This document shows positions 1 to 64,000 of a stretch of DNA of 64,000 nt, piece after piece. The DNA comes from Allocoleopsis franciscana PCC 7113. Its GTDB lineage: Bacteria; Cyanobacteriota; Cyanobacteriia; Cyanobacteriales; Coleofasciculaceae. Every line of letters starts with the position of its first letter. The stretch's first letter is position 1. The notes under the pieces were generated by a model. The model saw only the letters and a list, made by a program, of their open reading frames with translations, was not told where the DNA came from and did no database searches. The position numbers were made by a program, and so were the translations under genes. The stretch covers positions 2,375,623 to 2,439,622 of the forward strand of contig NC_019738.1 in the NCBI RefSeq assembly GCF_000317515.1, given 5' to 3'.

Positions 1-251
1 AATTTAAGCACTTTTAACGCACCTTGGCGACCAATCTTCCAATGATAAGCTTCGCTGTGTTTTTCTTTGGCTTTCTGAGCTATACAAACCGAGCCGCCAA
101 AGTGATCTTTCATAAACATGACAAGTTCAATAGATGTGCTACTCATGGTTAGATATGGTGCCCTTTGTCCGCCTTTATTAGTACGAATGAGGCAAATACT
201 TCCTTCCCCATCCATTAATCCGGCTGCATAAGCCAGTATGGTTTTGTCCAT
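1..251 (-). CDS. LAGLIDADG homing endonuclease, C-terminus cut by window edge
   Basis: The minus-strand frame is open from an ATG at 249-251 to the window edge, giving 83 residues. Near the N-terminus lies AAGLMDGEGSI, a good match to the LAGLIDADG helix with its catalytic acidic residue. This is followed by a basic, beta-rich segment of the kind these enzymes use to contact DNA. Such proteins make site-specific double-strand breaks and spread their own genes, often into tRNA or rRNA genes. The gene is antisense to, and 37 bp from, the first of four tRNA-like genes. I see no intron core around it, and no strong ribosome-binding site. The rest of the protein is outside the window, so activity cannot be judged. 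Confidence 0.72.
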   Translation of the reverse strand, partial: MDKTILAYAAGLMDGEGSICLIRTNKGGQRAPYLTMSSTSIELVMFMKDHFGGSVCIAQKAKEKHSEAYHWKIGRQGALKVLK

Positions 252-288
252 GAAAATACTTGGAAGTAGTAAAGATTAACTGTTATGA

Positions 289-360
289 CCACTGGAGGCT
301 GAAAAGTGAAGCACCGTGCTGATAACGCGGCGATAGAAGGGGCAGTACCTTCCCAGTGGA
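289..360 (+). tRNA. tRNA-Ile(GAT)-like gene, degenerate
   Basis: A cloverleaf can be drawn. The acceptor stem is CCACTGG with CCAGTGG. The anticodon stem is CCGTG with CGCGG, around the loop CTGATAA, giving anticodon GAT at 321-323. The T stem is GAAGG with CCTTC. The D arm is weak and lacks the usual GG, and the T loop GGCAGTA lacks the TTC signature, so the gene is degenerate. It is the first member of a cluster with spacers of only 3-11 bp. It could be a relic, or one of the aberrant tRNAs known from cyanobacterial tRNA arrays. Confidence 0.5.
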
Positions 361-363
361 TTT

Positions 364-433
364 CCCTTACCTGCCGGATGCAGACCTGTTTTTCCTAAAG
401 ACGGTGTGCCAGGTTCAACTCCTGGGTAAGGGG
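364..433 (+). tRNA. tRNA-Arg(CCT)-like gene with a shortened D arm
   Basis: The acceptor stem is CCCTTAC with GTAAGGG. The T arm is canonical: CCAGG, loop TTCAACT, CCTGG. The anticodon arm TGTTT-TTCCTAA-AGACG, with two G-T pairs, gives anticodon CCT. The D arm can only form CTGC-CGGAT-GCAG, with a five-base loop that is too short for the normal D-loop/T-loop contact. It starts 3 bp after the preceding tRNA-like gene. It may be functional but is structurally unusual. Confidence 0.55.
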
Positions 434-437
434 TCAT

Positions 438-509
438 TCCTCGATCGCACAATCGCAGAACACTCATTTATTAACCGCAGGGTTCCTGTATCAAATCCAG
501 GTCGAGGAG
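438..509 (+). tRNA. tRNA-like sequence, anticodon arm decayed
   Basis: The length is 72 nt, as for a tRNA. The acceptor stem pairs perfectly (TCCTCGA with TCGAGGA). A T arm is present (CCTGT, loop ATCAAAT, CCAGG, one mismatch). No five-pair anticodon stem forms at the expected place. The loop there would be TTATTAA, and the identity cannot be assigned. It sits 4 bp after the Arg-like gene and 11 bp before tRNA-Lys. It is best read as a decayed member of the array. Confidence 0.42.
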
Positions 510-520
510 TTCATATAAAT

Positions 521-592
521 GGGGATGTAGCTCGATGGCAGAGCAATCGGCTTTTAACCGATTGGGTGTGGGTTCGAGTCCCACCATCCCCA
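521..592 (+). tRNA. tRNA-Lys(TTT)
   Basis: This is a canonical cloverleaf. The acceptor is GGGGATG with CATCCCC. The D arm has GCTC/GAGC, the anticodon arm is ATCGG-CTTTTAA-CCGAT with anticodon TTT, and the T arm is GTGGG-TTCGAGT-CCCAC. The discriminator is A, and CCA is not encoded. It is the last and only fully regular member of the array starting at 289. Confidence 0.95.
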
Positions 593-611
593 CTAATTCA
601 CCCATTCCTTG

Positions 612-842
612 TCAGTCACTTGTGGGGTTAGCGTCAGGGTCATAATTGCCCGTGGGCTGGAGTTTGGTCATCATCTGTCTGAGGAGGAAAGCATTGCTAT
701 TCCACGCGGTGTATTGATTTGAGCCTCGCCCTCTCTGCCTCAGATAGAGTTCAGCTTTATCCCGGCAGCAAGTCGCCAGTAAGCTGATGACCGATACTAG
801 ACCAAGTTCATCAATCAGTTCCATCAGGTCATCTTGAGCCAT
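612..842 (-). CDS. small acidic hypothetical protein
   Basis: The protein has 76 residues. A strong Shine-Dalgarno sequence (GGAGG, about 8 nt before the ATG) supports the start and shows that this is a real gene. The N-terminal half is a hydrophobic, acidic helix; the C-terminal half is polar. I do not recognise the family. Upstream on the same strand lies a ribbon-helix-helix gene (921-1085), and between the two is a perfect palindrome at 887-903 that could be the operator of this gene. The pair resembles small plasmid or mobile-element control cassettes, but the function is unknown. Confidence 0.6.
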   Translation of the reverse strand: MAQDDLMELIDELGLVSVISLLATCCRDKAELYLRQRGRGSNQYTAWNSNAFLLRQMMTKLQPTGNYDPDANPTSD

Positions 843-886
843 TGGTAAACCTCCAGGGTTGTTTATTTCCTGAAGAATACCATAAG

Positions 887-903
887 GTACCCTTGAAGGG
901 TAC
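887..903. promoter_or_regulatory. palindromic operator-like site
   Basis: GTACCCTTGAAGGGTAC is a perfect 8-bp inverted repeat around one central base. It lies between the ribbon-helix-helix gene and the start of the 76-residue gene. The half-site TACCC recurs at 1205-1230, upstream of a second ribbon-helix-helix gene. Confidence 0.5.
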
Positions 904-920
904 TTACTGTATACTGATGG

Positions 921-1085
921 TTACTTGCTTTCTTGTTCGTCTACGAGATTGTATTCCTTTACGGCTGCCATAACTAGCAGAGTGGACATGGGGATTCCAG
1001 TCTGTTGGGAGATATTTTTCAATTTTTCCTGCAAACGTTTAGGAACTGTGACTTTAATCACAGCAGTCTCTTCTTTTTCAGCCAT
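921..1085 (-). CDS. small ribbon-helix-helix DNA-binding protein
   Basis: The protein has 54 residues. It begins with a charged stretch (MAEKEETAV), then a beta strand (IKVTVPKRL), then two helices ending in MAAVKEYN. This is the strand-helix-helix pattern of CopG/Arc-type regulators, which bind palindromic operators as dimers. It is transcribed away from the gene at 1240, and its stop lies 18 bp from the palindrome at 887-903. It may repress its downstream neighbour or itself. No toxin partner is obvious, and a plasmid-type copy-control origin is possible. Confidence 0.6.
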   Translation of the reverse strand: MAEKEETAVIKVTVPKRLQEKLKNISQQTGIPMSTLLVMAAVKEYNLVDEQESK

Positions 1086-1204
1086 TTCAAACAGTCATGT
1101 TTAGATGAAATCAGCTTATCCCCTTTCTGACTACCGATAAAGGGTCGCTATAGCCCTCATAAGTATCGTTTTAGTGGTCGGAGCAGGGTAAAAGTACAAC
1201 AGCA

Positions 1205-1230
1205 ATACCCCATAACTCTAGTTAGGGTAT
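1205..1230. promoter_or_regulatory. inverted repeat with TACCC half-sites
   Basis: ATACCC and GGGTAT face each other across 14 bp, which itself holds AACT and AGTT in inverted order. The site ends 9 bp before the start of the ribbon-helix-helix gene at 1240. It carries the same TACCC/GGGTA half-sites as 887-903, so it is a plausible binding site for one of the two local regulators. Confidence 0.42.
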
Positions 1231-1239
1231 CCTTTTGGG

Positions 1240-1458
1240 ATGGCAACCAAGATGACGCTCAGCATCAAGCTAGACCCTGAAGTAAAGAGGCAACTAGAGG
1301 AGATAGCTAAACAGCAAAACACCAGTCTCAATAGGCTGGTGCTGAAGTACATATCACAAGGTATTCAAGCTGATATTGGGGAACCAGATAGGCTAGCGGC
1401 TATTGAGGCGAGGTTGGATGCGATCGAGCGTCGGTTGAATGAGGTGTATGGACAATAA
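1240..1458 (+). CDS. ribbon-helix-helix protein with C-terminal coiled coil
   Basis: The protein has 72 residues. Strand MTLSIKLDPEV and two helices (residues about 13-40) match the ribbon-helix-helix fold. Residues 50-70 form a heptad-rich helix (RLAAIEARLDAIERRLNEV). Such proteins are operator-binding repressors, often antitoxins. There is no clear Shine-Dalgarno sequence, and an internal ATG at 1252 is another possible start. No toxin overlaps it; the next gene downstream is 120 bp away. Confidence 0.6.
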   Translation: MATKMTLSIKLDPEVKRQLEEIAKQQNTSLNRLVLKYISQGIQADIGEPDRLAAIEARLDAIERRLNEVYGQ

Positions 1459-1577
1459 TTTTGATCAGCCAATTACTACAAAATAGCAGGATAACATCAT
1501 AGATCAGTATTTTAGACCGCTAAGTGCGGTTGAACAAAGACTTAGCTAACCGTGTGATTTAATCATTTGTTCTTAAA

Positions 1578-2333
1578 ATGTTTGATAAAATTCGGCGAGA
1601 TGATTTTCTGAAGTCGCACCTTGATATTCACGAAATTTTTTCTCTAAAACTGCAAAACAATCTGTGTGATGGCGCGAAAAAGCATCTACATCGTGGTCTG
1701 ATAATGCGTTTAATGATGATGGAGGAATCAATTTTCAGCCTTGACGAAGAAATTGGTAAATCCGAAGAGCCGCTTGATCATTATCTCGCAACTAGGCTTA
1801 CTCTACTGTTGAATGCCTATTATCTCAACCTGGCAGGTTCGCTAGATAATCTGGCTTGGGCATTGACGTATCAATATAGTTTGGTTGAGGAGGTTGACGA
1901 AAATAATGGGAAACATCGGACGTTTGTTCAACTTCTTAGCACAAATTTCCTTGATCAACTGCGTAAGAGTAAATTAGAACAGCTAGACAAAGAATTACAA
2001 CCTTTTCGTGATTGGTATTGGGATATGCGACAGTTCCGCGATCCTGCGGCTCACCGAATTCCTTTGCTCGTGTCGCATTCAGTGTATTCGGAAGAGGATG
2101 TCAAAAAAGCACAGGAACTTGATGAAGCGGCAGCTCAACTCATCAGACAAGATGAATGGAGAGATGGTATGAATCTACTCCACCAGTCTTATCAACTAGA
2201 AAAGCATATACCTATCTTTATATCTGAGAATCCAAAAATTCAGTGCTATGACCTTGCTGGACGAGTTAATCTCGATCATGCAAATTGGTTAAGGATAGTT
2301 GAAGTAGTACTTCGGATAGGTTTCTCAGGATGA
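1578..2333 (+). CDS. hypothetical protein, possibly HEPN-like
   Basis: The 251-residue protein is helical and has no signal peptide or membrane segment. Around residues 155-160 it has RDPAAH, an R-X4-H arrangement like the catalytic motif of HEPN ribonucleases, preceded by an aromatic helix (RDWYWDMRQF). The long helices before it (residues 60-100) would fit a HEPN four-helix bundle. I cannot assign a named family, and one short motif is weak evidence. It lies just upstream of the first copy of the dispersed repeat, at the left border of the cassette-like region. Confidence 0.45.
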   Translation: MFDKIRRDDFLKSHLDIHEIFSLKLQNNLCDGAKKHLHRGLIMRLMMMEESIFSLDEEIGKSEEPLDHYLATRLTLLLNAYYLNLAGSLDNLAWALTYQYSLVEEVDENNGKHRTFVQLLSTNFLDQLRKSKLEQLDKELQPFRDWYWDMRQFRDPAAHRIPLLVSHSVYSEEDVKKAQELDEAAAQLIRQDEWRDGMNLLHQSYQLEKHIPIFISENPKIQCYDLAGRVNLDHANWLRIVEVVLRIGFSG

Positions 2334-2445
2334 TGGAATAAGGGAAAGGAGCTAGACGCAGTTTATGAAGAGTCGGAGAGAATAAGGGGATGTTTAGAGT
2401 AGAAATCAAATGTGATGACACTGGTCAGCATCTATGTTAATAAGA

Positions 2446-2546
2446 GCGATCGCGTTTACCTTCCATCTCACTTCAGCGTTGGGCTTCGTTTCAGGTTTAT
2501 CTGTCACCGATAAGTTTAGCTGTTAGCGTTCCAAGGATGCGATCGC
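2446..2546 (+). repeat. dispersed repeat A, copy 1
   Basis: This is a roughly 100-bp element bounded on both sides by HIP1-type GCGATCGC sites. Its core blocks are CTTCCATCTCACTTC, GCGTTGGGCTTCGTTTC, AGTTTAGCTGTTAGCGTT and CCAAGG. Other copies lie at 3388, 3819, 4876, 5681 and 6739. It separates the gene at 1578 from the toxin-antitoxin pair at 2591. Confidence 0.85.
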
Positions 2547-2590
2547 TCCTCTTCAGCTAGCTGTAGCGATAATATTGGAAGAACTCGAAG

Positions 2591-2863
2591 ATGAAATCCA
2601 GTAGGATACTGTTGATTATGTTGCGAGAGAAGCTTAAGCAAGAACTAGACAAGCTAAACGAAGATCAACTCAAGAAGATTGCTGATTTCATCGCCTTCAT
2701 TGAGTTTCAGGCAAAACAGGCTGAATTATCTGCTCCTTTTTGGCAGAGGGCAACACCAACGGAACGGGTTAAAGATTTCCGCGAGTGGGTTTCTCAGCTT
2801 CCCAGAACCAGTCAAAGCCTCCCTGATGAAGCCCTCAGCCGTGACAGTATTTACGAAGAATGA
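2591..2863 (+). CDS. antitoxin of a PIN-domain toxin-antitoxin pair
   Basis: The protein has 90 residues and is mostly helical. An N-terminal repeat of charged helices (EKLKQELDKLNEDQLKKI) is followed by a polar tail of the kind that binds a toxin. Its stop overlaps the PIN-toxin start by 4 bp (ATGA), the usual translational coupling of VapBC-type operons. The ATG at 2591 has a GGAAG nearby; an ATG at 2621 is an alternative start. The DNA-binding family is not certain, as it resembles the DUF2281-like antitoxins rather than a clear ribbon-helix-helix protein. The antitoxin role is inferred from position. Confidence 0.65.
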   Translation: MKSSRILLIMLREKLKQELDKLNEDQLKKIADFIAFIEFQAKQAELSAPFWQRATPTERVKDFREWVSQLPRTSQSLPDEALSRDSIYEE

Positions 2864-3324
2864 CGAAGTACCTGCTTGATACTAATGTTGTCTTGCGTTT
2901 CTGCAACCCTTCTGATGTCCAACATAGCCTTGCAACGGATGCAATATCTTGTTTACTTACACAAGAAGACGAATGTTTTCTGACAGCCCAAGTGCTTGTT
3001 GAGCTTTGGGTTGTTGCTACCCGACCCGTTGAAGTCAATGGTTTGGGCTGGGCTGTAGAACAAACGAGAAATACAATAGATCAACTTCTCAATCGCTTTC
3101 CATTGTTAGAGGAATCGTCGCAGATTTTTCCCAATTGGTTGGATTTGGTAACGGTTAATAGAGTGATGGGTAAGCGTACTCATGATATTCGTATTGTGGC
3201 AGTTATGCTTACACATGGGATTACACATCTTCTGACCTTCAACCCAAGCGATTTTGTAGCTACATCAGGCATTACAGTTGTTCGCCCTCAGGAATTAGTA
3301 GCCCCTCAAACCCATGAGTCGTAG
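2860..3324 (+). CDS. PIN-domain toxin (VapC-like ribonuclease)
   Basis: The protein has 154 residues, typical for VapC. Acidic active-site residues are visible: D7 in LLDTNV, E48 in LVELW, D109 in THDIRIVA, and D131 in LTFNPSDF. PIN toxins cleave RNA with a metal cofactor when free of their antitoxin. The gene overlaps the upstream antitoxin gene by 4 bp. The two occupy one interval between repeat copies 1 and 2, so they form a self-contained cassette. They probably depend on their own promoter upstream of 2591, but I could not identify it. Confidence 0.85.
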   Translation: MTKYLLDTNVVLRFCNPSDVQHSLATDAISCLLTQEDECFLTAQVLVELWVVATRPVEVNGLGWAVEQTRNTIDQLLNRFPLLEESSQIFPNWLDLVTVNRVMGKRTHDIRIVAVMLTHGITHLLTFNPSDFVATSGITVVRPQELVAPQTHES

Positions 3325-3387
3325 CTCAAACCAGATTGCTTTCAAGCCAACGTCGCCAGCGTTCGCGAAGCGTCTCGTAGAGAAACT

Positions 3388-3488
3388 GATCGCACCTACC
3401 TTCCATCTCACTTCAAGCATTGGGCTTCGTTTCGAGTTATCACCTCACCGATGAGTTTAGCGGTTAGCGTTTCAAGGGGAGCGATCGC
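3388..3488 (+). repeat. dispersed repeat A, copy 2
   Basis: It has the same core blocks as copy 1, with a few substitutions (AGCATTGGGC, GGTTAGCGTTTC), and ends in GCGATCGC. Just to its left is a GCGAAGCGTCTCG motif that is itself common in cyanobacterial intergenic DNA. Confidence 0.85.
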
Positions 3489-3536
3489 TGCATACTGCTA
3501 TGATGCGTCGTAGACGACTACTTACGTTTGAGCTTT

Positions 3537-3740
3537 ATGTATCAGTGGGAATATAGGACTGTCAAATTCTATGCTCAAGGGTCATTAGATGCAGGACGAA
3601 TCAATGAGATAGAACTGGAGGATATATTGAATGAATTGGGAGCTAGAGGTTGGGAACTGGTCACAATCCTCCCTGGTACACGGGCTAATGGTGAATTGTT
3701 TGACTTTGTGGCAGTACTCAAACGTGAAGTAAATTCCTAG
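3537..3740 (+). CDS. DUF4177-family small protein
   Basis: The protein has 67 residues from the ATG at 3537; a TTG at 3528 would add three residues. It opens with WEYRTVKF and contains LNELGARGWELV. This is the pattern of DUF4177, a small beta-alpha-beta family of unknown function. It is the only gene between repeat copies 2 and 3, in an interval of about 330 bp, the smallest cassette in the array. Confidence 0.65.
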   Translation: MYQWEYRTVKFYAQGSLDAGRINEIELEDILNELGARGWELVTILPGTRANGELFDFVAVLKREVNS

Positions 3741-3818
3741 CCATTGCCTATTGCTGTAGGTGGCCTTGATACTAGTGACGCCAATATCTACGTCCGATTT
3801 GCATCTATACCAATAAGA

Positions 3819-3921
3819 GCGACCGCGCTTACCTTCCATCTCACTTCAAGCGTTGGGCTTCGTTTCGAGTTATCACCTCACCGATGAGTTTAGCTGTTAG
3901 CGTTCCAAAGGGAGCGATCGC
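3819..3921 (+). repeat. dispersed repeat A, copy 3
   Basis: This is a full-length copy ending in GCGATCGC. Its left flank (GCATCTATACCAATAAGAGC) resembles the left flanks of copies 1 and 6, so the repeat extends further left in this subfamily. The right flank continues into repeat B at 3932 and is duplicated beside copy 5. Confidence 0.85.
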
Positions 3922-3931
3922 ACCACTTCAG

Positions 3932-3992
3932 AATGGAACAAATTTAGGCTAATAGAGAGGGTGTAGTTGTCAGGTATCGGAGGAGCGATCGC
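3932..3992 (+). repeat. repeat B, copy 1
   Basis: This 61-bp element starts AATGGAACAAAT and ends GGTATCGGAGGAGCGATCGC. It is nearly identical to 5793-5853 and clearly related to 5600-5660. It always lies next to repeat A. Confidence 0.8.
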
Positions 3993-4095
3993 TAGGCTTG
4001 AAGATGTTATATAAGAATTTATACTTAGAAAAAAGAGCTTTGTTAGTAGATAGCTACAAGTGCTAGACTTTGTTGACATCCAGAGAGGATTAGCT

Positions 4096-4293
4096 GTGGC
4101 TTCCATCACTGTTGAAATTCCAGACGCTCAATTACAGAAGTTGCAACAATTAGCGCAGGAAAACGGAATCTCTCTTGAAGATTTGCTACGTGCAAGTATT
4201 GAAGACTGGCTCAGTTATCCAAAGAGCGAATTTGTCCAAGCATCCAGCTATGTGTTGAAGAAAAATGCCCAATTGTATCGACGTTTGGCATGA
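4096..4293 (+). CDS. small antitoxin-like protein
   Basis: The protein has 65 residues from a GTG start at 4096, chosen because AGAGAGGA lies about 8 nt upstream. An in-frame GTG at 4060 is less likely. A beta strand (SITVEIPDAQL) followed by two helices (QKLQQLAQ and LEDLLRASIEDWL) fits a ribbon-helix-helix-type antitoxin fold. It is followed 73 bp later by a second toxin-antitoxin operon and shares its cassette, with no toxin of its own. It may be an orphan antitoxin. Confidence 0.6.
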   Translation: MASITVEIPDAQLQKLQQLAQENGISLEDLLRASIEDWLSYPKSEFVQASSYVLKKNAQLYRRLA

Positions 4294-4366
4294 TACGTTA
4301 CCTGGCACTAGAACAATCATCGTCATGCTAGATTGATGAAGTAAGTCCTACACGGTGTTTCAGGCT

Positions 4367-4573
4367 ATGAGCTTCAGTGATGTAGTCGAGGCAATCAAAA
4401 GCCTCTCCACAGAGGAGAAGCAAGAAATTCAATTGCTACTGAGGCAGTATCTGCGAGAAGAGCGCCGTGAGGAAATATATGAAAACTTTCAGACAGCACG
4501 AGTAGAGGAGCAAAATGGGGAACTGAAGTTCTCCTCCGATATTAATAAGCTGAGACAGTTAATAGAGGAGTGA
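4367..4573 (+). CDS. antitoxin of RelE-type pair
   Basis: The protein has 68 residues from the ATG at 4367; an upstream in-frame GTG at 4355 is less plausible. The N-terminal helices (FSDVVEAIKSLSTEEKQEI) and a very charged middle (REERREEIYENF) are typical of small antitoxins with a disordered toxin-binding tail. The stop overlaps the toxin start as TGATG. Its 3' part from 4478 to 4527 is duplicated at about 5907-5956, where it is only a fragment. Confidence 0.65.
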   Translation: MSFSDVVEAIKSLSTEEKQEIQLLLRQYLREERREEIYENFQTARVEEQNGELKFSSDINKLRQLIEE

Positions 4574-4842
4574 TGGTAGAAGTCAGTTTTAGTTCCTCAT
4601 TCCGTCGTGCTTTCAAAAAGCGAATCAAAGGAAATTCAGATTTAGAAGCAAAATTTTGGGAAAAAGTAGAGCAATTTACTATAGATCCATTCGATCAAAG
4701 CTTGAAAACTCATAAATTGTCAGGCAAGCTCAAGGAGCTATGGAGTTTTAGCGTGGAATACAACGAGCGGGTGTTATTTTACTTCACTGAGGATGGGAAT
4801 GCCGTATTTGTAGATATTGGTAGCCACGACGAGGTGTATTAA
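4573..4842 (+). CDS. RelE/YafQ-type mRNA interferase toxin
   Basis: The protein has 89 residues from the ATG at 4573; a GTG three bases earlier would add one residue. An AGAGGAG lies just upstream. Basic N-terminal helices (SSFRRAFKKRIK), then PFDQSLKTHKLSGKL, LWSFSVEYNERVLFYF and VDIGSHDEVY match the RelE fold and the typical C-terminal G(S/T)HDEVY motif of the YafQ branch. Such toxins cut mRNA on the ribosome. It is coupled to the antitoxin gene by a 1-bp overlap and closes the cassette before repeat copy 4. Confidence 0.8.
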   Translation: MVEVSFSSSFRRAFKKRIKGNSDLEAKFWEKVEQFTIDPFDQSLKTHKLSGKLKELWSFSVEYNERVLFYFTEDGNAVFVDIGSHDEVY

Positions 4843-4875
4843 GAAACACAATTGCCTATGGATTTACTCGAAGCT

Positions 4876-4977
4876 GATCGCGCCTACCTTCCATCTCACT
4901 TCAAGCGTTGGGCTTCGTTTCGGGGTTATCACCTCACCGATGAGTTTAGCTGTTAGCGTTCCAAGGAGAGCGATCGC
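4876..4977 (+). repeat. dispersed repeat A, copy 4
   Basis: This copy is full length. Its left flank (TTTACTCGAAGCTGATCGCG) is shared with copy 5 only, which defines a second subfamily of left ends. The right end is CCAAGGAGAGCGATCGC. Confidence 0.85.
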
Positions 4978-5075
4978 AAGGGTTGAAAGCTCTACTTATC
5001 CAGTGAGCAGGATGCACTCGCTACATTGTAAAGTCACACACCACTGCCCAGTTCCATTCAAGCAAGAGGTTAAAG

Positions 5076-5615
5076 ATGCGAAAACTGAAATATTATGTCG
5101 CCGTTTCTGTGGATAACTTTATTGCTCACGAAGACGGCTCATGGGGTGGATTTCTTCCGGAAGGGGAACACGTAGTTGATTATCTCGAATCTTTGAAAAC
5201 GTGGTTTGATGTTGTTTTGATGGGACGTAAGACATACGAGGTAGGGTTAAAGGTCGGTGTGACTAATCCTTATCCACACTTGAAGCAGTATGTTTTCTCT
5301 CGCACGATGAAAGAAAGCCCAGATGAAAATGTTGAACTCGTCTGTGAGAATATTGTTGAATTAGTCACAGAATTGAAGAATCAAACGGGTAAGGATATCT
5401 ACCTCTGCGGCGGCGCTGATTTAGCCACAACGCTTTTTGCCGAAAACTTGATTGATGAGATAATCCTGAAGTTGAATCCAGTACTGCTTGGGTCGGGCAT
5501 TCCACTTTTTAAAGGAGTCATCAAGCAGACTGCTCTGGAACTCACCGACAGCAAGATTTACAAAAACGGTGTCCTGTTGCTTTTTTATCGTGTGAAAACA
5601 ATGGAACAAATCTAA
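5076..5615 (+). CDS. dihydrofolate-reductase-like protein (RibD C-terminal family)
   Basis: The protein has 179 residues. It begins [16 protein letters not shown] and carries [33 protein letters not shown] and [13 protein letters not shown]. This is the motif order of the small NADPH-binding DHFR/RibD-C family. These proteins have an NADPH fold; substrates are mostly unknown, and this is not a classical FolA. It is the sole gene between repeat copies 4 and 5, and its stop codon falls inside repeat B copy 2. A diverged relative lies at 8285. Confidence 0.8.
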
Positions 5616-5660
5616 GCTAATCGTGAGGGCGTACTTGCCAGGTGTCGGAGGAGCGATTGC
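5600..5660 (+). repeat. repeat B, copy 2 (overlaps end of upstream gene)
   Basis: This is a diverged 61-bp copy: AATGGAACAAATCTAAGC at its left end and GGTGTCGGAGGAGCGATTGC at its right end. The last codons and stop of the reductase gene are inside it, so the gene end and the repeat have evolved as a unit. Confidence 0.75.
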
Positions 5661-5680
5661 CTACGGCTTTACTCGAAGCT

Positions 5681-5782
5681 GATCGCGCCTACCTTCCATC
5701 TCACTTCAAGCGTTGGGCTTCGTTTCCGAGTTATCATCTCACGGATGAGTTTAGCTGTTAGCGTTCCAAAGGGAGCGATCGC
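5681..5782 (+). repeat. dispersed repeat A, copy 5
   Basis: This copy is full length. Its right flank from 5783 onwards is nearly identical to that of copy 3, showing a segmental duplication (see 5793-5956). Confidence 0.85.
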
Positions 5783-5792
5783 ACCACTTCAG

Positions 5793-5956
5793 AATGGAAC
5801 AAATTTAGGCTAATAGAGAGGGTGTAGTTGTCAGGTATCGGAGGAGCGATCGCTAGGCTTGAAGATGTTATATAAGAATTTATACTTAGAAAAAAGAGCT
5901 TTGTTATATGAAAACTTTCAGACAGCACGAGTAGAGGAGCAAAATGGGGAACTGAA
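5793..5956 (+). repeat. duplicated cassette fragment with internal deletion (contains repeat B copy 3)
   Basis: Bases up to about 5906 match 3922-4045, including repeat B. Bases 5905-5956 match about 4476-4527, the 3' part of the RelE-type antitoxin gene. The join is at a 2-bp TA shared by both sources. The copy therefore lacks the equivalent of 4046-4477, which holds the orphan antitoxin and the start of the paired antitoxin. It carries no intact gene and ends 21 bp before the ankyrin gene. Confidence 0.8.
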
Positions 5957-5977
5957 CTGCTTTCATCAGAGTAGCTG

Positions 5978-6658
5978 ATGATACCGTTAGCTATAGTTGT
6001 AAGTGATCTGCCTGAGTTGGAGAAGATAGGGGATGACCAGAACCAACAAAGAGCTATGAATATTTTTGAGGTTATCCAAGTTGGAAGTATAGACAAACTT
6101 CAAGAGCTAGTTAAAGCCGGAACCGATGTAAAGGTTTCAGACAATAGTGGCGTTACAACCTTGATGAAGGCTGCTGCATCTCGCAGTCCAGACTGCAACA
6201 TTGTGCAGACTCTCATCGCACTTGGAGTCGATGTTAATGCCAACGATGAGAATGGTAAAACGGCTCTGATGTATGCCTCTGAGCGAGGCAGTATTCAAGT
6301 AGTCCAAGTTTTGCTGGCTGCTGGGGCGGATGTCAATGCCAAAGCGGAAAAAGTAGCAATCGGATGGAACAGAACAGCCCTAATGTATGCAGCATGGCTG
6401 GATCATGCTGATACTGTAAGGGCTTTAATTGAATCTGGGGCAGATGTAAATGTCAAAAACAGTGACGGGGATACAGCTCTTTTAGGGGCTGTAAAGGAAG
6501 GCTATATCGAGATTGTGCGTATCTTAATTGATGCCGGAGCAGACATTAATGCTAGAAACTGTAATGACGACACAGCTCTCTCATTGGCAGTAAGCGAGGA
6601 TTTCCCTGTAATCATTGAGATGCTTTGCAAAGAAGCGGGAATGAGTAGAGAGTGTTGA
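5978..6658 (+). CDS. ankyrin-repeat protein
   Basis: The protein has 226 residues. About five ankyrin repeats run from residue 27 to the end, each with a form of G-x-T-(A/P)-L-(M/L)-x-A and a following ADVNA(K/R)-type turn. Examples are GKTALMYASERGS, RTALMYAAWLDHADT and DDTALSLAV. Ankyrin repeats bind other proteins, and no enzymatic domain is present. An ATG at residue 27 (6056) is an alternative start that would begin directly with the repeats. It is the only gene between repeat copies 5 and 6, and its partner is unknown. Confidence 0.85.
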   Translation: MIPLAIVVSDLPELEKIGDDQNQQRAMNIFEVIQVGSIDKLQELVKAGTDVKVSDNSGVTTLMKAAASRSPDCNIVQTLIALGVDVNANDENGKTALMYASERGSIQVVQVLLAAGADVNAKAEKVAIGWNRTALMYAAWLDHADTVRALIESGADVNVKNSDGDTALLGAVKEGYIEIVRILIDAGADINARNCNDDTALSLAVSEDFPVIIEMLCKEAGMSREC

Positions 6659-6738
6659 GTGCGATCGCTCATCACCATAGGTTAACTTGACGTGAGGAAA
6701 CCCAAGATCAACTTTTGCCCAGCATCTATGCCAATGTA

Positions 6739-6858
6739 CGATCTCGCCTATCTTCCCATCTCACCTCAATAGTCGAGCTTTGTTTCCGAGTTATCATCTC
6801 ACCGATGAGTTTAGCTGTTAGCGTTCCAAGGATGCGAAGTGTACTTTTTCGCGATCGC
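6739..6858 (+). repeat. dispersed repeat A, copy 6 (degenerate)
   Basis: The core blocks are recognisable (CGAGTTATCATCTCACCGAT, TTTAGCTGTTAGCGTTCCAA). The GCGTTGGGC block is mutated, and about 12 bp are inserted before the terminal GCGATCGC. The left flank AGCATCTATGCCAAT matches copies 1 and 3. This is the last copy of the array. Confidence 0.75.
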
Positions 6859-6899
6859 TCCACTTTAGTATTCAGCGAACCACTTGAGGGGTTACAAAC

Positions 6900-7382
6900 A
6901 TGGCAGATAAGAAAACTTACCTTTTGCGGCATCAGCAAATTGCTGACAGTATGCAAACGTTCTCGCACCCCTGGAATCCAAAATCCGAAATCTCAGGGAC
7001 ACAAATGGGGCGCTTGCTCGGACTAAAGCGCACCGGAGTCAACTTTGTCAAAGTCCCTCCAGGTAAGGAATCGTTTGTCTATCATTCGCACTACCGCGAG
7101 GAAGAATGGATTTACATCCTATCGGGCTGCGGAATTGCGGAAATTGATGGGGAAGAATTTGAGGTTAGTCCCGGAGACTTCATGGCATTCCCGACTCCTT
7201 CGGTAGCTCATCATCTGAGGAATGCAGGCGACGAAGACTTAGTTTACCTAGCAGGAGGAGAAAACCTCGATATAGAAATTGCCGATTTCCCGCGCCTTAG
7301 AAAACGCATGTTTCGCCGTGAGGATGCTATTGAAATCTTTGACCTGTCAGATGCTAAACCGTTTGGAGCATTAGACAGCTAA
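6900..7382 (+). CDS. cupin-domain protein
   Basis: The protein has 160 residues. Shine-Dalgarno GAGGGG lies 8 nt upstream of the ATG. Cupin motif 1 is seen as HSHYREEEWIYILSGCG (about residues 61-77), giving the H, H and E metal ligands. Motif 2 is PGDFMAFPTPSVAHH (about residues 91-105), with the last His ligand. Single-domain cupins may be enzymes or small-molecule sensors, and no substrate can be given. It follows repeat copy 6; there is no repeat on its right side, so it marks the right edge of the array. Confidence 0.8.
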   Translation: MADKKTYLLRHQQIADSMQTFSHPWNPKSEISGTQMGRLLGLKRTGVNFVKVPPGKESFVYHSHYREEEWIYILSGCGIAEIDGEEFEVSPGDFMAFPTPSVAHHLRNAGDEDLVYLAGGENLDIEIADFPRLRKRMFRREDAIEIFDLSDAKPFGALDS

Positions 7383-7407
7383 TACCGACTATGGCTAACC
7401 TCCGGAT

Positions 7408-7446
7408 TTGTCAGGCTATCCGGGTTTGAACCCCGTCGCCTGACAA
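7408..7446 (+). repeat. strong compact hairpin resembling a tRNA acceptor/T-arm
   Basis: TTGTCAGGC pairs with GCCTGACAA (9 bp). Inside is a second stem, CGGG with CCCG, around the loop TTTGAAC, which resembles a tRNA T loop. No D or anticodon arm is present. It lies in the 100-bp gap between the cupin and acetyltransferase genes. There is no T run, so a classical terminator is unlikely. It may be a relic of a tRNA 3' end or a processing signal. Confidence 0.5.
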
Positions 7447-7482
7447 GTTAAACCTAATCCGAACTAGGTTAATCAACCACTG

Positions 7483-8004
7483 ATGAGTTGTGTACTCGAA
7501 ACAATACGACTACAGCTTCGTTCTTGCCAGATAGAGGATGTTCAAATTGTCCACATGCTCTGGATAAATGATTGCATTCGCTATTTCCTCTTCGACAACC
7601 GAGTAATTTCGTTGGACGAAGCACAATCCTTCGTTGAGGACAGCCTTGCAAACTTTGAACAGCATGGGTATGGAATCTGGCTAGTTTTTGAGCGCGGCAA
7701 TGACAGTCTCGTCGGTTTTGCTGGCTTCTTGCCTTCACAACAAGGGACTCCCAGTTTAATTTACGGAATTCATCCTGATCGCTGGGGATGTGGTTACGCC
7801 ACGGAAGCCGCCAGTGCCGTGTTGAATTATGCACTGGAAAACCTTGCTCTGTCCAAGGTGAGGGCGGATGTAGACGAACCAAATGTTGCATCTGTACGAG
7901 TACTTGAGAAGCTACGCATGAGGCGAATCGGTGATGCAATCGTTAATGGGCATCCACTTATTTATTTTGAGCGATCGCGCTCGGAAGAGTCAATCAATAG
8001 TTAA
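7483..8004 (+). CDS. GNAT-family N-acetyltransferase (RimJ/RimL type)
   Basis: The protein has 173 residues, the normal length. It begins with an ETIRLQLRS strand typical of the RimJ/RimL branch. Motif A, the acetyl-CoA loop, is seen as YGIHPDRWGCGYATEA around residues 94-109. It is followed by LSKVRADVDEPNVASVRVLEKL, the conserved NxxS region. The enzyme transfers an acetyl group to an amine; the target is unknown. It is monocistronic, on the same strand as the other accessory genes. Confidence 0.85.
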   Translation: MSCVLETIRLQLRSCQIEDVQIVHMLWINDCIRYFLFDNRVISLDEAQSFVEDSLANFEQHGYGIWLVFERGNDSLVGFAGFLPSQQGTPSLIYGIHPDRWGCGYATEAASAVLNYALENLALSKVRADVDEPNVASVRVLEKLRMRRIGDAIVNGHPLIYFERSRSEESINS

Positions 8005-8067
8005 TTGGCTTAAGCTACTAATGGAGGCGGTAAGTTAAGAGTTATTTGGCACAAGCAATAATAGAAA

Positions 8068-8255
8068 TGTAGTGAGCAGCAAAATGTTGATAATCGTATT
8101 AAACTGCTGGAGTTGGCATTAGCAGAAATACAGAGAGGCATAAATCTTATGTCAGATTGCGCTTGCAAGATGAAAGCGCGAAACAAGCAGGAGCGAAAAA
8201 CCCTTCTTACCGTTCTTACTATCAACACCTTGATGTTTTTGAGCGAGTAAAGTGA
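8068..8255 (+). pseudogene. possible frameshifted remnant of a small gene
   Basis: One frame encodes EQQNVDNRIKLLELALAEIQ before degrading. The next frame continues SYVRLRLQDESAKQAGAKN and ends in FERVK and a stop at 8253-8255. Joined across a frameshift near 8150 they read as one helical protein of about 60 residues without a start. This is a weak call made from amino-acid texture only, and the family is not recognised. Confidence 0.25.
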
Positions 8256-8284
8256 AAGTAGGCCAGTTTTTCGCGTAGGGAGAA

Positions 8285-8812
8285 ATGATTGTGGCAGAAT
8301 ATATTCTTCAGGTAGCAACCAGTGTTGATGGATACATTGCAAGATTAAATGGAAGTATTGATTGGTTGCCAGTACCTGAAGAGGGTGGCGAAGATTACGG
8401 CTACACTAAGTTTTTCAATTCAATTGAAGCATTGGTCATGGGTTCTACAACCTATGAGCAAGTTTTAGATTTTGGAGATTGGCCTTATCCAGGTAAATTT
8501 TCCTATGTTTTAACCAGTCGGAATTTATCGACAACACGTACTGATGTATATTTTGTAAAAGGGGGTGTCGAAGAAGTTGTAGAGGATGTCAAGAAGAAGG
8601 GTTATAAACGAGTTTGGTTGGTCGGAGGTGGAAAGGTTGCAGCTTCATTCATGGAGCAGGGATTAGTTAGCGAATACATTATTGGAGTCATTCCCATTAT
8701 CTTAGGAGCAGGTATCTCTCTGTATCAATCCGTACCAGAACAAAATCTCGATTTAATTGAGACAAATGCTTACTCGTCTGGTGTAGTTGGACTTCGTTAC
8801 AGGAAGAGGTGA
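8285..8812 (+). CDS. dihydrofolate-reductase-like protein (RibD C-terminal family), second copy
   Basis: The protein has 175 residues. YILQVATSVDGYIA, EALVMGSTTYEQV, SYVLTSRNL, VWLVGGGKVAASF and GVIPIILGAGISLY follow the DHFR/RibD-C order. The NADPH-binding GGG and the TSVDG(Y/F)IA motif are intact. GTG at 8291 may be the true start, because GGGAGA lies 7 nt before it and only 2-3 nt before the ATG at 8285. The protein is clearly diverged from the cassette copy at 5076. The substrate is unknown. Confidence 0.8.
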   Translation: MIVAEYILQVATSVDGYIARLNGSIDWLPVPEEGGEDYGYTKFFNSIEALVMGSTTYEQVLDFGDWPYPGKFSYVLTSRNLSTTRTDVYFVKGGVEEVVEDVKKKGYKRVWLVGGGKVAASFMEQGLVSEYIIGVIPIILGAGISLYQSVPEQNLDLIETNAYSSGVVGLRYRKR

Positions 8813-8858
8813 TACCTTGGCTGAGATCTTGCACCTTTGTCAGAAAGCCTCCACACCC

Positions 8859-8982
8859 GCCAAGAAATTAATTTCTTGGCTTATAGCGCAAGTCCATTTC
8901 AATGGACTGAAACTCTGATCCAGTCGTCTAAAGACGACTGCGAGCTATATGAACTACCCCGACCTGCTATCGCGGAGGTCGG
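8859..8982. repeat. array of four perfect or near-perfect palindromes
   Basis: There are four hairpins in a row. The first, at 8859-8880, is a perfect 22-bp palindrome with arms GCCAAGAAATT. The second, at 8891-8908, is AGTCCATTTCAATGGACT. The third, at 8921-8940, is CAGTCGTCTAAAGACGACTG. The fourth, at 8959-8982, has arms CCGACCT and AGGTCGG. Related arrays lie at 31217 and 32407, with different bases but the same structure. The array separates the convergent reductase and carbonic anhydrase genes and could end transcription from both sides. Confidence 0.85.
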
Positions 8983-8999
8983 AGTTTCCAACATCCTCG

Positions 9000-9764
9000 T
9001 TAACTAACTAAGCTAACCATCCCTGTATCCAGATCGTAATAACCTCCAACCACTTTCAGTTTGCCTTGCTCAACAAGCTGGGAGATAACTGGAGAGGTTT
9101 GTAACCGCTTCATCTGTAGCAAGACATTGGCTTTAACGGCGTTGCTGAGGCGATCGCCCGATTGCCCTTTTGTTGCTTCAATGGCGGGTCTGATCGCATA
9201 CACTAGACTATCAATCACTCCAGGCAGTTCACCTCCCTTGATGGCAGCATCCACCGCACCACAACGTTCGTGTCCGAGTACCATCAATAGTGGCGAACCC
9301 AGCACAGAAACGGCGAATTCTTCACTGGCGATGTCTTCAGTGATCGCAATATTTCCGGCAACCCGAACCACAAACAAATCACCGATGCCCTGATCGAAGG
9401 CAATTTCTGGTACAACCCGTGAATCTGCACAACTGAGGATAGCGGCAAAGGGAGTTTGTCCTTGGGCTACTTCTGTTAAACGAGCCATGTTCTGGCGAGG
9501 ATTCTGCTGCTTATTAGAAACAAATCGTTGATTTCCCTCCATCAGCTTCTTGAGTGCCTCGTCAGGAGTCATACGACTCTTGGCAGCACCAGGGTCGTTA
9601 GCAATGGCTTGCAGCAGTTCAGCCGCCCTTGCTGAGGAATCAAACTGTTTTGTTAGTGCGCCTGTGCCTAACCATGCGGTTAATGAGCCTGCACCGAGCG
9701 CTCCCATGCCATATTTCAGCATGTGTCGGCGCGAAATATTTTTTCGCTCTGAGCCTTGATTCAC
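9000..9764 (-). CDS. beta-carbonic anhydrase with Tat signal
   Basis: The protein has 254 residues. The N-terminus (SRRHMLKYG, twin Arg at 12-13, followed by a Gly/Ala-rich hydrophobic stretch) is a Tat signal, so the enzyme is exported folded to the periplasm. The mature part carries the beta-class zinc site: C112 and D114 in SCADSR, then H165 and C168 in GHERCGA. It interconverts CO2 and bicarbonate and may help carbon supply at the cell surface, like the EcaB-type enzymes of other cyanobacteria. It is monocistronic, with a 350-bp upstream region. Confidence 0.93.
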   Translation of the reverse strand: MNQGSERKNISRRHMLKYGMGALGAGSLTAWLGTGALTKQFDSSARAAELLQAIANDPGAAKSRMTPDEALKKLMEGNQRFVSNKQQNPRQNMARLTEVAQGQTPFAAILSCADSRVVPEIAFDQGIGDLFVVRVAGNIAITEDIASEEFAVSVLGSPLLMVLGHERCGAVDAAIKGGELPGVIDSLVYAIRPAIEATKGQSGDRLSNAVKANVLLQMKRLQTSPVISQLVEQGKLKVVGGYYDLDTGMVSLVS

Positions 9765-10113
9765 TCTAATTTTCCCTAAGCTTTATGCATTGTCAAAGTG
9801 AATATATTCTTTAGTTTATATCAATCTCTCATATTCTTAATATAAATTAATCAAATCCTCAGTTTTTGACAGTACTTAGTCAAATGTGGGACTTGCATCA
9901 GGGTCATAGCCAGGGGTAGTTAACCCTGAGTGGGTCTGGCTTCCTGGTTAACTGACAGCATCCTTCTCGTCACCAACGCACCTCTGCTTATCACCCAACT
10001 GGGTGAATCACCAGCATGAAGTGTTATTTCCGTAATCGCTTGTAGTATTAATGTAGTCAATTAAAACTGCCAGTTGCTTGAATTGCAGCAAGTTACACAT
10101 TCAACTTGATCTT
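9765..10113. other. intergenic region between divergent genes
   Basis: This gap of about 350 bp lies between the carbonic anhydrase (minus) and the double acetyltransferase (plus). It is A/T-rich near 9790-9860, as expected for promoters. I found no convincing gene, hairpin or named operator. Confidence 0.5.
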
Positions 10114-11073
10114 ATGACTACGCTAACCATGCGCCCCTATGCCGGGGAAGCCGATTTAGACGCGATCGCACATCTCATAAACGCTTGTGAAGCCGTTGAT
10201 CGCACGGATTCAGGTACATCTGTCTCCGAACTACGACAATCGTTTGATGACCCATCCGTAGACAAAACCCGTAATATCTATCTTTGGGAAGATGCAGAGA
10301 ATAAGCTCGTTGGATTGGGTCGGTTGTGGGTTCCTCCAGCAGACAAACTCACTGATGGCTTTCTGGGGTTTCGCGTCCACCCCACGGCACGGGGCAAAGA
10401 TCTAGAAAGACAGATCCTTGCGTGGGGCGAGGGACGGATGCGCGAGATGAGCCAAGAGCGTGGTGTGCCAGTGAAGCTACGCTCTAGCTCTCGCGCCGAT
10501 CAATCTGAGCGCATTGCCATACTAGAACGCTCCGGTTTCACCGCCGAGCGCTACTTCTTCACAATGGAGCGATCGCTCTCTCAACCTATCCCAGAACCTC
10601 AACTGCCAGAAGGTTTTGTAGTGCGGCAGATGCAAGGAGAACAGGATATTCAGGCTTGGGTAGAAATGTACAACCAGGCATTTATCGATCACTGGAATCA
10701 TCGTGAATTAACCGTCGAGCGAATGCGACATGAATTGAAAAACCCATACTACAAACCGGAATTAGACTTAATTGCAACTGCAACCGATGGTACCTTTGCG
10801 GCTTTCTGCCACTGTCGTATTAATCCAGAAGACAACAAACGAAATGGACGCCAGGAAGGTTTGATTATCTGTCTAGGTACACGGCGAGGCTTTCGTCATA
10901 GAGGATTGGGACGGGCAATGTTACTGACTGGAATGCAGCGTTTACAAGCGGCTGGTGTAGAAATAGCCAAGCTTGGTGTTGATGTCGAGAACCCCACGGG
11001 TGCGCTTCGGCTTTATGAATCCGTTGGTTTTCACAAAGCTTTCACCCACATTAGCTATTTCAAGGAGGTGTAG
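10114..11073 (+). CDS. double-GNAT acetyltransferase
   Basis: The protein has 319 residues from the ATG at 10114; a TTG 36 bp upstream is less likely. Two GNAT domains lie in tandem. The first covers about residues 1-155 (GFRVHPTARGKDLERQIL). The second covers about 165-319 (CLGTRRGFRHRGLGRAMLL, the acetyl-CoA loop, then VDVENPTGALRLYESVGF). The first motif A is degenerate, so the second domain is probably the catalytic one, as in MshD-like enzymes. The substrate is unknown. A terminator follows at 11182. Confidence 0.85.
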   Translation: MTTLTMRPYAGEADLDAIAHLINACEAVDRTDSGTSVSELRQSFDDPSVDKTRNIYLWEDAENKLVGLGRLWVPPADKLTDGFLGFRVHPTARGKDLERQILAWGEGRMREMSQERGVPVKLRSSSRADQSERIAILERSGFTAERYFFTMERSLSQPIPEPQLPEGFVVRQMQGEQDIQAWVEMYNQAFIDHWNHRELTVERMRHELKNPYYKPELDLIATATDGTFAAFCHCRINPEDNKRNGRQEGLIICLGTRRGFRHRGLGRAMLLTGMQRLQAAGVEIAKLGVDVENPTGALRLYESVGFHKAFTHISYFKEV

Positions 11074-11181
11074 CCCTAAGTTAGGCAAAAAAAGTTTTTC
11101 CAACCCCTTAACGCTATGTAGTATATCTGTAGTATAACTTTAAGGCAAACGCATAAAACCTTTTTTCCCTCTAACAGGCAT

Positions 11182-11215
11182 AAGACTGGAGTCAATAGCG
11201 ACTACAGTCTTTTTT
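11182..11215 (+). terminator. rho-independent terminator
   Basis: AAGACTG pairs with CAGTCTT, with an inner GAGTC/GACT stem, and runs into six T residues. It lies about 110 bp after the double-GNAT gene. Confidence 0.75.
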
Positions 11216-11281
11216 GTTTCACCCAAACTTGAATTTTGCCTATATCGTTAATTGAATTAAGCAAGTGCATGGTTTAGCGGT

Positions 11282-11686
11282 ATGTCGATTCAATCAGGGA
11301 GAGATGTAAAATTCACACAGGTTCTAGAGAAGTTAACCAAATGGAGACACGAACTGGTTGAACAGATGAGGAATCCTAGCACAACTCAGCCAGCTAGAGA
11401 GGAGACTCTGCAATTGAAAAGCCAGCTCGATCAAGCGATCGCCTGTCTCCAGATGTGTGAACGATACCAAATCTCACTGAATGCCAAAGTGATTGAAATC
11501 CCTCCACCCAACAATAGCTGTTTATCTCAATATCATTTGATGGATGACTGTGGCTCAATAGAACGCGATTGTTGGACAGAGGTAGAGGCTAATGGCAAAT
11601 TCATTGCGGTTTTACCTAAAACTCTGCTCATCCAACGGGATGCAGGGGTTCTTTCGTCAACCGCTAAGTCGAACAGTAAGGAATAG
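11282..11686 (+). CDS. hypothetical protein
   Basis: The protein has 134 residues. The N-terminal two thirds are helical and amphipathic (TQVLEKLTKWRHELVEQM, then LKSQLDQAIACLQMCERY), like a helical hairpin. The C-terminal part is predicted beta-rich (WTEVEANGKFIAVLPKTLL). There is no signal peptide, membrane segment or recognised motif. It lies alone after a terminator and is convergent with the phosphatase gene. Function is unknown. Confidence 0.6.
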   Translation: MSIQSGRDVKFTQVLEKLTKWRHELVEQMRNPSTTQPAREETLQLKSQLDQAIACLQMCERYQISLNAKVIEIPPPNNSCLSQYHLMDDCGSIERDCWTEVEANGKFIAVLPKTLLIQRDAGVLSSTAKSNSKE

Positions 11687-11716
11687 AAGACTAAACATTA
11701 AGGTGATTCCGTCAGG

Positions 11717-12202
11717 CTATGCGGTCAAATTGTAGGTTTTAACAACATGTTGTAATAAGCCTTCACAGGCATCTAGCAACAAATCGATTACCTGATCAAA
11801 TCCTTCCGGTCCGCCGTAATAGGGATCAGGGACTTCTCGCTCACGGTGATGGTTAGCAAAATCACACATCAGTTGTACTTTATCCCGATACTTTCCTGTT
11901 GGGTCGAGGGAGAGAATATCTCGATAATTCTCCCGATCCATCGCTAAAATCAGGTCGAAGGTTTCAAAATCCGATTTTTGAAACTGCCGTGCTTGTCCCT
12001 TAAGCTTTATCCCCCGACGAAGAGCGGCGGTTGTCATGCGTCGATCGGGAGGAGCACCAATATGATAACCACCAGTCCCAGCCGAATCACAGATAATGCT
12101 CTCACCCAGACCCGCTTGTTCAATCAGGTGATTCATAATGTTCTCGGCGGATGGAGAACGGCAGATATTACCAAGGCAGACAAAGAGTAGTTGGCAGGGC
12201 AT
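11717..12202 (-). CDS. low-molecular-weight protein tyrosine phosphatase
   Basis: The protein has 161 residues, the usual size. The phosphate loop CLGNICRS gives the nucleophile C9 and R15 (C-X5-R). The general acid is D126 in DPYYGG. It removes phosphate from tyrosine. In cyanobacteria such enzymes (SynPTP and its relatives) act on phycobilisome, photosystem and exopolysaccharide proteins; the target here is unknown. It is encoded opposite to its neighbours with no operon partner. Confidence 0.95.
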   Translation of the reverse strand: MPCQLLFVCLGNICRSPSAENIMNHLIEQAGLGESIICDSAGTGGYHIGAPPDRRMTTAALRRGIKLKGQARQFQKSDFETFDLILAMDRENYRDILSLDPTGKYRDKVQLMCDFANHHREREVPDPYYGGPEGFDQVIDLLLDACEGLLQHVVKTYNLTA

Positions 12203-12500
12203 AGGTATAATACTTAGCTTTTTGTGCCGTTAGAACAACGACTAATTGTTAGACAATGAGAATCTCGCACGTTTGTGTTGGGAACAGTTATCGATACCTG
12301 TCCTACTCCGCGTAGGCTTCTCGCTGTACCAGTGTTAAGTTTAGCAACGAAACTGTCCCATGCTGCCGTCGTTCCTCTTGAGACCGGATAGCCCAACTCA
12401 AGCTCAACCATTGGCACTGTCTTTACGACAATCGTCAACTGGTTACCCTAAATGTAAAAGGATGCTGCCTGATTTCAGGGTAATTTAAGGAAAGTATTGA
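12203..12500. other. intergenic region
   Basis: This gap of about 300 bp lies between divergent genes. It contains CGCGTAGGCTTCTCGC, a short motif common between cyanobacterial genes, but no supported gene. Promoters for both flanking genes must lie here. Confidence 0.4.
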
Positions 12501-13889
12501 ATGTTCAAGTCGCGCCGCCGCTCCTATCGAAAGCCCCGTCGTTCGTTGCCACTCCCACTCATCCTCTTAGCTATCCCTCTAGCTTTAATTCTCCTGGAAT
12601 TGTCGGTACGGCTTTTTGTCGGTGTTACGGGTAAAAGCGCTGAATTGGCAGCTTATGAAGGTCAACCGGCTAATGTCACCGCTTACTATCTCCAGTTTCT
12701 GAGTCAAGAAAAAAAGCCCTACGACGGTTTACCGGATCGTGGACGCCTTGCCGCCCAACGAAGTCTCGCTGGGGGCTACAAATTAGTCGGCAACCAAAAG
12801 AATAGTTTCTGGCAGATTAATGAGCAGGGTTTCCGCGACGATAACCCGGTTCCGTTGAAAAAACCCAAAGACGAAATCCGAATTTTTCTTTTAGGTGGCT
12901 CTACTGCTTTCGGTCAATGGAGTGCCAGTAACCAAGCCACCATCGCCAACAAGCTGGAAATCCGTCTAAATGAACGGGTGGCGCAGCAGAGGCGTTCTCC
13001 AGAAAAGTACCGACCGATACCGTTACCCGTCTATAAACCGGAACTAGAGAAAGCACTGACTTTACCACTGAAGCTGCGAGAGGGTCAGTATCGAGTAATT
13101 AATGCGGCTGTACCGGGCTATGCCTCTGGAAATCAACTCGCTCAACTAGCCCTGCAAATTTTGCCCTACAGCCCAGATGCTGTAATTGTTTTGGATGGAT
13201 ATACTGACCTGATGCTACCAAGTCATAAAGCTCAAACGGATATTCCCGAAATTGACGGCTTTTTGAACAACGCACCAGGACACTTCTGGGCTTACCTCAC
13301 TGCGAACTTGAGCAATTGGATTACCGACACTTATTTAGTGAAAGCCATACAATACTGGCTGTTGCGTCCGCAGCCATCGCTTAGTCAGCTCAGTTTGGTG
13401 GTGGCGGAAAAGACCGCGCCCTTAGAACAACATCTTGCTGCTGACCCGACAGAACTACAGGGTCGTGTGGCACGCTACCACCAATTCCACAAGCAAATGG
13501 TCAAGTTGACAACAGGGGCAAACATTCCTTTAGTAATTGCTGTTCAGCCAGAAATTACAGGTCGCGGCACCAGCCAGCTATCTCCCAATGAGCAGAAGCT
13601 TTTAAATGAATTGGGGGCTATCTATAAACAACGGGTACAAACAGGCTATGCCCAGTTGGAGAAAGCTACACAGAAACTACAGGATGCGTTTCCCCAAAAT
13701 GTCAAAACCCTAAACTTTTACCATCTTTACGAAAACTTTCCCAGTCGAGCGTTTTATGACGCTGTTCACTTGACGGAGGAAGGGAATGCTCTGCTAGCAG
13801 AGCAATTGTATCAGGCGATCGCAACTGTCCCCAAGCTACAACTTGCTCCTCCCAAAAAAAGGGGGATTGGGAATGATAAGGAAGGATGA
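12501..13889 (+). CDS. membrane-anchored SGNH/GDSL-like hydrolase
   Basis: The protein has 462 residues. The N-terminus is very basic (RRRSYRKPRR), then one membrane helix at about residues 17-38. The rest would face the periplasm. SGNH blocks can be seen: GGSTAFG (nucleophile Ser, about residue 135), NAAVPGYASG (block II-like), DGYTDL in place of GxND, and FYDAVHLTEEGN (block V, catalytic Asp and His). The family includes esterases and O-acetyl transferases or hydrolases acting on cell-surface polysaccharides. The weak third block makes catalysis slightly uncertain. Confidence 0.75.
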   Translation: MFKSRRRSYRKPRRSLPLPLILLAIPLALILLELSVRLFVGVTGKSAELAAYEGQPANVTAYYLQFLSQEKKPYDGLPDRGRLAAQRSLAGGYKLVGNQKNSFWQINEQGFRDDNPVPLKKPKDEIRIFLLGGSTAFGQWSASNQATIANKLEIRLNERVAQQRRSPEKYRPIPLPVYKPELEKALTLPLKLREGQYRVINAAVPGYASGNQLAQLALQILPYSPDAVIVLDGYTDLMLPSHKAQTDIPEIDGFLNNAPGHFWAYLTANLSNWITDTYLVKAIQYWLLRPQPSLSQLSLVVAEKTAPLEQHLAADPTELQGRVARYHQFHKQMVKLTTGANIPLVIAVQPEITGRGTSQLSPNEQKLLNELGAIYKQRVQTGYAQLEKATQKLQDAFPQNVKTLNFYHLYENFPSRAFYDAVHLTEEGNALLAEQLYQAIATVPKLQLAPPKKRGIGNDKEG

Positions 13890-13996
13890 GGAAGGGAATT
13901 TTTATACGAGGCGATGTCCTCCTATAAACTCCAGCGCGGCGCTAATACCCTTCACACTTCACACTTCATCCTTTCCCAGCCCCTACGGGAGAGCAA

Positions 13997-14341
13997 CTAC
14001 ATTCCTGGAAGATTTAGCCCACTGGTAAGTTCTTCCATGCGTTCGCGCATCGTCGCGGTGGACTTATCGTAGGCATCTCTCATTGCTATTGTCACAAGTT
14101 CAGAAAGGGCTTCTGCGCCCTGAGCCATAGCATCAGGAGAAATGGTGACTCTTATCGGCTCTTGGTTGCCGCTCAGAACGACCTTGACGGTACCATCTTC
14201 TGATGAACCCTCAATCTCCATCTGCTCCAATTCTTCCTGAAGCTGTTTGGCACCTTGTTGAACCTCTTGGGCTTTTTTGAACGCCTCGGCAAGCTCTTTC
14301 ATCTTGCCTAAACCGAAGCCAAATCCTTGTCCTTTTGTCAT
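13997..14341 (-). CDS. ybaB: YbaB/EbfC nucleoid-associated protein
   Basis: The protein has 114 residues. A glycine-rich start ([18 protein letters not shown]) leads into a long helix ([20 protein letters not shown]). A beta sheet follows, with [20 protein letters not shown], then a C-terminal helix. This is the YbaB/EbfC fold, a dimeric DNA-binding nucleoid protein. It follows murB on the same strand after a 120-bp gap, the arrangement murC-murB-ybaB often seen in cyanobacteria. Confidence 0.93.
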
Positions 14342-14461
14342 AAAAATCTCCGGGAAGTCTGGGAACCCACTCCTTCCAGGGGTGGGAGGAAAGACAACTC
14401 AGCAGCAAAAGCTGCCTACAGTAGTCTTAATCTTAGTACTACTCGTGTCCTTGCGACAGCT

Positions 14462-15439
14462 TTAGGCAGGTTGAAACTCGCCTAAAATTTTTACCTCTGG
14501 CTCTAACCACACAGACCAATGCTGTTCTACTTGCTGTTGAATATGACGGATGATTTGGAAGATATCGCTGGCTTGGGCACCGCCGCAATTAAGGATAAAG
14601 TTGGCATGGCGCTCCGCGACTTGAGCACGACCAATGGTGTAGCCTTTTAGGCCTAGTTGTTCAATTAACCAAGCCGCCGGACGAGTATCTGGATTGCGAA
14701 ACACGCTCCCGCAGCTAGGTAAGTGATAGGGCTGAGAGCGTCGTCGTTGCTCTAAATGTTGAGATGTCGCGGCTCGAACCTGGACTGGATCAGCGCCCGG
14801 TTTCAACTGAAAGGTTGCCTCAACGACTAAGCGATCGCCGCCTTGTAAGTTAGAGGTGCGGTACTGAAAGCCCAAGTCTTGGGGGGTTAGCTCCTCCATG
14901 AATCCCGTGGGTGAAAGAGTTTGGACATTGACCAATATATCTGCCGTGCAGCTTTTGTGAGCGCCTGCATTCATAACCACTGCGCCGCCGACGGTGCCAG
15001 GAATTCCCACTGCCCACTCTAAGCCTTCCCAACCACGTTCTGCGGCTTGCCATGCTAGACGAGCAATGGGTTCACCCGCACCAGCGGTCACTGTCCCTGT
15101 TTCCTCGTCGAACTGGGTGTGGCGTAAATGGCGAGTACAGATCACTAAACCGGGCAAGCCGCGATCGCTGATTAATAAATTGGAACCCGCCCCCAAGAGG
15201 GTTAGGGGTAATCCTTGAGAGTGCCCCCACTCAAAGCTCGCTTGTAGATCTTCTAGGCGTTGGGGAGCAACGTACCACTCGGCTGGACCTCCGACTCGAA
15301 ATGAGGTCAGGCTGGCTAAAGAGGCTTGTGAGCGGAGCGGGCAATCGGTTCCGGGCAGGTACAGCAGCGACTCGTTATAAACTATTTTCTTTTGGGTGAG
15401 TGTGCTATTAACACGGGGGGGATCGTGGGACAGAGTCAT
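14462..15439 (-). CDS. murB: UDP-N-acetylenolpyruvoylglucosamine reductase
   Basis: The protein has 325 residues. The FAD-binding PCMH-type domain is seen in TSFRVGGPAEWYVAP, LGAGSNLLISDRGLPGLV and GIPGTVGGAVVMNAGAH. The C-terminal MurB domain has PYHLPSCGSVFRNP, where the serine is the proton donor. The enzyme uses NADPH to make UDP-MurNAc, the second step of peptidoglycan precursor synthesis. It lies 195 bp downstream of murC on the same strand, so the next enzyme of the pathway is its neighbour. Confidence 0.97.
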   Translation of the reverse strand: MTLSHDPPRVNSTLTQKKIVYNESLLYLPGTDCPLRSQASLASLTSFRVGGPAEWYVAPQRLEDLQASFEWGHSQGLPLTLLGAGSNLLISDRGLPGLVICTRHLRHTQFDEETGTVTAGAGEPIARLAWQAAERGWEGLEWAVGIPGTVGGAVVMNAGAHKSCTADILVNVQTLSPTGFMEELTPQDLGFQYRTSNLQGGDRLVVEATFQLKPGADPVQVRAATSQHLEQRRRSQPYHLPSCGSVFRNPDTRPAAWLIEQLGLKGYTIGRAQVAERHANFILNCGGAQASDIFQIIRHIQQQVEQHWSVWLEPEVKILGEFQPA

Positions 15440-15634
15440 ATTAATACGCGTGAAAAGAATGCCAATGGGTCTTGGGCAATGGAGTTGAGACCAACGGTAT
15501 TGTTCTGGGTTTAATTGAGTGTGGATTGAGGATTAAGCAATTGGCTTGGTTTTTGGGATTGGGGGTTAGGAGCGGGATTTGGGGTTCGGTTTCCCAGTCC
15601 GAGACCCCCCAGGCCGATAGTTCCTCCATTAAAC

Positions 15635-17227
15635 TCAGGCTTTCTGGCTCAACTCTTTGGAGCTATCGCTGTCAGCCGTTTGATAAAATTCCATCACCTG
15701 GGGAATAATTTGATTCAGATTGCCCGCTCCCAAAAACAGGGCAAGGTCTCCGGGTTGGAGGGTTTGGGTCAGAAATTCAGTGACTGACTCTAGAGTGGGT
15801 TGGTAATACACCCTCTTACTCTCGTGACCAGCCCCGTTCGCTGAATGCTGCTTCGCAGCACAGATTTCATCTCGAACCCGCTGGCCTGTTATTTGTCCTA
15901 AGTTGGGTTCGCCAGCACTATAAATATCGGTAATCACCACAATGTCAGCATTGTCGAATGCTTTAGCAAATTCTGGCAAGAATGTCAAGGTGCGGGTGTA
16001 GCGATGGGGCTGAAAAATTGCCACAATGCGTTGTTGCTCGGACGGTAATCCTAGAGTTTCGCCTCCCCGCAAGCGGGCGGCAGAAAGTGTGGCCTCAATT
16101 TCACTGGGGTGATGGGCATAGTCATCAACAAACGAGATGCCATTGCATTTGCCCCGCAGCTCAAAACGGCGCTTGGCTCCTTCAAAGGTAGCGATCGCTT
16201 CCGCAATCACGTTAAACTCTAAACCCAGATATCGCCCTACGGCCACGGCGGCTAAGGCGTTGCTGAGATTGTGTTTACCCAGCAGCTTCAGATGTAACTC
16301 ACCCAAAACCTGATCGCCTTCCCACACACAGGCTGTAGTCCCAAACGGTTGATATCTCACATTATCGACGCTGTAGTCAGCACCGACATCTCTTCGCAGG
16401 CTATAGCTTTTGGTGAGTTTGACACGCGACCTCACCGTCTCACAATCAATACACCCGATTAACGTTTGGCAGTGTTGAGCAAACGTCTCGAAGATGCCAA
16501 TCACCTCTTCGAGTGACTCATAGTGGTCTGGATGATCCAACTCAATATTGGTAATGACACCAATTTTGGGAGAAAGCTTGGCTAAAGACCCATCCGATTC
16601 ATCCGCTTCGGCAACGAGATAAGGACTCTCCCCTAATCGTGCATTACCCTCCCATGCATCGACCTCACCCCCTACAACAATCGTTGGATCGAGACCCGCT
16701 TGCATGAGCAGATAACCAATCAAACTACTTGTTGTCGTTTTGCCATGAGTTCCTGCAACTGCAATGCTTTGGTAATCTTGAATCAAAGCCGCCAGTAAGT
16801 CTGAGCGATGAAAAATTGGATAGCCTCGTTCTAAAGCGGCCTGATACTCAGAATTGAATGGATTAATCGCCGTTGAACAGATGACTTGGGGCAAGTCTAA
16901 AGGAACTTTTTCTGTCGGTAAGAGCGAGTTCGGTTTTGAGGGTTCACAGGCAATTCCCACATTCGTACTCATACCAATCGCCGTCGGTAATACTTCATAG
17001 ATGGACTCGCTTCCTGTTCGGAAAAATTCCAAGTTAGTCGCATCTTGCTTTCTAAAAAGATGAGCACCGACCGCTTGCAAACGTTGAGTAATATGCGTCG
17101 AACGAATGTCTGACCCAGATACTGGGAGTTGACGCTTTGCTAGAACGTAGGCAAGGGCTGACATTCCAATTCCACCAATCCCGATGAAATGAAATGGCTT
17201 CCCGCTAAAATCAACATTATTCGGCAT
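15635..17227 (-). CDS. murC: UDP-N-acetylmuramate--L-alanine ligase
   Basis: The protein has 530 residues, slightly longer than usual. The N-terminal Rossmann motif is FHFIGIGGIGMSALA. The ATP loop is VAGTHGKTTTSSL. The Mur ligase centre is EADESDGSL and NIELDHPDHY, and the C-terminal domain has FQPHRYTRT. It adds the first amino acid to UDP-MurNAc. Residues about 70-105 form a serine-rich extension between the first domain and the central one that is absent from short MurC proteins. It is the first gene of the murC-murB group. Confidence 0.97.
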   Translation of the reverse strand: MPNNVDFSGKPFHFIGIGGIGMSALAYVLAKRQLPVSGSDIRSTHITQRLQAVGAHLFRKQDATNLEFFRTGSESIYEVLPTAIGMSTNVGIACEPSKPNSLLPTEKVPLDLPQVICSTAINPFNSEYQAALERGYPIFHRSDLLAALIQDYQSIAVAGTHGKTTTSSLIGYLLMQAGLDPTIVVGGEVDAWEGNARLGESPYLVAEADESDGSLAKLSPKIGVITNIELDHPDHYESLEEVIGIFETFAQHCQTLIGCIDCETVRSRVKLTKSYSLRRDVGADYSVDNVRYQPFGTTACVWEGDQVLGELHLKLLGKHNLSNALAAVAVGRYLGLEFNVIAEAIATFEGAKRRFELRGKCNGISFVDDYAHHPSEIEATLSAARLRGGETLGLPSEQQRIVAIFQPHRYTRTLTFLPEFAKAFDNADIVVITDIYSAGEPNLGQITGQRVRDEICAAKQHSANGAGHESKRVYYQPTLESVTEFLTQTLQPGDLALFLGAGNLNQIIPQVMEFYQTADSDSSKELSQKA

Positions 17228-17734
17228 CTTGACTCCTTACACACCACACCACACAAGCCTACTGTGCCAATAACACGCGCTATCATATCAAGAATTGATT
17301 TTTCAAGATATAGCGAACAAGAGATTTATCTGAAGTTTCTCGCTATAGGTCTACTTATGATAGATTGTGTTACTGGTCAGTTATATTTTTCTATCCCTAG
17401 ACGGTTTTTATTATTAAACATATAAGCTAAATCCTGATCCGGAAACTTAAATCTAGGAATGACATTCCTAAGACAGAGGGGCGAGTTTGCGTCTGTCTGA
17501 CTCGACTGGCTCCGGAACCCCTGTACCCTCCCCTCTTCCCCTAGAACCCCTAACCTGATTAGAGGTGGCAAGCACCAGGCAACCAGGCACTTTTTAGGGG
17601 TCAACTCAACATTCTCCGACTAGAGTTATCAGGGGCTGTACAGGAGACCAATAAGGTACAAATCCCACAGATCCCATCATTCTCCAGCTATTAATCCTAA
17701 CCTTGAGTTAGGTCTAATCTGTGCTGAGTTGGGT
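17228..17734. other. long intergenic region between murC and nadD
   Basis: This stretch of about 500 bp between divergent genes is A/T-rich from 17270 to 17430 and C-rich from 17500 to 17560. The reading frames in it look non-coding in composition. It must carry the murC and nadD promoters, but no individual site stands out. Confidence 0.5.
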
Positions 17735-18400
17735 ATGGAACGAATAGCCATTTTGGGCGGCACATTCGATCCCGTTCACTGGGGACACCTGATGATTGCC
17801 GAGACAGCCTTGAGCCAGCTAGAGGTGGAAAGGGTGATTTGGGTACCCGTTCACCGTCCTCCCCATAAACACGGGCGATGCTATAAGCATCGTCGGTTAA
17901 TGGTGGAAATCGCGATCGCCCAAAACCCAGCGTTTGTCCTCGATCCGAGGCAAGCCAATCATACTGAACCGGATTATGCGATCGATACTTTAGCTGACCT
18001 TCAAGATACATATCCTAACCGCCAGTGGTTCTGGATTGTCGGTCTAGACGCCTTCCAGACTTTACCACGATGGTACTGCCGTGAACGACTAATTCCAGCC
18101 TGTGATTGGTTAGTGGCACCCCGCACTCTAGCGATGACTTCGACTGATGGTGTAGTCTCGACCCGTACCAGCTATTCCCAGGGAATCGATCCCCAATCAA
18201 GCTGGCTGTGTCAACAAGTAGCTGAGCAGCTAAAATCTCAAAATATCCTCATTCGCTGGCAGATGCTACACATGCCACCCATGAGTATCTCCTCCAGCCT
18301 GATTCGTCAGTACTGCTCTCAAGGTCACTCCCTTCGCGACTGGGTGCCTGAAGGAGTCCGAGCTTATATTACGACCCACAACCTCTACGTAGAAAATTAG
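17735..18400 (+). CDS. nadD: nicotinate-nucleotide adenylyltransferase
   Basis: The protein has 221 residues from the ATG at 17735; a TTG two codons earlier is possible. The nucleotidyltransferase motif is GGTFDPVHWGHL, the second is VPVHRPPHK, and the C-terminal ISSSLIRQ is the SXXXIR signature. The enzyme adenylates nicotinate mononucleotide on the path to NAD. It lies 270 bp upstream of gap2 on the same strand. Confidence 0.92.
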   Translation: MERIAILGGTFDPVHWGHLMIAETALSQLEVERVIWVPVHRPPHKHGRCYKHRRLMVEIAIAQNPAFVLDPRQANHTEPDYAIDTLADLQDTYPNRQWFWIVGLDAFQTLPRWYCRERLIPACDWLVAPRTLAMTSTDGVVSTRTSYSQGIDPQSSWLCQQVAEQLKSQNILIRWQMLHMPPMSISSSLIRQYCSQGHSLRDWVPEGVRAYITTHNLYVEN

Positions 18401-18672
18401 GGATTGAGCGTTGCACACACTCCGGAGGGGGGAGGGGAAGGTGAGCCAAGGTAGTAACACTTGATCCATCATTGCTGGGCAAAGATTGGGAAAAATGCAT
18501 TCGATCTCCTGCTTTCCGGCTCTCAGGCTCTCGTACTCTGCCGCTTTTGCTTGTCCATTTCCCCTTCTCAACATCTTTAACTAAATTACCTGTTAGAAAT
18601 ACTCAGCCTTTGCGATATGATCGGGAATATTAAAAAAGTATTTACTTAGTTGAAGACAGAGGGCAAGACGCA

Positions 18673-19689
18673 GTGATTAGAGTAGCGATCAATGGGTTCG
18701 GGCGCATCGGCCGCAACTTCGCGCGATGCTGGCTGACCAGAGAAAACAGTCAGATAGACTTAGTGGGCATTAACGATACTTCTGACCCCAGAACCAACGC
18801 CCACCTGCTGAGATATGACACCATGCTGGGGACATTGGATGCTGATGTCAGCGCTGATGATAACTCCATCATCCTTAACGGTAAAACCATTAAGTGTGTA
18901 TCCGATCGCAATCCGCTGAACTTGCCCTGGGCCGATTGGGGAATTGATTTAGTCATCGAATCGACGGGTGTCTTTATTGACAAAGACGGAGCTTCCAAGC
19001 ATATTGCAGCCGGAGCCAAAAAGGTGCTGATTACGGCTCCTGGTAAAGGGCCAGACGTTGCTACCTTTGTGGTGGGCGTTAATCATAACGACTATGACGA
19101 CAGCAAGCACAATATTGTGAGTAATGCTAGCTGTACCACTAACTGTCTAGCTCCTTTTGCCAAGGTGCTTCATGAACACTTTGGCATCATTAAAGGGACG
19201 ATGACTACGACCCACAGCTACACCGGGGATCAGCGTCTTCTGGATGCCAGCCACCGGGATGTTCGCAGGGCAAGGGCGGCAGCGATGAACATCGTGCCAA
19301 CCACGACCGGTGCAGCAAAAGCCGTGGGTTTGGTTCTACCCGAACTGAAAGGTAAGTTGAATGGTATTGCCTTGCGAGTACCAACCCCGAATGTGTCCGT
19401 GGTCGATTTGGTGGTTCAAGTCGAGAAAAGCACCATCGCTGAGCAGGTGAATGACGTTCTCAGAGCTGCCGCCCAAGGCGAACTCAAGGGCGTTTTAGAA
19501 TACAGTGACCTGCCCCTCGTTTCCTCAGACTATAAGGGTAATGATGCTTCTTCGATTGTGGATGCCAGTCTGACAATGGTCATGGGTGGCGATATGGTCA
19601 AAGTTGTTGCTTGGTATGACAACGAGTGGGGTTATTCTCAGCGCGTTGTAGATTTGGCTGAGCACATGGCGAAGAACTGGCAGAGTTAG
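18673..19689 (+). CDS. gap2: glyceraldehyde-3-phosphate dehydrogenase, photosynthetic type
   Basis: The protein has 338 residues from a GTG start. The NAD(P) fold is [17 protein letters not shown], and the catalytic Cys lies in [11 protein letters not shown] near residue 155. [17 protein letters not shown] and [11 protein letters not shown] complete the family pattern. The sequence resembles the cyanobacterial Gap2 type, which works with NADP(H) or NAD(H) in the Calvin cycle. A strong terminator follows at 19788, so it is probably transcribed alone. Confidence 0.95.
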
Positions 19690-19787
19690 TCAATCGATTT
19701 GGGATTTTAGAGGGGGAGTTTTAGCGCAAGCACACCGACATCTAACCAGCCCAAATCCAAGTCTAAATTTACTGTTGTTTGAATCTG

Positions 19788-19822
19788 GATGAGGGTAACC
19801 GATTGGGTTTCCCTCATTTTTG
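19788..19822 (+). terminator. rho-independent terminator after gap2
   Basis: ATGAGGG pairs with CCCTCAT, extended inwards by an AACC/GGTT stem, and is followed by five T residues. It lies 100 bp after gap2, between convergent genes. Confidence 0.8.
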
Positions 19823-19985
19823 TCATACTTATTCACAAAAAGATGAGTGTCTATTCATTTTTCAGGAACCGAGGCAGTAATATCACTTCCTTTTAGGTAC
19901 TCATCGTTCAAGTTGAGAGGGAGAGAGGGGAAAGAGGAAAAAAATTAATAATGGCTGTGTAAACGGAAGCGATAAATACCCAATC

Positions 19986-21005
19986 TCAAAAATGCTGAAA
20001 TCCCCGATTAAGCGTCAACCGTTCATCAGCAAAAGTGTCAGCCCTGTCTCTTAACCAAACCTCTTTCCCCGTCGTAATCGTGCCAATCACGGCTGATCCT
20101 TCACCTAGTTGTTCCACCAAGGTTTTAGCCGGTTCTGGAGGCAAGCACAGCACGAGTTCAAAGTCTTCACCGCCATATAATGCCCAGTTCATGGCTTGAT
20201 CTGGAGTCACGAACTGATGCAAGACGAGTGGGAAGAGAATCTGGGTTCGTTCAAGTTCTGCACCTACGCCACTGGCACGGCAAATTTGTAAGACTGCATC
20301 GGCTAACCCATCGCTACTATCCATTCCAGCTAGGGTAATGGGTAATGGAGAATCTAAAATTTTCCCCAGAGTAGGTAGGACATCAAGTCTGGGTTTAGGG
20401 CGTTGGTGAGCTTGGATTAAATGCGATCGCTCATCATTCTGCAAATGTTTCCCGAAGTCTGGGTTAAGTAATAATTCTAACCCTGCTCGCGAGGCACCAT
20501 GAACACCTGTCACAATAATTGCATCCCCAACGTTAGCAGCATTGCGACGAATAATCCGGGAAGGGGAGACTTGACCAAAAGCCGTTATCGCGAGACTGAC
20601 AATGGGTGAGCGTACCACATCACCGCCAACAATCTGTGTATTGTATTGCTGCAAGCAATCACTTAAACCCTGGTACACTCCCTCCACCCAACTCACTGAG
20701 GTATCACCAGTAACATTTAAACCCACCGTGATACCTAAAGGAGAGGCTCCCATTGCGGCTAAATCAGATAAATTGGCGGCAGCAGCACGCCAACCGACAT
20801 CTTCTGGACTGGTGGTGCGATCGCTAAAATGTACCCCATCCACCAAAACATCCGTTGTCACGACCAACGATTGCCCCGAATTTGGAAATGGAAGGACGGC
20901 AGCATCATCGCCCACGATATCTTGAGGACAAAATCGCTGCAAGCGCTCTAGCAGTCCCTGTTCCCCAATATCTCGAACGAGTAGGGAGGACAATTCACTA
21001 CTCAT
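19986..21005 (-). CDS. thiL: thiamine-monophosphate kinase
   Basis: The protein has 339 residues. ATP and metal sites are visible in GDDAAVLPF, TTDVLVDGVHF and GWRAAAANLSDLAAMGA. IVGGDVVRSP, GMDSSDGLADA and YGGEDFELVLCLP follow in the family order. It phosphorylates thiamine monophosphate to the active cofactor. It overlaps the upstream 111-residue gene by 4 bp, and both follow the cyclophilin gene, so the three are probably one transcript. Confidence 0.96.
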   Translation of the reverse strand: MSSELSSLLVRDIGEQGLLERLQRFCPQDIVGDDAAVLPFPNSGQSLVVTTDVLVDGVHFSDRTTSPEDVGWRAAAANLSDLAAMGASPLGITVGLNVTGDTSVSWVEGVYQGLSDCLQQYNTQIVGGDVVRSPIVSLAITAFGQVSPSRIIRRNAANVGDAIIVTGVHGASRAGLELLLNPDFGKHLQNDERSHLIQAHQRPKPRLDVLPTLGKILDSPLPITLAGMDSSDGLADAVLQICRASGVGAELERTQILFPLVLHQFVTPDQAMNWALYGGEDFELVLCLPPEPAKTLVEQLGEGSAVIGTITTGKEVWLRDRADTFADERLTLNRGFQHF

Positions 21006-21337
21006 GCCGATTTGTCAGCACGAGGACGCCCCTGAATCTTAGGGAAGCGATAGAAGGTGTCCCCGTCGGCATCCACTTCAGGAACCGCTCCAAACATCTT
21101 CACCTGACGATCTAAATACTTCCGCACTTGCTCCACATCTACCCTCGATGCTGCCGTTAGCTGAATCAGAGAAATACAACTGCTTTGTTCTTCGAGTAGC
21201 TGATAGAAGGCATCATCCAACTGCTGGCGATTGAACGCCGTTTCCAACTGCTGCTGGCGATTGAGTGGGCCAACACGCAGAAATACGCCCGCCAGAATGA
21301 CGAGCGTAATCACGAGTAGGAGGTCAACAATTGGCAT
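21002..21337 (-). CDS. membrane-anchored hypothetical protein with winged-helix-like tail
   Basis: The protein has 111 residues. One N-terminal membrane helix (VDLLLVITLVILAGVFL) is followed by a soluble domain. In it, LIQLTAASRVDVEQVRKYLDRQVKMF looks like a helix-turn-helix or winged-helix segment. It is co-transcribed between the cyclophilin and thiL genes and overlaps thiL by 4 bp. The function is unknown; the neighbourhood alone suggests nothing specific. Confidence 0.75.
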   Translation of the reverse strand: MPIVDLLLVITLVILAGVFLRVGPLNRQQQLETAFNRQQLDDAFYQLLEEQSSCISLIQLTAASRVDVEQVRKYLDRQVKMFGAVPEVDADGDTFYRFPKIQGRPRADKSA

Positions 21338-21351
21338 TGAGAATCGATCAA

Positions 21352-22668
21352 CTACGAGGTTGGGGTGTCAAGTATCGTGGGTTGAGAATTAGGAGTGATT
21401 ACCGCTTCTTTTTCGGCTATAGCCTCAGTAACTTGCGAATCGACTACATTCTCAGCCTCTTCAACCACTTTAGCGGATTCAATTTCATCCGGCTTTGTCA
21501 GCGCTTGTTCTTGCCCAGATGAAGCCTCCGCGACTTGGGGCGTGACTAAATTCTCCGCTCCCTTCACAACTTTAGCGGATTGGATGACATCGCCCTCTTT
21601 CAGCTTTTCGAGTACCTCCTTGCCCTCGACGAGATAACCAAAGACGGAATAACGTCCATCCAGAAGGTTGAGACCGGCTGGGGTTAATTCCGGTTCAAAC
21701 AAGAAGAAGAAGAACTGAGATGAGCCACCATTTGGGTCATCTCCTGGACGCGCCATGGCTACGGTACCGTAAGCTGAGAAGGGCAGCACAGGCTGATCCC
21801 GGTAACGACCCGCGTCTTCTAAGGTAATGCCATAGACTGGCTCGGAGTCTCCTCTAACGAGGACTTCTAGGGGAATGGCTCGGTATTCACCTGTTGCGGG
21901 GTCAACAAAACCCTCTTCTTTTCCTGGTGGATCGCCAACTTGCAACACGTAGAAGTCTTCGGCGCGGATAAACTCCAGTCCGTTATAAAACCCTCGCTCC
22001 ACCAAGTCCACAAAGTTACCCGCCGTGACTGGGGCACTGTAACCATCAAGCACGACCGTTAAGTTCCCTTTGTTGGTGGTCATTTCTACAGTAGCGCGGC
22101 CTTTGAGCTGAGGCAGGTGACTGTACTCTGAGGGTACCTCGAAGGGAAATTCCCCCATCATCAACTCTTCGAGTTCACCCACTTGATCGAGGATTTGACG
22201 CCGTAGGCTCAAGATCGTTTCTTTATCTTTCGCTTCAACCGCTTCTCGGATTGAGGTAATGCCTTGATTCATTTGAGCAATCAAAGCTTCGGCTTGGGGT
22301 TGTTTCTCAATCGGGATGTCGGCGAGAAGTTTCTCGGTGCGATCGCTTAAAATTGTCGCCGCTTTGGTAATATCTCTACCGACCGGACTCCAGCGCTTAG
22401 CCCGTAATTGTGTGGAAATATCTTCAAGACTGGCTTGAATATCCCGCACAAACTGATTATCAATCGGTAGGGAATATCGCAATAAAGCTTTGCCATCTGT
22501 GATCGCATTTCCCACAGGTAATCGGCTTTCGCGGGCGGGTTGGCTGTTGCCCCCATCCCACCAAGCCCCAGACAAACCGAGGGAGAGCGTAACTAAGAGC
22601 AGCGCTAGGAGGCTGGTCTTTGTCAAGCGTTTGTACCAATCAAGCTTGAGAATTTTTGAAAATCGCAT
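21352..22668 (-). CDS. thylakoid-lumen cyclophilin-type peptidyl-prolyl isomerase
   Basis: The protein has 438 residues from the ATG at 22668, chosen because it starts directly with a signal sequence (lysines, then LLALLLVTLSLGLSG). A GTG 48 bp upstream would bury that signal. After it comes a helical bundle (about residues 65-185), then a cyclophilin domain (VEMTTNKGNLTVVLDGYSAP, GFYNGLEFIR, SSQFFFFL, DGRYSVFGYL). This is the architecture of plant TLP40 and Anabaena AnaCyp40. The last 70 residues are an acidic tail with two similar AKVV-(K/E)-(G/E)-AEN segments. Several key isomerase residues are changed in this branch, so catalysis may be low. Confidence 0.88.
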   Translation of the reverse strand: MRFSKILKLDWYKRLTKTSLLALLLVTLSLGLSGAWWDGGNSQPARESRLPVGNAITDGKALLRYSLPIDNQFVRDIQASLEDISTQLRAKRWSPVGRDITKAATILSDRTEKLLADIPIEKQPQAEALIAQMNQGITSIREAVEAKDKETILSLRRQILDQVGELEELMMGEFPFEVPSEYSHLPQLKGRATVEMTTNKGNLTVVLDGYSAPVTAGNFVDLVERGFYNGLEFIRAEDFYVLQVGDPPGKEEGFVDPATGEYRAIPLEVLVRGDSEPVYGITLEDAGRYRDQPVLPFSAYGTVAMARPGDDPNGGSSQFFFFLFEPELTPAGLNLLDGRYSVFGYLVEGKEVLEKLKEGDVIQSAKVVKGAENLVTPQVAEASSGQEQALTKPDEIESAKVVEEAENVVDSQVTEAIAEKEAVITPNSQPTILDTPTS

Positions 22669-22957
22669 AGCTATATCACTGAAGACTTCGCACCATTCGG
22701 TTTGAGGCTTATCCACAGCATGAAAGAACTTTATTTTTCATCTTGCCATGAAGGGTTACACCTGAGACGATTGCAGGTTGAAGCTGAGCAGGGTGAGCCA
22801 GTCGGTAGATTCTCAATGAAACCGCGTTTTTTAACCTTGAGCCTTGCAACTTTCCCACCTCTAACTTTGATGGTCGCAACAGAGGTAAAATAAAGTGCCG
22901 ATAGCCAAGCAGTCGCGAATCTATCGAGCGTCTTGTTGTGCCCTTTGAAACAGGTTC

Positions 22958-23515
22958 ATGATTTCTAGTAACGACTTTCGCCCTGGTGTCACGATTGAGT
23001 TAGATGGGTCTGTATGGCGGGTGGTGGAGTTTCTCCACGTCAAGCCTGGAAAGGGTTCCGCCTTTGTGCGTACAAAACTGAAAAACGTGCAAAGTGGAAG
23101 TGTTGTTGAGAAAACCTTCCGCGCTGGGGAAACGGTACCCCAAGCTAATTTGGAAAAGCGCACAATGCAGCATACCTACAAAGAAGCTGACCAGTTTGTC
23201 TTCATGGATATGGAAACCTATGAGGAAAGCCGCCTGAACTCATCACAAATTGGCGAACGTGTCAAGTATCTGAGTGAAGGGATGGAGGTTAATGTTGTAA
23301 CTTGGGGTGAGCAAGTTCTTGAAGTAGAACTTCCCAACTCGGTCGTGTTGGAAGTTGTGGATACCGACCCCGGTGTCAAAGGCGATACCGCCACCGGTGG
23401 GACGAAACCCGCGATCGTTTCAACGGGTGCTCAGGTCATGGTTCCTCTGTTTATTTCGATCGGTGAACGGATTAAAATCGACACCCGTAACGACTCCTAC
23501 TTGGGTCGCGAATAA
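22958..23515 (+). CDS. efp: translation elongation factor P
   Basis: The protein has 185 residues, the normal length. It begins [15 protein letters not shown]. The tip loop of domain I is [17 protein letters not shown], where K34 is replaced by the usual conserved position in PGKG. The C-terminal domain ends with [18 protein letters not shown] relieves ribosome stalling at proline stretches. It lies 240 bp upstream of accB, a pairing conserved in cyanobacteria, and is divergent from the cyclophilin operon. Confidence 0.97.
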
Positions 23516-23753
23516 TCGGTTTTGACCAGGCAAGAAGCATCGGGGTGGGTTGAATGTTGGCAAGTCTTGGGGTTGAGTGTATGACCCGTTGCAAGTTGGC
23601 TGTTAATAAAGATAACCTTTAACCTTCTTTCCCGACGCGACGCTTGAGCACATGCTCCGAAAGGGCTTATGCTGTGCCATACAACCTTTTAACCTTCAAT
23701 CCTCTCACCTTCAACCTTCAAGCTGTTTCTCGCCCCTAGTTCCTGATTTAGTT

Positions 23754-24290
23754 GTGACATTAGATTTTAATCAACTTCGCGAATTGCTCACTGCGATCGC
23801 TCAAACCGATATTGCGGAATTGACCTTAAAAAGTGCTGACTTTGAACTGACAGTGCGTAAAGGCATTCCCATGGCGACGAGTGTTGCCCCAGATCTGAGT
23901 AGTTCTGGCGGCAACACCATTTCGGGATTGGTCAGTACATCTACCCCAGCGGCAACCCTGCCGACGCCATTGACTCCTTCCCCGGCAAGTACCACCGCCG
24001 AGGCGGCACCACCTCCCCCTGTGGCGGCGACTCCAACCGTAGACCCCAAATGGATAGAAGTTAAATCCCCTATGGTGGGGACATTTTACCGTTCCCCAGC
24101 TCCAGATGAACCGCCTTTTGTGGAAGTGGGCGATCGCATCCGCACGGGGCAAACCATTTGCATCATCGAAGCGATGAAGCTGATGAATGAAATTGAAGCC
24201 GAAGTCTCCGGACAGGTGATGGAACTTTTGGTGCAGAATGGAGAACCCGTGGAGTACGACCAGCCATTGATGCGGATTAATCCGGGTTAA
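23754..24290 (+). CDS. accB: biotin carboxyl carrier protein of acetyl-CoA carboxylase
   Basis: The protein has 178 residues from a GTG start at 23754, chosen because the following [11 protein letters not shown] is the conserved N-terminus; the open frame extends further upstream without similarity. After an N-terminal helix and strand domain comes a Pro/Ala/Thr linker (about residues 55-100). The biotinyl domain follows, with [13 protein letters not shown] and the biotin-accepting lysine in [12 protein letters not shown]. It carries CO2 on biotin for malonyl-CoA synthesis. It is probably co-transcribed with efp. Confidence 0.95.
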
Positions 24291-24422
24291 CCCCTTAATC
24301 TTCGAGAGCGTGGGCTTTCTGACTCGATTTCTGAAAGGATTCCTTGAAGATTACTCCATTGTTATCAATAGACTAACGATAGCTGGTAAAATTTGGGGAT
24401 CACTTAGTTCGGGATTGTAGGG

Positions 24423-24776
24423 ATGCCCACAGCGAACACTGTACCACAAGAAGTAGTACAACAAGTTGCTGAATATTTTAGTATCTTGAGTGAGCCAATG
24501 CGACTGCGAATTTTAAATTTGCTTCGTGAAGGCGAAAAATGTGTACAAGAGCTAGTAGAGGCAACAGCCACGAGTCAGGCGAATGTATCCAAGCACCTCA
24601 AGGTGATGCTGCAAGCCGGTATCCTCAGTCGTCGATCTGAAGGAACATCGGCTTACTACAAAGTAGAAGATGAATTAATTTTTGAGCTTTGTAATTTGGT
24701 TTGCGATCGCCTCGCCACACGAATTGAGCAGCAAGCCCGTCATTTCCGGGACTTCAGTCTTACCAATAAGGAGTAA
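24423..24776 (+). CDS. ArsR-family transcriptional regulator
   Basis: The protein has 117 residues. The winged-helix fold is clear: SEPMRLRILNLLREGEKCVQ, then VSKHLKVMLQAGILSRR with the recognition helix ATSQANVSKHL. The ELCVCD metal-site motif of CadC or SmtB is absent, and only one cysteine (C40) sits at that place. A redox or ligand signal is therefore as likely as metal. It is monocistronic, and the target genes are unknown. Confidence 0.85.
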   Translation: MPTANTVPQEVVQQVAEYFSILSEPMRLRILNLLREGEKCVQELVEATATSQANVSKHLKVMLQAGILSRRSEGTSAYYKVEDELIFELCNLVCDRLATRIEQQARHFRDFSLTNKE

Positions 24777-24831
24777 CATGGACTTCCCTGTGTGGAAAAT
24801 AGAAATTCGCGATTGGAGAAGCCTGATAAAT

Positions 24832-25479
24832 TTATAAATTAAAGTTTTGCTCAAAGCTTTGGCGAGTCATCGGCTGATCCAGCATTAACCCCTCACCCCC
24901 TAGAACTTCAAGGGGCTTCCCTTCCACAGAAATCCAAACCTTAGCGGCTGGATCTAAACTGCTGGCTGTGTAGATCACCTGCGCTACCCGACCTGTCATT
25001 GAGGCACTACCGCCACCCTCGGTAAATTCCTCGGACAAATCGACATGAACGCCGTCAGCTTGCAAAGAGACATTCTTGAGTTTCGTTCCCTGAGGAATGG
25101 TTGTGCTAAAAGCCTGATTAACTGGCCCGGCTAATAAGCTTTCAAATGCCCCCTCTAAGATGTCACTGGGTTTATCGGTTTTCTTTAAGGTAACCGAACT
25201 GGGAACTACCTCTATTTTGTTATTGACATTATTGACCCAATAAATCTTAACGGTTTCCTCAGCAGTGGGCTGAACAGGTTGCGGTGAGGGCAGGGTAGGA
25301 TTACTGGGTTGAGATGTGGTTGGTGCTTGCGTTGTTGTCTGGGGTGGTGTTTGGGACGACTGATTTGAATTCCACACCCACCAAGTTGCACCTGCACCTG
25401 CTGTGACTAATGCCGCAGAAACACTAGCAATCAAACCGATAGGAATGCGACGAGCATTGTGATTGTGTTGGTCTTGCAT
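24832..25479 (-). CDS. GerMN-domain protein, membrane anchored
   Basis: The protein has 215 residues. One membrane helix (about residues 13-33) is followed by a Pro/Thr/Gln-rich linker (about 40-72). The GerMN domain (about 75-205) contains VKIYWVNNVNNKIEVVPSSV, GTKLKNVSLQADGVHVDLSE and VAQVIYTASSLDPAAKVWIS. In Bacillus the domain occurs in spore germination protein GerM; in cyanobacteria it is found in cell-envelope proteins of unknown role. It is the last gene of a minus-strand group with 25554 and 26385. Confidence 0.85.
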   Translation of the reverse strand: MQDQHNHNARRIPIGLIASVSAALVTAGAGATWWVWNSNQSSQTPPQTTTQAPTTSQPSNPTLPSPQPVQPTAEETVKIYWVNNVNNKIEVVPSSVTLKKTDKPSDILEGAFESLLAGPVNQAFSTTIPQGTKLKNVSLQADGVHVDLSEEFTEGGGSASMTGRVAQVIYTASSLDPAAKVWISVEGKPLEVLGGEGLMLDQPMTRQSFEQNFNL

Positions 25480-25553
25480 ATCAAGAAACCTCCATGAAAA
25501 TTAGAGAACATGGGTGTACAGAGGTTTTACATAAGACACCTGAACACGATAAA

Positions 25554-26372
25554 TTATGGACGACGCCCCCCTGTGATAGATGCAGACGACGGGTTTGAGG
25601 CATCAACTCGGACAAATGCTGCTACTCCTAACTCATCCGTATCTATCTTCAATTGTAAGACTCGTGCCGTAATCCCTGCCTCTTCCAAGGTGCGGAGATC
25701 GAATCGTCTACCGATGCCCTCAGAGAACCCTGCAATTAAAATAGGTGAGAGCGATTGTCCGTTGAGAGTAACGGCGGGTTCCGTGAGTTTTAAGCTGTGT
25801 CCGGCAGTAAAACTCAGTCCCGACTCCACCATCAGCGCCGTTGTGGCGGCATCTTTTTGGCGCAACTCGACCTGAAAGCGGATGCGGTTGTTGCCCAAAA
25901 AATCCATCCGGGGATTGAGAACCTCATAAGCCTCTGGGGAACCTCCCAAAAAGCGACTACCCAGAACTCGCAAGCGAGCCATAATAGCGGGTGACTGCAA
26001 AGCCTTGTTGATATCTGCCTCGGTAAGAGCAAAACGTACCCCTGCTTGTGCCGGTTGGCGTAGCGCCGCCTTGGGCGACCTCTGACCCCCCTGCCTGAGA
26101 CGCTGTAAGTCAACATTCAGAGGGTCTGTTTCTATTTCCAAGGCCCCAATGCGAATATCCGGAGTGAGCCATAATCCTCGACCTGCAATCCGCACTCGCT
26201 CCACTTTACCCTGTACTAATTGGTAACTAGGTGCGTTGTCCACACGAACTTGCAATTGCTCCACCTTATTCAATCGGGAGCGGAGATTATTGGCAATAAT
26301 TTTATCTGTTATAAGCCCAATGGGGGAAACAAGGGCGAGCAAGCTAGAGAGGAGAATCGTAATAAATTCCAT
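25554..26372 (-). CDS. DUF2993 (LmeA-like) protein
   Basis: The protein has 272 residues. An N-terminal hydrophobic segment (about residues 2-24) is followed by VEQLQVRVDNAPSYQLVQGK and RVRIAGRGLWLTPDIRIGAL. FALTEADINKALQSPAI and the C-terminal beta-rich part complete the DUF2993 pattern. Members are periplasmic lipid-binding proteins in actinobacteria (LmeA) and uncharacterised in cyanobacteria. It lies 12 bp downstream of the EEP-family gene, so the two are co-transcribed. Confidence 0.8.
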   Translation of the reverse strand: MEFITILLSSLLALVSPIGLITDKIIANNLRSRLNKVEQLQVRVDNAPSYQLVQGKVERVRIAGRGLWLTPDIRIGALEIETDPLNVDLQRLRQGGQRSPKAALRQPAQAGVRFALTEADINKALQSPAIMARLRVLGSRFLGGSPEAYEVLNPRMDFLGNNRIRFQVELRQKDAATTALMVESGLSFTAGHSLKLTEPAVTLNGQSLSPILIAGFSEGIGRRFDLRTLEEAGITARVLQLKIDTDELGVAAFVRVDASNPSSASITGGRRP

Positions 26373-26384
26373 GTTCTATTAAGT

Positions 26385-27350
26385 TTAAGTTGATTTTGCA
26401 GGAATCAACAAATCTGTGATTAAAGGCAAATGGTCGGAACCAACTTTACGACCCGTGCGAATCTTTAAGACTTTAATATCTTCACCGACTAAACAATGAT
26501 CGATAGGAATAGATAATAGTGGATAGTAAGTCGGCCATGTGGGTAAAATGCCAAAACCCCTTCGTGCATTGCGTAGTCCTGCTTTACTGACAAAGCGCTT
26601 ATAATAGGGAGACCACATTGTTACATTCAAATCTCCAACCACCAAAGAATTTTTTTTATTTGTAACCTGAACGGCAATGGCATCCAGTTGGCTGTTTCTT
26701 TCCTCAAAAAAAGCCTTTCCAGTTGCCATAGAGGGATGGGAAGCGACAAGTGAAATCATGTTTCCTTGAATGGTGACATCCGCCAAGACACTTCTTCTAC
26801 CCTTTCCTAAGGACTTAACGGCTTTGTTTTCCAGAGGTAGCTTGCTATAGAGGGCTGTCCCATCTATCTCCTCATCTTGGTGAGCTATGGAGTAGGGAAG
26901 AATATCTTGTAAAACTTCTAATTTTTTGGCTCCCGTCTTGCCGACTTCCAGGAAAACTGCAATATCAGGCTTTTCTTCCCTCACTAGAGAAATGACTTTA
27001 GCATAGTTATTATGATATTTATCAACATTGGACTGTAAAATTCTGATTTTTTGTCCCTGGATATTATTGGCACTACCAAATGACTGAGGAAAATACCAAG
27101 GCGCAATATCATATAGGTTAATGAGGAGACAGAATAAACTTAAACCTAATCCTAAGCTATGGCGTGTGAACAAAAAGAAAAAGAAGGGACAAAAGCTAAC
27201 GATTAAATATTGCAGTTTGAAATGAGAAGTTAGTTCTAGGTGCCTATTAAATAGTCCAAAATACCCAGTCAGAGAAAGTAAGGTTAGCAAAACTGTTCCA
27301 ATGAGGAATATTTTGTCAAAGATAGATTTGAAGATAAGTCGCCATTTCAT
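26385..27350 (-). CDS. endonuclease/exonuclease/phosphatase-family membrane protein
   Basis: The protein has 321 residues from the ATG at 27350; an open frame 26 codons longer looks untranslated. There are three N-terminal membrane helices (residues about 10-95). The EEP domain follows: ILQSNVDKYHNNY (metal-site Asn), PDIAVFLEVG (Glu), LVVGDLNVTMWSP (catalytic Asp-Leu-Asn) and GSDHLPLITDL (catalytic Asp-His). The family hydrolyses phosphodiesters such as lipids or nucleic acids. The membrane-anchored form is common in bacteria, with substrates mostly unknown. Confidence 0.85.
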   Translation of the reverse strand: MKWRLIFKSIFDKIFLIGTVLLTLLSLTGYFGLFNRHLELTSHFKLQYLIVSFCPFFFFLFTRHSLGLGLSLFCLLINLYDIAPWYFPQSFGSANNIQGQKIRILQSNVDKYHNNYAKVISLVREEKPDIAVFLEVGKTGAKKLEVLQDILPYSIAHQDEEIDGTALYSKLPLENKAVKSLGKGRRSVLADVTIQGNMISLVASHPSMATGKAFFEERNSQLDAIAVQVTNKKNSLVVGDLNVTMWSPYYKRFVSKAGLRNARRGFGILPTWPTYYPLLSIPIDHCLVGEDIKVLKIRTGRKVGSDHLPLITDLLIPAKST

Positions 27351-27449
27351 AACGAAAGCTAAACGAAATAAACAGGCAAAAGTTGGGTTTCGCTGCCGCT
27401 CTACCCAACCGACTACAATTGAACACAACTCAAAATAACTCAGTGTTAG

Positions 27450-29375
27450 TTATTGCAAGGCAGCGTTAATCCAGTCTTTTAAGGTTGATACCACTTTATC
27501 CAGGGGAATATCCTGGGATTTTTTGGTGGCTCGTTCGACAACTTCTAATTTACCGTCTTTGAGCGATCGCCCGGTTACTATTCGGTAGGGAATTCCGATT
27601 AAGTCGGCATCTTTGAACTTAACACCTGCCCGTTCGTTGCGGTCATCGAGGAGAGTTTCAATCCCTGCTTTGTTCAGTTCGGCGTAGAGTTTCTCTGCCG
27701 CTGCCATTTGCTCGATATCTCCCACATTGGGAACGCAGATGATGACGTGATAAGGTGCAATCATCACAGGCCAGATGATGCCATCTTTGTCATAAGACTG
27801 CTCGACGGCTGCCTGAGCTAGACGCGACACGCCGACACCGTAACATCCCATATATAGGGGACATTCTTCGCCGGATTCGCTGGTGTAGGTGGCACCCATC
27901 GCTTTAGAGTATTTCGTTCCTAATTGGAAGATGTGTCCAGCTTCGATGCCGCGTGCGCTTTGGAGCGTTTGGCTGGGGTTGTGGATGGCGCGATCGCCTA
28001 TTTTTGCCTTACGTACATCGACCTCTATTTTAGGTAACTGGAATTGTTCGCCCCAGTTCGCCCCAACGACGTGATAACCTGACTCGTTGGAACCTGTGAC
28101 GAAGTTTTTTAGATCGACGGCTGTCTTATCCACCAACCGCAAAAACTGAGGGATGACCCCCCCCTGCCCCCCCTTGTCAAGGGGGGAGGTTCCGGACTGG
28201 GGACTTGCTTCTGTTCCCCCCGTTACTGAGGGCGCAACTTCCCCGCTTCCTGTTCCCCCCCTTACTAAGGGGGGGTTAGGGGGGGTCGAATTGATGTAAT
28301 CGTCTGCGATATCTGGGGCAATGTAGCCCAAGGGTAGCGGTTTAGATGCCCATTTTTGTTGAGCAGTCGCATCGGGTACTGTTAGCGAGAGGAGGGTTTT
28401 GGCATTGTACTGCTCTGCCAGCTTCACCAGCTCATTATTTAGCTTCACCTCGTTAACATCTTGGTCGCCTCGGATGCTCACTAGCACGAGTACCGTCATA
28501 CCATTGTCATAGATGGCTTGGTAGAGGACGTTTTTGACGATTTGGGTGGGTGAGCATTTCAGGAATTCACTCAGGGAGTCAATGGTTGGGGTGTTGGGGG
28601 TTTCGCGTTTTTCGTAGCTGGTGAAGGGTGAGGGTTCGGCATCGGGTGGCAAGGATACTGCTTTTTCTACGTTGGCAGAGTACTGACCATCTTCGGTGTA
28701 GAGAACCTCATCTTCTCCCGCTTCTGCCAATATCATGAACTCGGTGGAACCCGAACCGCCAATTGCCCCGGAGTCTGCTTCTACGGGTCTGAACTTCAGA
28801 CCAGAGCGGCGCAGCATGTTGCTGTACGCTTGGTACATATCCTGATAGGTCTTTTTCAGGCTCTCTTCATCGGTATGGAAGGAGTAGCCGTCTTTCATGA
28901 TGAACTCGCGACCGCGCATGAGTCCGAAGCGAGGGCGAATTTCATCCCGGAATTTGGTTTGAATTTGGTACAGGTGCACCGGGAGTTGGCGGTAGGAGCG
29001 AATCATGTCACGAGCAATGGTCGTGATTACCTCTTCATGGGTGGGGCCGAGTGCCACTTCTCGCTCTTGCCGATCTGGGAAGGCGAACATGATGCCTTCG
29101 GCTTTGGTGTAGGTATCCCAACGTCCGGACTCTTTCCACAATTCTGAGGGTTGCAACTGGGGTAGGAGACATTCTTGAGCACCTGTGGCATTCATCTCCT
29201 CGCGCACAATTTGGGAGACTTTTTGCAGGACGCGCCACATTAAGGGGAGATAGGCGTAAATCCCGCTACCGATGCGACGTATGTAGCCTGCGCGGAGTAG
29301 TAGTTTGTGACTGGGGATTTCCGCTTCTGCTGGGTCTTCCCGCAGGGTGACGAAAAGCATATTAGACAGTCGCAT
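27450..29375 (-). CDS. proS: prolyl-tRNA synthetase with in-frame repeat insertion
   Basis: The protein has 641 residues, about 40 more than usual for the bacterial type. Class II motifs are present: [39 protein letters not shown] (motif 2 region) and the motif 3 region [16 protein letters not shown]. The insertion (editing) domain lies at about residues 225-410. The anticodon-binding domain is at the C-terminus. At about residues 362-408 a Gly/Pro-rich peptide ([15 protein letters not shown], then [11 protein letters not shown]) is the translation of a G/C palindromic repeat. The frame stays open, and the flanking sequence resumes normally. Confidence 0.96.
28155..28287. repeat. G/C-rich palindromic repeats inserted inside proS
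   Basis: Three related palindromes lie in a row: one with arms CCCCCCTT and AAGGGGGG around GTC, one with CCCCCCGTTACTGAGGG, and one with CCCCCCTTACTAAGGGGGG. The same type occurs between genes at about 33833. In proS the insertion keeps the reading frame. Confidence 0.8.
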
Positions 29376-29482
29376 CGTATGTTCCCTTTCTCTTACTGGA
29401 TTCTTGCTATCTCAGTCTAGAACATTGGTTGCAACGCTTCAGCAGGGAAGTTTTAGCAGGTACTACACAGTGTCTAGTCCTC

Positions 29483-30370
29483 TCAGTCTACTTCTAGGTC
29501 TGCTCCAGGGAAGTCGGAAAAAGCTTTATCAAAATATTTTGCTAGCTGGATATCTCGATCAGATATTTGATGCTCAATGTCCCAAGTTGATAGGTAAACA
29601 TCAACTGTTTTCCAAATATTTTCCCATCGAGGATGGTGTAGTGCAATTTCGCATCCAGCTGCAACCTGATTCATGAATCCGACTGCATCAAGAAAACTCT
29701 TGAACTTATAGCGCCGAAAAATTTCAGTACGGACTTTGGTTGGATCGTCAGGGTTTTGATTAATAACTTTTTTCCAACTTGATAGATTGCCCTTCAGAGC
29801 AATCTGGAGTTTCTCCTCAGTAATTGGATCGGGTTTTTCTGGAGGAGGAGTTGGGTACACTCCTAAAGACTTGTTTCTTGTGAGGGAACTTTCATTATTT
29901 TTAGGTTTGTTAATAACTAACTTTAGTTGTTCAAGAACAAGCTTAATATCATGAGCCCAATAGGCATCGCGAATCTCTACTGCCTGCCTCTCAGTTAAGG
30001 CACTAATTGAGGCAGGCAACTTATCAGAAGGAGGTATTTTGGCACCTCTAACCAACAACGGTAACAATTTTTTACCATTGCGAAGGGTAAACTCAATCTC
30101 CCGACGAACCCAATCATTGTCTTGATCTATACGGCGCAGCCCATACTCATCACTAATCCGGAGCCAGTCTGGACCTATAACCACGATGACAATTTGAGCA
30201 GCTTGTAGAGCTTCCTCCAATTCCTCTGACCATTGTGTTCCAATCTCAATAGAGGATGTATCCATAAATACAACCTCTTCGCCTAGCTCCCGAGAAATCG
30301 TACTGTGCAAACGTCCAGCCTCGGCAGCACTGTCTGCTCTTCGGTAACTAATAAAAATGGGTACACTCAT
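29483..30370 (-). CDS. TIR domain fused to a pterin-4a-carbinolamine-dehydratase-like domain
   Basis: The protein has 295 residues. Residues 1-150 are a TIR domain: VPIFISYRRADS, VFMDTSSIEIGTQWSEEL, IVVIGPDWL, and DWVRREIEFTL, in which E91 is the likely NAD-cleaving glutamate. A linker of about 30 residues, ending in PTPPPEKPDP, follows. Residues 183-288 match the pterin carbinolamine dehydratase/DCoH fold: YKFKSFLDAVGFMNQVA, then CEIALHHPRWENIWKTV with the H245-H246-P signature, and ISDRDIQLAKYFD. The third catalytic position, normally THD, is STWD here (W263), so full dehydratase activity is doubtful. TIR domains of bacteria commonly act in anti-phage defence by consuming NAD. The gene lies upstream of proS with a 107-bp gap. 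Confidence 0.85.
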   Translation of the reverse strand: MSVPIFISYRRADSAAEAGRLHSTISRELGEEVVFMDTSSIEIGTQWSEELEEALQAAQIVIVVIGPDWLRISDEYGLRRIDQDNDWVRREIEFTLRNGKKLLPLLVRGAKIPPSDKLPASISALTERQAVEIRDAYWAHDIKLVLEQLKLVINKPKNNESSLTRNKSLGVYPTPPPEKPDPITEEKLQIALKGNLSSWKKVINQNPDDPTKVRTEIFRRYKFKSFLDAVGFMNQVAAGCEIALHHPRWENIWKTVDVYLSTWDIEHQISDRDIQLAKYFDKAFSDFPGADLEVD

Positions 30371-30634
30371 TACACAAGCTCACTTTATATAAAGTAGATT
30401 ACTGGCTAACTATTTGCTGAACCACTTGCGATAAATTAATTAGCTTTTCTGAGATATTATTCGACACTCAGTAGACTTAATCCGGGAACCTTGAAAGCAT
30501 TGTAGCAATGAGTGAGGACACTGCTGTAGATACTAAAGAGTAAAGAGTGATCGCACACAAAGCCTCCTTCACCTTTTTGCTGCCTCGCATAAATTTGGAT
30601 GACATGAACAGTAGGTGCGATCGCCTCTTATCCA

Positions 30635-31102
30635 CTAAGTCACCGCATCCGAATCAAATATAACCTCGAACTCAGTAGCAGGCATCCACTTACCAAGAAA
30701 GCGCTTATGATTTTCCGCTTCCATGCGACTGTAGAAGCGACCAACCGTATAGTGTTGAGCATTCGGCAACAACCTAACCAGTGTCCAGGGATAATTCTTT
30801 TGATTCCAGAAGCGTTGCGTCGAATCTGGGGATTGTTCTGCTATTCGACCGCAGCCCCGATGCTCCAAAATAGAAGAAATTTGAGCTAAAAGTTGCGCTC
30901 TCTCTGGTGTCTCATCATTCGGTAACAAGCTCCATTCACGCACTGGTGGGGGTAGCCAAGTCAAGGTGTAAGAAACGGAGCCTTTGCAAAGATACCAAGA
31001 CAAGCGGCGCGGCTGTTTGCGGCAGTTGAAGCCATCGGCGCGTAAAGACGCAACAACCCTGTCGCCCTCAGTTTGGAGGCGAAGCCATTCGGAGTGTTTC
31101 AT
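30635..31102 (-). CDS. hypothetical protein
   Basis: The protein has 155 residues from the ATG at 31102; a longer frame to 31171 is less likely. It contains RRLSWYLCKGSVSYTLTW, then a helix (ERAQLLAQISSILEHRG). RFWNQKNYPWTLVRLLPNAQHYTVGRF and ENHKRFLGKWMP follow. The C-terminal 60 residues look like a small alpha/beta domain with conserved aromatics. There is no signal peptide. I do not recognise the family. It stands alone between the TIR gene and a palindrome array. Confidence 0.55.
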   Translation of the reverse strand: MKHSEWLRLQTEGDRVVASLRADGFNCRKQPRRLSWYLCKGSVSYTLTWLPPPVREWSLLPNDETPERAQLLAQISSILEHRGCGRIAEQSPDSTQRFWNQKNYPWTLVRLLPNAQHYTVGRFYSRMEAENHKRFLGKWMPATEFEVIFDSDAVT

Positions 31103-31216
31103 TGGTATGATTTGGGTAACGTTTTTAGGAAAGGGCGATCTGCAAGGATTGCAAAATTGCGATAAATGCAAAAATGCGATCGCCTGTTATTTCTGGAAAA
31201 TACACATCTTGCACTA

Positions 31217-31328
31217 GAGCCTTGAATTAAAATTCAGGCTCAAAGCTTAAACCCGTTAAAACGGGTTGAAATCTTCATGCAGTCAGCTTTAGCTGACTTT
31301 AGCTATTAGCCCGAAATTTATTTCAGGG
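31217..31328. repeat. array of four palindromes
   Basis: The hairpins are: 31217-31241 (arms GAGCC and GGCTC, inner GAATT and AATTC); 31250-31267, AACCCGTTAAAACGGGTT; 31281-31298, AGTCAGCTTTAGCTGACT; and 31309-31328 (arms CCCGAAAT and ATTTCAGGG). The structure is like the arrays at 8859 and 32407. It lies downstream (in + coordinates) of the hypothetical gene start and upstream of the XRE gene. Confidence 0.8.
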
Positions 31329-31405
31329 CGGGGTTGGGCTTCCAGCTATATCGTCTCGCGCATCACCTCCTGTGCCGCTACACATCCGACACAACTTGCT
31401 TCGTA

Positions 31406-31429
31406 TGAGAAACTACCCATAGAGAGACA
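31406..31429 (+). repeat. 24-bp direct repeat, left copy
   Basis: This begins TGAGAAACTACCCATAG and is identical over 24 bp to 32547-32570. Both copies lie just after a palindrome array. Between them are the XRE regulator and the DUF6887/DUF6888 pair. Confidence 0.85.
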
Positions 31430-31490
31430 GGGAAACAGGAAGTATAGGGCTTCCCATAGGCGTTTCCCCGTCGGTTTTCTAGTCATAACT

Positions 31491-31763
31491 ATGCGAAACG
31501 CACAGTCAACTGTTAGGATGGTAGAACATCAAAACTCAAATAGCAACCCTAAATTGACAACTCTCAAAGAACTTCGTGAGTACATAGGGTTAACACAGGA
31601 GGAACTAGGGCAAGCACTAGGCATTACGGCTAGTACTATCAGCCGCTACGAACGCGGTCAACATCAGCGAATTAAGTTCACGTTTTCTCAAATAAAGCGG
31701 CTACAAGCCTTGTTAGAACAGGCTGGATTATCAATCAACGACTTACCCGACGACATTGACTGA
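31491..31763 (+). CDS. XRE-family transcriptional regulator
   Basis: The protein has 90 residues. The helix-turn-helix is LKELREYIGLTQEELGQALGI, followed by TASTISRYERG (residues about 25-57), a standard Cro/CI fold. A C-terminal helix (QIKRLQALLEQAG) probably dimerises. No ligand-binding or catalytic domain is present. It lies between palindrome arrays and points towards the divergent DUF6887/6888 operon, so it may act on that operon or on itself. Confidence 0.85.
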   Translation: MRNAQSTVRMVEHQNSNSNPKLTTLKELREYIGLTQEELGQALGITASTISRYERGQHQRIKFTFSQIKRLQALLEQAGLSINDLPDDID

Positions 31764-31871
31764 GGCGGTATCAGTTCATTCCAGTCTCAAGAGGAGGTTG
31801 CAACAGCTATGAAGAGAGGCTGAGGGAGGGGATGCGTCGCGCTTGTTGGTGTGGGGAGTGCGATCGCGTTG

Positions 31872-32078
31872 CTAACTTCGATGCTGTGCAATTTGCTGGC
31901 GGATTGCTGTTTGAATCTTGTTATCGAAGTCTGGGTCATCAACTCTTGTAATGACTGGATGCGATCGCTCTCGACGCCTTGCTAGATAAGCCTGAAAAGC
32001 AGCTTTATCTTCTCGATGCTTGAGAAAGTACCGCCTTAACTCTTTGTAAGACATAGCCGTGTAGTCCACTTGACTCAT
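31872..32078 (-). CDS. DUF6887-like small protein
   Basis: The protein has 68 residues. MSYKELRRYFLKHREDKAAF and AYLARRRERSHP, then VDDPDFDNKIQTAI, match a small, highly charged cyanobacterial family that occurs in many copies per genome. Its ATG overlaps the stop of the upstream gene as TAATG. The conserved pairing of the two small genes, together with size and charge, suggests a toxin-antitoxin-like or regulatory pair. This is inference only. Confidence 0.65.
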   Translation of the reverse strand: MSQVDYTAMSYKELRRYFLKHREDKAAFQAYLARRRERSHPVITRVDDPDFDNKIQTAIRQQIAQHRS

Positions 32079-32254
32079 TACAGCACCTCCCCATCTGGAG
32101 TAACTTCAAACTCGATTTCCTTGTTCTGCCCTGCCAAAATATATAAATTCTGAGTTCGACCGTCGATGCAAATAAGGTGGATGGGCTGAAACAGAATATA
32201 TGTCAACTGGTAGCCAATTCGATACAAACACCTCAGTTGCGCGTCGGTAGGCAT
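32078..32254 (-). CDS. DUF6888-like small protein
   Basis: The protein has 58 residues and begins MPTDAQLRCLYRIGYQLTYI. It continues IHLICIDGRTQNLYILAGQN and ends TPDGEVL. This is the typical partner of DUF6887 proteins. Shine-Dalgarno AGGAAG lies 5 nt upstream of the ATG. It is the first gene of a two-gene operon and overlaps the second by one base. The function of the family is unknown. Confidence 0.65.
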   Translation of the reverse strand: MPTDAQLRCLYRIGYQLTYILFQPIHLICIDGRTQNLYILAGQNKEIEFEVTPDGEVL

Positions 32255-32406
32255 CAAACTTCCTGTTAGGAGAAGAATGTCTCTTCAGTATAACTTTAGG
32301 TGCGATCGCCCGTTATTTCATGGAAGACCTTAAACAATACGAGCAAGTAATTTTCTGTTAATTGTCTAGGCATTACCCCCTTAGTCCACTCGTCTACCCG
32401 CGAGTC

Positions 32407-32528
32407 AGCAAGGGAATTAATTCCCTTGCTCATAGCCAAAGTCCTCTGAAGAGGACTAAAAGATTGCAGCACAAGAAATTCAGTCCACTTAAGTGGACTT
32501 GATCTACTCGCTGTAGAGTTTAAACTCT
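32407..32528. repeat. array of four palindromes
   Basis: A perfect 24-bp palindrome lies at 32407-32430 (arm AGCAAGGGAATT). AGTCCTCTGAAGAGGACT is at 32440, AGTCCACTTAAGTGGACT at 32482, and AGAGTTTAAACTCT at 32515. The order and the conserved AGTCC/GGACT arms follow the array at 8859, but the inner bases differ in matching pairs. Confidence 0.85.
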
Positions 32529-32546
32529 TGGCGGACTTGATTGGTG

Positions 32547-32570
32547 TGAGAAACTACCCATAGAGAGACA
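32547..32570 (+). repeat. 24-bp direct repeat, right copy
   Basis: This is identical to 31406-31429. It ends 45 bp before the start of the CadC-like gene, so it could also be part of that gene's promoter region. Confidence 0.85.
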
Positions 32571-32614
32571 CTGCTAGGATTAAGCTACAACTGTCTCTCA
32601 GAAATTCCTAATTC

Positions 32615-32977
32615 GTGCCGAAGACAAAACCTGCCGATATTTGCCAAGTACGCTGTTTTAACACAGACTTAGTCGCTCATGTGCGTGATTCTTTGCCTGA
32701 TGACGAGACTCTTGAAACGGCGGAGACTCTCTTTGCAGCACTGGCAGATAAATCTCGGCTAAAAATTCTTCACGCTCTCAGCAATGGGCAAGAACTCTGT
32801 GTTTGTGATGTCGCGACTGTATTGGATGCACAAGTATCGGCAGCATCTCATCACCTACGAAAGCTGCGTGACCTTAAGCTCCTGAAATACAGAAACGAGG
32901 GGAAATTGGTCTACTATTCGTTGCGAGATGAGTTGGTCACCCAAGTTTTGAACCATGTCTTTAAAGAGGACAGTTAA
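32615..32977 (+). CDS. cadC: CadC-like metal-responsive ArsR-family repressor
   Basis: The protein has 120 residues from a GTG start. The cysteines of the alpha-3N metal site of CadC are all present: C10 and C14 in DICQVRCFN, and C62 and C64 in ELCVCD. The recognition helix is AQVSAASHHLRKL, followed by the wing GKLVYYSL. CadC proteins bind Cd, Pb or Zn and then leave the operator. An operator-like palindrome lies downstream at 33007, before the cation efflux gene, which is the probable target. Confidence 0.9.
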   Translation: MPKTKPADICQVRCFNTDLVAHVRDSLPDDETLETAETLFAALADKSRLKILHALSNGQELCVCDVATVLDAQVSAASHHLRKLRDLKLLKYRNEGKLVYYSLRDELVTQVLNHVFKEDS

Positions 32978-33006
32978 ACAAGATATCTAAATTTTTTTGC
33001 TCAATC

Positions 33007-33026
33007 ATTCAAACATTCTTTTGAAT
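33007..33026. promoter_or_regulatory. SmtB/CadC-type operator
   Basis: ATTCAAA and TTTGAAT form a perfect inverted repeat with 6 bp between, as in CadC and SmtB operators. It lies between the CadC-like gene and the cation efflux gene and ends 36 bp before the latter's start. Confidence 0.7.
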
Positions 33027-33061
33027 ATCATAATGTATAGACAGCATTATAGAGGTGAGCC

Positions 33062-33679
33062 ATGTCCGACCACTGCTGTCAGAAGAAATCCTGCGAACTA
33101 GAAAAGCTGACCCAGCGGCAAAGCAAAGTTTTATGGACTGTACTGGGAATCAATGCCGTGATGTTTGGTGTTGAGTTGCTGTCGGGTATCAGGTCAAATT
33201 CCCTGGCGCTGACAGGCGACTCACTGGATATGCTAGGCGATGCAATTGCTTACGGTAGTAGTCTATATGTCATCAACATGGGTAGAAAGGCTCATGCCCG
33301 ATCTGCCATCCTCAAAGGAAGCATCATGTTCTTATCGGCTATAGCTGTGTTTGCGAGGGCAGCCTATCAATTAGCCAATAACACGCCTCCAGAACTGAAA
33401 ATGATGAGTACCATCGGCATTGTGGCTCTGTGTGCTAACTTGTTCTGTTTATATCTCCTCACACAACACCGCAACGACAATATTAATATGTCATCTGTGT
33501 GGCTTTGCTCTCGTAATGACATTATTGCAAACACGTCCGTCCTTGGTGCCGCAGGGTTAGTTTACCTGACAGGTTCATCATTGCCCGACATCGTAGTTGG
33601 AATCTTTCTCGCATTCGTTTTTGCTAAATCAGCAGGAGTCGTTCTCTCTCAATCGTGGCGACAGTTGAGGCAGGCATAG
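33062..33679 (+). CDS. cation diffusion facilitator-like metal efflux protein, short form
   Basis: The protein has 205 residues with about six membrane helices. It lacks the usual C-terminal cytoplasmic domain of cation diffusion facilitators. The N-terminus holds Cys residues (DHCCQKKSC). The transport site, by alignment to the classical H/D-x3-D pairs, would be D56 and D60 in TM2 (GDSLDMLGD) and C139 and D143 in TM5 (CSRND). A cysteine ligand would favour soft ions such as Cd or Pb. The upstream CadC-like gene and operator fit this. The ion specificity is inferred. Confidence 0.82.
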   Translation: MSDHCCQKKSCELEKLTQRQSKVLWTVLGINAVMFGVELLSGIRSNSLALTGDSLDMLGDAIAYGSSLYVINMGRKAHARSAILKGSIMFLSAIAVFARAAYQLANNTPPELKMMSTIGIVALCANLFCLYLLTQHRNDNINMSSVWLCSRNDIIANTSVLGAAGLVYLTGSSLPDIVVGIFLAFVFAKSAGVVLSQSWRQLRQA

Positions 33680-34063
33680 CTATGATAGCGAGGCACTAAA
33701 GGGAAGCCCCCTAGGAACTTCCCTTGAACCCTTCCCACAAATGAGCAAAAGTCTCTTTTGTAATAGGTATCAACTTAACCGAGTTCTTCTAATACCAATT
33801 CACTAAATGCTTGCTACAGATAGTTTTCTTGTTCCCCCCTTGATAAGGGGGACTAGGGGGGTCGATGTGTAACGGATTAAAAGTGAAATGGTATAAACTA
33901 ATCGTCTTTCAAATTGCATCTTTGCGTCTTTTCTGCAATTGAGATGATGCAATTTGCACATCAGCTTTGTGATCCTATTGTGCTTCTGGCTAACGCTTCG
34001 CGATCGCTCACATTCGTTGCTGTGTTACGGTGCACAAACAAAACGGAAGCAAGAATTTGCAAA
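33680..34063. other. intergenic region with a G/C palindromic repeat
   Basis: This gap of about 380 bp between convergent genes holds, at about 33832-33861, the palindrome CCCCCCTTGATAAGGGGG and the tail ACTAGGGGGGTCG. It is the same repeat type that is inserted in proS. A GCGATCGC lies near 34002. I see no gene. Confidence 0.7.
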
Positions 34064-35755
34064 TTAATCGAGATGAGCTTCATCCAATTCCTCAATCGCA
34101 GGGGGTTCGTCACCAGGCATCCGTAGGACTTCAACCATCTCCTGAACTTCCAAAGGTGGGGGGGGTGTCACACGCGAAACACTCCAAGTGACAATGAAAT
34201 TAAGCACCATGCCGAGTGTGCCAATTCCTTCAGCCGAGACACCAAAAAACCAGGGCTGCATTCCATAGAATTTGACCCCAATAATATAAAAGATTGTGAA
34301 ACATAAACCCACAATCATTCCTGCGATCGCACCTTCTCGATTTGTCCGTTTATCAAACACTCCCAGGATAATAATCGGGAAGAAACTCGCCGCCGCCAAA
34401 CCAAAAGCAAAGGCAACAACCTGCGCGACAAACCCCGGTGGATTCACTCCGAAATAACCCGCGATCGCTAAGGCAAATCCCACCATCACTCGCCCCACCA
34501 TCACCCGCAACGATTCACTCGCTCCAGGATTAATCATCCGGTAATAAATGTCATGGGCGAAAGCGCTAGAAATGACTAGTAGCAACCCTGATGCCGTCGA
34601 TAAAGCCGCTGCTAAACCCCCAACAGCTACTAAAGCAATTACCCAAGGTGCTAGTTTTGCCACTTCTGGCGTTGAGAGGACAATAATATCGGGGTCAATT
34701 ACAATTTCGCTAGTTGTTTTATCAGGCTTCAACTCAATTCGCCCATTGCCATCTTTGTCCTCAAAGGTCAATAGTTTGGTATTTTCCCACTTCTTCGCCC
34801 AGTCCAATTGATGGATTTCTTCAATTGTGTGATTGTGCAATGAACTAATTAAGTTGTAGCGGGCAAATGTGGCTAAAGCGGGTGCAGTCGTGTACAGCAA
34901 TGCGATAAATAATAGCGCCCAACCGGCAGAGTAGCGTGCGGCGCGTACATCAGGAACGGTGTAAAAACGGACAATCACATGAGGTAGTCCCGCTGTTCCT
35001 ACCATTAGTGCGATGGTGATGAACAAAACATCCAGCATCGACTTATTGGCAAACGGCTTCGTATATTCTTGGAAACCGAGATCAAGCTGGACTTGGTTGA
35101 GTTTCGGGACAATATCGCTAAAGGCGAAGGACAACTGAGGGATAGGGTTTTTGGTAAGGAGTAGGGAAATTGCGATCGCCGGAATTAGGTAAGCAATAAT
35201 TAACACAAAGTATTGCGCTACCTGAGTCCAGGTAATGCCTTTCATTCCCCCCAGCACCGAGAAAAAGCCGACAATCACCATCCCGATGATCACACCCGTG
35301 CTAATGTCTACCTGGAGAAAGCGGCTAAACACAATCCCCACACCCCTCATTTGTCCTGCCACATAAGTCATGGAGACAAAGATTGCCGCAATCACAGCGA
35401 CGACACGAGCAACGTTGGAATAATAGCGATCGCCCACAAAATCCGGTACTGTATATTTGCCGAACTTCCGCAGGTAGGGAGCCAACAACAGAGCTAACAG
35501 CACGTAGCCGCCAGTCCAACCCATCAGGTAAATCGAGCCATCATAACCTAGGAAGGAAATCAGCCCCGCCATCGAGATAAACGAAGCCGCTGACATCCAA
35601 TCCGCCGCCGTAGCTGCACCATTCGCGAGGGCAGGAACACCCTGCCCAGCCACAAAAAAGCCTTTGCTATCTTTAACGCGAGAACGCCACCCAATGTAGA
35701 GATACAAAATAAAAGAGATAATGACCAGAGTCGTTGTCCAAGCCTCAACCGACAT
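34064..35755 (-). CDS. sodium:solute symporter (acetate-permease-like)
   Basis: The protein has 563 residues and about 13 membrane helices of the SSS family. The N-terminal GWRSRVKDSKGFFVAGQGVP, AATAADWMSAASFISMAGL and MTYVAGQMRGVG are typical of ActP-like transporters, which move short-chain acids with sodium. Between two helices a soluble insertion of about 60 residues holds DKDGNGRIEL, which looks like an EF-hand calcium loop. It follows a DUF4212 gene with no gap. Substrate is not determined. Confidence 0.87.
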   Translation of the reverse strand: MSVEAWTTTLVIISFILYLYIGWRSRVKDSKGFFVAGQGVPALANGAATAADWMSAASFISMAGLISFLGYDGSIYLMGWTGGYVLLALLLAPYLRKFGKYTVPDFVGDRYYSNVARVVAVIAAIFVSMTYVAGQMRGVGIVFSRFLQVDISTGVIIGMVIVGFFSVLGGMKGITWTQVAQYFVLIIAYLIPAIAISLLLTKNPIPQLSFAFSDIVPKLNQVQLDLGFQEYTKPFANKSMLDVLFITIALMVGTAGLPHVIVRFYTVPDVRAARYSAGWALLFIALLYTTAPALATFARYNLISSLHNHTIEEIHQLDWAKKWENTKLLTFEDKDGNGRIELKPDKTTSEIVIDPDIIVLSTPEVAKLAPWVIALVAVGGLAAALSTASGLLLVISSAFAHDIYYRMINPGASESLRVMVGRVMVGFALAIAGYFGVNPPGFVAQVVAFAFGLAAASFFPIIILGVFDKRTNREGAIAGMIVGLCFTIFYIIGVKFYGMQPWFFGVSAEGIGTLGMVLNFIVTWSVSRVTPPPPLEVQEMVEVLRMPGDEPPAIEELDEAHLD

Positions 35756-36019
35756 TTATTTACTTCTCCTATTGACACCATATTTGCGATCAATCTTGTC
35801 CATCTGCACGGCGTAGACAAAAATCAATCCAACGAAGACGAAAATAGAGCCTTGCTGCGCCATCCAGAAGCCGAAGGGTACGCCGCCCAAACGGATATTA
35901 TTCAAAGGCTGGACAAGAAGGATACTGAAGACAAGGGACACCAGTGCCCAAACAATGAGGAGATTCCTAATTAAAGCGGTGTTGGCACGCCAGTAAGCCT
36001 GACGCTTATCTTGGTTCAT
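35756..36019 (-). CDS. DUF4212 small subunit of a solute symporter
   Basis: The protein has 87 residues with two membrane helices (NLLIVWALVSLVFSILLV and GSIFVFVGLIFVYAVQM). The sequence QAYWRANTALIRNLL and GVPFGFWMAQQGS is the DUF4212 pattern. Its stop codon is directly followed by the ATG of the symporter, so the two are translationally coupled. The pair forms a two-component transporter. Confidence 0.88.
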   Translation of the reverse strand: MNQDKRQAYWRANTALIRNLLIVWALVSLVFSILLVQPLNNIRLGGVPFGFWMAQQGSIFVFVGLIFVYAVQMDKIDRKYGVNRRSK

Positions 36020-36469
36020 AATTTTGACTTTTTAAACGCTCAGAGGAATATCTTATTAAACACTATTTAATTTGTGGTTATATTCAGTTGGATATCCTTG
36101 ACTTTTGTCAAGAGCATCAAGCGTTTTTTATCAATTCTTATTAGACAATGTGTAAATTCTGTGTTTATGACAAAACGATGTAATCGAAGTTGTATTCATT
36201 CCGTAGCACATTCGTTTTCTCTCCAACCCTGCCTTTGTCATGACGACTAGGGGTGATAAAAAACCGCCGATTTTAGGCGCGGCAAAACAGACAAAAGAAA
36301 CTTTGATGTTTCTTATCTCGCTTTAATGAAGCCGTAGAAAAGTTTTGTCTAGATTTAATAAAACCGTAAGAATACTGAGCAAATTTACTTAGATATAGAT
36401 GATGATAGATGGTGAGTTGGGCTGAGGGGCGTCTGCTATCAAAATTCCGTGTTAAGGAGAATTATTGGT
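36020..36469. other. intergenic region upstream of haemagglutinin-like gene
   Basis: This region of about 450 bp lies between divergent genes. It has a short inverted repeat (AAGAAAC with GTTTCTT at 36295-36314) and A/T-rich stretches. It probably holds two promoters. I see no gene or named operator. Confidence 0.5.
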
Positions 36470-39400
36470 ATGTCCCTATCTCCCTCGAAAACCAATCTGC
36501 TAAAAGCCCGAAAACTCCTGGGACTTTTAGCTTTTTTTTGTCTTTTGCCCGTTCCTGTGCAAGCTCAATCTATCACTTCAGCACCAGACGGTACAGGTAC
36601 GATCGCAACTCCCAACGGCAACCAGATCAATATTACCGGTGGCACCCTTTCCCCAGATCAGACCAATCTATTTCACAGCTTCAGTCAATTTGGTCTAAGT
36701 ACGAACGAAATTGCTAACTTTGTCTCCAATCCCAATATCCACAATATCTTGGGACGGGTGACGGGAGGCAATGCCTCGGTGATTAATGGACTCATTCAAG
36801 TTACAGGCGGCAATTCTAATCTGTATTTAATCAATCCTGCCGGAATGATTTTTGGGGCTAATGCTCAGTTAAATGTTCCCGCTTCATTCATAGCCACTAC
36901 GGCGACAGGAATTGGTTTTGGGGCTAACCATTGGTTCAATGCCACGGGAGCCAATAATTATGCGGAATTGGTGGGAGAACCCAGCCAATTGGCTTTTAAT
37001 GTTAGTCAACCAGGAAGTCTGATTAATGCGGGAAATCTGGCGGTAAATGAAGGACAAAATCTCACTTTAATGGGTGGCAATGTTATTAACACGGGGACAC
37101 TAACGGCACCGGGCGGAACAATTACCCTTGCGGCAGTACCTGGGTCGAGTTTGGTGAAGATTTCCCAACCGGGACATTTGTTGAGTTTGGAGATTGACCC
37201 CAACCAGACTTCTAATTCTACTAATCTCAATCCCCTATCTTTGCCCCAACTGATTACGGGTGAGGGTGTCACTCAAGCAACGGGTGTCACAGTGAATGAA
37301 CAGGGGCAAGTTGTTCTGACGGCTTCTGGGGCAGTCGTTCCCAGTGACGGAGCAACCACGATCGCCTCTGGTGCTTTAAACACCTCTGGACAGACTGGCG
37401 GTCGAGTGCAGGTTTTGGGTAACAAAGTCGGGTTCCTGGGTGCCAACATCGACGCTTCCGGCACGAATGGCGGTGGTACGGTGTTGATTGGCGGAGATGA
37501 TCAAGGTCAAGGCACAGTACCGAATGCTCAGTTTACCTTTGGGGATAGCCAGACCACCATTAATGCTGATGCCACGAGTCAAGGAAATGGAGGTAAGGTG
37601 ATTGTCTGGGCGGATGATACTACTCGTTTCTTTGGCAAAATTAGCGCACGGGGAGACAACGGTGGCTTTGTGGAAACCTCCGGCAAGAAGGGTTTGGAGG
37701 TTAGTGGCGCTACCGTCGATGCGGGGGCGATTAATGGTCAAGCGGGTACTTGGTTACTTGACCCCAGCGACATCACAATCTCCAATGCCGCGACGACAGG
37801 GGGGACATTTCCTGACTTTAACCCCATCGGTGCTACGGGCAATATTAATATTACTGACTTAGCCAATGCCTTGGCGGCGGGTACCAGCGTAACGATTTCC
37901 ACGGCAGGCGGTACGGGTGGGAATGGTGATATTTTCCTGAATAATTCCCTCACGGCTACAGCCACGAATAATGCGTTGTTGACCTTAACCGGACGCTATC
38001 TCACGCCGTCGGCAGATTCAACGATTAATATCACCAACGGCAATCTTGCAATTAATTTGAATGCGGTTAACCCAAACTCAACTCCACCCGCAGGAACGAT
38101 TCAAAATGCGATCAATGCGGTAGGGACTGTTACAGGGACGACAACTATTAGTTTGGGTGCAGGCACGTACATTGAACCCGTCACCATTAATCAACCCTTG
38201 ACGCTGGTTGGTGCGGGAACGGGAGTGACGACGGTGAGTGGAAACAATGCTTTCCGTGTCTTTGATATTAGTGCTTCTAATGTCACCCTCGATGGTTTAG
38301 CGATCGCAAATGGAAATGCAGGCGATGGATGGGGTGGTGGCATCGCTTACTCAGGCACTGGCACACTGAACATCAATAACAGTACGATTAGTGACAACAG
38401 CGCCTACAACGGTGGTGGTATCCTCAACAACTACAACCAATCACCTGAATCTGGCACAATCAATCTCACCAATACCACCGTCACTGGCAATCACGGAGTT
38501 AATGCAGGGGGCGGTATCCTTAGCTGGGGCACGATTAATCTGAATGGCAGCACCGTTAGCAATAATACGACGGGAACTGAAGGCGGTGCTGGAATTATGA
38601 GTATCTGGGGCACACTGAATCTCAACAATAGTACCGTCAGTGGTAATACTGCGACTAACTCTGCCTATGGCGGTGGAGGTATTTTCTCTTATAACAGTAA
38701 CTTGACGGTAACCAACAGTACGGTCAGTGGCAACTCAACGAACACAACAGGTGGAGGAATGTACGTTGAGGGTGGTACGACAACTCTAACCAATTCAACG
38801 ATTGCTAATAACAGCGCGGCTGTAAGTGGTGGGGGAATTTCCTCTAATCCTAATGCGGTGATCAACTTGGGAAGCACGATTGTTGCTGAAAATACTGCTC
38901 CAAGTTCTCCTCAGGTTTTGGGTAATTTTAACGATCTGGGGAGCAACCAAATTGGTGGTACAGTTCCAGCGCCAGAACCCACACCAACACCAACACCAAC
39001 ACCAACTCCAACACCAACACCAACACCAACGCCAGAACCGACGCCAACACCAACACCAACGCCAGAACCGACGCCAACACCAACGCCAACACCAACGCCA
39101 GAACCGACGCCAACTCCAACTCCAACTCCAACACCAGAACCCACGCCAACACCAGAACCCACGCCAATTCCAACGTCAACTCCAACTCCAACGCCAACGT
39201 CAACTCCAACCCCAACTCCAACCCCAGCGCCAACTTCAAGTTCAACGCCAACTTCAACGCCAACGCCAACTCCAACTCCAACCCCAGCGCCAACTTCAAC
39301 TCCAACTTCAAGTTCAAGTAAGAATCCGGCGACAAACTCACAAGCAAAATTAATTGCTCCACCCGAAGAGGAAACTTCACCTCAACCTCAAAAACAGCCG

Positions 39401-39742
39401 ACTCCGGTGTCATCTTTAGGGGTGCTAAGTTGTACCTTTTCTAATAACAAAGAAGCTGAATCACTCCAAGATATTCTGTCCAAAATTGTTGACTACATGA
39501 ATACCAATGGTGGTAATTTGTCAATCAATGTGAATGATTTGTTCGCTAATTGTGATATGGGGTTACAGAGTCTATCCGGTAATCAAAACTTAGTGAAACA
39601 GACAATTTTATCCTTAGTGAGTCAATCTCTGGGTACTGAATATGTGCCGCTGATTAACATTCACTTTGAACCCATTGCTGACCCAATGACGGCAATTGTT
39701 GAGGTAGCCAAATCTCGCAAGCCAGCGTCGATCAAACCTTAG
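36470..39742 (+). CDS. secreted haemagglutinin-like beta-helix protein with Pro-Thr repeat stalk
   Basis: The protein has 1090 residues from the ATG at 36470 (AAGGAG upstream; an earlier in-frame GTG would break the signal peptide). The order is: signal peptide ([18 protein letters not shown]); a filamentous-haemagglutinin/TPS domain ([20 protein letters not shown], about residues 40-300); and a parallel beta-helix (about 540-820) with repeats such as [15 protein letters not shown]. From about residue 835 to 950 it is made of PTPTPTPE units. A C-terminal domain of about 130 residues without known family follows. Two-partner secretion would need a TpsB pore, not seen here. Confidence 0.87.
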
Positions 39743-39780
39743 GATTAGTTTTAGACAGTTTGATTGAGCCAGTTCAATCT

Positions 39781-40998
39781 TCATGGACTGTAACCTAAAA
39801 GTGAAGCTCCCCAACCGATTACAGCCGCACCTAAAACTAACCAGGCGGCATTGAATTGGAAACGAATAGCCAAAACGGCTGAAATGATTGCGATCGCTAC
39901 CGCCAGAACATCAATAAATGGGAATTTCAGTACGGTTAAAGTCGTGACTCCCAATTGTAGGGTGACAACACCCATCAGGGCTACCGCACTCGCATTAACC
40001 GAATCGATAAACGCCGAAGTCCATTTAGAGGCGCGTAAGCGAGGAATCAGGGGATTGAGTGCGGCAACAAAAATAAAGGAGGGGAAGAAAATTCCCACCG
40101 TCGCAACGATCGCACCGGGAATCCCTGCAATGGTGTAGCCGATAAAGGTAGCGGTAGAAAGGACGGGGCCTGGAGTAAATTGACCGATGGCGATCGCATC
40201 GAGTAACTGCTGTTGTGTCAGCCAACCGTACTCTTGAACTAATCCGCCTTGGAGATACGCCACCAAGACATAACCGCTACCAAACAAAACACTACCAACT
40301 TTTAGGAAAAACAAACCCAACTGCCACAATGGGGCATTTACCGCTGAGGCTGTAACCAGCGAAGTTCCCGCTGCCGCTTTCGCTGTTAACGTTGCACCTG
40401 TGGTTAAGCCAGCCATTAATAGGTTTGCCTGGTCTTTTGGTAAGTTGTCTTGGTCATCAGTGCACAGCCAAACCATGCCTAAGATACCCCCGATCACCAG
40501 AGCCATCACTTCATTGAGTCTCAACAGCCCTAACAACAGCACAACACCCAAGGCAATGAGCAATAGCTTGCGAGTCTTAATCGCTTTCTTTCCTAAGCGC
40601 CAGAGAGCATCTAAGATAATGCCTAAAACTGCGGGTTTAATGCCATACAGTAAAGATGCAACTTGGGGCAGAGTGCCATAGGTCACATAAAACCAGGCTA
40701 ACCCAGCCGTAATGAGAACAGCAGGTAAGATAAAACAGACACCCGATACAATCAGTCCCAGCCATCCGGCGTAGATATATCCCAGATGAATCGCCATCTC
40801 TGTGGAATTGGGGCCAGGAATCAGGTTGGTTGCGCCAATCAGGTCGAGAAAATGCTCCCTGGTTAGCCACTGACGCCGCTTGACGACCTCATTTTCCATC
40901 ATGGCAATATGAGCGGCTGGCCCCCCAAAGCCGATGACGCCCAGTTTCAGAAAGAGTTTGGCGAGTTCTCTCAGACGCACTGATACTGATTGGTTCAT
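39781..40998 (-). CDS. chrA: chromate transporter (CHR family)
   Basis: The protein has 405 residues in two homologous halves. FLKLGVIGFGGPAAHIAMM opens the first half, and FFLKVGSVLFGSGYVLVAYL the second. LIPGPNSTEMAIHLGY and FTPGPVLSTATFIGY are the two PGP signatures. CHR proteins export chromate and may carry sulfate. A Pho-box-like sequence lies upstream at 41065, oriented towards this gene. Confidence 0.92.
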   Translation of the reverse strand: MNQSVSVRLRELAKLFLKLGVIGFGGPAAHIAMMENEVVKRRQWLTREHFLDLIGATNLIPGPNSTEMAIHLGYIYAGWLGLIVSGVCFILPAVLITAGLAWFYVTYGTLPQVASLLYGIKPAVLGIILDALWRLGKKAIKTRKLLLIALGVVLLLGLLRLNEVMALVIGGILGMVWLCTDDQDNLPKDQANLLMAGLTTGATLTAKAAAGTSLVTASAVNAPLWQLGLFFLKVGSVLFGSGYVLVAYLQGGLVQEYGWLTQQQLLDAIAIGQFTPGPVLSTATFIGYTIAGIPGAIVATVGIFFPSFIFVAALNPLIPRLRASKWTSAFIDSVNASAVALMGVVTLQLGVTTLTVLKFPFIDVLAVAIAIISAVLAIRFQFNAAWLVLGAAVIGWGASLLGYSP

Positions 40999-41064
40999 CG
41001 CGTTCGAGTCACACCCTTGGTCGTAGTCAGCATAACAACCACCGAGAATACAGCCAAGTCCTTA

Positions 41065-41094
41065 GAGTTAATTTAAGGTTAAGAGTAAGTTAAG
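41065..41094 (-). promoter_or_regulatory. Pho-box-like tandem repeat
   Basis: On the minus strand, three 8-mers with 3-bp spacers stand in exact 11-bp register: CTTAACTT, CTTAACCT, ATTAACTC. This matches the cyanobacterial PhoB/SphR consensus of repeated (C/T)TTAA(C/T) units. A fourth weaker unit (CTTAAGTT) lies 8 bp further upstream. The orientation points to chrA; mgtC starts 140 bp to the other side. Confidence 0.6.
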
Positions 41095-41234
41095 AAAAGA
41101 GTAACTTAAGTCAGAGTCAAGACAGTTGAGGCTAGCTAGGTATAAACGCTTGACAGTCCTCGCCCTGTCTCTGGCAACCTTTCATGACGAACTGAAGCCA
41201 TGGAATTCTACCAGAAGTAAACAGGAGGCGTTTT

Positions 41235-41744
41235 ATGTTGATCAATTCCAACGATTGGGCAACCCTAATCTTCAGACTGACACTTGCAGTACTGGTGGGT
41301 TGCCTGCTTGGAATCAACCGCCAACAAGGGGGTAGGCCAGCAGGAATGAGAACGTTCATGCTGGTCAGTTTGGGAGCTGCAATGTTTGTCATGATTCCTT
41401 TGCAAGCTGAAACAGACAGTGCCTATACGGTTACTAATGCCTTGAGTCGCACGATTCAGGGGGTCGCCGCAGGTGTGGGATTTATAGGAGCTGGCATGAT
41501 TTGGCAACAATCCCATCAGAGATTGGGCAAGTTAGAAGTTAAGGGGTTAACCACCGCCGCCACCATCTGGGTAGCAGCGGGATTAGGAGCCGCGATTGGC
41601 TGTGGTCTGTGGCAAATGAGTCTGATTGGGGCAATTTTGACGCTGGTCATACTTAGTGGAGTGAAAAAAATCGAAAAGTCAGTCTCGATTCGTCTTAAAA
41701 ATAAAGACGGAAAAATCGAAAAGTCAAGGATAACAGAGCAATAG
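41235..41744 (+). CDS. MgtC/SapB-family membrane protein
   Basis: The protein has 169 residues. AGGAGG lies about 6 nt upstream of the ATG. LAVLVGCLLGINRQQGGRPAG, MRTFMLVSLGAAMFVMI and GVGFIGAGMI are the MgtC pattern, with four membrane helices. KGLTTAATIWVAAGLGAAIG completes it. MgtC proteins affect magnesium and phosphate homeostasis and ATP synthase in pathogens; the cyanobacterial role is open. A possible Pho box upstream is of interest in this light. Confidence 0.9.
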   Translation: MLINSNDWATLIFRLTLAVLVGCLLGINRQQGGRPAGMRTFMLVSLGAAMFVMIPLQAETDSAYTVTNALSRTIQGVAAGVGFIGAGMIWQQSHQRLGKLEVKGLTTAATIWVAAGLGAAIGCGLWQMSLIGAILTLVILSGVKKIEKSVSIRLKNKDGKIEKSRITEQ

Positions 41745-41796
41745 CCTATCCATTTTGTTCAAGCTAAACCCAACGTTTCAAAACAAGGAAAGTGTG

Positions 41797-42039
41797 ATGA
41801 CTGAACACAACCAATTTCTTTCCCCTCGCAGTCGTTACTATGGTCAGGTTAAGCCGGAGAACCTGGTGTTTAATGCCAATTTACAGGAGTTTGCCCAACG
41901 AATCAGCTTTATCTGCAACCTAGAAACTAATGGCAAAATTTCTTCTGAAGAGGCTTACAACCAAATTAAACATCTCTGGAAACAGCTTAAGCGTTCCAAA
42001 AAGCAATTAGGTATTGGTGGCAAGTCTTCTGAGAGTTAA
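41797..42039 (+). CDS. conserved cyanobacterial small protein (DUF7219-like)
   Basis: The protein has 80 residues from the ATG at 41797, with AAGGAAAG about 6 nt upstream; a TTG 42 bp earlier is unlikely. The start (FLSPRSRYYGQV, then PENLVFNANLQEFAQRISFI) and the helix YNQIKHLWKQLKRSKKQL are those of a small family found across cyanobacteria. There is no membrane segment. The function is unknown. Confidence 0.75.
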   Translation: MTEHNQFLSPRSRYYGQVKPENLVFNANLQEFAQRISFICNLETNGKISSEEAYNQIKHLWKQLKRSKKQLGIGGKSSES

Positions 42040-42077
42040 ACATGTTCGTAAATTGAGGAAGTAGTGCCGATTGCTCG

Positions 42078-42102
42078 GTAAGGTGGGTAATGTCCACCTT
42101 AC
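42078..42102. repeat. perfect inverted repeat
   Basis: GTAAGGTGG and CCACCTTAC are separated by 7 bp. The type GGTGGG...CCACC is frequent between bacterial genes. There is no T run, so a terminator is not supported. Confidence 0.6.
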
Positions 42103-42356
42103 GACTGATTTCTGTGTTTTTCCCTGAAATTAGGAATTCGATGCACGAAAAATGATAGGTTAGTTAATAGATTAAGAGTAATTTAATATTTCTTTCCCAT
42201 AGGAGTATTCTTTATGGGTTTCGGCTTTAATTATTCGCAATTTGCATCATTTACGTGCATTCCCTGCATAAAAAGCCTAAAAATATGCCTTACGATACAG
42301 GTATATGCTTAAATATTTGTTCCAATCTAGACATTGCTGTGCAACACTACGTAACA

Positions 42357-42557
42357 ATGAATACCAACCTTAAGAATGTCCAATCGTCCTCGCCAGTTAA
42401 GTCAAAAATCAGTGAATTGAACGATAATTTTGACTTTGAGTGCTGGGCACGAGAGGTCAGAGCTCAATTGTTAGCAGCTCTGCAAAAAAAAGCCACGAGT
42501 TCTAATGAAATTGCCACGGATGAGTCTAAACCCGTTAAGTCACTTGGCTCGAATTAA
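42357..42557 (+). CDS. small hypothetical protein
   Basis: The protein has 66 residues from the ATG at 42357; ATG at 42285 and GTG at 42255 are possible longer starts. FDFECWAREVRAQLLAALQKK is an amphipathic helix of a type I recognise from short cyanobacterial proteins. The rest is polar and probably disordered. There is no clear Shine-Dalgarno sequence. Function is unknown. Confidence 0.5.
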   Translation: MNTNLKNVQSSSPVKSKISELNDNFDFECWAREVRAQLLAALQKKATSSNEIATDESKPVKSLGSN

Positions 42558-42630
42558 AAATTAAATATTAAAAATTACCTCCTTGTTTAAAAATCGGGGT
42601 ATAGGATGACGTAACGAGAGCTTTGATTCT

Positions 42631-42654
42631 TTTCCCTAGCTTGAGCTAGGGAAA
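42631..42654. repeat. 24-bp palindrome between convergent genes
   Basis: TTTCCCTAGCT and AGCTAGGGAAA form an 11-bp perfect inverted repeat with a 2-bp centre. It lies 25 bp from the end of the minus-strand gene at 42680 and 74 bp after the plus-strand gene. It may end transcription on both strands, although no strong T run follows. Confidence 0.6.
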
Positions 42655-42679
42655 GGCTCTCAATAGAATCCCCGAAAAT

Positions 42680-42892
42680 TCAACGGCGACGACGCTCTAA
42701 AAAAGTGATGGCTTCGTGGGAATAAAGATGAACTTGAGGGGTATCACCAACGATGAGTAACCATCTGTCTTCGACTAACCTCATTGTCCATCTTTCTTTA
42801 AATTGTTGGGGGAAAATTTGCCAGGTACCCTGGTTATCTTCTTGACAAACAAACCCCCAGGCTTTGGCTTGTTTTAATACCGGATCTTTCAT
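42680..42892 (-). CDS. conserved hypothetical protein
   Basis: The protein has 70 residues from the ATG at 42892; an upstream start at 42919 would add nine. The sequence (VLKQAKAWGFVCQEDNQGTW, then FKERWTMRLVEDRWLLIVGD and YSHEAITFLERRRR) looks like a compact alpha/beta domain with conserved tryptophans. Small proteins like it are common in cyanobacteria. The function is unknown. Confidence 0.6.
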   Translation of the reverse strand: MKDPVLKQAKAWGFVCQEDNQGTWQIFPQQFKERWTMRLVEDRWLLIVGDTPQVHLYSHEAITFLERRRR

Positions 42893-43312
42893 GATTGGGG
42901 TGGTTATGACAGAACGCAATTAAGCGATGGCTCAGAATATAAAGTTGACCGCTCCCAACAATAAATTCGGGGGTTTGAAAATTTTGAAAATCAGGAAAAG
43001 CAATTTTTAGCCGAAGTATGGAGAATCGCCACGTCTGAAAATCTAAACGTTCTGGATGTCTTGACCGCCGGACATGAAGATTATACTTTTGGAATTAAGC
43101 TACAATGCACCCCGTCCAGATCATAGCTGTCGAAGGGGTCAGCACTGGTTAAGGTTGAGTTAAGCCCCCTCAATAAGCTGTTACGCATGTAATTTGCTTG
43201 TTGAGGCGGCGGGGGAGCAGGGGAGCGGATTTGAGCTCTTTTATCCTGTGTTTAGAATGTGCAAGTTAAATGCGCTTTAGCTTAGGCTCTGCAAATACTC
43301 CTGATCGTCGCT
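42893..43312. other. gene-poor region downstream of menD
   Basis: About 420 bp without a supported gene. It contains GCGGCGGGGGAGCAGGGGAG near 43208, a low-complexity purine run. No hairpin with a T run was seen. Confidence 0.5.
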
Positions 43313-45223
43313 CTAAACGATTTTAAGACCCGATGCCAACTTGATGAGATACTCTTTGCGCCATTTAGCGTCAGCTTTGCGGTTAGTTTGCAACTCCAAA
43401 ACTCGAATTCCCGCCGCAGAAAGTGGGTTTAACAATTCCTTAAACTGCTCCCAAGATTTAATTAATTGGTGTTCTACCCCATAAGTCATACATAATTGTG
43501 CAAAGTTGATGTTTTGGGGGGTGGCAAAGAATTCTTCAAAGGGTGGATCAAATTGGGAAATCGGCAACATCTCGAAAATCCCACCGCCATTGTTGTTGAT
43601 TAAAACAATGGTTAAATGACCGACAAATTTGTTTATCAGTAAGAAACCATTGGTATCATGCAACAAGGCTAAATCACCCGTCAGCATGACACTACTCTGA
43701 TGACGGTGAGCCATACCCAAAGCGGTGGATAAGGTGCCATCAATGCCGTTAGCACCCCGATTAAAAAAGGGTTGAATCCTTTTATTGTTGGGTTGCCAAA
43801 AGAATTCCACATCCCGCACCGGCATACTATTGGCAATAAATAAAGGTGTGTCCGGTGGGAGAATTTGAGAGAGTAACCAGGCGGCTTTCCCTTCAAATAA
43901 TTGAGTCATCGTAGCCATTTTTGGGTCAACAACTGACCTAACTTGGGCTTCAAGTTCACACCATTGCTTTAGGTAGCCAGAGGTTGAATTTTCCCCTAAG
44001 TTCCCGATGTTGTTGGCGAATTCGGAAAACCTAACCCCCCTGCCCCCTTCCCTGCAAGGGAAGGGGGTGCCGGAAAGCCCATCCCCTCTTAGGGGAGGGG
44101 TTGGGGAGGGGTTTGACTCGTCAGTTAATTCGCCAACAGTATCCCTCGCTTTTTGAATGGGAGAAAGAGTCGTCACCAGTTGTTCAATGGTTGTCCGCAG
44201 ATGGGTGGTTTTACCGTGCAGGGGGTCAAGGTTATGATGACTGGGGTCAATGATCCAGCGTTGGGGTTGGGTTTGATCTAACCAGGTACGCAGTTCCTTA
44301 CTCGTTGGCAGTTCACCAATTTGAATCACCATTTTGGGTGTGAGGGGTTGCGCCAGTTTCGGGTTACGCAGGATGAGATCGTAGGTGGAAATCAGATTAG
44401 GGTTGATGTCTGCATTGTTTCTCACGGGTGAGAGTCCTTCCGCGAGTACAGGCCATCCTAGAGTTTGGGATAAATGTGCGATCGCATCACAATAGTTTCT
44501 GGGATGCTGAGGTTGGGCAACACCTGCAATGATGATACCGCGATCGCATTGTTGCCATTCTGAGTAGGGACTGGGTAATGGGTAATGGGTAATGGGTAAT
44601 GGGGAATGGGATAAATTCGTGAACAACTCTTCGAGTTCAAATGGGGAGGGGAGGGTATCCGGATCGAGTTGCTGTAAGGGCGCGAGGGGGTCGCGGAAGG
44701 GTATATTGAGGTGAACCGGGCCAGGAGTTGGAAATAGGGCGCGTTCCCAGGCATGAACCAGGGTTTGCCGTAGATATCTCAATCGACTAATTCCCACAGA
44801 AGGCGGCGATAACTCGGTTTGCCAGTTGGGGTAATGACCATATAGCTTGAGTTGGTCAATAGTTTGCCCAGAATGGCAATCTCGCAGTTCCGGGGGACGG
44901 TCAGCCGTTAAAATGAGCAACGGCACCCGACTTTCTTTGGCTTCAATCACCGCTGGGTAGAAGTTTGCCCCGGCTGTGCCAGAGGTACACAGGAGGACAA
45001 CCGGACGTTGAGTAGCCTTAGCGATTCCCAAGGCAAAGAAGGCGGCTGAACGTTCATCCAGAACCGGTATTGATTCTATCTGGTTTTGTTGAGCAAAAGC
45101 GACAGCGAGAGGGGCTGAACGTGACCCCGGACAGATGACGGCGGTGGTCAATCCTAAGCGTTTCAGGGTTTCCGTCAGGATGGAAGCCCAGACAGTGTTA
45201 ATGTTACGAAAATCAATGGGCAT
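43313..45223 (-). CDS. menD: menaquinone/phylloquinone synthase MenD with two in-frame repeat insertions
   Basis: The protein has 636 residues, against about 560-590 for the family. The order is: N-terminal ThDP domain (VICPGSRSAPLAVAFAQQ, SAAFFALGIAKATQRPVVLL, CTSGTAGANFYPAVIEA), central domain, then C-terminal ThDP domain (NRGANGIDGTLSTALGMA and LTGDLALLHDTNGFL). It makes SEPHCHC from isochorismate and 2-oxoglutarate in phylloquinone synthesis. Two stretches are extra: SPLPITHYPLPSPYS (a translated heptamer repeat) and NPSPTPPLRGDGLSG-TPFPC (a translated G/C palindrome). Both lie in the less conserved central region. The start is 50-135 bp from the divergent NRPS gene. Confidence 0.95.
   Translation of the reverse strand: MPIDFRNINTVWASILTETLKRLGLTTAVICPGSRSAPLAVAFAQQNQIESIPVLDERSAAFFALGIAKATQRPVVLLCTSGTAGANFYPAVIEAKESRVPLLILTADRPPELRDCHSGQTIDQLKLYGHYPNWQTELSPPSVGISRLRYLRQTLVHAWERALFPTPGPVHLNIPFRDPLAPLQQLDPDTLPSPFELEELFTNLSHSPLPITHYPLPSPYSEWQQCDRGIIIAGVAQPQHPRNYCDAIAHLSQTLGWPVLAEGLSPVRNNADINPNLISTYDLILRNPKLAQPLTPKMVIQIGELPTSKELRTWLDQTQPQRWIIDPSHHNLDPLHGKTTHLRTTIEQLVTTLSPIQKARDTVGELTDESNPSPTPPLRGDGLSGTPFPCREGGRGVRFSEFANNIGNLGENSTSGYLKQWCELEAQVRSVVDPKMATMTQLFEGKAAWLLSQILPPDTPLFIANSMPVRDVEFFWQPNNKRIQPFFNRGANGIDGTLSTALGMAHRHQSSVMLTGDLALLHDTNGFLLINKFVGHLTIVLINNNGGGIFEMLPISQFDPPFEEFFATPQNINFAQLCMTYGVEHQLIKSWEQFKELLNPLSAAGIRVLELQTNRKADAKWRKEYLIKLASGLKIV
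44030..44115. repeat. G/C palindromic repeat inside menD
   Basis: Two palindromes occur: CCCCCTTCCCTGCAAGGG (continuing AAGGGGG) and CCCCTCTTAGGGGAGGGG. They are translated in frame in menD. The sequence is of the same class as the insertions in proS and the second NRPS gene. Confidence 0.75.
44573..44607. repeat. heptamer tandem repeat (STRR-like) inside menD
   Basis: Five tandem units are present: GGGTAAT four times, then GGGGAAT. Heptamer repeats of this kind (STRR) are known from cyanobacterial genomes, usually between genes. Seven-base units shift the frame each time, so three units are needed to return to frame; here the region is open and reads as alternating Leu-Pro-Ile-Thr-His-Tyr-Pro. 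Confidence 0.85.
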
Positions 45224-45273
45224 TGCTAGCGATCGCGTATCGGAAAAACAAGATTCCCGTACTTGTATATAAG

Positions 45274-48200
45274 ATGTTAGGGTTTTTTGAGAGTTGGGAG
45301 GAATATTGCCTCAATCAATCACCCCTTTCTGCATCAGTTCTTACGAGTACGTACCACATGCCTGAGGAAGAAGAAGTCTTTATTTTCCCCGCCTCGTTTG
45401 CTCAAGCTAGGCTGTGGTTCATAGACCAATTAGTTCCCGGTAATAGCTTTTATAATGTTCCAACAGCACTGCGTTTGATCGGTTCGCTTAACTTCAGTGC
45501 CTTGGCGCAGACGTTCCACGAAATTGTACGTCGGCACGAAGCTTTACGCACCCGCTTTGGGATAGCCCAAGAGCAACTCGTTCAGATGATTCCTGCGGAC
45601 AGCTTCGCGGATGTGTCAGCGTCTCCCTTGGGCAGTTGCGCCGCCCCATTCACCCTGAATTTGCCAGTCATCGACCTACAACATTGTCCCGCCGGGGAAA
45701 GGGAACTTCAAGCCAAGCGCTGGGTGAGTGAGGAATCTCAACGTCCTTTCAATCTTGCCACTGGCCCGTTGCTGCGAGTATTCCTGTTGAAGCTGGAGGA
45801 GACAGACCATGTACTATTGCTCAATCTGCACCATATTATCTGCGACGATTGGTCGATCGGAGTGCTGATTCGGGAATTAAGCGCTATCTACACCGCGTTT
45901 ACTCAAAATCAGCCTTCTCCTCTGGCAGAACTGCCTCTGCAATATGCCGACTTTGCCCATTGGCAGCGCGAATGGTTGCAAACAGAAGTTCTGGAAACTC
46001 AGTTAACCTACTGGCGGCAACAATTGGATGGCATTTCCCGACTGAATCTGCCCACAGATCGACCAAACCCTACTGTACCCAGTTATCGAGGAGCGACTCA
46101 ATATCTAGAGCTATCCCCAAGCTTAAGTCAGGGATTAGAGCAACTCTGCCAACAACAAGGGGTGACTCTGTTTATGACCTTGCTGGCAGCATTCCAAACC
46201 CTACTCTACCGCTACACCCAGCAAGAGGACATTGTCGTCGGTTCGCCTATTGCCAATCGCAACCGCAGTGAGATTGAAGGGTTAATTGGTTTTTTTGTCA
46301 ATACCTTAGTCCTGCGTACTGACTTATCGGGCAACCCAACCTTTCAGGAATTGCTTGATAGAGTACGGGAAGTCACATTGGGAGCCTATGCTCACCAAGA
46401 TTTGCCGTTTGAGAAGCTCGTCGAAGAATTGCATCCCCAACGTGCCTTAAGCCGCCATCCCCTATTCCAAGTGGTGTTTGGTTTTGAGAATGCACCCATG
46501 GAGGCGCTGGAATTGCCCGGATTAACCCTAAGTCCTCTGACGATTGACTTTAAAACCACGCGCTTTGACTTGGAGTTTCACCTTTGGGATGCTTCCGGAG
46601 GCTTCAGAAGTCTGTGGGGGGAGGAATGGAAACACTCCGAAGGCATTAGAGGCGTGGTGGTGTACAACACGGATTTATTCGATGCAGCCACGATTACCCG
46701 CATGGTAGGACATTTTATAACACTGCTCGAAGGGATTGTGGCGAATCCCCAAACCAGGGTTGCCAGTTTACCCATCCTGTTAGACGCTGAGCGACAGCAG
46801 TTATTAGGGGAATGGAATGACACCTTTGCCGATTATCCCCAAAATCGCTGCATCCATCAGTTATTTGAGGAGCAGGTCAAACACAATCCTAATGCGATCG
46901 CCGTCATCTCTGATGATAATTCACTGACTTACCAAGAACTGAACAGTCGCAGTAATCAATTAGCACATTACTTACAAAAACAGGGTGTCAGTTCCGATGT
47001 TTTAGTAGGACTTTGTGTAGAGCGTTCTGTAGAGATGATCGTGGGAATGTTGGCTATCCTGAAAGCCGGAGGAGCCTATTTACCTTTAGACCCTAGTTAT
47101 CCCCAAGAGCGCCTAAGTTTTATGCTTGAGGATGCTCAAGTTTCAGTGTTATTAACACAGCAGCATTTAGTTGAACGTCTGGGCCCACAAAAATTACAAA
47201 TTATTGGTATAGATGCGGATTGGAATCGTGTTACCCAAGAAAGTTTAGAAAACCCAACCAGTGGTGTAACAAGTGATAATTTAGCTTACGTTATTTATAC
47301 ATCTGGCTCAACCGGAAAACCCAAGGGAGTGGCTATCCCGCACAAAGCCGTGAATCGATTGGTTTGCAATACGAACTATATCAAGTTAGACTCTGCCGAT
47401 AAAATTGCCCAAGTCTCGAATACGTCATTCGATGCTGCAACCTTTGAAATTTGGGGCGCACTGCTTCATGGCGCTCAGCTTGTTGGTATTAGCCGAGATG
47501 TCCTGCTTTCGCCCCATGATTTTGTCTTACAACTCCAACAAAAAGGCATTACTGTATTATTTCTAACCACCGCTTTATTCCAACAGATTGCCAGAGATAT
47601 TCCCCAGGCTTTTGCTTCATTGCGATATTTGTTATTTGGAGGTGAAGTGGTCGATCCTAGATGGGTAAGAAAGGTTCTGAAAAAGGGAGCGCCACAGAAA
47701 TTAAGTCATGTTTATGGGCCAACCGAGGGGACAACCTTTTCTTCTTTTTATCAGGTGCAAGATGTACCGGAAGAAGCAACATCTATCCCCATTGGTCGCC
47801 CTATTACAAACACGCATATTTATCTGTTAGATGAGCAGCTTCAGCCTGTACCTATCGGCATTCCAGGAGAGTTGTACATCAGTGGTGATGGACTAGCGCG
47901 AGGCTACCTCAACCGTCCTGAGTTAACATCTCAACGATTCATTCCCAATCCATTTGTAGGGGTACCTTTTATGGGGGCTCAGCCAGGAACGCGCCTTTAT
48001 AAAACAGGTGATTTAGCTCGTTATCGAGCAGATGGCAACATCGAGTTTTTAGGTCGAATTGATAATCAAGTCAAGATTCGCGGCTTCCGGATCGAGTTAG
48101 GAGAGATTGAATCTGTACTCAATCAGCATCCCGCCGTGAGAGAAGCAGTGGTGATGGTTCAGCAGGATGTACCGGATGATAAACACTTAGTCGCCTACAT

Positions 48201-48690
48201 TGTCTTTAACGAGCAAGTTAACCATCCAAAATCGAGTGAGTTGCGCCAATTTTTGAACGAGAAGTTACCCCAATATATGGTGCCTTCAGCCTACGTGGTG
48301 CTAGATTCTTTGCCACTGACACCGAATGGTAAAGTCAATCGCCATCTTCTACCAGAGGTCGATGCCTTTAATCTGGATACAGAACAAAATTATGTGGCAC
48401 CGGGGACTGGCATTGAGGAGGAATTAGCGAGAATTTGGGGTCAGATTTTGGGAAAACAGCAAGTCGGAATTTACGATAATTTCTTTGAATTAGGGGGTCA
48501 TTCTCTGCTGGCAACTCAACTAACTTCTCGGATACGGGATGCCTTTCAGGTAGAGTTATCTGTCCGTATTTTGTTTGAGGCTCCGACTGTGGCGAGTTTA
48601 GCTAAGCATATTGAAACAATTCGTTGGGCAATTCAAGGTCAGGATACGGCTAATTCTATAAGGAATGAGCGAGAAGATGTGGAGTTTTGA
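45274..48690 (+). CDS. non-ribosomal peptide synthetase module (C-A-PCP)
   Basis: The protein has 1138 residues from the ATG at 45274; ATG at 45358 and TTG at 45223 are alternatives, and none has a strong ribosome-binding site. The condensation domain (about 30-460) has the active motif HHIICDDWS, with the usual DG changed to DD. The adenylation domain (about 500-1010) has AYVIYTSGSTGKPKG and YGPTEGT. The carrier domain (about 1040-1110) has DNFFELGGHSLLATQL. The ten pocket residues, read by eye, are DAFFLGVTFK, which points to an aliphatic residue such as Ile. No release domain is present. It is divergent from menD. Confidence 0.92.
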   Translation: MLGFFESWEEYCLNQSPLSASVLTSTYHMPEEEEVFIFPASFAQARLWFIDQLVPGNSFYNVPTALRLIGSLNFSALAQTFHEIVRRHEALRTRFGIAQEQLVQMIPADSFADVSASPLGSCAAPFTLNLPVIDLQHCPAGERELQAKRWVSEESQRPFNLATGPLLRVFLLKLEETDHVLLLNLHHIICDDWSIGVLIRELSAIYTAFTQNQPSPLAELPLQYADFAHWQREWLQTEVLETQLTYWRQQLDGISRLNLPTDRPNPTVPSYRGATQYLELSPSLSQGLEQLCQQQGVTLFMTLLAAFQTLLYRYTQQEDIVVGSPIANRNRSEIEGLIGFFVNTLVLRTDLSGNPTFQELLDRVREVTLGAYAHQDLPFEKLVEELHPQRALSRHPLFQVVFGFENAPMEALELPGLTLSPLTIDFKTTRFDLEFHLWDASGGFRSLWGEEWKHSEGIRGVVVYNTDLFDAATITRMVGHFITLLEGIVANPQTRVASLPILLDAERQQLLGEWNDTFADYPQNRCIHQLFEEQVKHNPNAIAVISDDNSLTYQELNSRSNQLAHYLQKQGVSSDVLVGLCVERSVEMIVGMLAILKAGGAYLPLDPSYPQERLSFMLEDAQVSVLLTQQHLVERLGPQKLQIIGIDADWNRVTQESLENPTSGVTSDNLAYVIYTSGSTGKPKGVAIPHKAVNRLVCNTNYIKLDSADKIAQVSNTSFDAATFEIWGALLHGAQLVGISRDVLLSPHDFVLQLQQKGITVLFLTTALFQQIARDIPQAFASLRYLLFGGEVVDPRWVRKVLKKGAPQKLSHVYGPTEGTTFSSFYQVQDVPEEATSIPIGRPITNTHIYLLDEQLQPVPIGIPGELYISGDGLARGYLNRPELTSQRFIPNPFVGVPFMGAQPGTRLYKTGDLARYRADGNIEFLGRIDNQVKIRGFRIELGEIESVLNQHPAVREAVVMVQQDVPDDKHLVAYIVFNEQVNHPKSSELRQFLNEKLPQYMVPSAYVVLDSLPLTPNGKVNRHLLPEVDAFNLDTEQNYVAPGTGIEEELARIWGQILGKQQVGIYDNFFELGGHSLLATQLTSRIRDAFQVELSVRILFEAPTVASLAKHIETIRWAIQGQDTANSIRNEREDVEF

Positions 48691-48951
48691 GAGAAAGGTA
48701 CAGTATTCGCATCCTCTCGTCATGCCAAATGCGATCGCTTCTCTTCCTTATATCTTGCACCAGGTTACATTGATATCTAGCCTGTCGCGTTTGGCTAAAG
48801 GTTGTAGACGTTGAATGTTTGCATTAGGTAATAATGCCATCAGTGGAAGCAAGAGTCTGATATGGCGCTAGCATCAAAATCATCAGATCTTGAATTAGCG
48901 CTTGGGCTTTAGTCAAAATGGCACACATAAGGGGGATGGAGATTTTACAAC

Positions 48952-49920
48952 ATGAGTTTGACTGAAAAACTTCAATCTGTATTTGTCATCATTGCCATCT
49001 TACTTGGGCTGATACTCGGACAAATCAAATGGGTTGAGGAAAATGCTGTATCTTTGATTGTTCCATCCTTGATGGTCATGCTCTATGGGGTATTTCTAAA
49101 TATTCCACTGAATCGTTTAGGTCAGGCATTTCAAAACTACAAGATGACGGGACTTATTTTAGGGATGAACTTTCTTTGGACACCAGTTTTTGTTTGGGGA
49201 TTGGGAGCTATTTTCCTACGAGATTCTCCCGATCTTTGGGTTGGGCTAATCATGCTGATGGTCACACCTTGTACTGACTGGTATCTCATTTTTACAGGGA
49301 TTGCCAAAGGAAATGTTACTTTAGCTACAGCCTTCCTTCCTTGGAATATGATCTTGCAAGTGGTTCTTATACCCGTCTATCTTTTGGTTTTTGTTGGAAA
49401 ATTGGTGCAAATTGATACAGAAATTTTTCTCGAAAGTATTGTACTGGTTTTAGCTATTCCTATGCTTTTAGCGTTTATCGCTAAGTGGCTAATACCGAAG
49501 GTAAACGGGTTTTGGCGTGACATTCCCCTGAAAATAGCCGCAAGGCCAACGCTATTTCTATGTGTGGCAATTACAGCGGTATTTGCCTCGCAGGGGCAAA
49601 CCTTAATTCAGCGTCCAGATGTGCTACTAAAAATGTTACCACCTATCCTTATTTTCTATGTAATTACCTTTTTTCTGACTCAAGTAATTGCACGATTCGG
49701 CAACTTTAGTTATGAGGATTTGGCTTGTTTCAGTTGTACAACACTTGCGCGCAATTCACCCCTTGCATTAGCGATCGCTACATCTGTTTTTCCTCACCGT
49801 CCGTTGATTACCCTTGTCTTGGCTATTGAGCCACTTATCGAACTGCCTGTTATGGTGCTAGTCTCCCAATTATTGCTCTTTCTACGTCGCAAAGGGCGGT
49901 ATTCTCAGATGGCAAAATAG
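48952..49920 (+). CDS. BASS/ACR3-like membrane transporter
   Basis: The protein has 322 residues with about ten membrane helices. LIVPSLMVMLYGVFLNIPLN, MLMVTPCTDWYLIFTGIAKG and TTLARNSPLALAIATSVFP fit the bile acid:sodium symporter superfamily. TPCT resembles the ACR3 arsenite efflux motif (PCT). Arsenite export is possible, but no ars genes are nearby and the context is NRPS genes, so substrate is open. Confidence 0.75.
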   Translation: MSLTEKLQSVFVIIAILLGLILGQIKWVEENAVSLIVPSLMVMLYGVFLNIPLNRLGQAFQNYKMTGLILGMNFLWTPVFVWGLGAIFLRDSPDLWVGLIMLMVTPCTDWYLIFTGIAKGNVTLATAFLPWNMILQVVLIPVYLLVFVGKLVQIDTEIFLESIVLVLAIPMLLAFIAKWLIPKVNGFWRDIPLKIAARPTLFLCVAITAVFASQGQTLIQRPDVLLKMLPPILIFYVITFFLTQVIARFGNFSYEDLACFSCTTLARNSPLALAIATSVFPHRPLITLVLAIEPLIELPVMVLVSQLLLFLRRKGRYSQMAK

Positions 49921-49956
49921 CTAAGTTGGCGTTACAGTCTCCCTGCTTGAACCAGC

Positions 49957-49993
49957 TTACTCTTTGTAGCTTGTTGAGTGAGGTTATCTAGTC
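49957..49993 (+). repeat. 37-bp direct repeat, left copy
   Basis: It starts TTACTCTTTGTAGCTTGTTG and matches 51013-51049 at 33 of 37 positions. The two copies bracket the HepT-MntA pair. Confidence 0.75.
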
Positions 49994-50305
49994 GGGCACG
50001 TGAAGCGTAGCTATCCCGAAGGGAATCGCATCCTCATCATAATATCGTTCGCTAGAGAACCGTAAGATTTTCAATCAGGTCAAGGTCAAAATCTCTTTGG
50101 GTTGCACGATAACGAAGATAGGATGTCCAGATCATTTCAGGCATTGGTTCATGATTAGCGGTTTCTGTCACCCATTATTATTCCTGCGATCGCCCTTCCT
50201 AATATCCCCGATCGCATCTCTCGACAACAGCAGCGATCGCACTGCAAGATCGGCGATCACATTATTTCCTCATAAGAAGGATAGATTAGCGATCGCACTC
50301 TCACC
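49994..50305. other. HIP1-rich intergenic region
   Basis: About 310 bp with four GATCGC-type sites close together, among them GCGATCGCCC at 50187, AGCGATCGCA at 50231 and GCGATCGCAC at 50290. No gene is supported; the frames are poor in codon structure. Confidence 0.5.
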
Positions 50306-50647
50306 TCACGCTTCCCCCAACTCCTGCAATATCCTTTCCACCGCTACCTTCAACGGAGGTAGATTATTCTGTACGATCGCCCAGACTAAATTCAGCGATA
50401 CCCGGAAATACTCATGCACCACAACATTTCTGAAAGCCACAATCTGTGCCCACGGCACCTCAGAATATCGACTCATCAAATCACCCGATAACGAAGAAGC
50501 TGCTTCTCCAATAATCTGGAGATGATGAATAACCCAAACCTGGATTAGTTCTTGTTCATCAAACGCCTGTTTGCCAAGACTTGCATATCGTTCAATCGCT
50601 GAAATCGCATCTAAAATATCTTGCAGCCGTTGGGCATCACGCCTCAT
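50306..50647 (-). CDS. hepT: HepT-like HEPN ribonuclease/toxin
   Basis: The protein has 113 residues. RDAQRLQDILDAISAIERY and the motif RNVVVHEYF (R-X4-H-X-Y) near residue 73 are diagnostic for HepT (DUF86). It overlaps the upstream nucleotidyltransferase gene by 4 bp. HepT toxins are kept inactive by the paired MntA, which adds AMP to the toxin's tyrosine. Confidence 0.92.
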   Translation of the reverse strand: MRRDAQRLQDILDAISAIERYASLGKQAFDEQELIQVWVIHHLQIIGEAASSLSGDLMSRYSEVPWAQIVAFRNVVVHEYFRVSLNLVWAIVQNNLPPLKVAVERILQELGEA

Positions 50648-50955
50648 AGCATCACAGCCTCACGGCATACGCGATCGCGAATACGTTCCTTCAACATATC
50701 CACTGTCGCAATATCAACCTTGCGATTGAGTAGTTGTTCTAAATCAATTAATAGTCCTGCTGGAAACCAGGGCGTGATTTTCTCCAAATCATAGTCAACC
50801 AAAAAATCAATATCGCTCTCTTCGGTTGCTTCTCCCCGCGCCACCGAACCAAACACCCGCACGTTGTAGGCTCCATGCTTTTGTGCAATAGCAAGAATTT
50901 GCGATCGCTGCTCTTGCAACAAATCGTTAATCCCTAACCCTATTTTGCTAGTCAT
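50644..50955 (-). CDS. mntA: MntA-like nucleotidyltransferase antitoxin
   Basis: The protein has 103 residues. The minimal nucleotidyltransferase motif GSVARGEATEESDIDFLVD (G-S-X10-D-X-D) is intact. It precedes hepT by a 4-bp overlap, as usual for HepT/MntA toxin-antitoxin systems. It belongs to the island between the two NRPS genes. Confidence 0.92.
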   Translation of the reverse strand: MTSKIGLGINDLLQEQRSQILAIAQKHGAYNVRVFGSVARGEATEESDIDFLVDYDLEKITPWFPAGLLIDLEQLLNRKVDIATVDMLKERIRDRVCREAVML

Positions 50956-51012
50956 GCCGCTACATCCTCAACGCTTTCTGGTTGTCTTTAGTCAATTTGT
51001 TTAACTTTTAGG

Positions 51013-51049
51013 TTACTCTTTGTAGCTTGTTGGGTGAGGTCATCCTGTC
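51013..51049 (+). repeat. 37-bp direct repeat, right copy
   Basis: This is the partner of 49957-49993. It lies 57 bp upstream (in + coordinates) of the MntA start and next to HIP1-like sites. Spacing between copies is about 1.06 kb. Confidence 0.75.
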
Positions 51050-51127
51050 AAGCGCGATCAAATCCAGCAATTACAGCAGCAGATTGAGGTGTGGCAAGCG
51101 ATGCGGTCAAAGTTGCTTCAATAAAAC

Positions 51128-51769
51128 TCATGTCGTGATAGCTTTTTGCCAACATGATGCCAGCACATCAGCAAAATTGTTGTCAAGCACAGCAGCACGA
51201 ATGTCTTTCCCAGTTATGGGCACTACAAGTGTATGCTCTCGGCTTCCACGCAGCATCTCTTTAGGAACAGTGTCTTTGAAGCCATTCCATGAGATTAAGA
51301 AGCCCAGAGAACACCGATTGCTACGGTTTTCGATTTTCTCCTTGAATAGAACGAACTCGTTCTTGCCACACTTGTCACTCCAATTCTTGCACTCAGCCAA
51401 CAGAATAGCCGATTCCCGTCTAAAGCGAGGATCATTGCTATCGTTAAGGACAGCAATATCAATTTCTTCTGTCGCTGTCCTGATCCGATCGGTCACAGTA
51501 AAACCAGGTATTGCCTCAAATAATCTACTAATAAGTTCTTCTAGAGATCTTCCACGCTCATCGGTGGAAGAAGCTTTTTCAACTGCATTCACAAGTTCGT
51601 CTAAACTTTGGCTACCCCATCCAGACACTCGACTTGCAATTTCAGAAAGTCTTTTACCTGCTTCATCAGACGCTTTTTCGGCTTTTTCTTCTAGCTCATG
51701 ACAGAGTCGTTTTATGTGGTGGTACGCTTTGCCAAGATTCTTTTCCCCTGTACTAACAACAAATGTCAT
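51128..51769 (-). CDS. restriction-endonuclease-like (PD-(D/E)XK) protein
   Basis: The protein has 213 residues from the ATG at 51769; one at 51790 is possible. A helical N-terminus (AYHHIKRLCHELEEKAEKAS) is followed by a nuclease-like domain. RSLEELISRLFEAIPGF, then TEEIDIAVLND (Asp) and ILLAECKNWSDKCGKNEF (the E-x-K pair) are the PD-(D/E)XK core, with the Mrr-like helix order. It could be a restriction or defence nuclease. It overlaps the upstream gene by 17 bp. No methylase is nearby. Confidence 0.7.
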   Translation of the reverse strand: MTFVVSTGEKNLGKAYHHIKRLCHELEEKAEKASDEAGKRLSEIASRVSGWGSQSLDELVNAVEKASSTDERGRSLEELISRLFEAIPGFTVTDRIRTATEEIDIAVLNDSNDPRFRRESAILLAECKNWSDKCGKNEFVLFKEKIENRSNRCSLGFLISWNGFKDTVPKEMLRGSREHTLVVPITGKDIRAAVLDNNFADVLASCWQKAITT

Positions 51770-52124
51770 CTGGATATAAGCTACCATCATCGTCGTAGTT
51801 TGTTATCTCCACATCATTATGAACCCTGTTACGCAACTCAACAGCACGACGTATCAAGTCTAGATAGTGTTCTAGCCCTATGGGAGAGTACCAATACTTT
51901 CTTGTCCAAGTGTAATCTGCTTCACCTTTAATTTGATCTTGGTCTTTGAATAGCCTACCGCTCCAGTCAAGATGCATAACGCCATCTTTAGGTAAGCCAA
52001 CCTCAATCATCACCTGGTTAGGAATGTCATCTAATGTTATTTTGTTTAATACACTTGGGGGAAGAAAAACTGCTTCATCTTCATAAGCAGCTTCCAGTCG
52101 GGCTTTAGCTTCCGCAACGTCCAT
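51753..52124 (-). CDS. hypothetical protein coupled to the nuclease-like gene
   Basis: The protein has 123 residues. It begins DVAEAKARLEAAYEDEAVFL and contains LPKDGVMHLDWSGRLFKDQD and WYSPIGLEHYLDLIRRAVEL. It is acidic at the C-terminus (NYDDDGSLYPDD). The overlap of 17 bp with the next gene shows coupled translation, so the two products probably act together. I do not know the family; an antitoxin or specificity role is only a guess from position. Confidence 0.6.
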   Translation of the reverse strand: MDVAEAKARLEAAYEDEAVFLPPSVLNKITLDDIPNQVMIEVGLPKDGVMHLDWSGRLFKDQDQIKGEADYTWTRKYWYSPIGLEHYLDLIRRAVELRNRVHNDVEITNYDDDGSLYPDDICC

Positions 52125-52211
52125 AGGTACTTAACTTCTTGAAACAAATAACCCTAAAATATCACTTGACCAGTTTCTCAATGCAATCCTTGATCAGGAG
52201 CGATCGCTCCT

Positions 52212-52421
52212 TCAGCAAGCCTCGACATATTCACACAGAGTAGTTGGTTCGGGAATGGGTAAACCCTCTTCTCGTAAACCATCCAAATGAAAAGCGATCG
52301 CTTCTTTTATCTGCTGTTCTATCTCCCCAAGAGTTGCACCTGTCGCCACGCATCCGGGCAAATCTGGAACATAAGCTGAATAGTTGCTCTCTAGCTTTTC
52401 AATCACCATCACATAGCGCAT
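52212..52421 (-). CDS. hicB: HicB-like antitoxin
   Basis: The protein has 69 residues. YVMVIEKLESNYSAYVPDLP, GCVATGATLGEIEQQIKEAI and FHLDGLREEGLPIPEPT are the HicB partial RNase H fold. No DNA-binding tail is present. Its start overlaps the end of a hicA remnant (TAATG). Without an intact toxin it may now be an orphan. Confidence 0.88.
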   Translation of the reverse strand: MRYVMVIEKLESNYSAYVPDLPGCVATGATLGEIEQQIKEAIAFHLDGLREEGLPIPEPTTLCEYVEAC

Positions 52422-52528
52422 TACTCTTCTTCTCCTTCGTCCTTGTGTTCCTTGAGTTGAGCTTGCTTCAAAATACTGTTTAACGTGCCAGGTGCTAAAT
52501 CATCAGAATGCTGACCCTCTAGCACCAT
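52421..52528 (-). pseudogene. hicA: 5'-truncated hicA toxin remnant
   Basis: Only about 36 codons remain. The peptide VMVLEGQHSDDLAPGTLNSI followed by LKQAQL matches the C-terminal half of HicA, in which G-T-L-x-x-I-L is conserved. Upstream, the same strand has stops in all frames within about 20 codons and no other HicA part. The double-stranded RNA-binding N-terminus with its catalytic His is missing, so the toxin should be inactive. The overlap with hicB is kept. Confidence 0.6.
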
Positions 52529-52698
52529 TACACCTTCTCATCCTGCCAAAACGCGATTGCGTTACTCTAGCAAAAGCGATCGCATCCTGCTTGACGGACA
52601 GAACCTTAAACGCAAGCCCTACATAGGCTACTCCTCATGGAGGATGACTAAGTTTTGTGGAAGTGGCAACTTATCTTGCTAGTGAGTGAGATTTAGTT

Positions 52699-55600
52699 TT
52701 GAAAACAGTTGAGTTCTTATCTTACCTTCGTAGCTTAGACATTCAGGTTTTTGTTGAGAGTGACCGCCTGCGCTGCAACGCCCCTGAAGGAACTCTAACA
52801 CCAGAAATTCGTGCAGAAATCCAAGCGCGTAAAGCAGAAATTATTTCATTTTTAAAAGCCGCTAATCGTACTAGCACTAACCCTTCTACCCCCCTTGTTC
52901 CCATCTCGCGGGAAGGCACCCTTCCCCTCTCTTTTGCACAACAACGGCTGTGGTTCCTCGACCAGTTAGTCCCTAACAATGCCTTCTATAACACCCCAGC
53001 CGCAGTACGTCTCAGCGGTTCGCTCAATTTAGCGGCGCTGGAGGAAACATTTAACGAAATTGTGCGGCGTCACGAAGCGTTACGCACTACTTTTGTCACA
53101 GTGGAAGGGCAACCGGTTCAGGCGATCGCACCCACCTTAACCTTATCCTTACCTGTAATCGATTTGCGATCGCATCCCCAAACCGAACGCGAAAATGAAG
53201 TAGGACGACTGACTACCCAAGCAGCTCAGCGCCCTTTCGATTTATCCAAAACTCCGCTGCTACGAGTAACAGTACTGCAATTGGATGAAGCCGAGTATGT
53301 GCTCTTAATAATTTTGCACCACATTGTCTCCGATGGTTGGTCGATGGGGGTGCTGATTCGGGAAATAGCCGCACTCTACAGTGCCATCAGTAGTCAACAA
53401 CCTTCATCGCTCCCCCCACTACCCATTCAGTATGCAGACTTTGCCTACTGGCAACGTGAATGCTTGCAAGGGGAAGTGTTAGCCACTCAACTAGCTTACT
53501 GGCGGCAACAGTTAGACGGCATTTCTGTGCTAAATATGCCGAGTGACCGACCAAAACCCGCCGTGCAAACTTACCAAGGTGCGACACAATTTCTGCAATT
53601 ACCCAAAAGTCTAAGCGAGGCACTCGAAGCCCTGAGCCAACGGGAAGGAGCCACCTTATTCATGACTTTACTGGCGGCATTTCAAACCTTACTGTATCGC
53701 TACACACAACAGGAAGATATTGTTGTAGGTTCTCCTATTGCCAATCGTAACCGGAGTGAAATTGAAGGATTAATTGGCTTTTTTGTGAATAGCTTAGTGC
53801 TGCGTACTGACCTATCCGGTAACCCTACTTTTCGGGAACTATTGAGTCGAGTGCGAGAGGTGGCACTAGGAGCGTATGCTCACCAAGACTTACCTTTTGA
53901 AAAGTTGGTAGAAGAACTGCATCCGGAGCGGAGTTTAAACCAAAATCCCTTATTTCAGGTGGTGTTTGCCCTGCAAAATGCACCTATGGAAACGCTAGAG
54001 TTACCCGAATTAACCCTAAGCCCACTGGAATTTGTGGATACAGGAACAACGCGGTTTGATTTGGAATTTCATCTGTGGGAGCGAAAGCCAAATCAGGGTC
54101 TAGAAGCCAATAGATCGGAAGGAATCAGTGGTTTTGTGGTGTATAGCACTGATTTATTCGATGCAGCCACGATTACCCGAATGCTAGACCATTTCCAAAA
54201 ATTGCTAGAGGGGATTGTTGCCAATCCTGAACAACGACTGGCAGACTTACCCCTATTAAAGGAAGCGGAGCGCCATCAATTATTAGTGGAATGGAATAAT
54301 ACTCAGATAGAGTATACCAAAGATAGATGTGTTCATCAATTATTTGAAGCTCAAGTTGAAAAAACACCTGATGCTGTAGCCTTAATTTTTGAAAATCAAG
54401 AAATTACTTATGGGGAGTTGAACCGTCGGAGTAATCAGCTAGCTCATTACCTCCGAAAACAAGGAGTTGGGGAGGAGGTTTTAGTCGGACTTTGTCTAGA
54501 GCGTTCACCAGAAATGGTTGTCGGAATGCTAGGCATTCTCAAGGCAGGAGGAGCTTATTTACCTTTAGACCCTAGCTATCCGGCTGAGCGATTGAGCGTT
54601 ATGCTTGAAGAGGCCCAAGTGCCAGTTTTATTAACTCAGCAACAGTGGGTTGAGCGGATTGGCAAGAATCAGCCACAAGTTATTTGTTTTGACACTGATG
54701 GAGAAACAATTGCCCGAAAAAATGCAGATAATCTAATCCACCACGTTACATTAAATAACCTGGTTTATGTTATCTATACCTCTGGCACCACAGGCAAGCC
54801 AAAAGCCGTTCAGATTGAACATCGTGGATTGTTAAATTTGGTCTTTTGGCATCAACAAACCTTTGCCATTTCATCCCTTGACCGAGCCACCCAGATTGCA
54901 GGATTTGCTTTTGATGCTTGTGGGTGGGAAATTTGGCCTTATCTTAGTACAGGCGCGAGTATTTATTTTCCGAATGAAGAAATTCGACGTTCTCCTGAAC
55001 GATTACGGGATGAGTTGATATCCAAATCAATCACAATTAGCTTTTTACCAACCCCTTTAGCCGAGAAATTTCTGTTATTAGATGGATTTAATAATAGCGC
55101 TTTACGACTATTGCTCACAGGAGGAGACAAACTTCGTTATTATCCTTCCGCTTCTCACCCGTTTCAGGTTGTGAATAACTATGGTCTTACGGAGACTACA
55201 GTTGTTGCCACATCCGGTATTGTTCCTGGTAAAGAAACAGTTGGAATGTATGGCAAGATGCCCGTAACCCCTGTATTGGGTCGCCCCATTGCCAACACAC
55301 AGGTTTACATTTTGGATCAATATTTACACCCTGTACCGATTGGCGTTGTGGGTGAATTGTACATTAGTGGTGATGGACTAGCGCGAGGTTATCTCAATCA
55401 TACCGATTTGACAGTTGAACGATTTATTCCTCATCCTTTTAGTGATAACCCAGAAGCTCGTCTTTATAAAACAGGCGATTTAGTTCGCTATGAACCGAAT
55501 GGTAATATTCAATTTTTGGGTCGCATTGATGAGCAGGTAAAGATTCGTGGTTATCGCATCGAATTGGGTGAAATTGAGTCAGTTTTAACTCAACATCCCG

Positions 55601-57549
55601 CCGTGCAACAAACCGTAGTCACAACTCGTGAACATGCAGAGGAAAAGCGTTTAGTTGCTTATGTGGTGTTCAACGATGAAGATATTCAACAGCACACCCA
55701 AGAAAGGCAATTGCAGGACGAACAAGTGTTGCAATGGCAGATGCTTTACAACGAGACTTATGAGCAATCGGCGGCAGATGCCGACTTAACATTCAACATT
55801 GTGGGATGGAATAGCAGCTACACCAATCAACCGATTCCAGCAGAACAGATGCGGGAGTGGGTGAACAATCAAGTCGCGCAGATTCTGGCTTTACAACCAA
55901 AGCGAGTGTTAGAGATTGGGTGCGGTACGGGTTTATTGTTATTCCAAATTGCGCCTCACTGCACTCAATATTGGGCAACAGATTTCTCACAGGCGTCACT
56001 TGAATATATCCAACAGCATATTAGGAAACATGCCGTACCTTTACCCCAGGTGAGGCTACTTCAGAAGATGGCGACTGACTTTGAGGGAATGGAGGCAGCA
56101 GCCTTTGATGCGGTGATTTTGAACTCTGTTGTCCAATATTTTCCCAGTATTGACTATCTGATGAACGTACTGGAAGGTGCTGTGAAGGTGTTAGCTCCCG
56201 GTGGCTTTATCTTCATTGGGGATGTGCGGAGTCTTCCCCTGTTGCCAGCCTTTCATGCCTCTGTGCAACTGCATCAAGCAGAATCTTCTCTTACCCGCGA
56301 ACAGTTGCAGCAACAGGTACAAATGCAAATGTTCCAAGAGACGGAATTAGTGATTGACCCAGCTTTCTTCCAAGTATTAAAACAGCATTTCCCCCAAATT
56401 AGCGATGTACAGATTCAGTTAATGCGGGGGCGATCGCAAAATGAGATGACTCAGTTTCGGTACAATGTAATTCTTTCTATTGGGACTGAAACAAATTCTA
56501 GAAAAACCTCCTCCCTAAAACTCCAGCTCAATCCTCCCGAAACACTAGAAAGTCTGGATACTCCGGCTCCCTCCCCGTTGCGAGGAGGGCTGGGGAGGGG
56601 TTCTATTGAGTGGCTAGACTGGGACGAAAATAACTTAACCGTATCTGCTGTACATCAGTTATTAGTTGAAAACCAACCAGAGATATTAGCTATTACTCAT
56701 ATCCCTAATGCGCGGGTGATGACAGCCGTTAAGGCGGCACAATGGCTCTCCGGTGTAGGAGACTTTAAAACAGTAGCTCAGTTTCACAGAGCATTGCGCG
56801 AACTCCCAGATTGGGGAGTGGAACCAGAGGATTGGTGGGGGATGGGTGAAGCATTACCCTACAAAATTGATATACGCTGGTCAGATTCCGGTACGGAAGG
56901 ACGTTACGATGTAATCTTTGTCCACCGCCAGACTAGGAAACAGGAACAGGGGGAATTTTCTCATATTATCTCCCCATCCCAGCCAGAAGAATGGCGGCAT
57001 CTGTGGCAATCCTATGCCAATAATCCCTTGCAAGGGAAGGCAATGCGGAAGTTAGTGCCGCAGTTACAGGCTTATCTCGCGCAAAAGCTGCCGGAGTACA
57101 TGGTGCCTTCCGCTTTTGTGGTGCTGGAGTCGTTGCCACTCACGCGGAATGGTAAAGTAGACCGACGTGCCTTACCAACACCTGACCCGATTAAATCAGA
57201 ATTAGCAGGAAGTTATGTTGCGCCTCGGACTCCTGTTGAAGAAGTGTTAGTGAAAATTTTTGCCTCTGTTTTGGGATTGAAGCGGGTGGGTATCCACGAC
57301 AATTTCTTTGAATTGGGGGGGCATTCCTTACTGGCGACTCAGCTTGTTTCCAGGGTGCGCGATGCTTTTGGAGTGGAGTTACCTTTGCGGAGTGTATTTG
57401 AAGCTCCTGCGATCGCACAACTTTCTAAAGTGATTGAAACCTTTAAAGATAGCAAAGCTCAAAGTAAAGCTCCAGCTTTAGTCCCCATTTCTCGTGAGAC
57501 TCGACGCATGAAGCTATCTTCCCTGAACAAAGAAAGCAAAGAGCGATGA
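52699..57549 (+). CDS. NRPS module with N-methyltransferase (TubC-C-A-NMT-PCP)
   Basis: The protein has 1616 residues from a TTG start that begins exactly at the TubC docking domain (KTVEFLSYLRSLDIQVFVE). The condensation domain has HHIVSDGWS (about residue 207). The adenylation domain has VIYTSGTTGKPKAV (about 689). A methyltransferase (VLEIGCGTGLLLF, about 1070) is inserted before the end of A, and a carrier domain follows (DNFFELGGHSLLATQL, about 1533). The ten pocket residues, read by eye, are DAWFLGNVVK, the classical leucine code, so the product would be N-methyl-leucine. The C-terminus stops at the start of a linker to a next C domain. An in-frame G/C repeat (APSPLRGGLGRG) lies in the linker near residue 1290. 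No thioesterase. Confidence 0.94.
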   Translation: MKTVEFLSYLRSLDIQVFVESDRLRCNAPEGTLTPEIRAEIQARKAEIISFLKAANRTSTNPSTPLVPISREGTLPLSFAQQRLWFLDQLVPNNAFYNTPAAVRLSGSLNLAALEETFNEIVRRHEALRTTFVTVEGQPVQAIAPTLTLSLPVIDLRSHPQTERENEVGRLTTQAAQRPFDLSKTPLLRVTVLQLDEAEYVLLIILHHIVSDGWSMGVLIREIAALYSAISSQQPSSLPPLPIQYADFAYWQRECLQGEVLATQLAYWRQQLDGISVLNMPSDRPKPAVQTYQGATQFLQLPKSLSEALEALSQREGATLFMTLLAAFQTLLYRYTQQEDIVVGSPIANRNRSEIEGLIGFFVNSLVLRTDLSGNPTFRELLSRVREVALGAYAHQDLPFEKLVEELHPERSLNQNPLFQVVFALQNAPMETLELPELTLSPLEFVDTGTTRFDLEFHLWERKPNQGLEANRSEGISGFVVYSTDLFDAATITRMLDHFQKLLEGIVANPEQRLADLPLLKEAERHQLLVEWNNTQIEYTKDRCVHQLFEAQVEKTPDAVALIFENQEITYGELNRRSNQLAHYLRKQGVGEEVLVGLCLERSPEMVVGMLGILKAGGAYLPLDPSYPAERLSVMLEEAQVPVLLTQQQWVERIGKNQPQVICFDTDGETIARKNADNLIHHVTLNNLVYVIYTSGTTGKPKAVQIEHRGLLNLVFWHQQTFAISSLDRATQIAGFAFDACGWEIWPYLSTGASIYFPNEEIRRSPERLRDELISKSITISFLPTPLAEKFLLLDGFNNSALRLLLTGGDKLRYYPSASHPFQVVNNYGLTETTVVATSGIVPGKETVGMYGKMPVTPVLGRPIANTQVYILDQYLHPVPIGVVGELYISGDGLARGYLNHTDLTVERFIPHPFSDNPEARLYKTGDLVRYEPNGNIQFLGRIDEQVKIRGYRIELGEIESVLTQHPAVQQTVVTTREHAEEKRLVAYVVFNDEDIQQHTQERQLQDEQVLQWQMLYNETYEQSAADADLTFNIVGWNSSYTNQPIPAEQMREWVNNQVAQILALQPKRVLEIGCGTGLLLFQIAPHCTQYWATDFSQASLEYIQQHIRKHAVPLPQVRLLQKMATDFEGMEAAAFDAVILNSVVQYFPSIDYLMNVLEGAVKVLAPGGFIFIGDVRSLPLLPAFHASVQLHQAESSLTREQLQQQVQMQMFQETELVIDPAFFQVLKQHFPQISDVQIQLMRGRSQNEMTQFRYNVILSIGTETNSRKTSSLKLQLNPPETLESLDTPAPSPLRGGLGRGSIEWLDWDENNLTVSAVHQLLVENQPEILAITHIPNARVMTAVKAAQWLSGVGDFKTVAQFHRALRELPDWGVEPEDWWGMGEALPYKIDIRWSDSGTEGRYDVIFVHRQTRKQEQGEFSHIISPSQPEEWRHLWQSYANNPLQGKAMRKLVPQLQAYLAQKLPEYMVPSAFVVLESLPLTRNGKVDRRALPTPDPIKSELAGSYVAPRTPVEEVLVKIFASVLGLKRVGIHDNFFELGGHSLLATQLVSRVRDAFGVELPLRSVFEAPAIAQLSKVIETFKDSKAQSKAPALVPISRETRRMKLSSLNKESKER
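56562..56602. repeat. G/C repeat inside the second NRPS gene
   Basis: CTCCCTCCCCGTTGCGAGGA followed by GGGCTGGGGAGGGG is a palindrome-type G/C repeat of the same class as in menD and proS. It is translated in frame in an interdomain linker, where extra residues should be tolerated. Confidence 0.7.
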
Positions 57550-57651
57550 GCGAGAATCTTGCTGGTAAAAGCTTTAGTCACGAGAGCAGTTTTGTATGAT
57601 TTGAAGCTGAGGGATCAGAATTTTTATGCCCCCTGATATGCTCAACAGATA

Positions 57652-59781
57652 ATGATACCTACACCTCTACAAAACAATGATCGATATACTCGCTTGCTGG
57701 GTAAACGATCGCTGCGAGTGGTGTTGATTATCCCGTTTGTGCTTCAGGTGGTTGGTGCAGTAGGGCTAGTCGGCTATCTTTCGTTTAAAAATGGGCAGAA
57801 AGCCGTTAACGATCTGGCGGCTCAACTACAGCGCGAAGTGAGCGATCGCGTCAACCAACATCTGGATAACTACCTGGCAGCCGCCTATGAAGTAACAGAG
57901 CAGAATGCCTTTGCTATAACTCACGGGATCATCGATCCGAATGATTCAGAAAGGTTAGGACGCTTCTTCTGGAAACAGATGAAACTATTCAAGACCATTG
58001 GTTATATTATTTATGCCACTCCATCAGGTGACTATATTGGAACTGGCTACGATCTCTATCCCGATCGACCCCAAACCGATGAAGTATTGCCGCGACGCTA
58101 TGGCGACAGGCTAAACCGCACCTATAACCTGGACGAACAGGGAAACCGAATTGGAATCGCAGAGGTGATAAAGTATGACTATCGAGCGGAAGACGGGTAT
58201 AAAGCCATAGTTCGGGCAAAAAGACCGGCTTGGGTTGGTCCTATTCTCTGGGTGGAAAGTCCTGACATTATTTCAATTGGCTTTGGTACCTCAATCTACG
58301 ACAAAAACAATCGGCTCATTGCACTCATTGGAGTCGATCAGCGGCTCTCTCAAATCAGCGACTTTTTGAAGCAAATTCAAGTTAGCCCCTCTGCAAAAAT
58401 CTTTATTCTTGAACGCAACGGGCTGATGATTGCCAGTTCCAGTTCGGAACCCCCGTACCGACTGGTGAAGGGAACCGCCGAACGATTAAAAGCGATCGAC
58501 AGCAAAGACCCCTTAATTCAGGGAACGGCAGCCTTCTTAATGGAGCAGTTTGGCGATTTCAAGAAGATTACTAACAGGCAGCAATTAGACTTTCAACTCA
58601 AGGGACAGCGTCAGTTTGTGCAGGCCACTCCTTGGCGAGACCAGTATGGATTGGACTGGTTAGTCGTCGTTGTTGTGCCGGAGTCTGATTTTATGGCACA
58701 AATTAATGCCAATACCCGCAACACGATTCTGTTGTGTCTGGTTGCCCTGATTGTCGCGATCGCTTTAGGCATCTTAACAGCTCGTCGCATCACCCGACCG
58801 ATCGAACGCATTACTCAAGCTTCAGAAGAAATGGCAGGCGGCAATCTGGAGCAAGCGATTAAACCCGGTAACATCATTGAACTGGCAAAGCTGACCAACT
58901 CCTTCAATAGCATGGCAGGGCAACTGGAGGAATTGATTACCGGACTGGAAGATAAAGTCAAGGAGAGAACGGCTGAGCTTGCGGATGCAAATGCTGAAAT
59001 TAGTGCCCTTAATGAACAATTACAAGCCGAAAACCTGAGAATGGCAGCAGAAATTGAAGTGGCTCGCAAACTTCAGCAAATGATTCTCCCCAAAGACGAA
59101 GAGTTGAAGCAGATACCCGAACTCGACATTACTGGGTTCATGGAGCCTACTGATGAGGTGGGTGGCGATTACTACGATGTACTTCGTCACAACGGTGGCA
59201 TCAAAATCGGCATTGGCGATGTCACAGGTCACGGACTCGAAAGTGGTCTAATAATGTTGATGACGCAAACTACCATTCGTGCCCTGTTACAGCATCAGGA
59301 AACCGACTCGACTAAGTTCCTCAGTACTCTCAACCGCGTGATTTATGACAATGCCCAACGCATGAAATCGCGCAAGACTATTTCCCTAGCGATGCTGGAC
59401 TATCATGCAGGCTGTATCAGCTTGAGCGGACAGCATGAGGAAATGATTGTCGTCCGCTCCAATGGACAGATAGAGCGAATTAATACAGATAATCTAGGTT
59501 TTCCATTAGGACTGCTGACAAATATTGATGAGTTTATTGGGCAAACGCAAGTGCAACTTCAGAGTGGGGATGGAGTGGTGCTGTACACTGATGGCATTAT
59601 CGAAGCGAAGAATGATCATCGGCAGGAGTACGGGTTGGAACGATTGTGTAACGTGTTGAGCCAGCATTGGCAGCAAACCGTAGATGAGATTCGACAAGCA
59701 GTTGTTGCAGATGTGCAGCAACACATTGGTGAGAGCAAGATTCGGGATGACATTACGTTACTAATCCTTAAGCAAAAGTAG
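57652..59781 (+). CDS. PP2C-type (RsbU/IcfG-like) phosphatase with membrane sensor
   Basis: The protein has 709 residues. A first membrane helix lies at about residues 23-45, and an extracytoplasmic dCache-like sensor at about 46-350. A second helix lies at about 357-377. Then come HAMP (RRITRPIERITQASEEMAGG), a coiled coil (ELADANAEISALNEQL) and a SpoIIE/PP2C domain (about 455-709). In the last, VGGDYYDVL, IGIGDVTGHG and IRDDITLLIL hold the metal-binding aspartates. It should dephosphorylate an anti-sigma-factor antagonist. The next genes encode the kinase and STAS partner. Confidence 0.92.
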   Translation: MIPTPLQNNDRYTRLLGKRSLRVVLIIPFVLQVVGAVGLVGYLSFKNGQKAVNDLAAQLQREVSDRVNQHLDNYLAAAYEVTEQNAFAITHGIIDPNDSERLGRFFWKQMKLFKTIGYIIYATPSGDYIGTGYDLYPDRPQTDEVLPRRYGDRLNRTYNLDEQGNRIGIAEVIKYDYRAEDGYKAIVRAKRPAWVGPILWVESPDIISIGFGTSIYDKNNRLIALIGVDQRLSQISDFLKQIQVSPSAKIFILERNGLMIASSSSEPPYRLVKGTAERLKAIDSKDPLIQGTAAFLMEQFGDFKKITNRQQLDFQLKGQRQFVQATPWRDQYGLDWLVVVVVPESDFMAQINANTRNTILLCLVALIVAIALGILTARRITRPIERITQASEEMAGGNLEQAIKPGNIIELAKLTNSFNSMAGQLEELITGLEDKVKERTAELADANAEISALNEQLQAENLRMAAEIEVARKLQQMILPKDEELKQIPELDITGFMEPTDEVGGDYYDVLRHNGGIKIGIGDVTGHGLESGLIMLMTQTTIRALLQHQETDSTKFLSTLNRVIYDNAQRMKSRKTISLAMLDYHAGCISLSGQHEEMIVVRSNGQIERINTDNLGFPLGLLTNIDEFIGQTQVQLQSGDGVVLYTDGIIEAKNDHRQEYGLERLCNVLSQHWQQTVDEIRQAVVADVQQHIGESKIRDDITLLILKQK

Positions 59782-59816
59782 CCCCGACTATGCTAAAGAA
59801 CAGAGGCACAAGCAAT

Positions 59817-60395
59817 ATGGCTCAAACCTTTGGAAATTTCGTTGAAGATGAATCGTCTAGTCCAGAGTATTTGGTGATTGGATTTTCATCGAATTCGATT
59901 CCATTGAAGCAATTGTGGCGAAATAATGGGCTATCCGCCAGCTTCATTGCCGACTTTTTGATTCCCTTTTTTCCCATAACTGAAGATGCGCCAGATGCAG
60001 TGAAGCAGCGCGATCAACTCATTGGTGCTGTACGCTATATTGCGAACGAACTGCTGGAAAATGCCATGAAGTTTAGTGACGAAACCTCGCAGTACCCCAT
60101 TAGCATCAAGCTTGACCTGAAACGCGATCGCCTAATTGTGCGAACGACAAATGCGATCGCTCCGCAACAAATCTCATCGTTTCAAGCCTTGATTCAAGAC
60201 CTCCTTAGCTGCGATCCCCAGGAGCGATTCATGCATCAATTGGAGAAAAATACTAAAGAGGGTTGGAGCAGTTCTGGGCTAGGCTTGCTGACTATTATGA
60301 ATGACTATGCAGGAATACCAGGCTGGAAATTTGAGACAATTCAGCAAGAGCCTCCTGTTGCAACTGTCACGACTAGTGTACAGTTACCGCTATGA
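59817..60395 (+). CDS. HATPase-type serine kinase / anti-sigma factor-like
   Basis: The protein has 192 residues from the ATG at 59817; ATG at 59790 is an alternative. The N box NELLENAMKFSDE (Bergerat ATP fold) and the G-box SSGLGLLTIMND are those of the RsbW/SpoIIAB/SiaB group. It lies between a PP2C phosphatase and a STAS protein, the classical partner-switch order. It should phosphorylate the STAS protein. It ends 28 bp before the STAS start. Confidence 0.82.
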   Translation: MAQTFGNFVEDESSSPEYLVIGFSSNSIPLKQLWRNNGLSASFIADFLIPFFPITEDAPDAVKQRDQLIGAVRYIANELLENAMKFSDETSQYPISIKLDLKRDRLIVRTTNAIAPQQISSFQALIQDLLSCDPQERFMHQLEKNTKEGWSSSGLGLLTIMNDYAGIPGWKFETIQQEPPVATVTTSVQLPL

Positions 60396-60423
60396 CCTAT
60401 CTATAAGTGAACCCTTGACCAGT

Positions 60424-60786
60424 ATGACTGAATCGGCTGAGCTTGAAGTAAAAGATAACGAATACTGTGTTCGTTATCATCCAGAAACGAAAACGATAAC
60501 GTTTCAAGGAGAGCTTCAACTTAGTGGAATGGATGAGTACGCTCCGATTATGTCACTACTCGATGAAGTCGTGAATCAAGAGCCGCCTGTTCTAACCCTA
60601 GACTTGCGGAAGCTAGAGTTTCTCAATAGTTCAGGCGTTAATGTTCTACTTAGTTTGGTGATTAAAGTCCGTGACAAAAAAACGATGCAATTGATGGTGG
60701 AAGGTTCAGAAAATATATTCTGGCAAAGTCGCTCGCTCAACAACATTAAGCGACTGATGCCGACAGCACAGCTCAATTTTACCTAG
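60424..60786 (+). CDS. STAS-domain anti-sigma antagonist-like protein
   Basis: The protein has 120 residues from the ATG at 60424; the open frame starts earlier within the previous gene. KTITFQGELQLSGMDEY, LTLDLRKLEFLNSSGVNVLL and VEGSENIFWQSRSLNNI are the STAS/SiaC-like pattern. The serine pair in LNSSGVN is the likely phosphorylation site. It should switch partners depending on phosphorylation by the kinase upstream and dephosphorylation by the PP2C protein. Confidence 0.85.
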   Translation: MTESAELEVKDNEYCVRYHPETKTITFQGELQLSGMDEYAPIMSLLDEVVNQEPPVLTLDLRKLEFLNSSGVNVLLSLVIKVRDKKTMQLMVEGSENIFWQSRSLNNIKRLMPTAQLNFT

Positions 60787-60830
60787 ACTGATTCGATCAA
60801 CGCTTTATCAGTGGAATTTTGCTCGATGAT

Positions 60831-62027
60831 ATGAATCCAGACTTTTTGCCTGAAGAGCCAATTCAACCTCTCGCCGATCATGTGAGCCTTAGAGAACAGT
60901 TGCTTGGCGAAGTTGAGCAATTGAATCTGGCAATCAAAGAGATGCACCGCAAGCTGGAGACGTTGCAGCAAGAAAAAAGCGATTTAGAAATCTTACTAGA
61001 AGTCACAACTGAACACAGCGACGATCTGCTGAAACGTTTTCATCAACAACAAGTCGATCTGAAAATTCTGTTAGAAGCCACAACTGAGCATTCCGATTCC
61101 CTTACCCTAGAGCTGAAACACCAGGCACAGGAAGAGCGACGGCAGCGAGAAGAACAGTTTCAACTCATTACAGAAGCTACCCCTGTAGGACTTGCGATCG
61201 CAGAAATTGTCACTGGTCAATTTTTATATGCCAACGAGCAAATGGGAGCATTATTTGGACTGTCTGCTCAAGCCTTGCTGAATTATCGCTCATCTGAGTT
61301 TTATGCAAATGTCAGCGATCGACAACTTGCACTATCTCTACTGGCGAAGCAGGGACAGTTTCAAGGTGAAGTCCAATTTCGCCGCGTGGATGGAACCCTA
61401 TTTTGGGGGTTACTCTCGTTGCGTCCCTTTCGGTTTCAAGGCGTCAATACCCTGCTCACTGCCCTTTATGACATTGACGATCGCAAGCGAGCACAAGAAG
61501 CCTTGCGTCTGGCGGAAGCCAAGTATCGTGGCATTTTTGAACATGCGGTTGAGGGCATTTTCCAATCGACTCCTGATGGACAATACATTGAAGTCAACCC
61601 AGCAATGGCGGCAATGTTTGGTTATGGTTCTCCCCAAGAAATGAAGCAGCAGATCGCTGATATATCACAGCAGATTTATGTGGATAATTGCGATCGCGAT
61701 ACCTTCAAGCAACGCATGGCTCAACAGGATGAAATCAAAGATTTTGAATATCAGGCATATCGACGAGATGGCAGCCGGTTTTGGGTGTCAGAGTGGGCAA
61801 GAGCAGTGCGCGATGCTCAGGGGCGATTGCTTTACTACGAAGGAAGCTGTGTAGATATCACGAAACGTAAACAAGAAGAAGCTGCCCTCAAGCAACAGTT
61901 GCAGGAACTTAAAACAGAAATCGATCAAACAAAACGAGCGTGTGAAGTCGCTGCCATAACGGAAACAGACTACTTTCAAAAGTTATTGGAGGAGGCAGAT
62001 AGTTTGCGGTTCAATGAAGAGCTTTAG
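60831..62027 (+). CDS. PAS/coiled-coil sensor protein without output domain
   Basis: The protein has 398 residues from the ATG at 60831; a TTG at 60819 is possible. An N-terminal coiled coil (about 20-115) contains a repeated segment (EILLEVTTEHSDD and KILLEATTEHSDS). Two PAS/PAC units follow (about 115-235 and 240-365: EVNPAMAAMFGYGSPQEM, then YRRDGSRFWVSEWARAVRD). A C-terminal coiled coil ends the protein. No kinase, GGDEF, phosphatase or DNA-binding domain is present, so it is an adaptor or sensor within the module. Its ligand is unknown. Confidence 0.85.
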   Translation: MNPDFLPEEPIQPLADHVSLREQLLGEVEQLNLAIKEMHRKLETLQQEKSDLEILLEVTTEHSDDLLKRFHQQQVDLKILLEATTEHSDSLTLELKHQAQEERRQREEQFQLITEATPVGLAIAEIVTGQFLYANEQMGALFGLSAQALLNYRSSEFYANVSDRQLALSLLAKQGQFQGEVQFRRVDGTLFWGLLSLRPFRFQGVNTLLTALYDIDDRKRAQEALRLAEAKYRGIFEHAVEGIFQSTPDGQYIEVNPAMAAMFGYGSPQEMKQQIADISQQIYVDNCDRDTFKQRMAQQDEIKDFEYQAYRRDGSRFWVSEWARAVRDAQGRLLYYEGSCVDITKRKQEEAALKQQLQELKTEIDQTKRACEVAAITETDYFQKLLEEADSLRFNEEL

Positions 62028-62177
62028 ACCTCCAAATGACTACGTATAAATGTCTGCATCCCTGATAGAGTAACAGTTTTAGCCTACTGAAGTTCCTCCT
62101 ACGGGGGAATTTCCCTTTAAGAGGGAATGAGTAGGATATACAAATTTGATACAAAACTGCTTCAAAGCAAACTTAAC

Positions 62178-62933
62178 ATGGCAAAAATTGTCTCAATTCA
62201 TTCGTTCCGAGGTGGCACAGGAAAATCGAACACGACGGCTAACTTAGCAACCACAATCGCGGCGGCCGGTCATCGCGTTGCCGTAGTGGATACAGACATC
62301 CAATCGCCTGGAATTCATGTGCTATTTGGCATGGCGGAGAAACCGCTCAACCATACACTGAATGATTATCTATGGGGAAATTGTGCGATCGCTCAAACAG
62401 CTCATGATGTCAGTCCGGATGCCGTCAAACAAAGGAATGGTAGCCTGTTTCTGATTCCGTCCAGCAGTCAAGTCGGAGACATCACCCGTGTACTGAAAGA
62501 GGGCTACGATGTGCGCCTGCTGCGGAATGGATTGCGCGACTTAGTAAAGGAGATGAACCTAGACTACGTGTTTGTAGATACTCATCCCGGTTTGAATGAA
62601 GAAACGCTGCTCTCAATCGCCATTTCCAACATTTTATTGGTTCTCCTGCGTCCCGATCGCCAAGATTTTCAAGGAACGGCTGTCACCGTCGATTTAGCGC
62701 GTAAGCTTCGGGTTCCCAAACTGCTGATTGTCGTCAATCGAGTTCTGCAAAACTCAGATGCCGAGGAAATCCGGCAGCAAGTTGAAGCTAAATACAATGT
62801 TCCTGTGGCAGGTGTTCTGCCAAATTGCGACGAAATGATGCAGCTTGCCAGTAGCGATCTCTTCTGTTTGCAGTATTCCAATCATCCCTTGACTCAGGTG
62901 ATCAAACAGATTGCCAATCAAGTGATGAATTGA
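62178..62933 (+). CDS. ParA/MinD-like ATPase
   Basis: The protein has 251 residues from the ATG at 62178; an upstream ATG at 62127 is less plausible. The deviant Walker A is SFRGGTGKSNTTANLA, switch I is VVDTDIQSPGIHVLF, and Walker B is VFVDTHPGLNEE. A C-terminal segment of about 25 residues (HPLTQVIKQIANQV) could form a membrane-binding helix. It lies after the PAS gene and before the iron-sulfur protein. There is no ParB, so this is not a plasmid partition gene; it is likely a spatial organiser or an iron-sulfur/cell-surface regulator. Confidence 0.85.
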   Translation: MAKIVSIHSFRGGTGKSNTTANLATTIAAAGHRVAVVDTDIQSPGIHVLFGMAEKPLNHTLNDYLWGNCAIAQTAHDVSPDAVKQRNGSLFLIPSSSQVGDITRVLKEGYDVRLLRNGLRDLVKEMNLDYVFVDTHPGLNEETLLSIAISNILLVLLRPDRQDFQGTAVTVDLARKLRVPKLLIVVNRVLQNSDAEEIRQQVEAKYNVPVAGVLPNCDEMMQLASSDLFCLQYSNHPLTQVIKQIANQVMN

Positions 62934-63025
62934 CGCGCTTGTGGCCCTGATTTTCTGTATTGATTGCAACAATTAAACTAGAAGTTTAGCTCGAAAATCA
63001 CTCCCTTAAAATGCGGCTTTGAAGC

Positions 63026-64000
63026 ATGTTGGCAAACACCTCAGAAAGGCTAATGCACCGAGTCAGATGGGTAATAACGCTGGCTTGGTTACTGCTGATT
63101 GCCTCGCTGTTCTATGACCCCATTTCTCCGTCGCTCACCTATCCTAATCGGGGGAGTCTGCTACAGATTCATCCAGAGGTTTGCGTGGCGGTGCAGGGTA
63201 AGTGTTTAGAGGTACAGCCTTACGCCTTGGGGGCACCGATATTTTGGGGAGCGATCGTTCCCGTGGCGATCGCAATTCTGCTTGTGTTTGGGCATGAACT
63301 CTGGCGACGGATTTGCCCGTTGTCATTTTTATCTCAAATTCCTCGTGCCTTGGGATGGCAGCGACAGCAGCGGCGCACCGATCCGAAGACGGGCAAAGTC
63401 CGCTATGAATTAGCCAAAGTTCTGAAGCAGTCTTGGCTAGCTCGCTATCATGGGTACTTGCAATTTGGGTTATTGTACTTGGGGTTGTGCAGCCGCATTC
63501 TGTTTATCAATGCCAACCGTCTGGCATTAGGTACGTTTTTGCTCCTGACGATTTTAGCGGCGGTGGTTGTGGGCTATCTTTACGGGGGTAAATCCTGGTG
63601 CCAATATTTCTGCCCGATGGCTCCTGTTCAGAGCATCTATGCGGAACCACGGGGGTTACTCAACAGTACAGCTCACGAGAGCGATCGCCAAATTATCACT
63701 CAATCTATGTGTCGCATCGTCACTCAAGACGGAAAAGAGCAGAGTGCCTGTGTCGCCTGTCAGAGTCCCTGTATCGATATTGATGCTGAACGCGCCTACT
63801 GGCAAAGCATCAATACCCCTGAGCAACAACAGCTCTACTACGGCTATGTGGGACTCGTCATTGGCTACTTTGTCTACTACTACCTGTATGCAGGCAACTG
63901 GAATTACTACTTCTCTGGTGTTTGGGCACACGAGAACAATCAACTAGCAACGTTACTCAGTCCCGGATTGTACCTGTTCAAGCGTGCGATCGGGATTCCT
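63026..64000 (+). CDS. NapH/RnfH-like membrane iron-sulfur protein (3' end outside window)
   Basis: There are 325 codons, open to the window edge, starting at the ATG at 63026. At least five membrane helices are visible (for example TLAWLLLIASLFY, AIVPVAIAILLVFGH and LLLTILAAVVVGYLYGG). Three cysteine motifs occur: RRICPLSFLSQIP, CQYFCPMAPVQ and CVACQSPCIDIDAE. C-X3-C-P followed by a ferredoxin-like CxxC...C set is the polyferredoxin/NapH pattern of membrane electron transfer proteins. It is probably co-transcribed with the ParA-like gene, with an 92-bp gap. What it transfers electrons to is not visible. Confidence 0.8.
   Translation, partial: MLANTSERLMHRVRWVITLAWLLLIASLFYDPISPSLTYPNRGSLLQIHPEVCVAVQGKCLEVQPYALGAPIFWGAIVPVAIAILLVFGHELWRRICPLSFLSQIPRALGWQRQQRRTDPKTGKVRYELAKVLKQSWLARYHGYLQFGLLYLGLCSRILFINANRLALGTFLLLTILAAVVVGYLYGGKSWCQYFCPMAPVQSIYAEPRGLLNSTAHESDRQIITQSMCRIVTQDGKEQSACVACQSPCIDIDAERAYWQSINTPEQQQLYYGYVGLVIGYFVYYYLYAGNWNYYFSGVWAHENNQLATLLSPGLYLFKRAIGIP

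Follow-up and report, generated by a model that had tools for sequence, protein, structure and literature searches.

The window, that is, the whole stretch of 64,000 nucleotides analyzed here, encodes on its minus strand a 295-residue protein that consists of an N-terminal TIR domain and a C-terminal domain of the pterin carbinolamine dehydratase (PCD, or DCoH) family. The features of the locus, with the evidence from which they were delineated, are the following.

29483..30370, minus strand: gene of the TIR-PCD fusion (295 aa), with its ATG start codon at 30370 (open reading frame, Pfam, AlphaFold2, orthologs)
29921..30370, minus strand: TIR domain, residues 1-150 (Pfam TIR_2 at 5-132, SARM1 alignment, Foldseek)
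30098-30100, minus strand: codon of E91 (aligned with SARM1 Glu642)
29846..29893, minus strand: flexible linker, residues 160-175, its end overlapping the YPTP motif (pLDDT <50)
29486..29857, minus strand: extended W-type PCD module, residues 172-295, comprising the YPTPPPEKP lead, the PCD fold and about 11 extra residues near 206-216; marked residues H245-H246-P247, R248, E250, W263, H267 and D273 (Pfam, alignment, tree, Foldseek)
29453..30548, no strand: variable stretch of 1,096 bp with the TIR-PCD gene as its only gene (blastn junctions against the sister species genome G464)

Both domains score well above the curated Pfam cut-offs: TIR_2 (PF13676) matches residues 5-132 with E=2e-15 (57.8 bits, cut-off 28), and Pterin_4a (PF01329) matches residues 182-282 with E=3.9e-21 (75.4 bits, cut-off 26). 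An AlphaFold2 model of the protein, for which the input was an alignment of orthologs combined with single-domain relatives, has a mean pLDDT of 88.5 and shows two well-defined domains connected by a disordered linker (residues 160-175). Foldseek searches with this model matched the N-terminal half to the SARM1 TIR domain (TMt 0.85), with the SARM1 E642A structure 7cm7 among the matches, and the C-terminal half to PCD/DCoH structures (3jst, TMt 0.90; also 2v6t and 1f93); sequence matches in the PDB divide the protein in the same manner, between SARM1/TIR-1 and PCD/DCoH proteins. The open reading frame at 29483-30370 is a true TIR-Pterin_4a fusion, and the original prediction, which had read TIR motifs in residues 1-150 and a DCoH fold in the C-terminal part, is borne out for both halves. 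Among the fusions, the pairwise identities of the TIR and PCD halves co-vary (r=0.97 across 21 non-independent pairs), suggesting long co-inheritance of the two. A chance fusion, a read-through product or a misassembly can be ruled out because orthologs of the fusion are present in several cyanobacterial families and their halves co-diverge. The alternative named in the original prediction, an ordinary single-domain TIR protein with a random C-terminus, is at odds with the same data: the PCD half is conserved and diverges together with TIR.

Within the TIR half, E91 lies in the motif DWVRREI that aligns with DWVHKEI of SARM1 and is conserved in the full-length orthologs; the aligned SARM1 residue is the catalytic Glu642. 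Thus, as had been proposed from the motifs, the TIR half is predicted to be an NAD+-cleaving enzyme with E91 as the catalytic glutamate. With SARM1 and the bacterial TIR NADases, the protein shares the TIR fold and the catalytic motif DWVxxEI, but its TIR domain would be regulated by a PCD domain rather than by ARM-SAM, STING, SAVED or STAND modules. The TIR half falls below the Pfam threshold for the Thoeris protein ThsB (ThsB_TIR, 16.5 bits, cut-off 21.2) and below that for ThcB4 (35.3 bits, cut-off 220), and no ThsA effector gene adjoins the fusion gene, the neighbors being, judged by their sequences, proS and a 178-aa open reading frame. The PADLOC matches to the protein are weak and cover the TIR part only (best 9.9e-7, residues 3-70).

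The fusion gene is located between these two neighbors, and in G464, a sister species of the same genus, these flanks are conserved but enclose an XRE-type HTH gene and a gene for a 314-aa protein (L089/L091; blastn); the stretch that is unique to the present genome compared with G464 contains TIR-PCD alone. The gene follows sdhA in Nostoc and ruvA in Pelatocladus, and given that the neighbors differ, no partner gene accompanies it; among the loci compared, there is no conserved neighbor that would tie TIR-PCD to known defense genes. The synonymous divergence (pS) from Nostoc is 0.41-0.42 for TIR-PCD compared with 0.71-0.74 for sdhA, and GC3 is 0.34 for TIR-PCD compared with 0.57 for proS; both differences point to horizontal transfer of the fusion gene. 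As for the surroundings, the 178-aa open reading frame (30635-31171, minus strand) belongs to a multicopy family with 25 matches in G464; proS contains a repeat-like extra stretch at ~28158-28286 (minus strand) that is absent from the proS of the sister species (alignment break at residues 363-407); and two long open reading frames that resemble non-ribosomal peptide synthetases (1155 and 1616 aa) lie at 45223-57549 of the window.

The extended PCD forms a discrete family, as indicated by the gap in the search of the order between the scores of its members (238-245 bits) and those of ordinary PCDs (~70 bits or less). This family is rare, being represented in 3 of the 389 genomes of the order, in 5 of 388 genomes in the sample of the class, two divergent copies included, and at five loci in a collection of 85,000 species scanned with two short patterns. 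The fusion clade spans several cyanobacterial families and one Rhodococcus plasmid, a range that answers the question of taxonomic spread raised in the original prediction and that, outside Cyanobacteria, was sampled via plasmid records and the two pattern scans only. In the PCD tree, all fusion PCDs are located on one side of a single branch (support 100/99), and a long, fully supported branch separates the W-type from the stand-alone PCDs; in the loci and genomes searched, every W-type PCD observed is attached to an effector. Two copies are disrupted: in that from plasmid pRHL1 of Rhodococcus jostii RHA1 (L038 11938-12889), TIR and PCD are in two frames, and the copy in genome G912 (L096) is also split by a frameshift, so selection on these two may be weak; the splits may reflect decay, an error in sequencing or frameshifting. 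In genome G215, a TIR truncated by repeats is retained.

A phage- or virus-borne origin was considered and rejected: the extended PCD has no match in IMG/VR, the TIR-PCD protein has none in phage records, and a BFVD fold search returned weak TIR-like matches only; a stand-alone PCD occurs in just two gut phage records. These results bear also on the idea that the PCD half is an integrated decoy that imitates a target of phages in the host, either a PCD or a RAF2-like protein, such that binding of a phage protein frees the TIR domain. Such targeting is on record for the plant PCD-like protein RAF2 and poleroviral P0 (PMC5972614), but identity between the fusion PCD and host PCDs amounts to only ~35%, the fusion PCDs cluster in a separate clade, and with no match in the phage and viral contig collections, we regard a decoy as extremely improbable.

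The PCD half retains H245-H246-P247 and D273 and carries W263 at the position expected for the third catalytic His, so that the sequence there reads S261-T262-W263-D264; the H245-H246-P and STWD motifs had been identified correctly in the original prediction. In the alignment, Trp occupies this position in all 11 fusion PCDs (the window gene, G338, Nostoc favosum, N. desertorum, Pelatocladus, Leptothoe, G857, G782, G912, the Tolypothrix CHAT fusion described below and Rhodococcus jostii RHA1), compared with none of the 34 stand-alone cyanobacterial PCDs sampled by similarity to the fusion, where the residue is His (28) or Tyr (6). The H-H-P...D pocket motif is kept in all fusion members, and H245, H246, P247, W263 and D273 persist down to ~35-41% identity. 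Compared with the stand-alone PCDs, the main fusion clade has R248 in place of Glu, E250 in place of Ser or Phe, and H267; the clade-specific R248 and E250 are positioned beside the His pair. The YPxP motif (residues 172-175) ahead of the PCD is conserved as far as Rhodococcus and G782, and most fusion PCDs contain some 11 additional residues near 206-216, a stretch that is shorter in G782. The dN/dS ratios for unsaturated pairs are 0.12-0.25 for the TIR half and 0.15-0.56 for the PCD half, the value of 0.56 coming from few changes, and both halves evolve under purifying selection. We therefore consider a degenerate PCD ruled out by the invariant pocket residues together with dN/dS below 1 in the PCD half. 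The changed catalytic His noted in the original prediction is real, but it cannot be taken as a sign of decay given the conserved pocket; W263 is a fixed signature of the clade, and the pocket seems to have been retuned, not ruined. Alternatively, R248 and E250 flanking the pocket could mark a protein-binding surface. The six stand-alone PCDs with Tyr at the third-His position (L012, L013, L020, L044, L052 and L063) include several from genomes of the Nostoc family (f6).

Loss of dehydratase activity should not be assumed, because the PCD activity motif of Naponelli et al. 2008 reportedly accepts either His or Trp at the third-His position; the His-to-Trp change could permit catalysis. The fusion might then be a bifunctional metabolic enzyme, in which an active dehydratase repairs or makes a pterin that the TIR domain uses or by which it is regulated, and the arrangement H-H-P-x5-[YW]-x9-W-x9-D would fit this signature. 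Such a role appears highly improbable: the best NCBIfam equivalog score of the PCD half is 69.6 bits, short of the cut-off of 108 (EC 4.2.1.96), the distribution of the fusion is rare, patchy and mobile, and, as shown below, the effector has been swapped for a protease. Moreover, the host genome encodes PTPS and one stand-alone canonical PCD in addition to that of the fusion, but a genome search detected no aromatic amino-acid hydroxylase, which makes pterin recycling an unlikely job for the fusion; pterins themselves are at hand in the cell. Another gene of this host (L086, G000:C1:6412645-6413436), about 8 kb from that for the stand-alone PCD, encodes two tandem PTPS domains in one 295-aa frame.

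In Tolypothrix, a CHAT domain, of the caspase-like proteases, is fused to a W-type PCD that is preceded by the same YPTPPPEKP lead (L005 826-1920; also L036). Both parts are recognized by Pfam (CHAT, 1.4e-11; Pterin_4a, 5.4e-17), and the CHAT part is similar to the PDB CHAT protein 8tl0 (6.6e-10) and contains both motifs of the catalytic dyad, HG and NACY. This fusion is nested inside the TIR-PCD group of the tree; the effector has been swapped from TIR to CHAT while the PCD was kept, which suggests that the W-type PCD is a previously undescribed sensor module that can be moved between immune effectors of bacteria. The nearest TIR proteins without PCD carry, in their C-terminal parts, NB-ARC (L007), GUN4 (L009 and L010) or a region with a weak EAD9-like match (L008); in L009 and L010, a hydrophobic stretch, probably a membrane helix, precedes GUN4. 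The CHAT swap and these C-terminal partners place the PCD in the position of a sensor or adaptor. Both observations, and the conserved pocket as well, agree well with the original prediction that the PCD part may serve the TIR effector as a ligand sensor or as a scaffold.

The strongest rival to a pterin-binding regulatory role is that the PCD half is an oligomerization scaffold only, which crowds TIR or CHAT domains by forming the DCoH dimer or tetramer, the trigger residing elsewhere, for example, in another NTPase or in a protein of a phage. Proximity is what activates TIR and caspase-like effectors, proteins of the DCoH type are known dimerization cofactors (the DCoH/HNF-1 complex 1f93 is among the matches), the linker in TIR-PCD is flexible, and one type of PCD is common to both effectors, all of which would suit a scaffold. 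A scaffold, however, would have no need for H245, H246, P247, W263 and D273, and the deep conservation of these residues leads us to consider a pure scaffold rather unlikely.

The PCD half might also be an adaptor of the EAD type that recruits the effector to another PCD protein, such as the stand-alone one, through homotypic contact. Small domains common to different effectors are the principle of these systems (PMC8195603, PMC7159879), with which the TIR-to-CHAT swap is in accord, and a stand-alone PCD does exist in the host genome. Conversely, the multiple copies and the core NTPase that characterize EAD systems are not in evidence: the PCDs of the host genome are TIR-PCD and one stand-alone protein, a single W-type PCD is present in each genome checked (the host and Tolypothrix), and the host genome encodes no NTPase or STAND protein with PCD. 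Furthermore, the described EADs are non-catalytic, in contrast to the enzyme-derived ligand pocket of the W-type PCD; PCD is not mentioned among them, and neither pterin nor DCoH is mentioned in the two papers on EADs (PMC7159879, PMC8195603). Together with the long branch between W-type and stand-alone PCDs, these differences make a homotypic adaptor improbable, although TIR-PCD and CHAT-PCD resemble EAD systems in that a small common domain is attached to alternative effectors.

By analogy with TIR-GUN4, we read TIR-PCD as a one-gene conflict or cell-death effector that would be controlled by an enzyme-derived pterin-binding (or oligomerizing) domain. It is with middling confidence that we propose a self-contained, horizontally moving effector gene, with the TIR domain as the weapon and the PCD reused as a pterin-binding regulatory module. 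From the pocket residues, we infer that the ligand of the PCD would be a pterin. The oligomerization, catalysis, trigger and outcome can be pictured as follows: the PCD half would form the dimer or tetramer typical of its family and, through the retained His-His-Pro pocket and Trp263, would bind a tetrahydropterin, a class of compounds abundant in cyanobacteria; the occupancy or the redox state of the pterin would set the arrangement of the tethered TIR domains; and disturbance of the pterin pool by infection, oxidative collapse or photosynthetic failure would cause the TIR domains to assemble and to hydrolyze NAD+, with arrest or death of the cell as the outcome. Oligomerization would be the likely link between the pterin-binding domain and the TIR NADase, and in Tolypothrix, a CHAT protease would be controlled by the same PCD module. 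The broader proposal, namely, that this is an unreported immune or cell-death switch in which a retuned PCD senses the tetrahydropterin pool and licenses an interchangeable TIR NADase or CHAT protease, is advanced more tentatively, as a possibility that we hold with some doubt.

Pterin glycosides are produced at high levels by cyanobacteria (PMC13259868, PMC3546692), and the level of cyanopterin in Synechocystis is comparable to that of chlorophyll a (PMC3546692); the roles of these abundant compounds are still incompletely understood (PMC13259868, PMC3546692). There is a parallel for an enzyme family that became a pterin sensor with a catalytic residue turned into Trp, namely, PruR (PMC13259868); PruR, however, has a SUOX-like fold, is periplasmic and exerts its effect on the DcpA c-di-GMP enzymes by way of a separate gene. 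A close known analog is TIR-GUN4, where GUN4 has been proposed to be a tetrapyrrole sensor that controls fused TIRs, caspases, trypsins and kinases in cyanobacteria (PMC7159879, where the GUN4-TIR association is mentioned). The TIR domains of L009 and L010 are related to that of TIR-PCD (39-41% identity), the C-terminal domain in both cases comes from a protein that binds a small molecule in photosynthetic metabolism, and effectors are swapped between families; unlike PCD, GUN4 binds tetrapyrroles, has an unrelated fold and, in L009 and L010, follows the hydrophobic stretch. With the PCD/DCoH proteins themselves (PF01329; 3jst, 2v6t, 1dch, 1f93), the fusion PCD shares the fold, the His-His-Pro pocket, the conserved Asp, W199, F223 and F226; it differs from them in the Trp at the third-His position, the Arg and Glu beside the His pair, His267, the YPxP lead, the extra stretch at 206-216 (in most members) and the attachment to an effector in every case seen.

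A TIR or CHAT effector with an exchangeable sensor or adaptor is a known design; the use of PCD in that position is, to our knowledge, new. In the open-access literature, subscription papers and preprints lying outside the search, we found no publication that joins pterin or carbinolamine dehydratase with TIR, and the statement that no defense system of this composition had been described is, to that extent, uncontradicted. If the PCD half senses pterins, TIR-PCD and its CHAT counterpart would be pterin-gated effectors, a TIR and a protease, respectively; this would link cyanobacterial pterins to programmed cell death or phage defense and would extend beyond GUN4 the use of metabolite-binding domains as switches of killer enzymes in multicellular cyanobacteria. 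TIR-PCD lends itself readily to experiment because it is a single gene of less than 900 bp with a predicted class of ligands, a catalytic Glu and pocket residues that can be mutated.

With respect to the two effector families, the host genome yields 13 matches to TIR_2 and 54 matches to CHAT. Two large open reading frames of this genome (1395 and 1068 aa) contain three tandem TIR domains each, at G000:C1:7298736-7300397 (L070, L071, L075) and 3797849-3799504 (L072, L073, L076).
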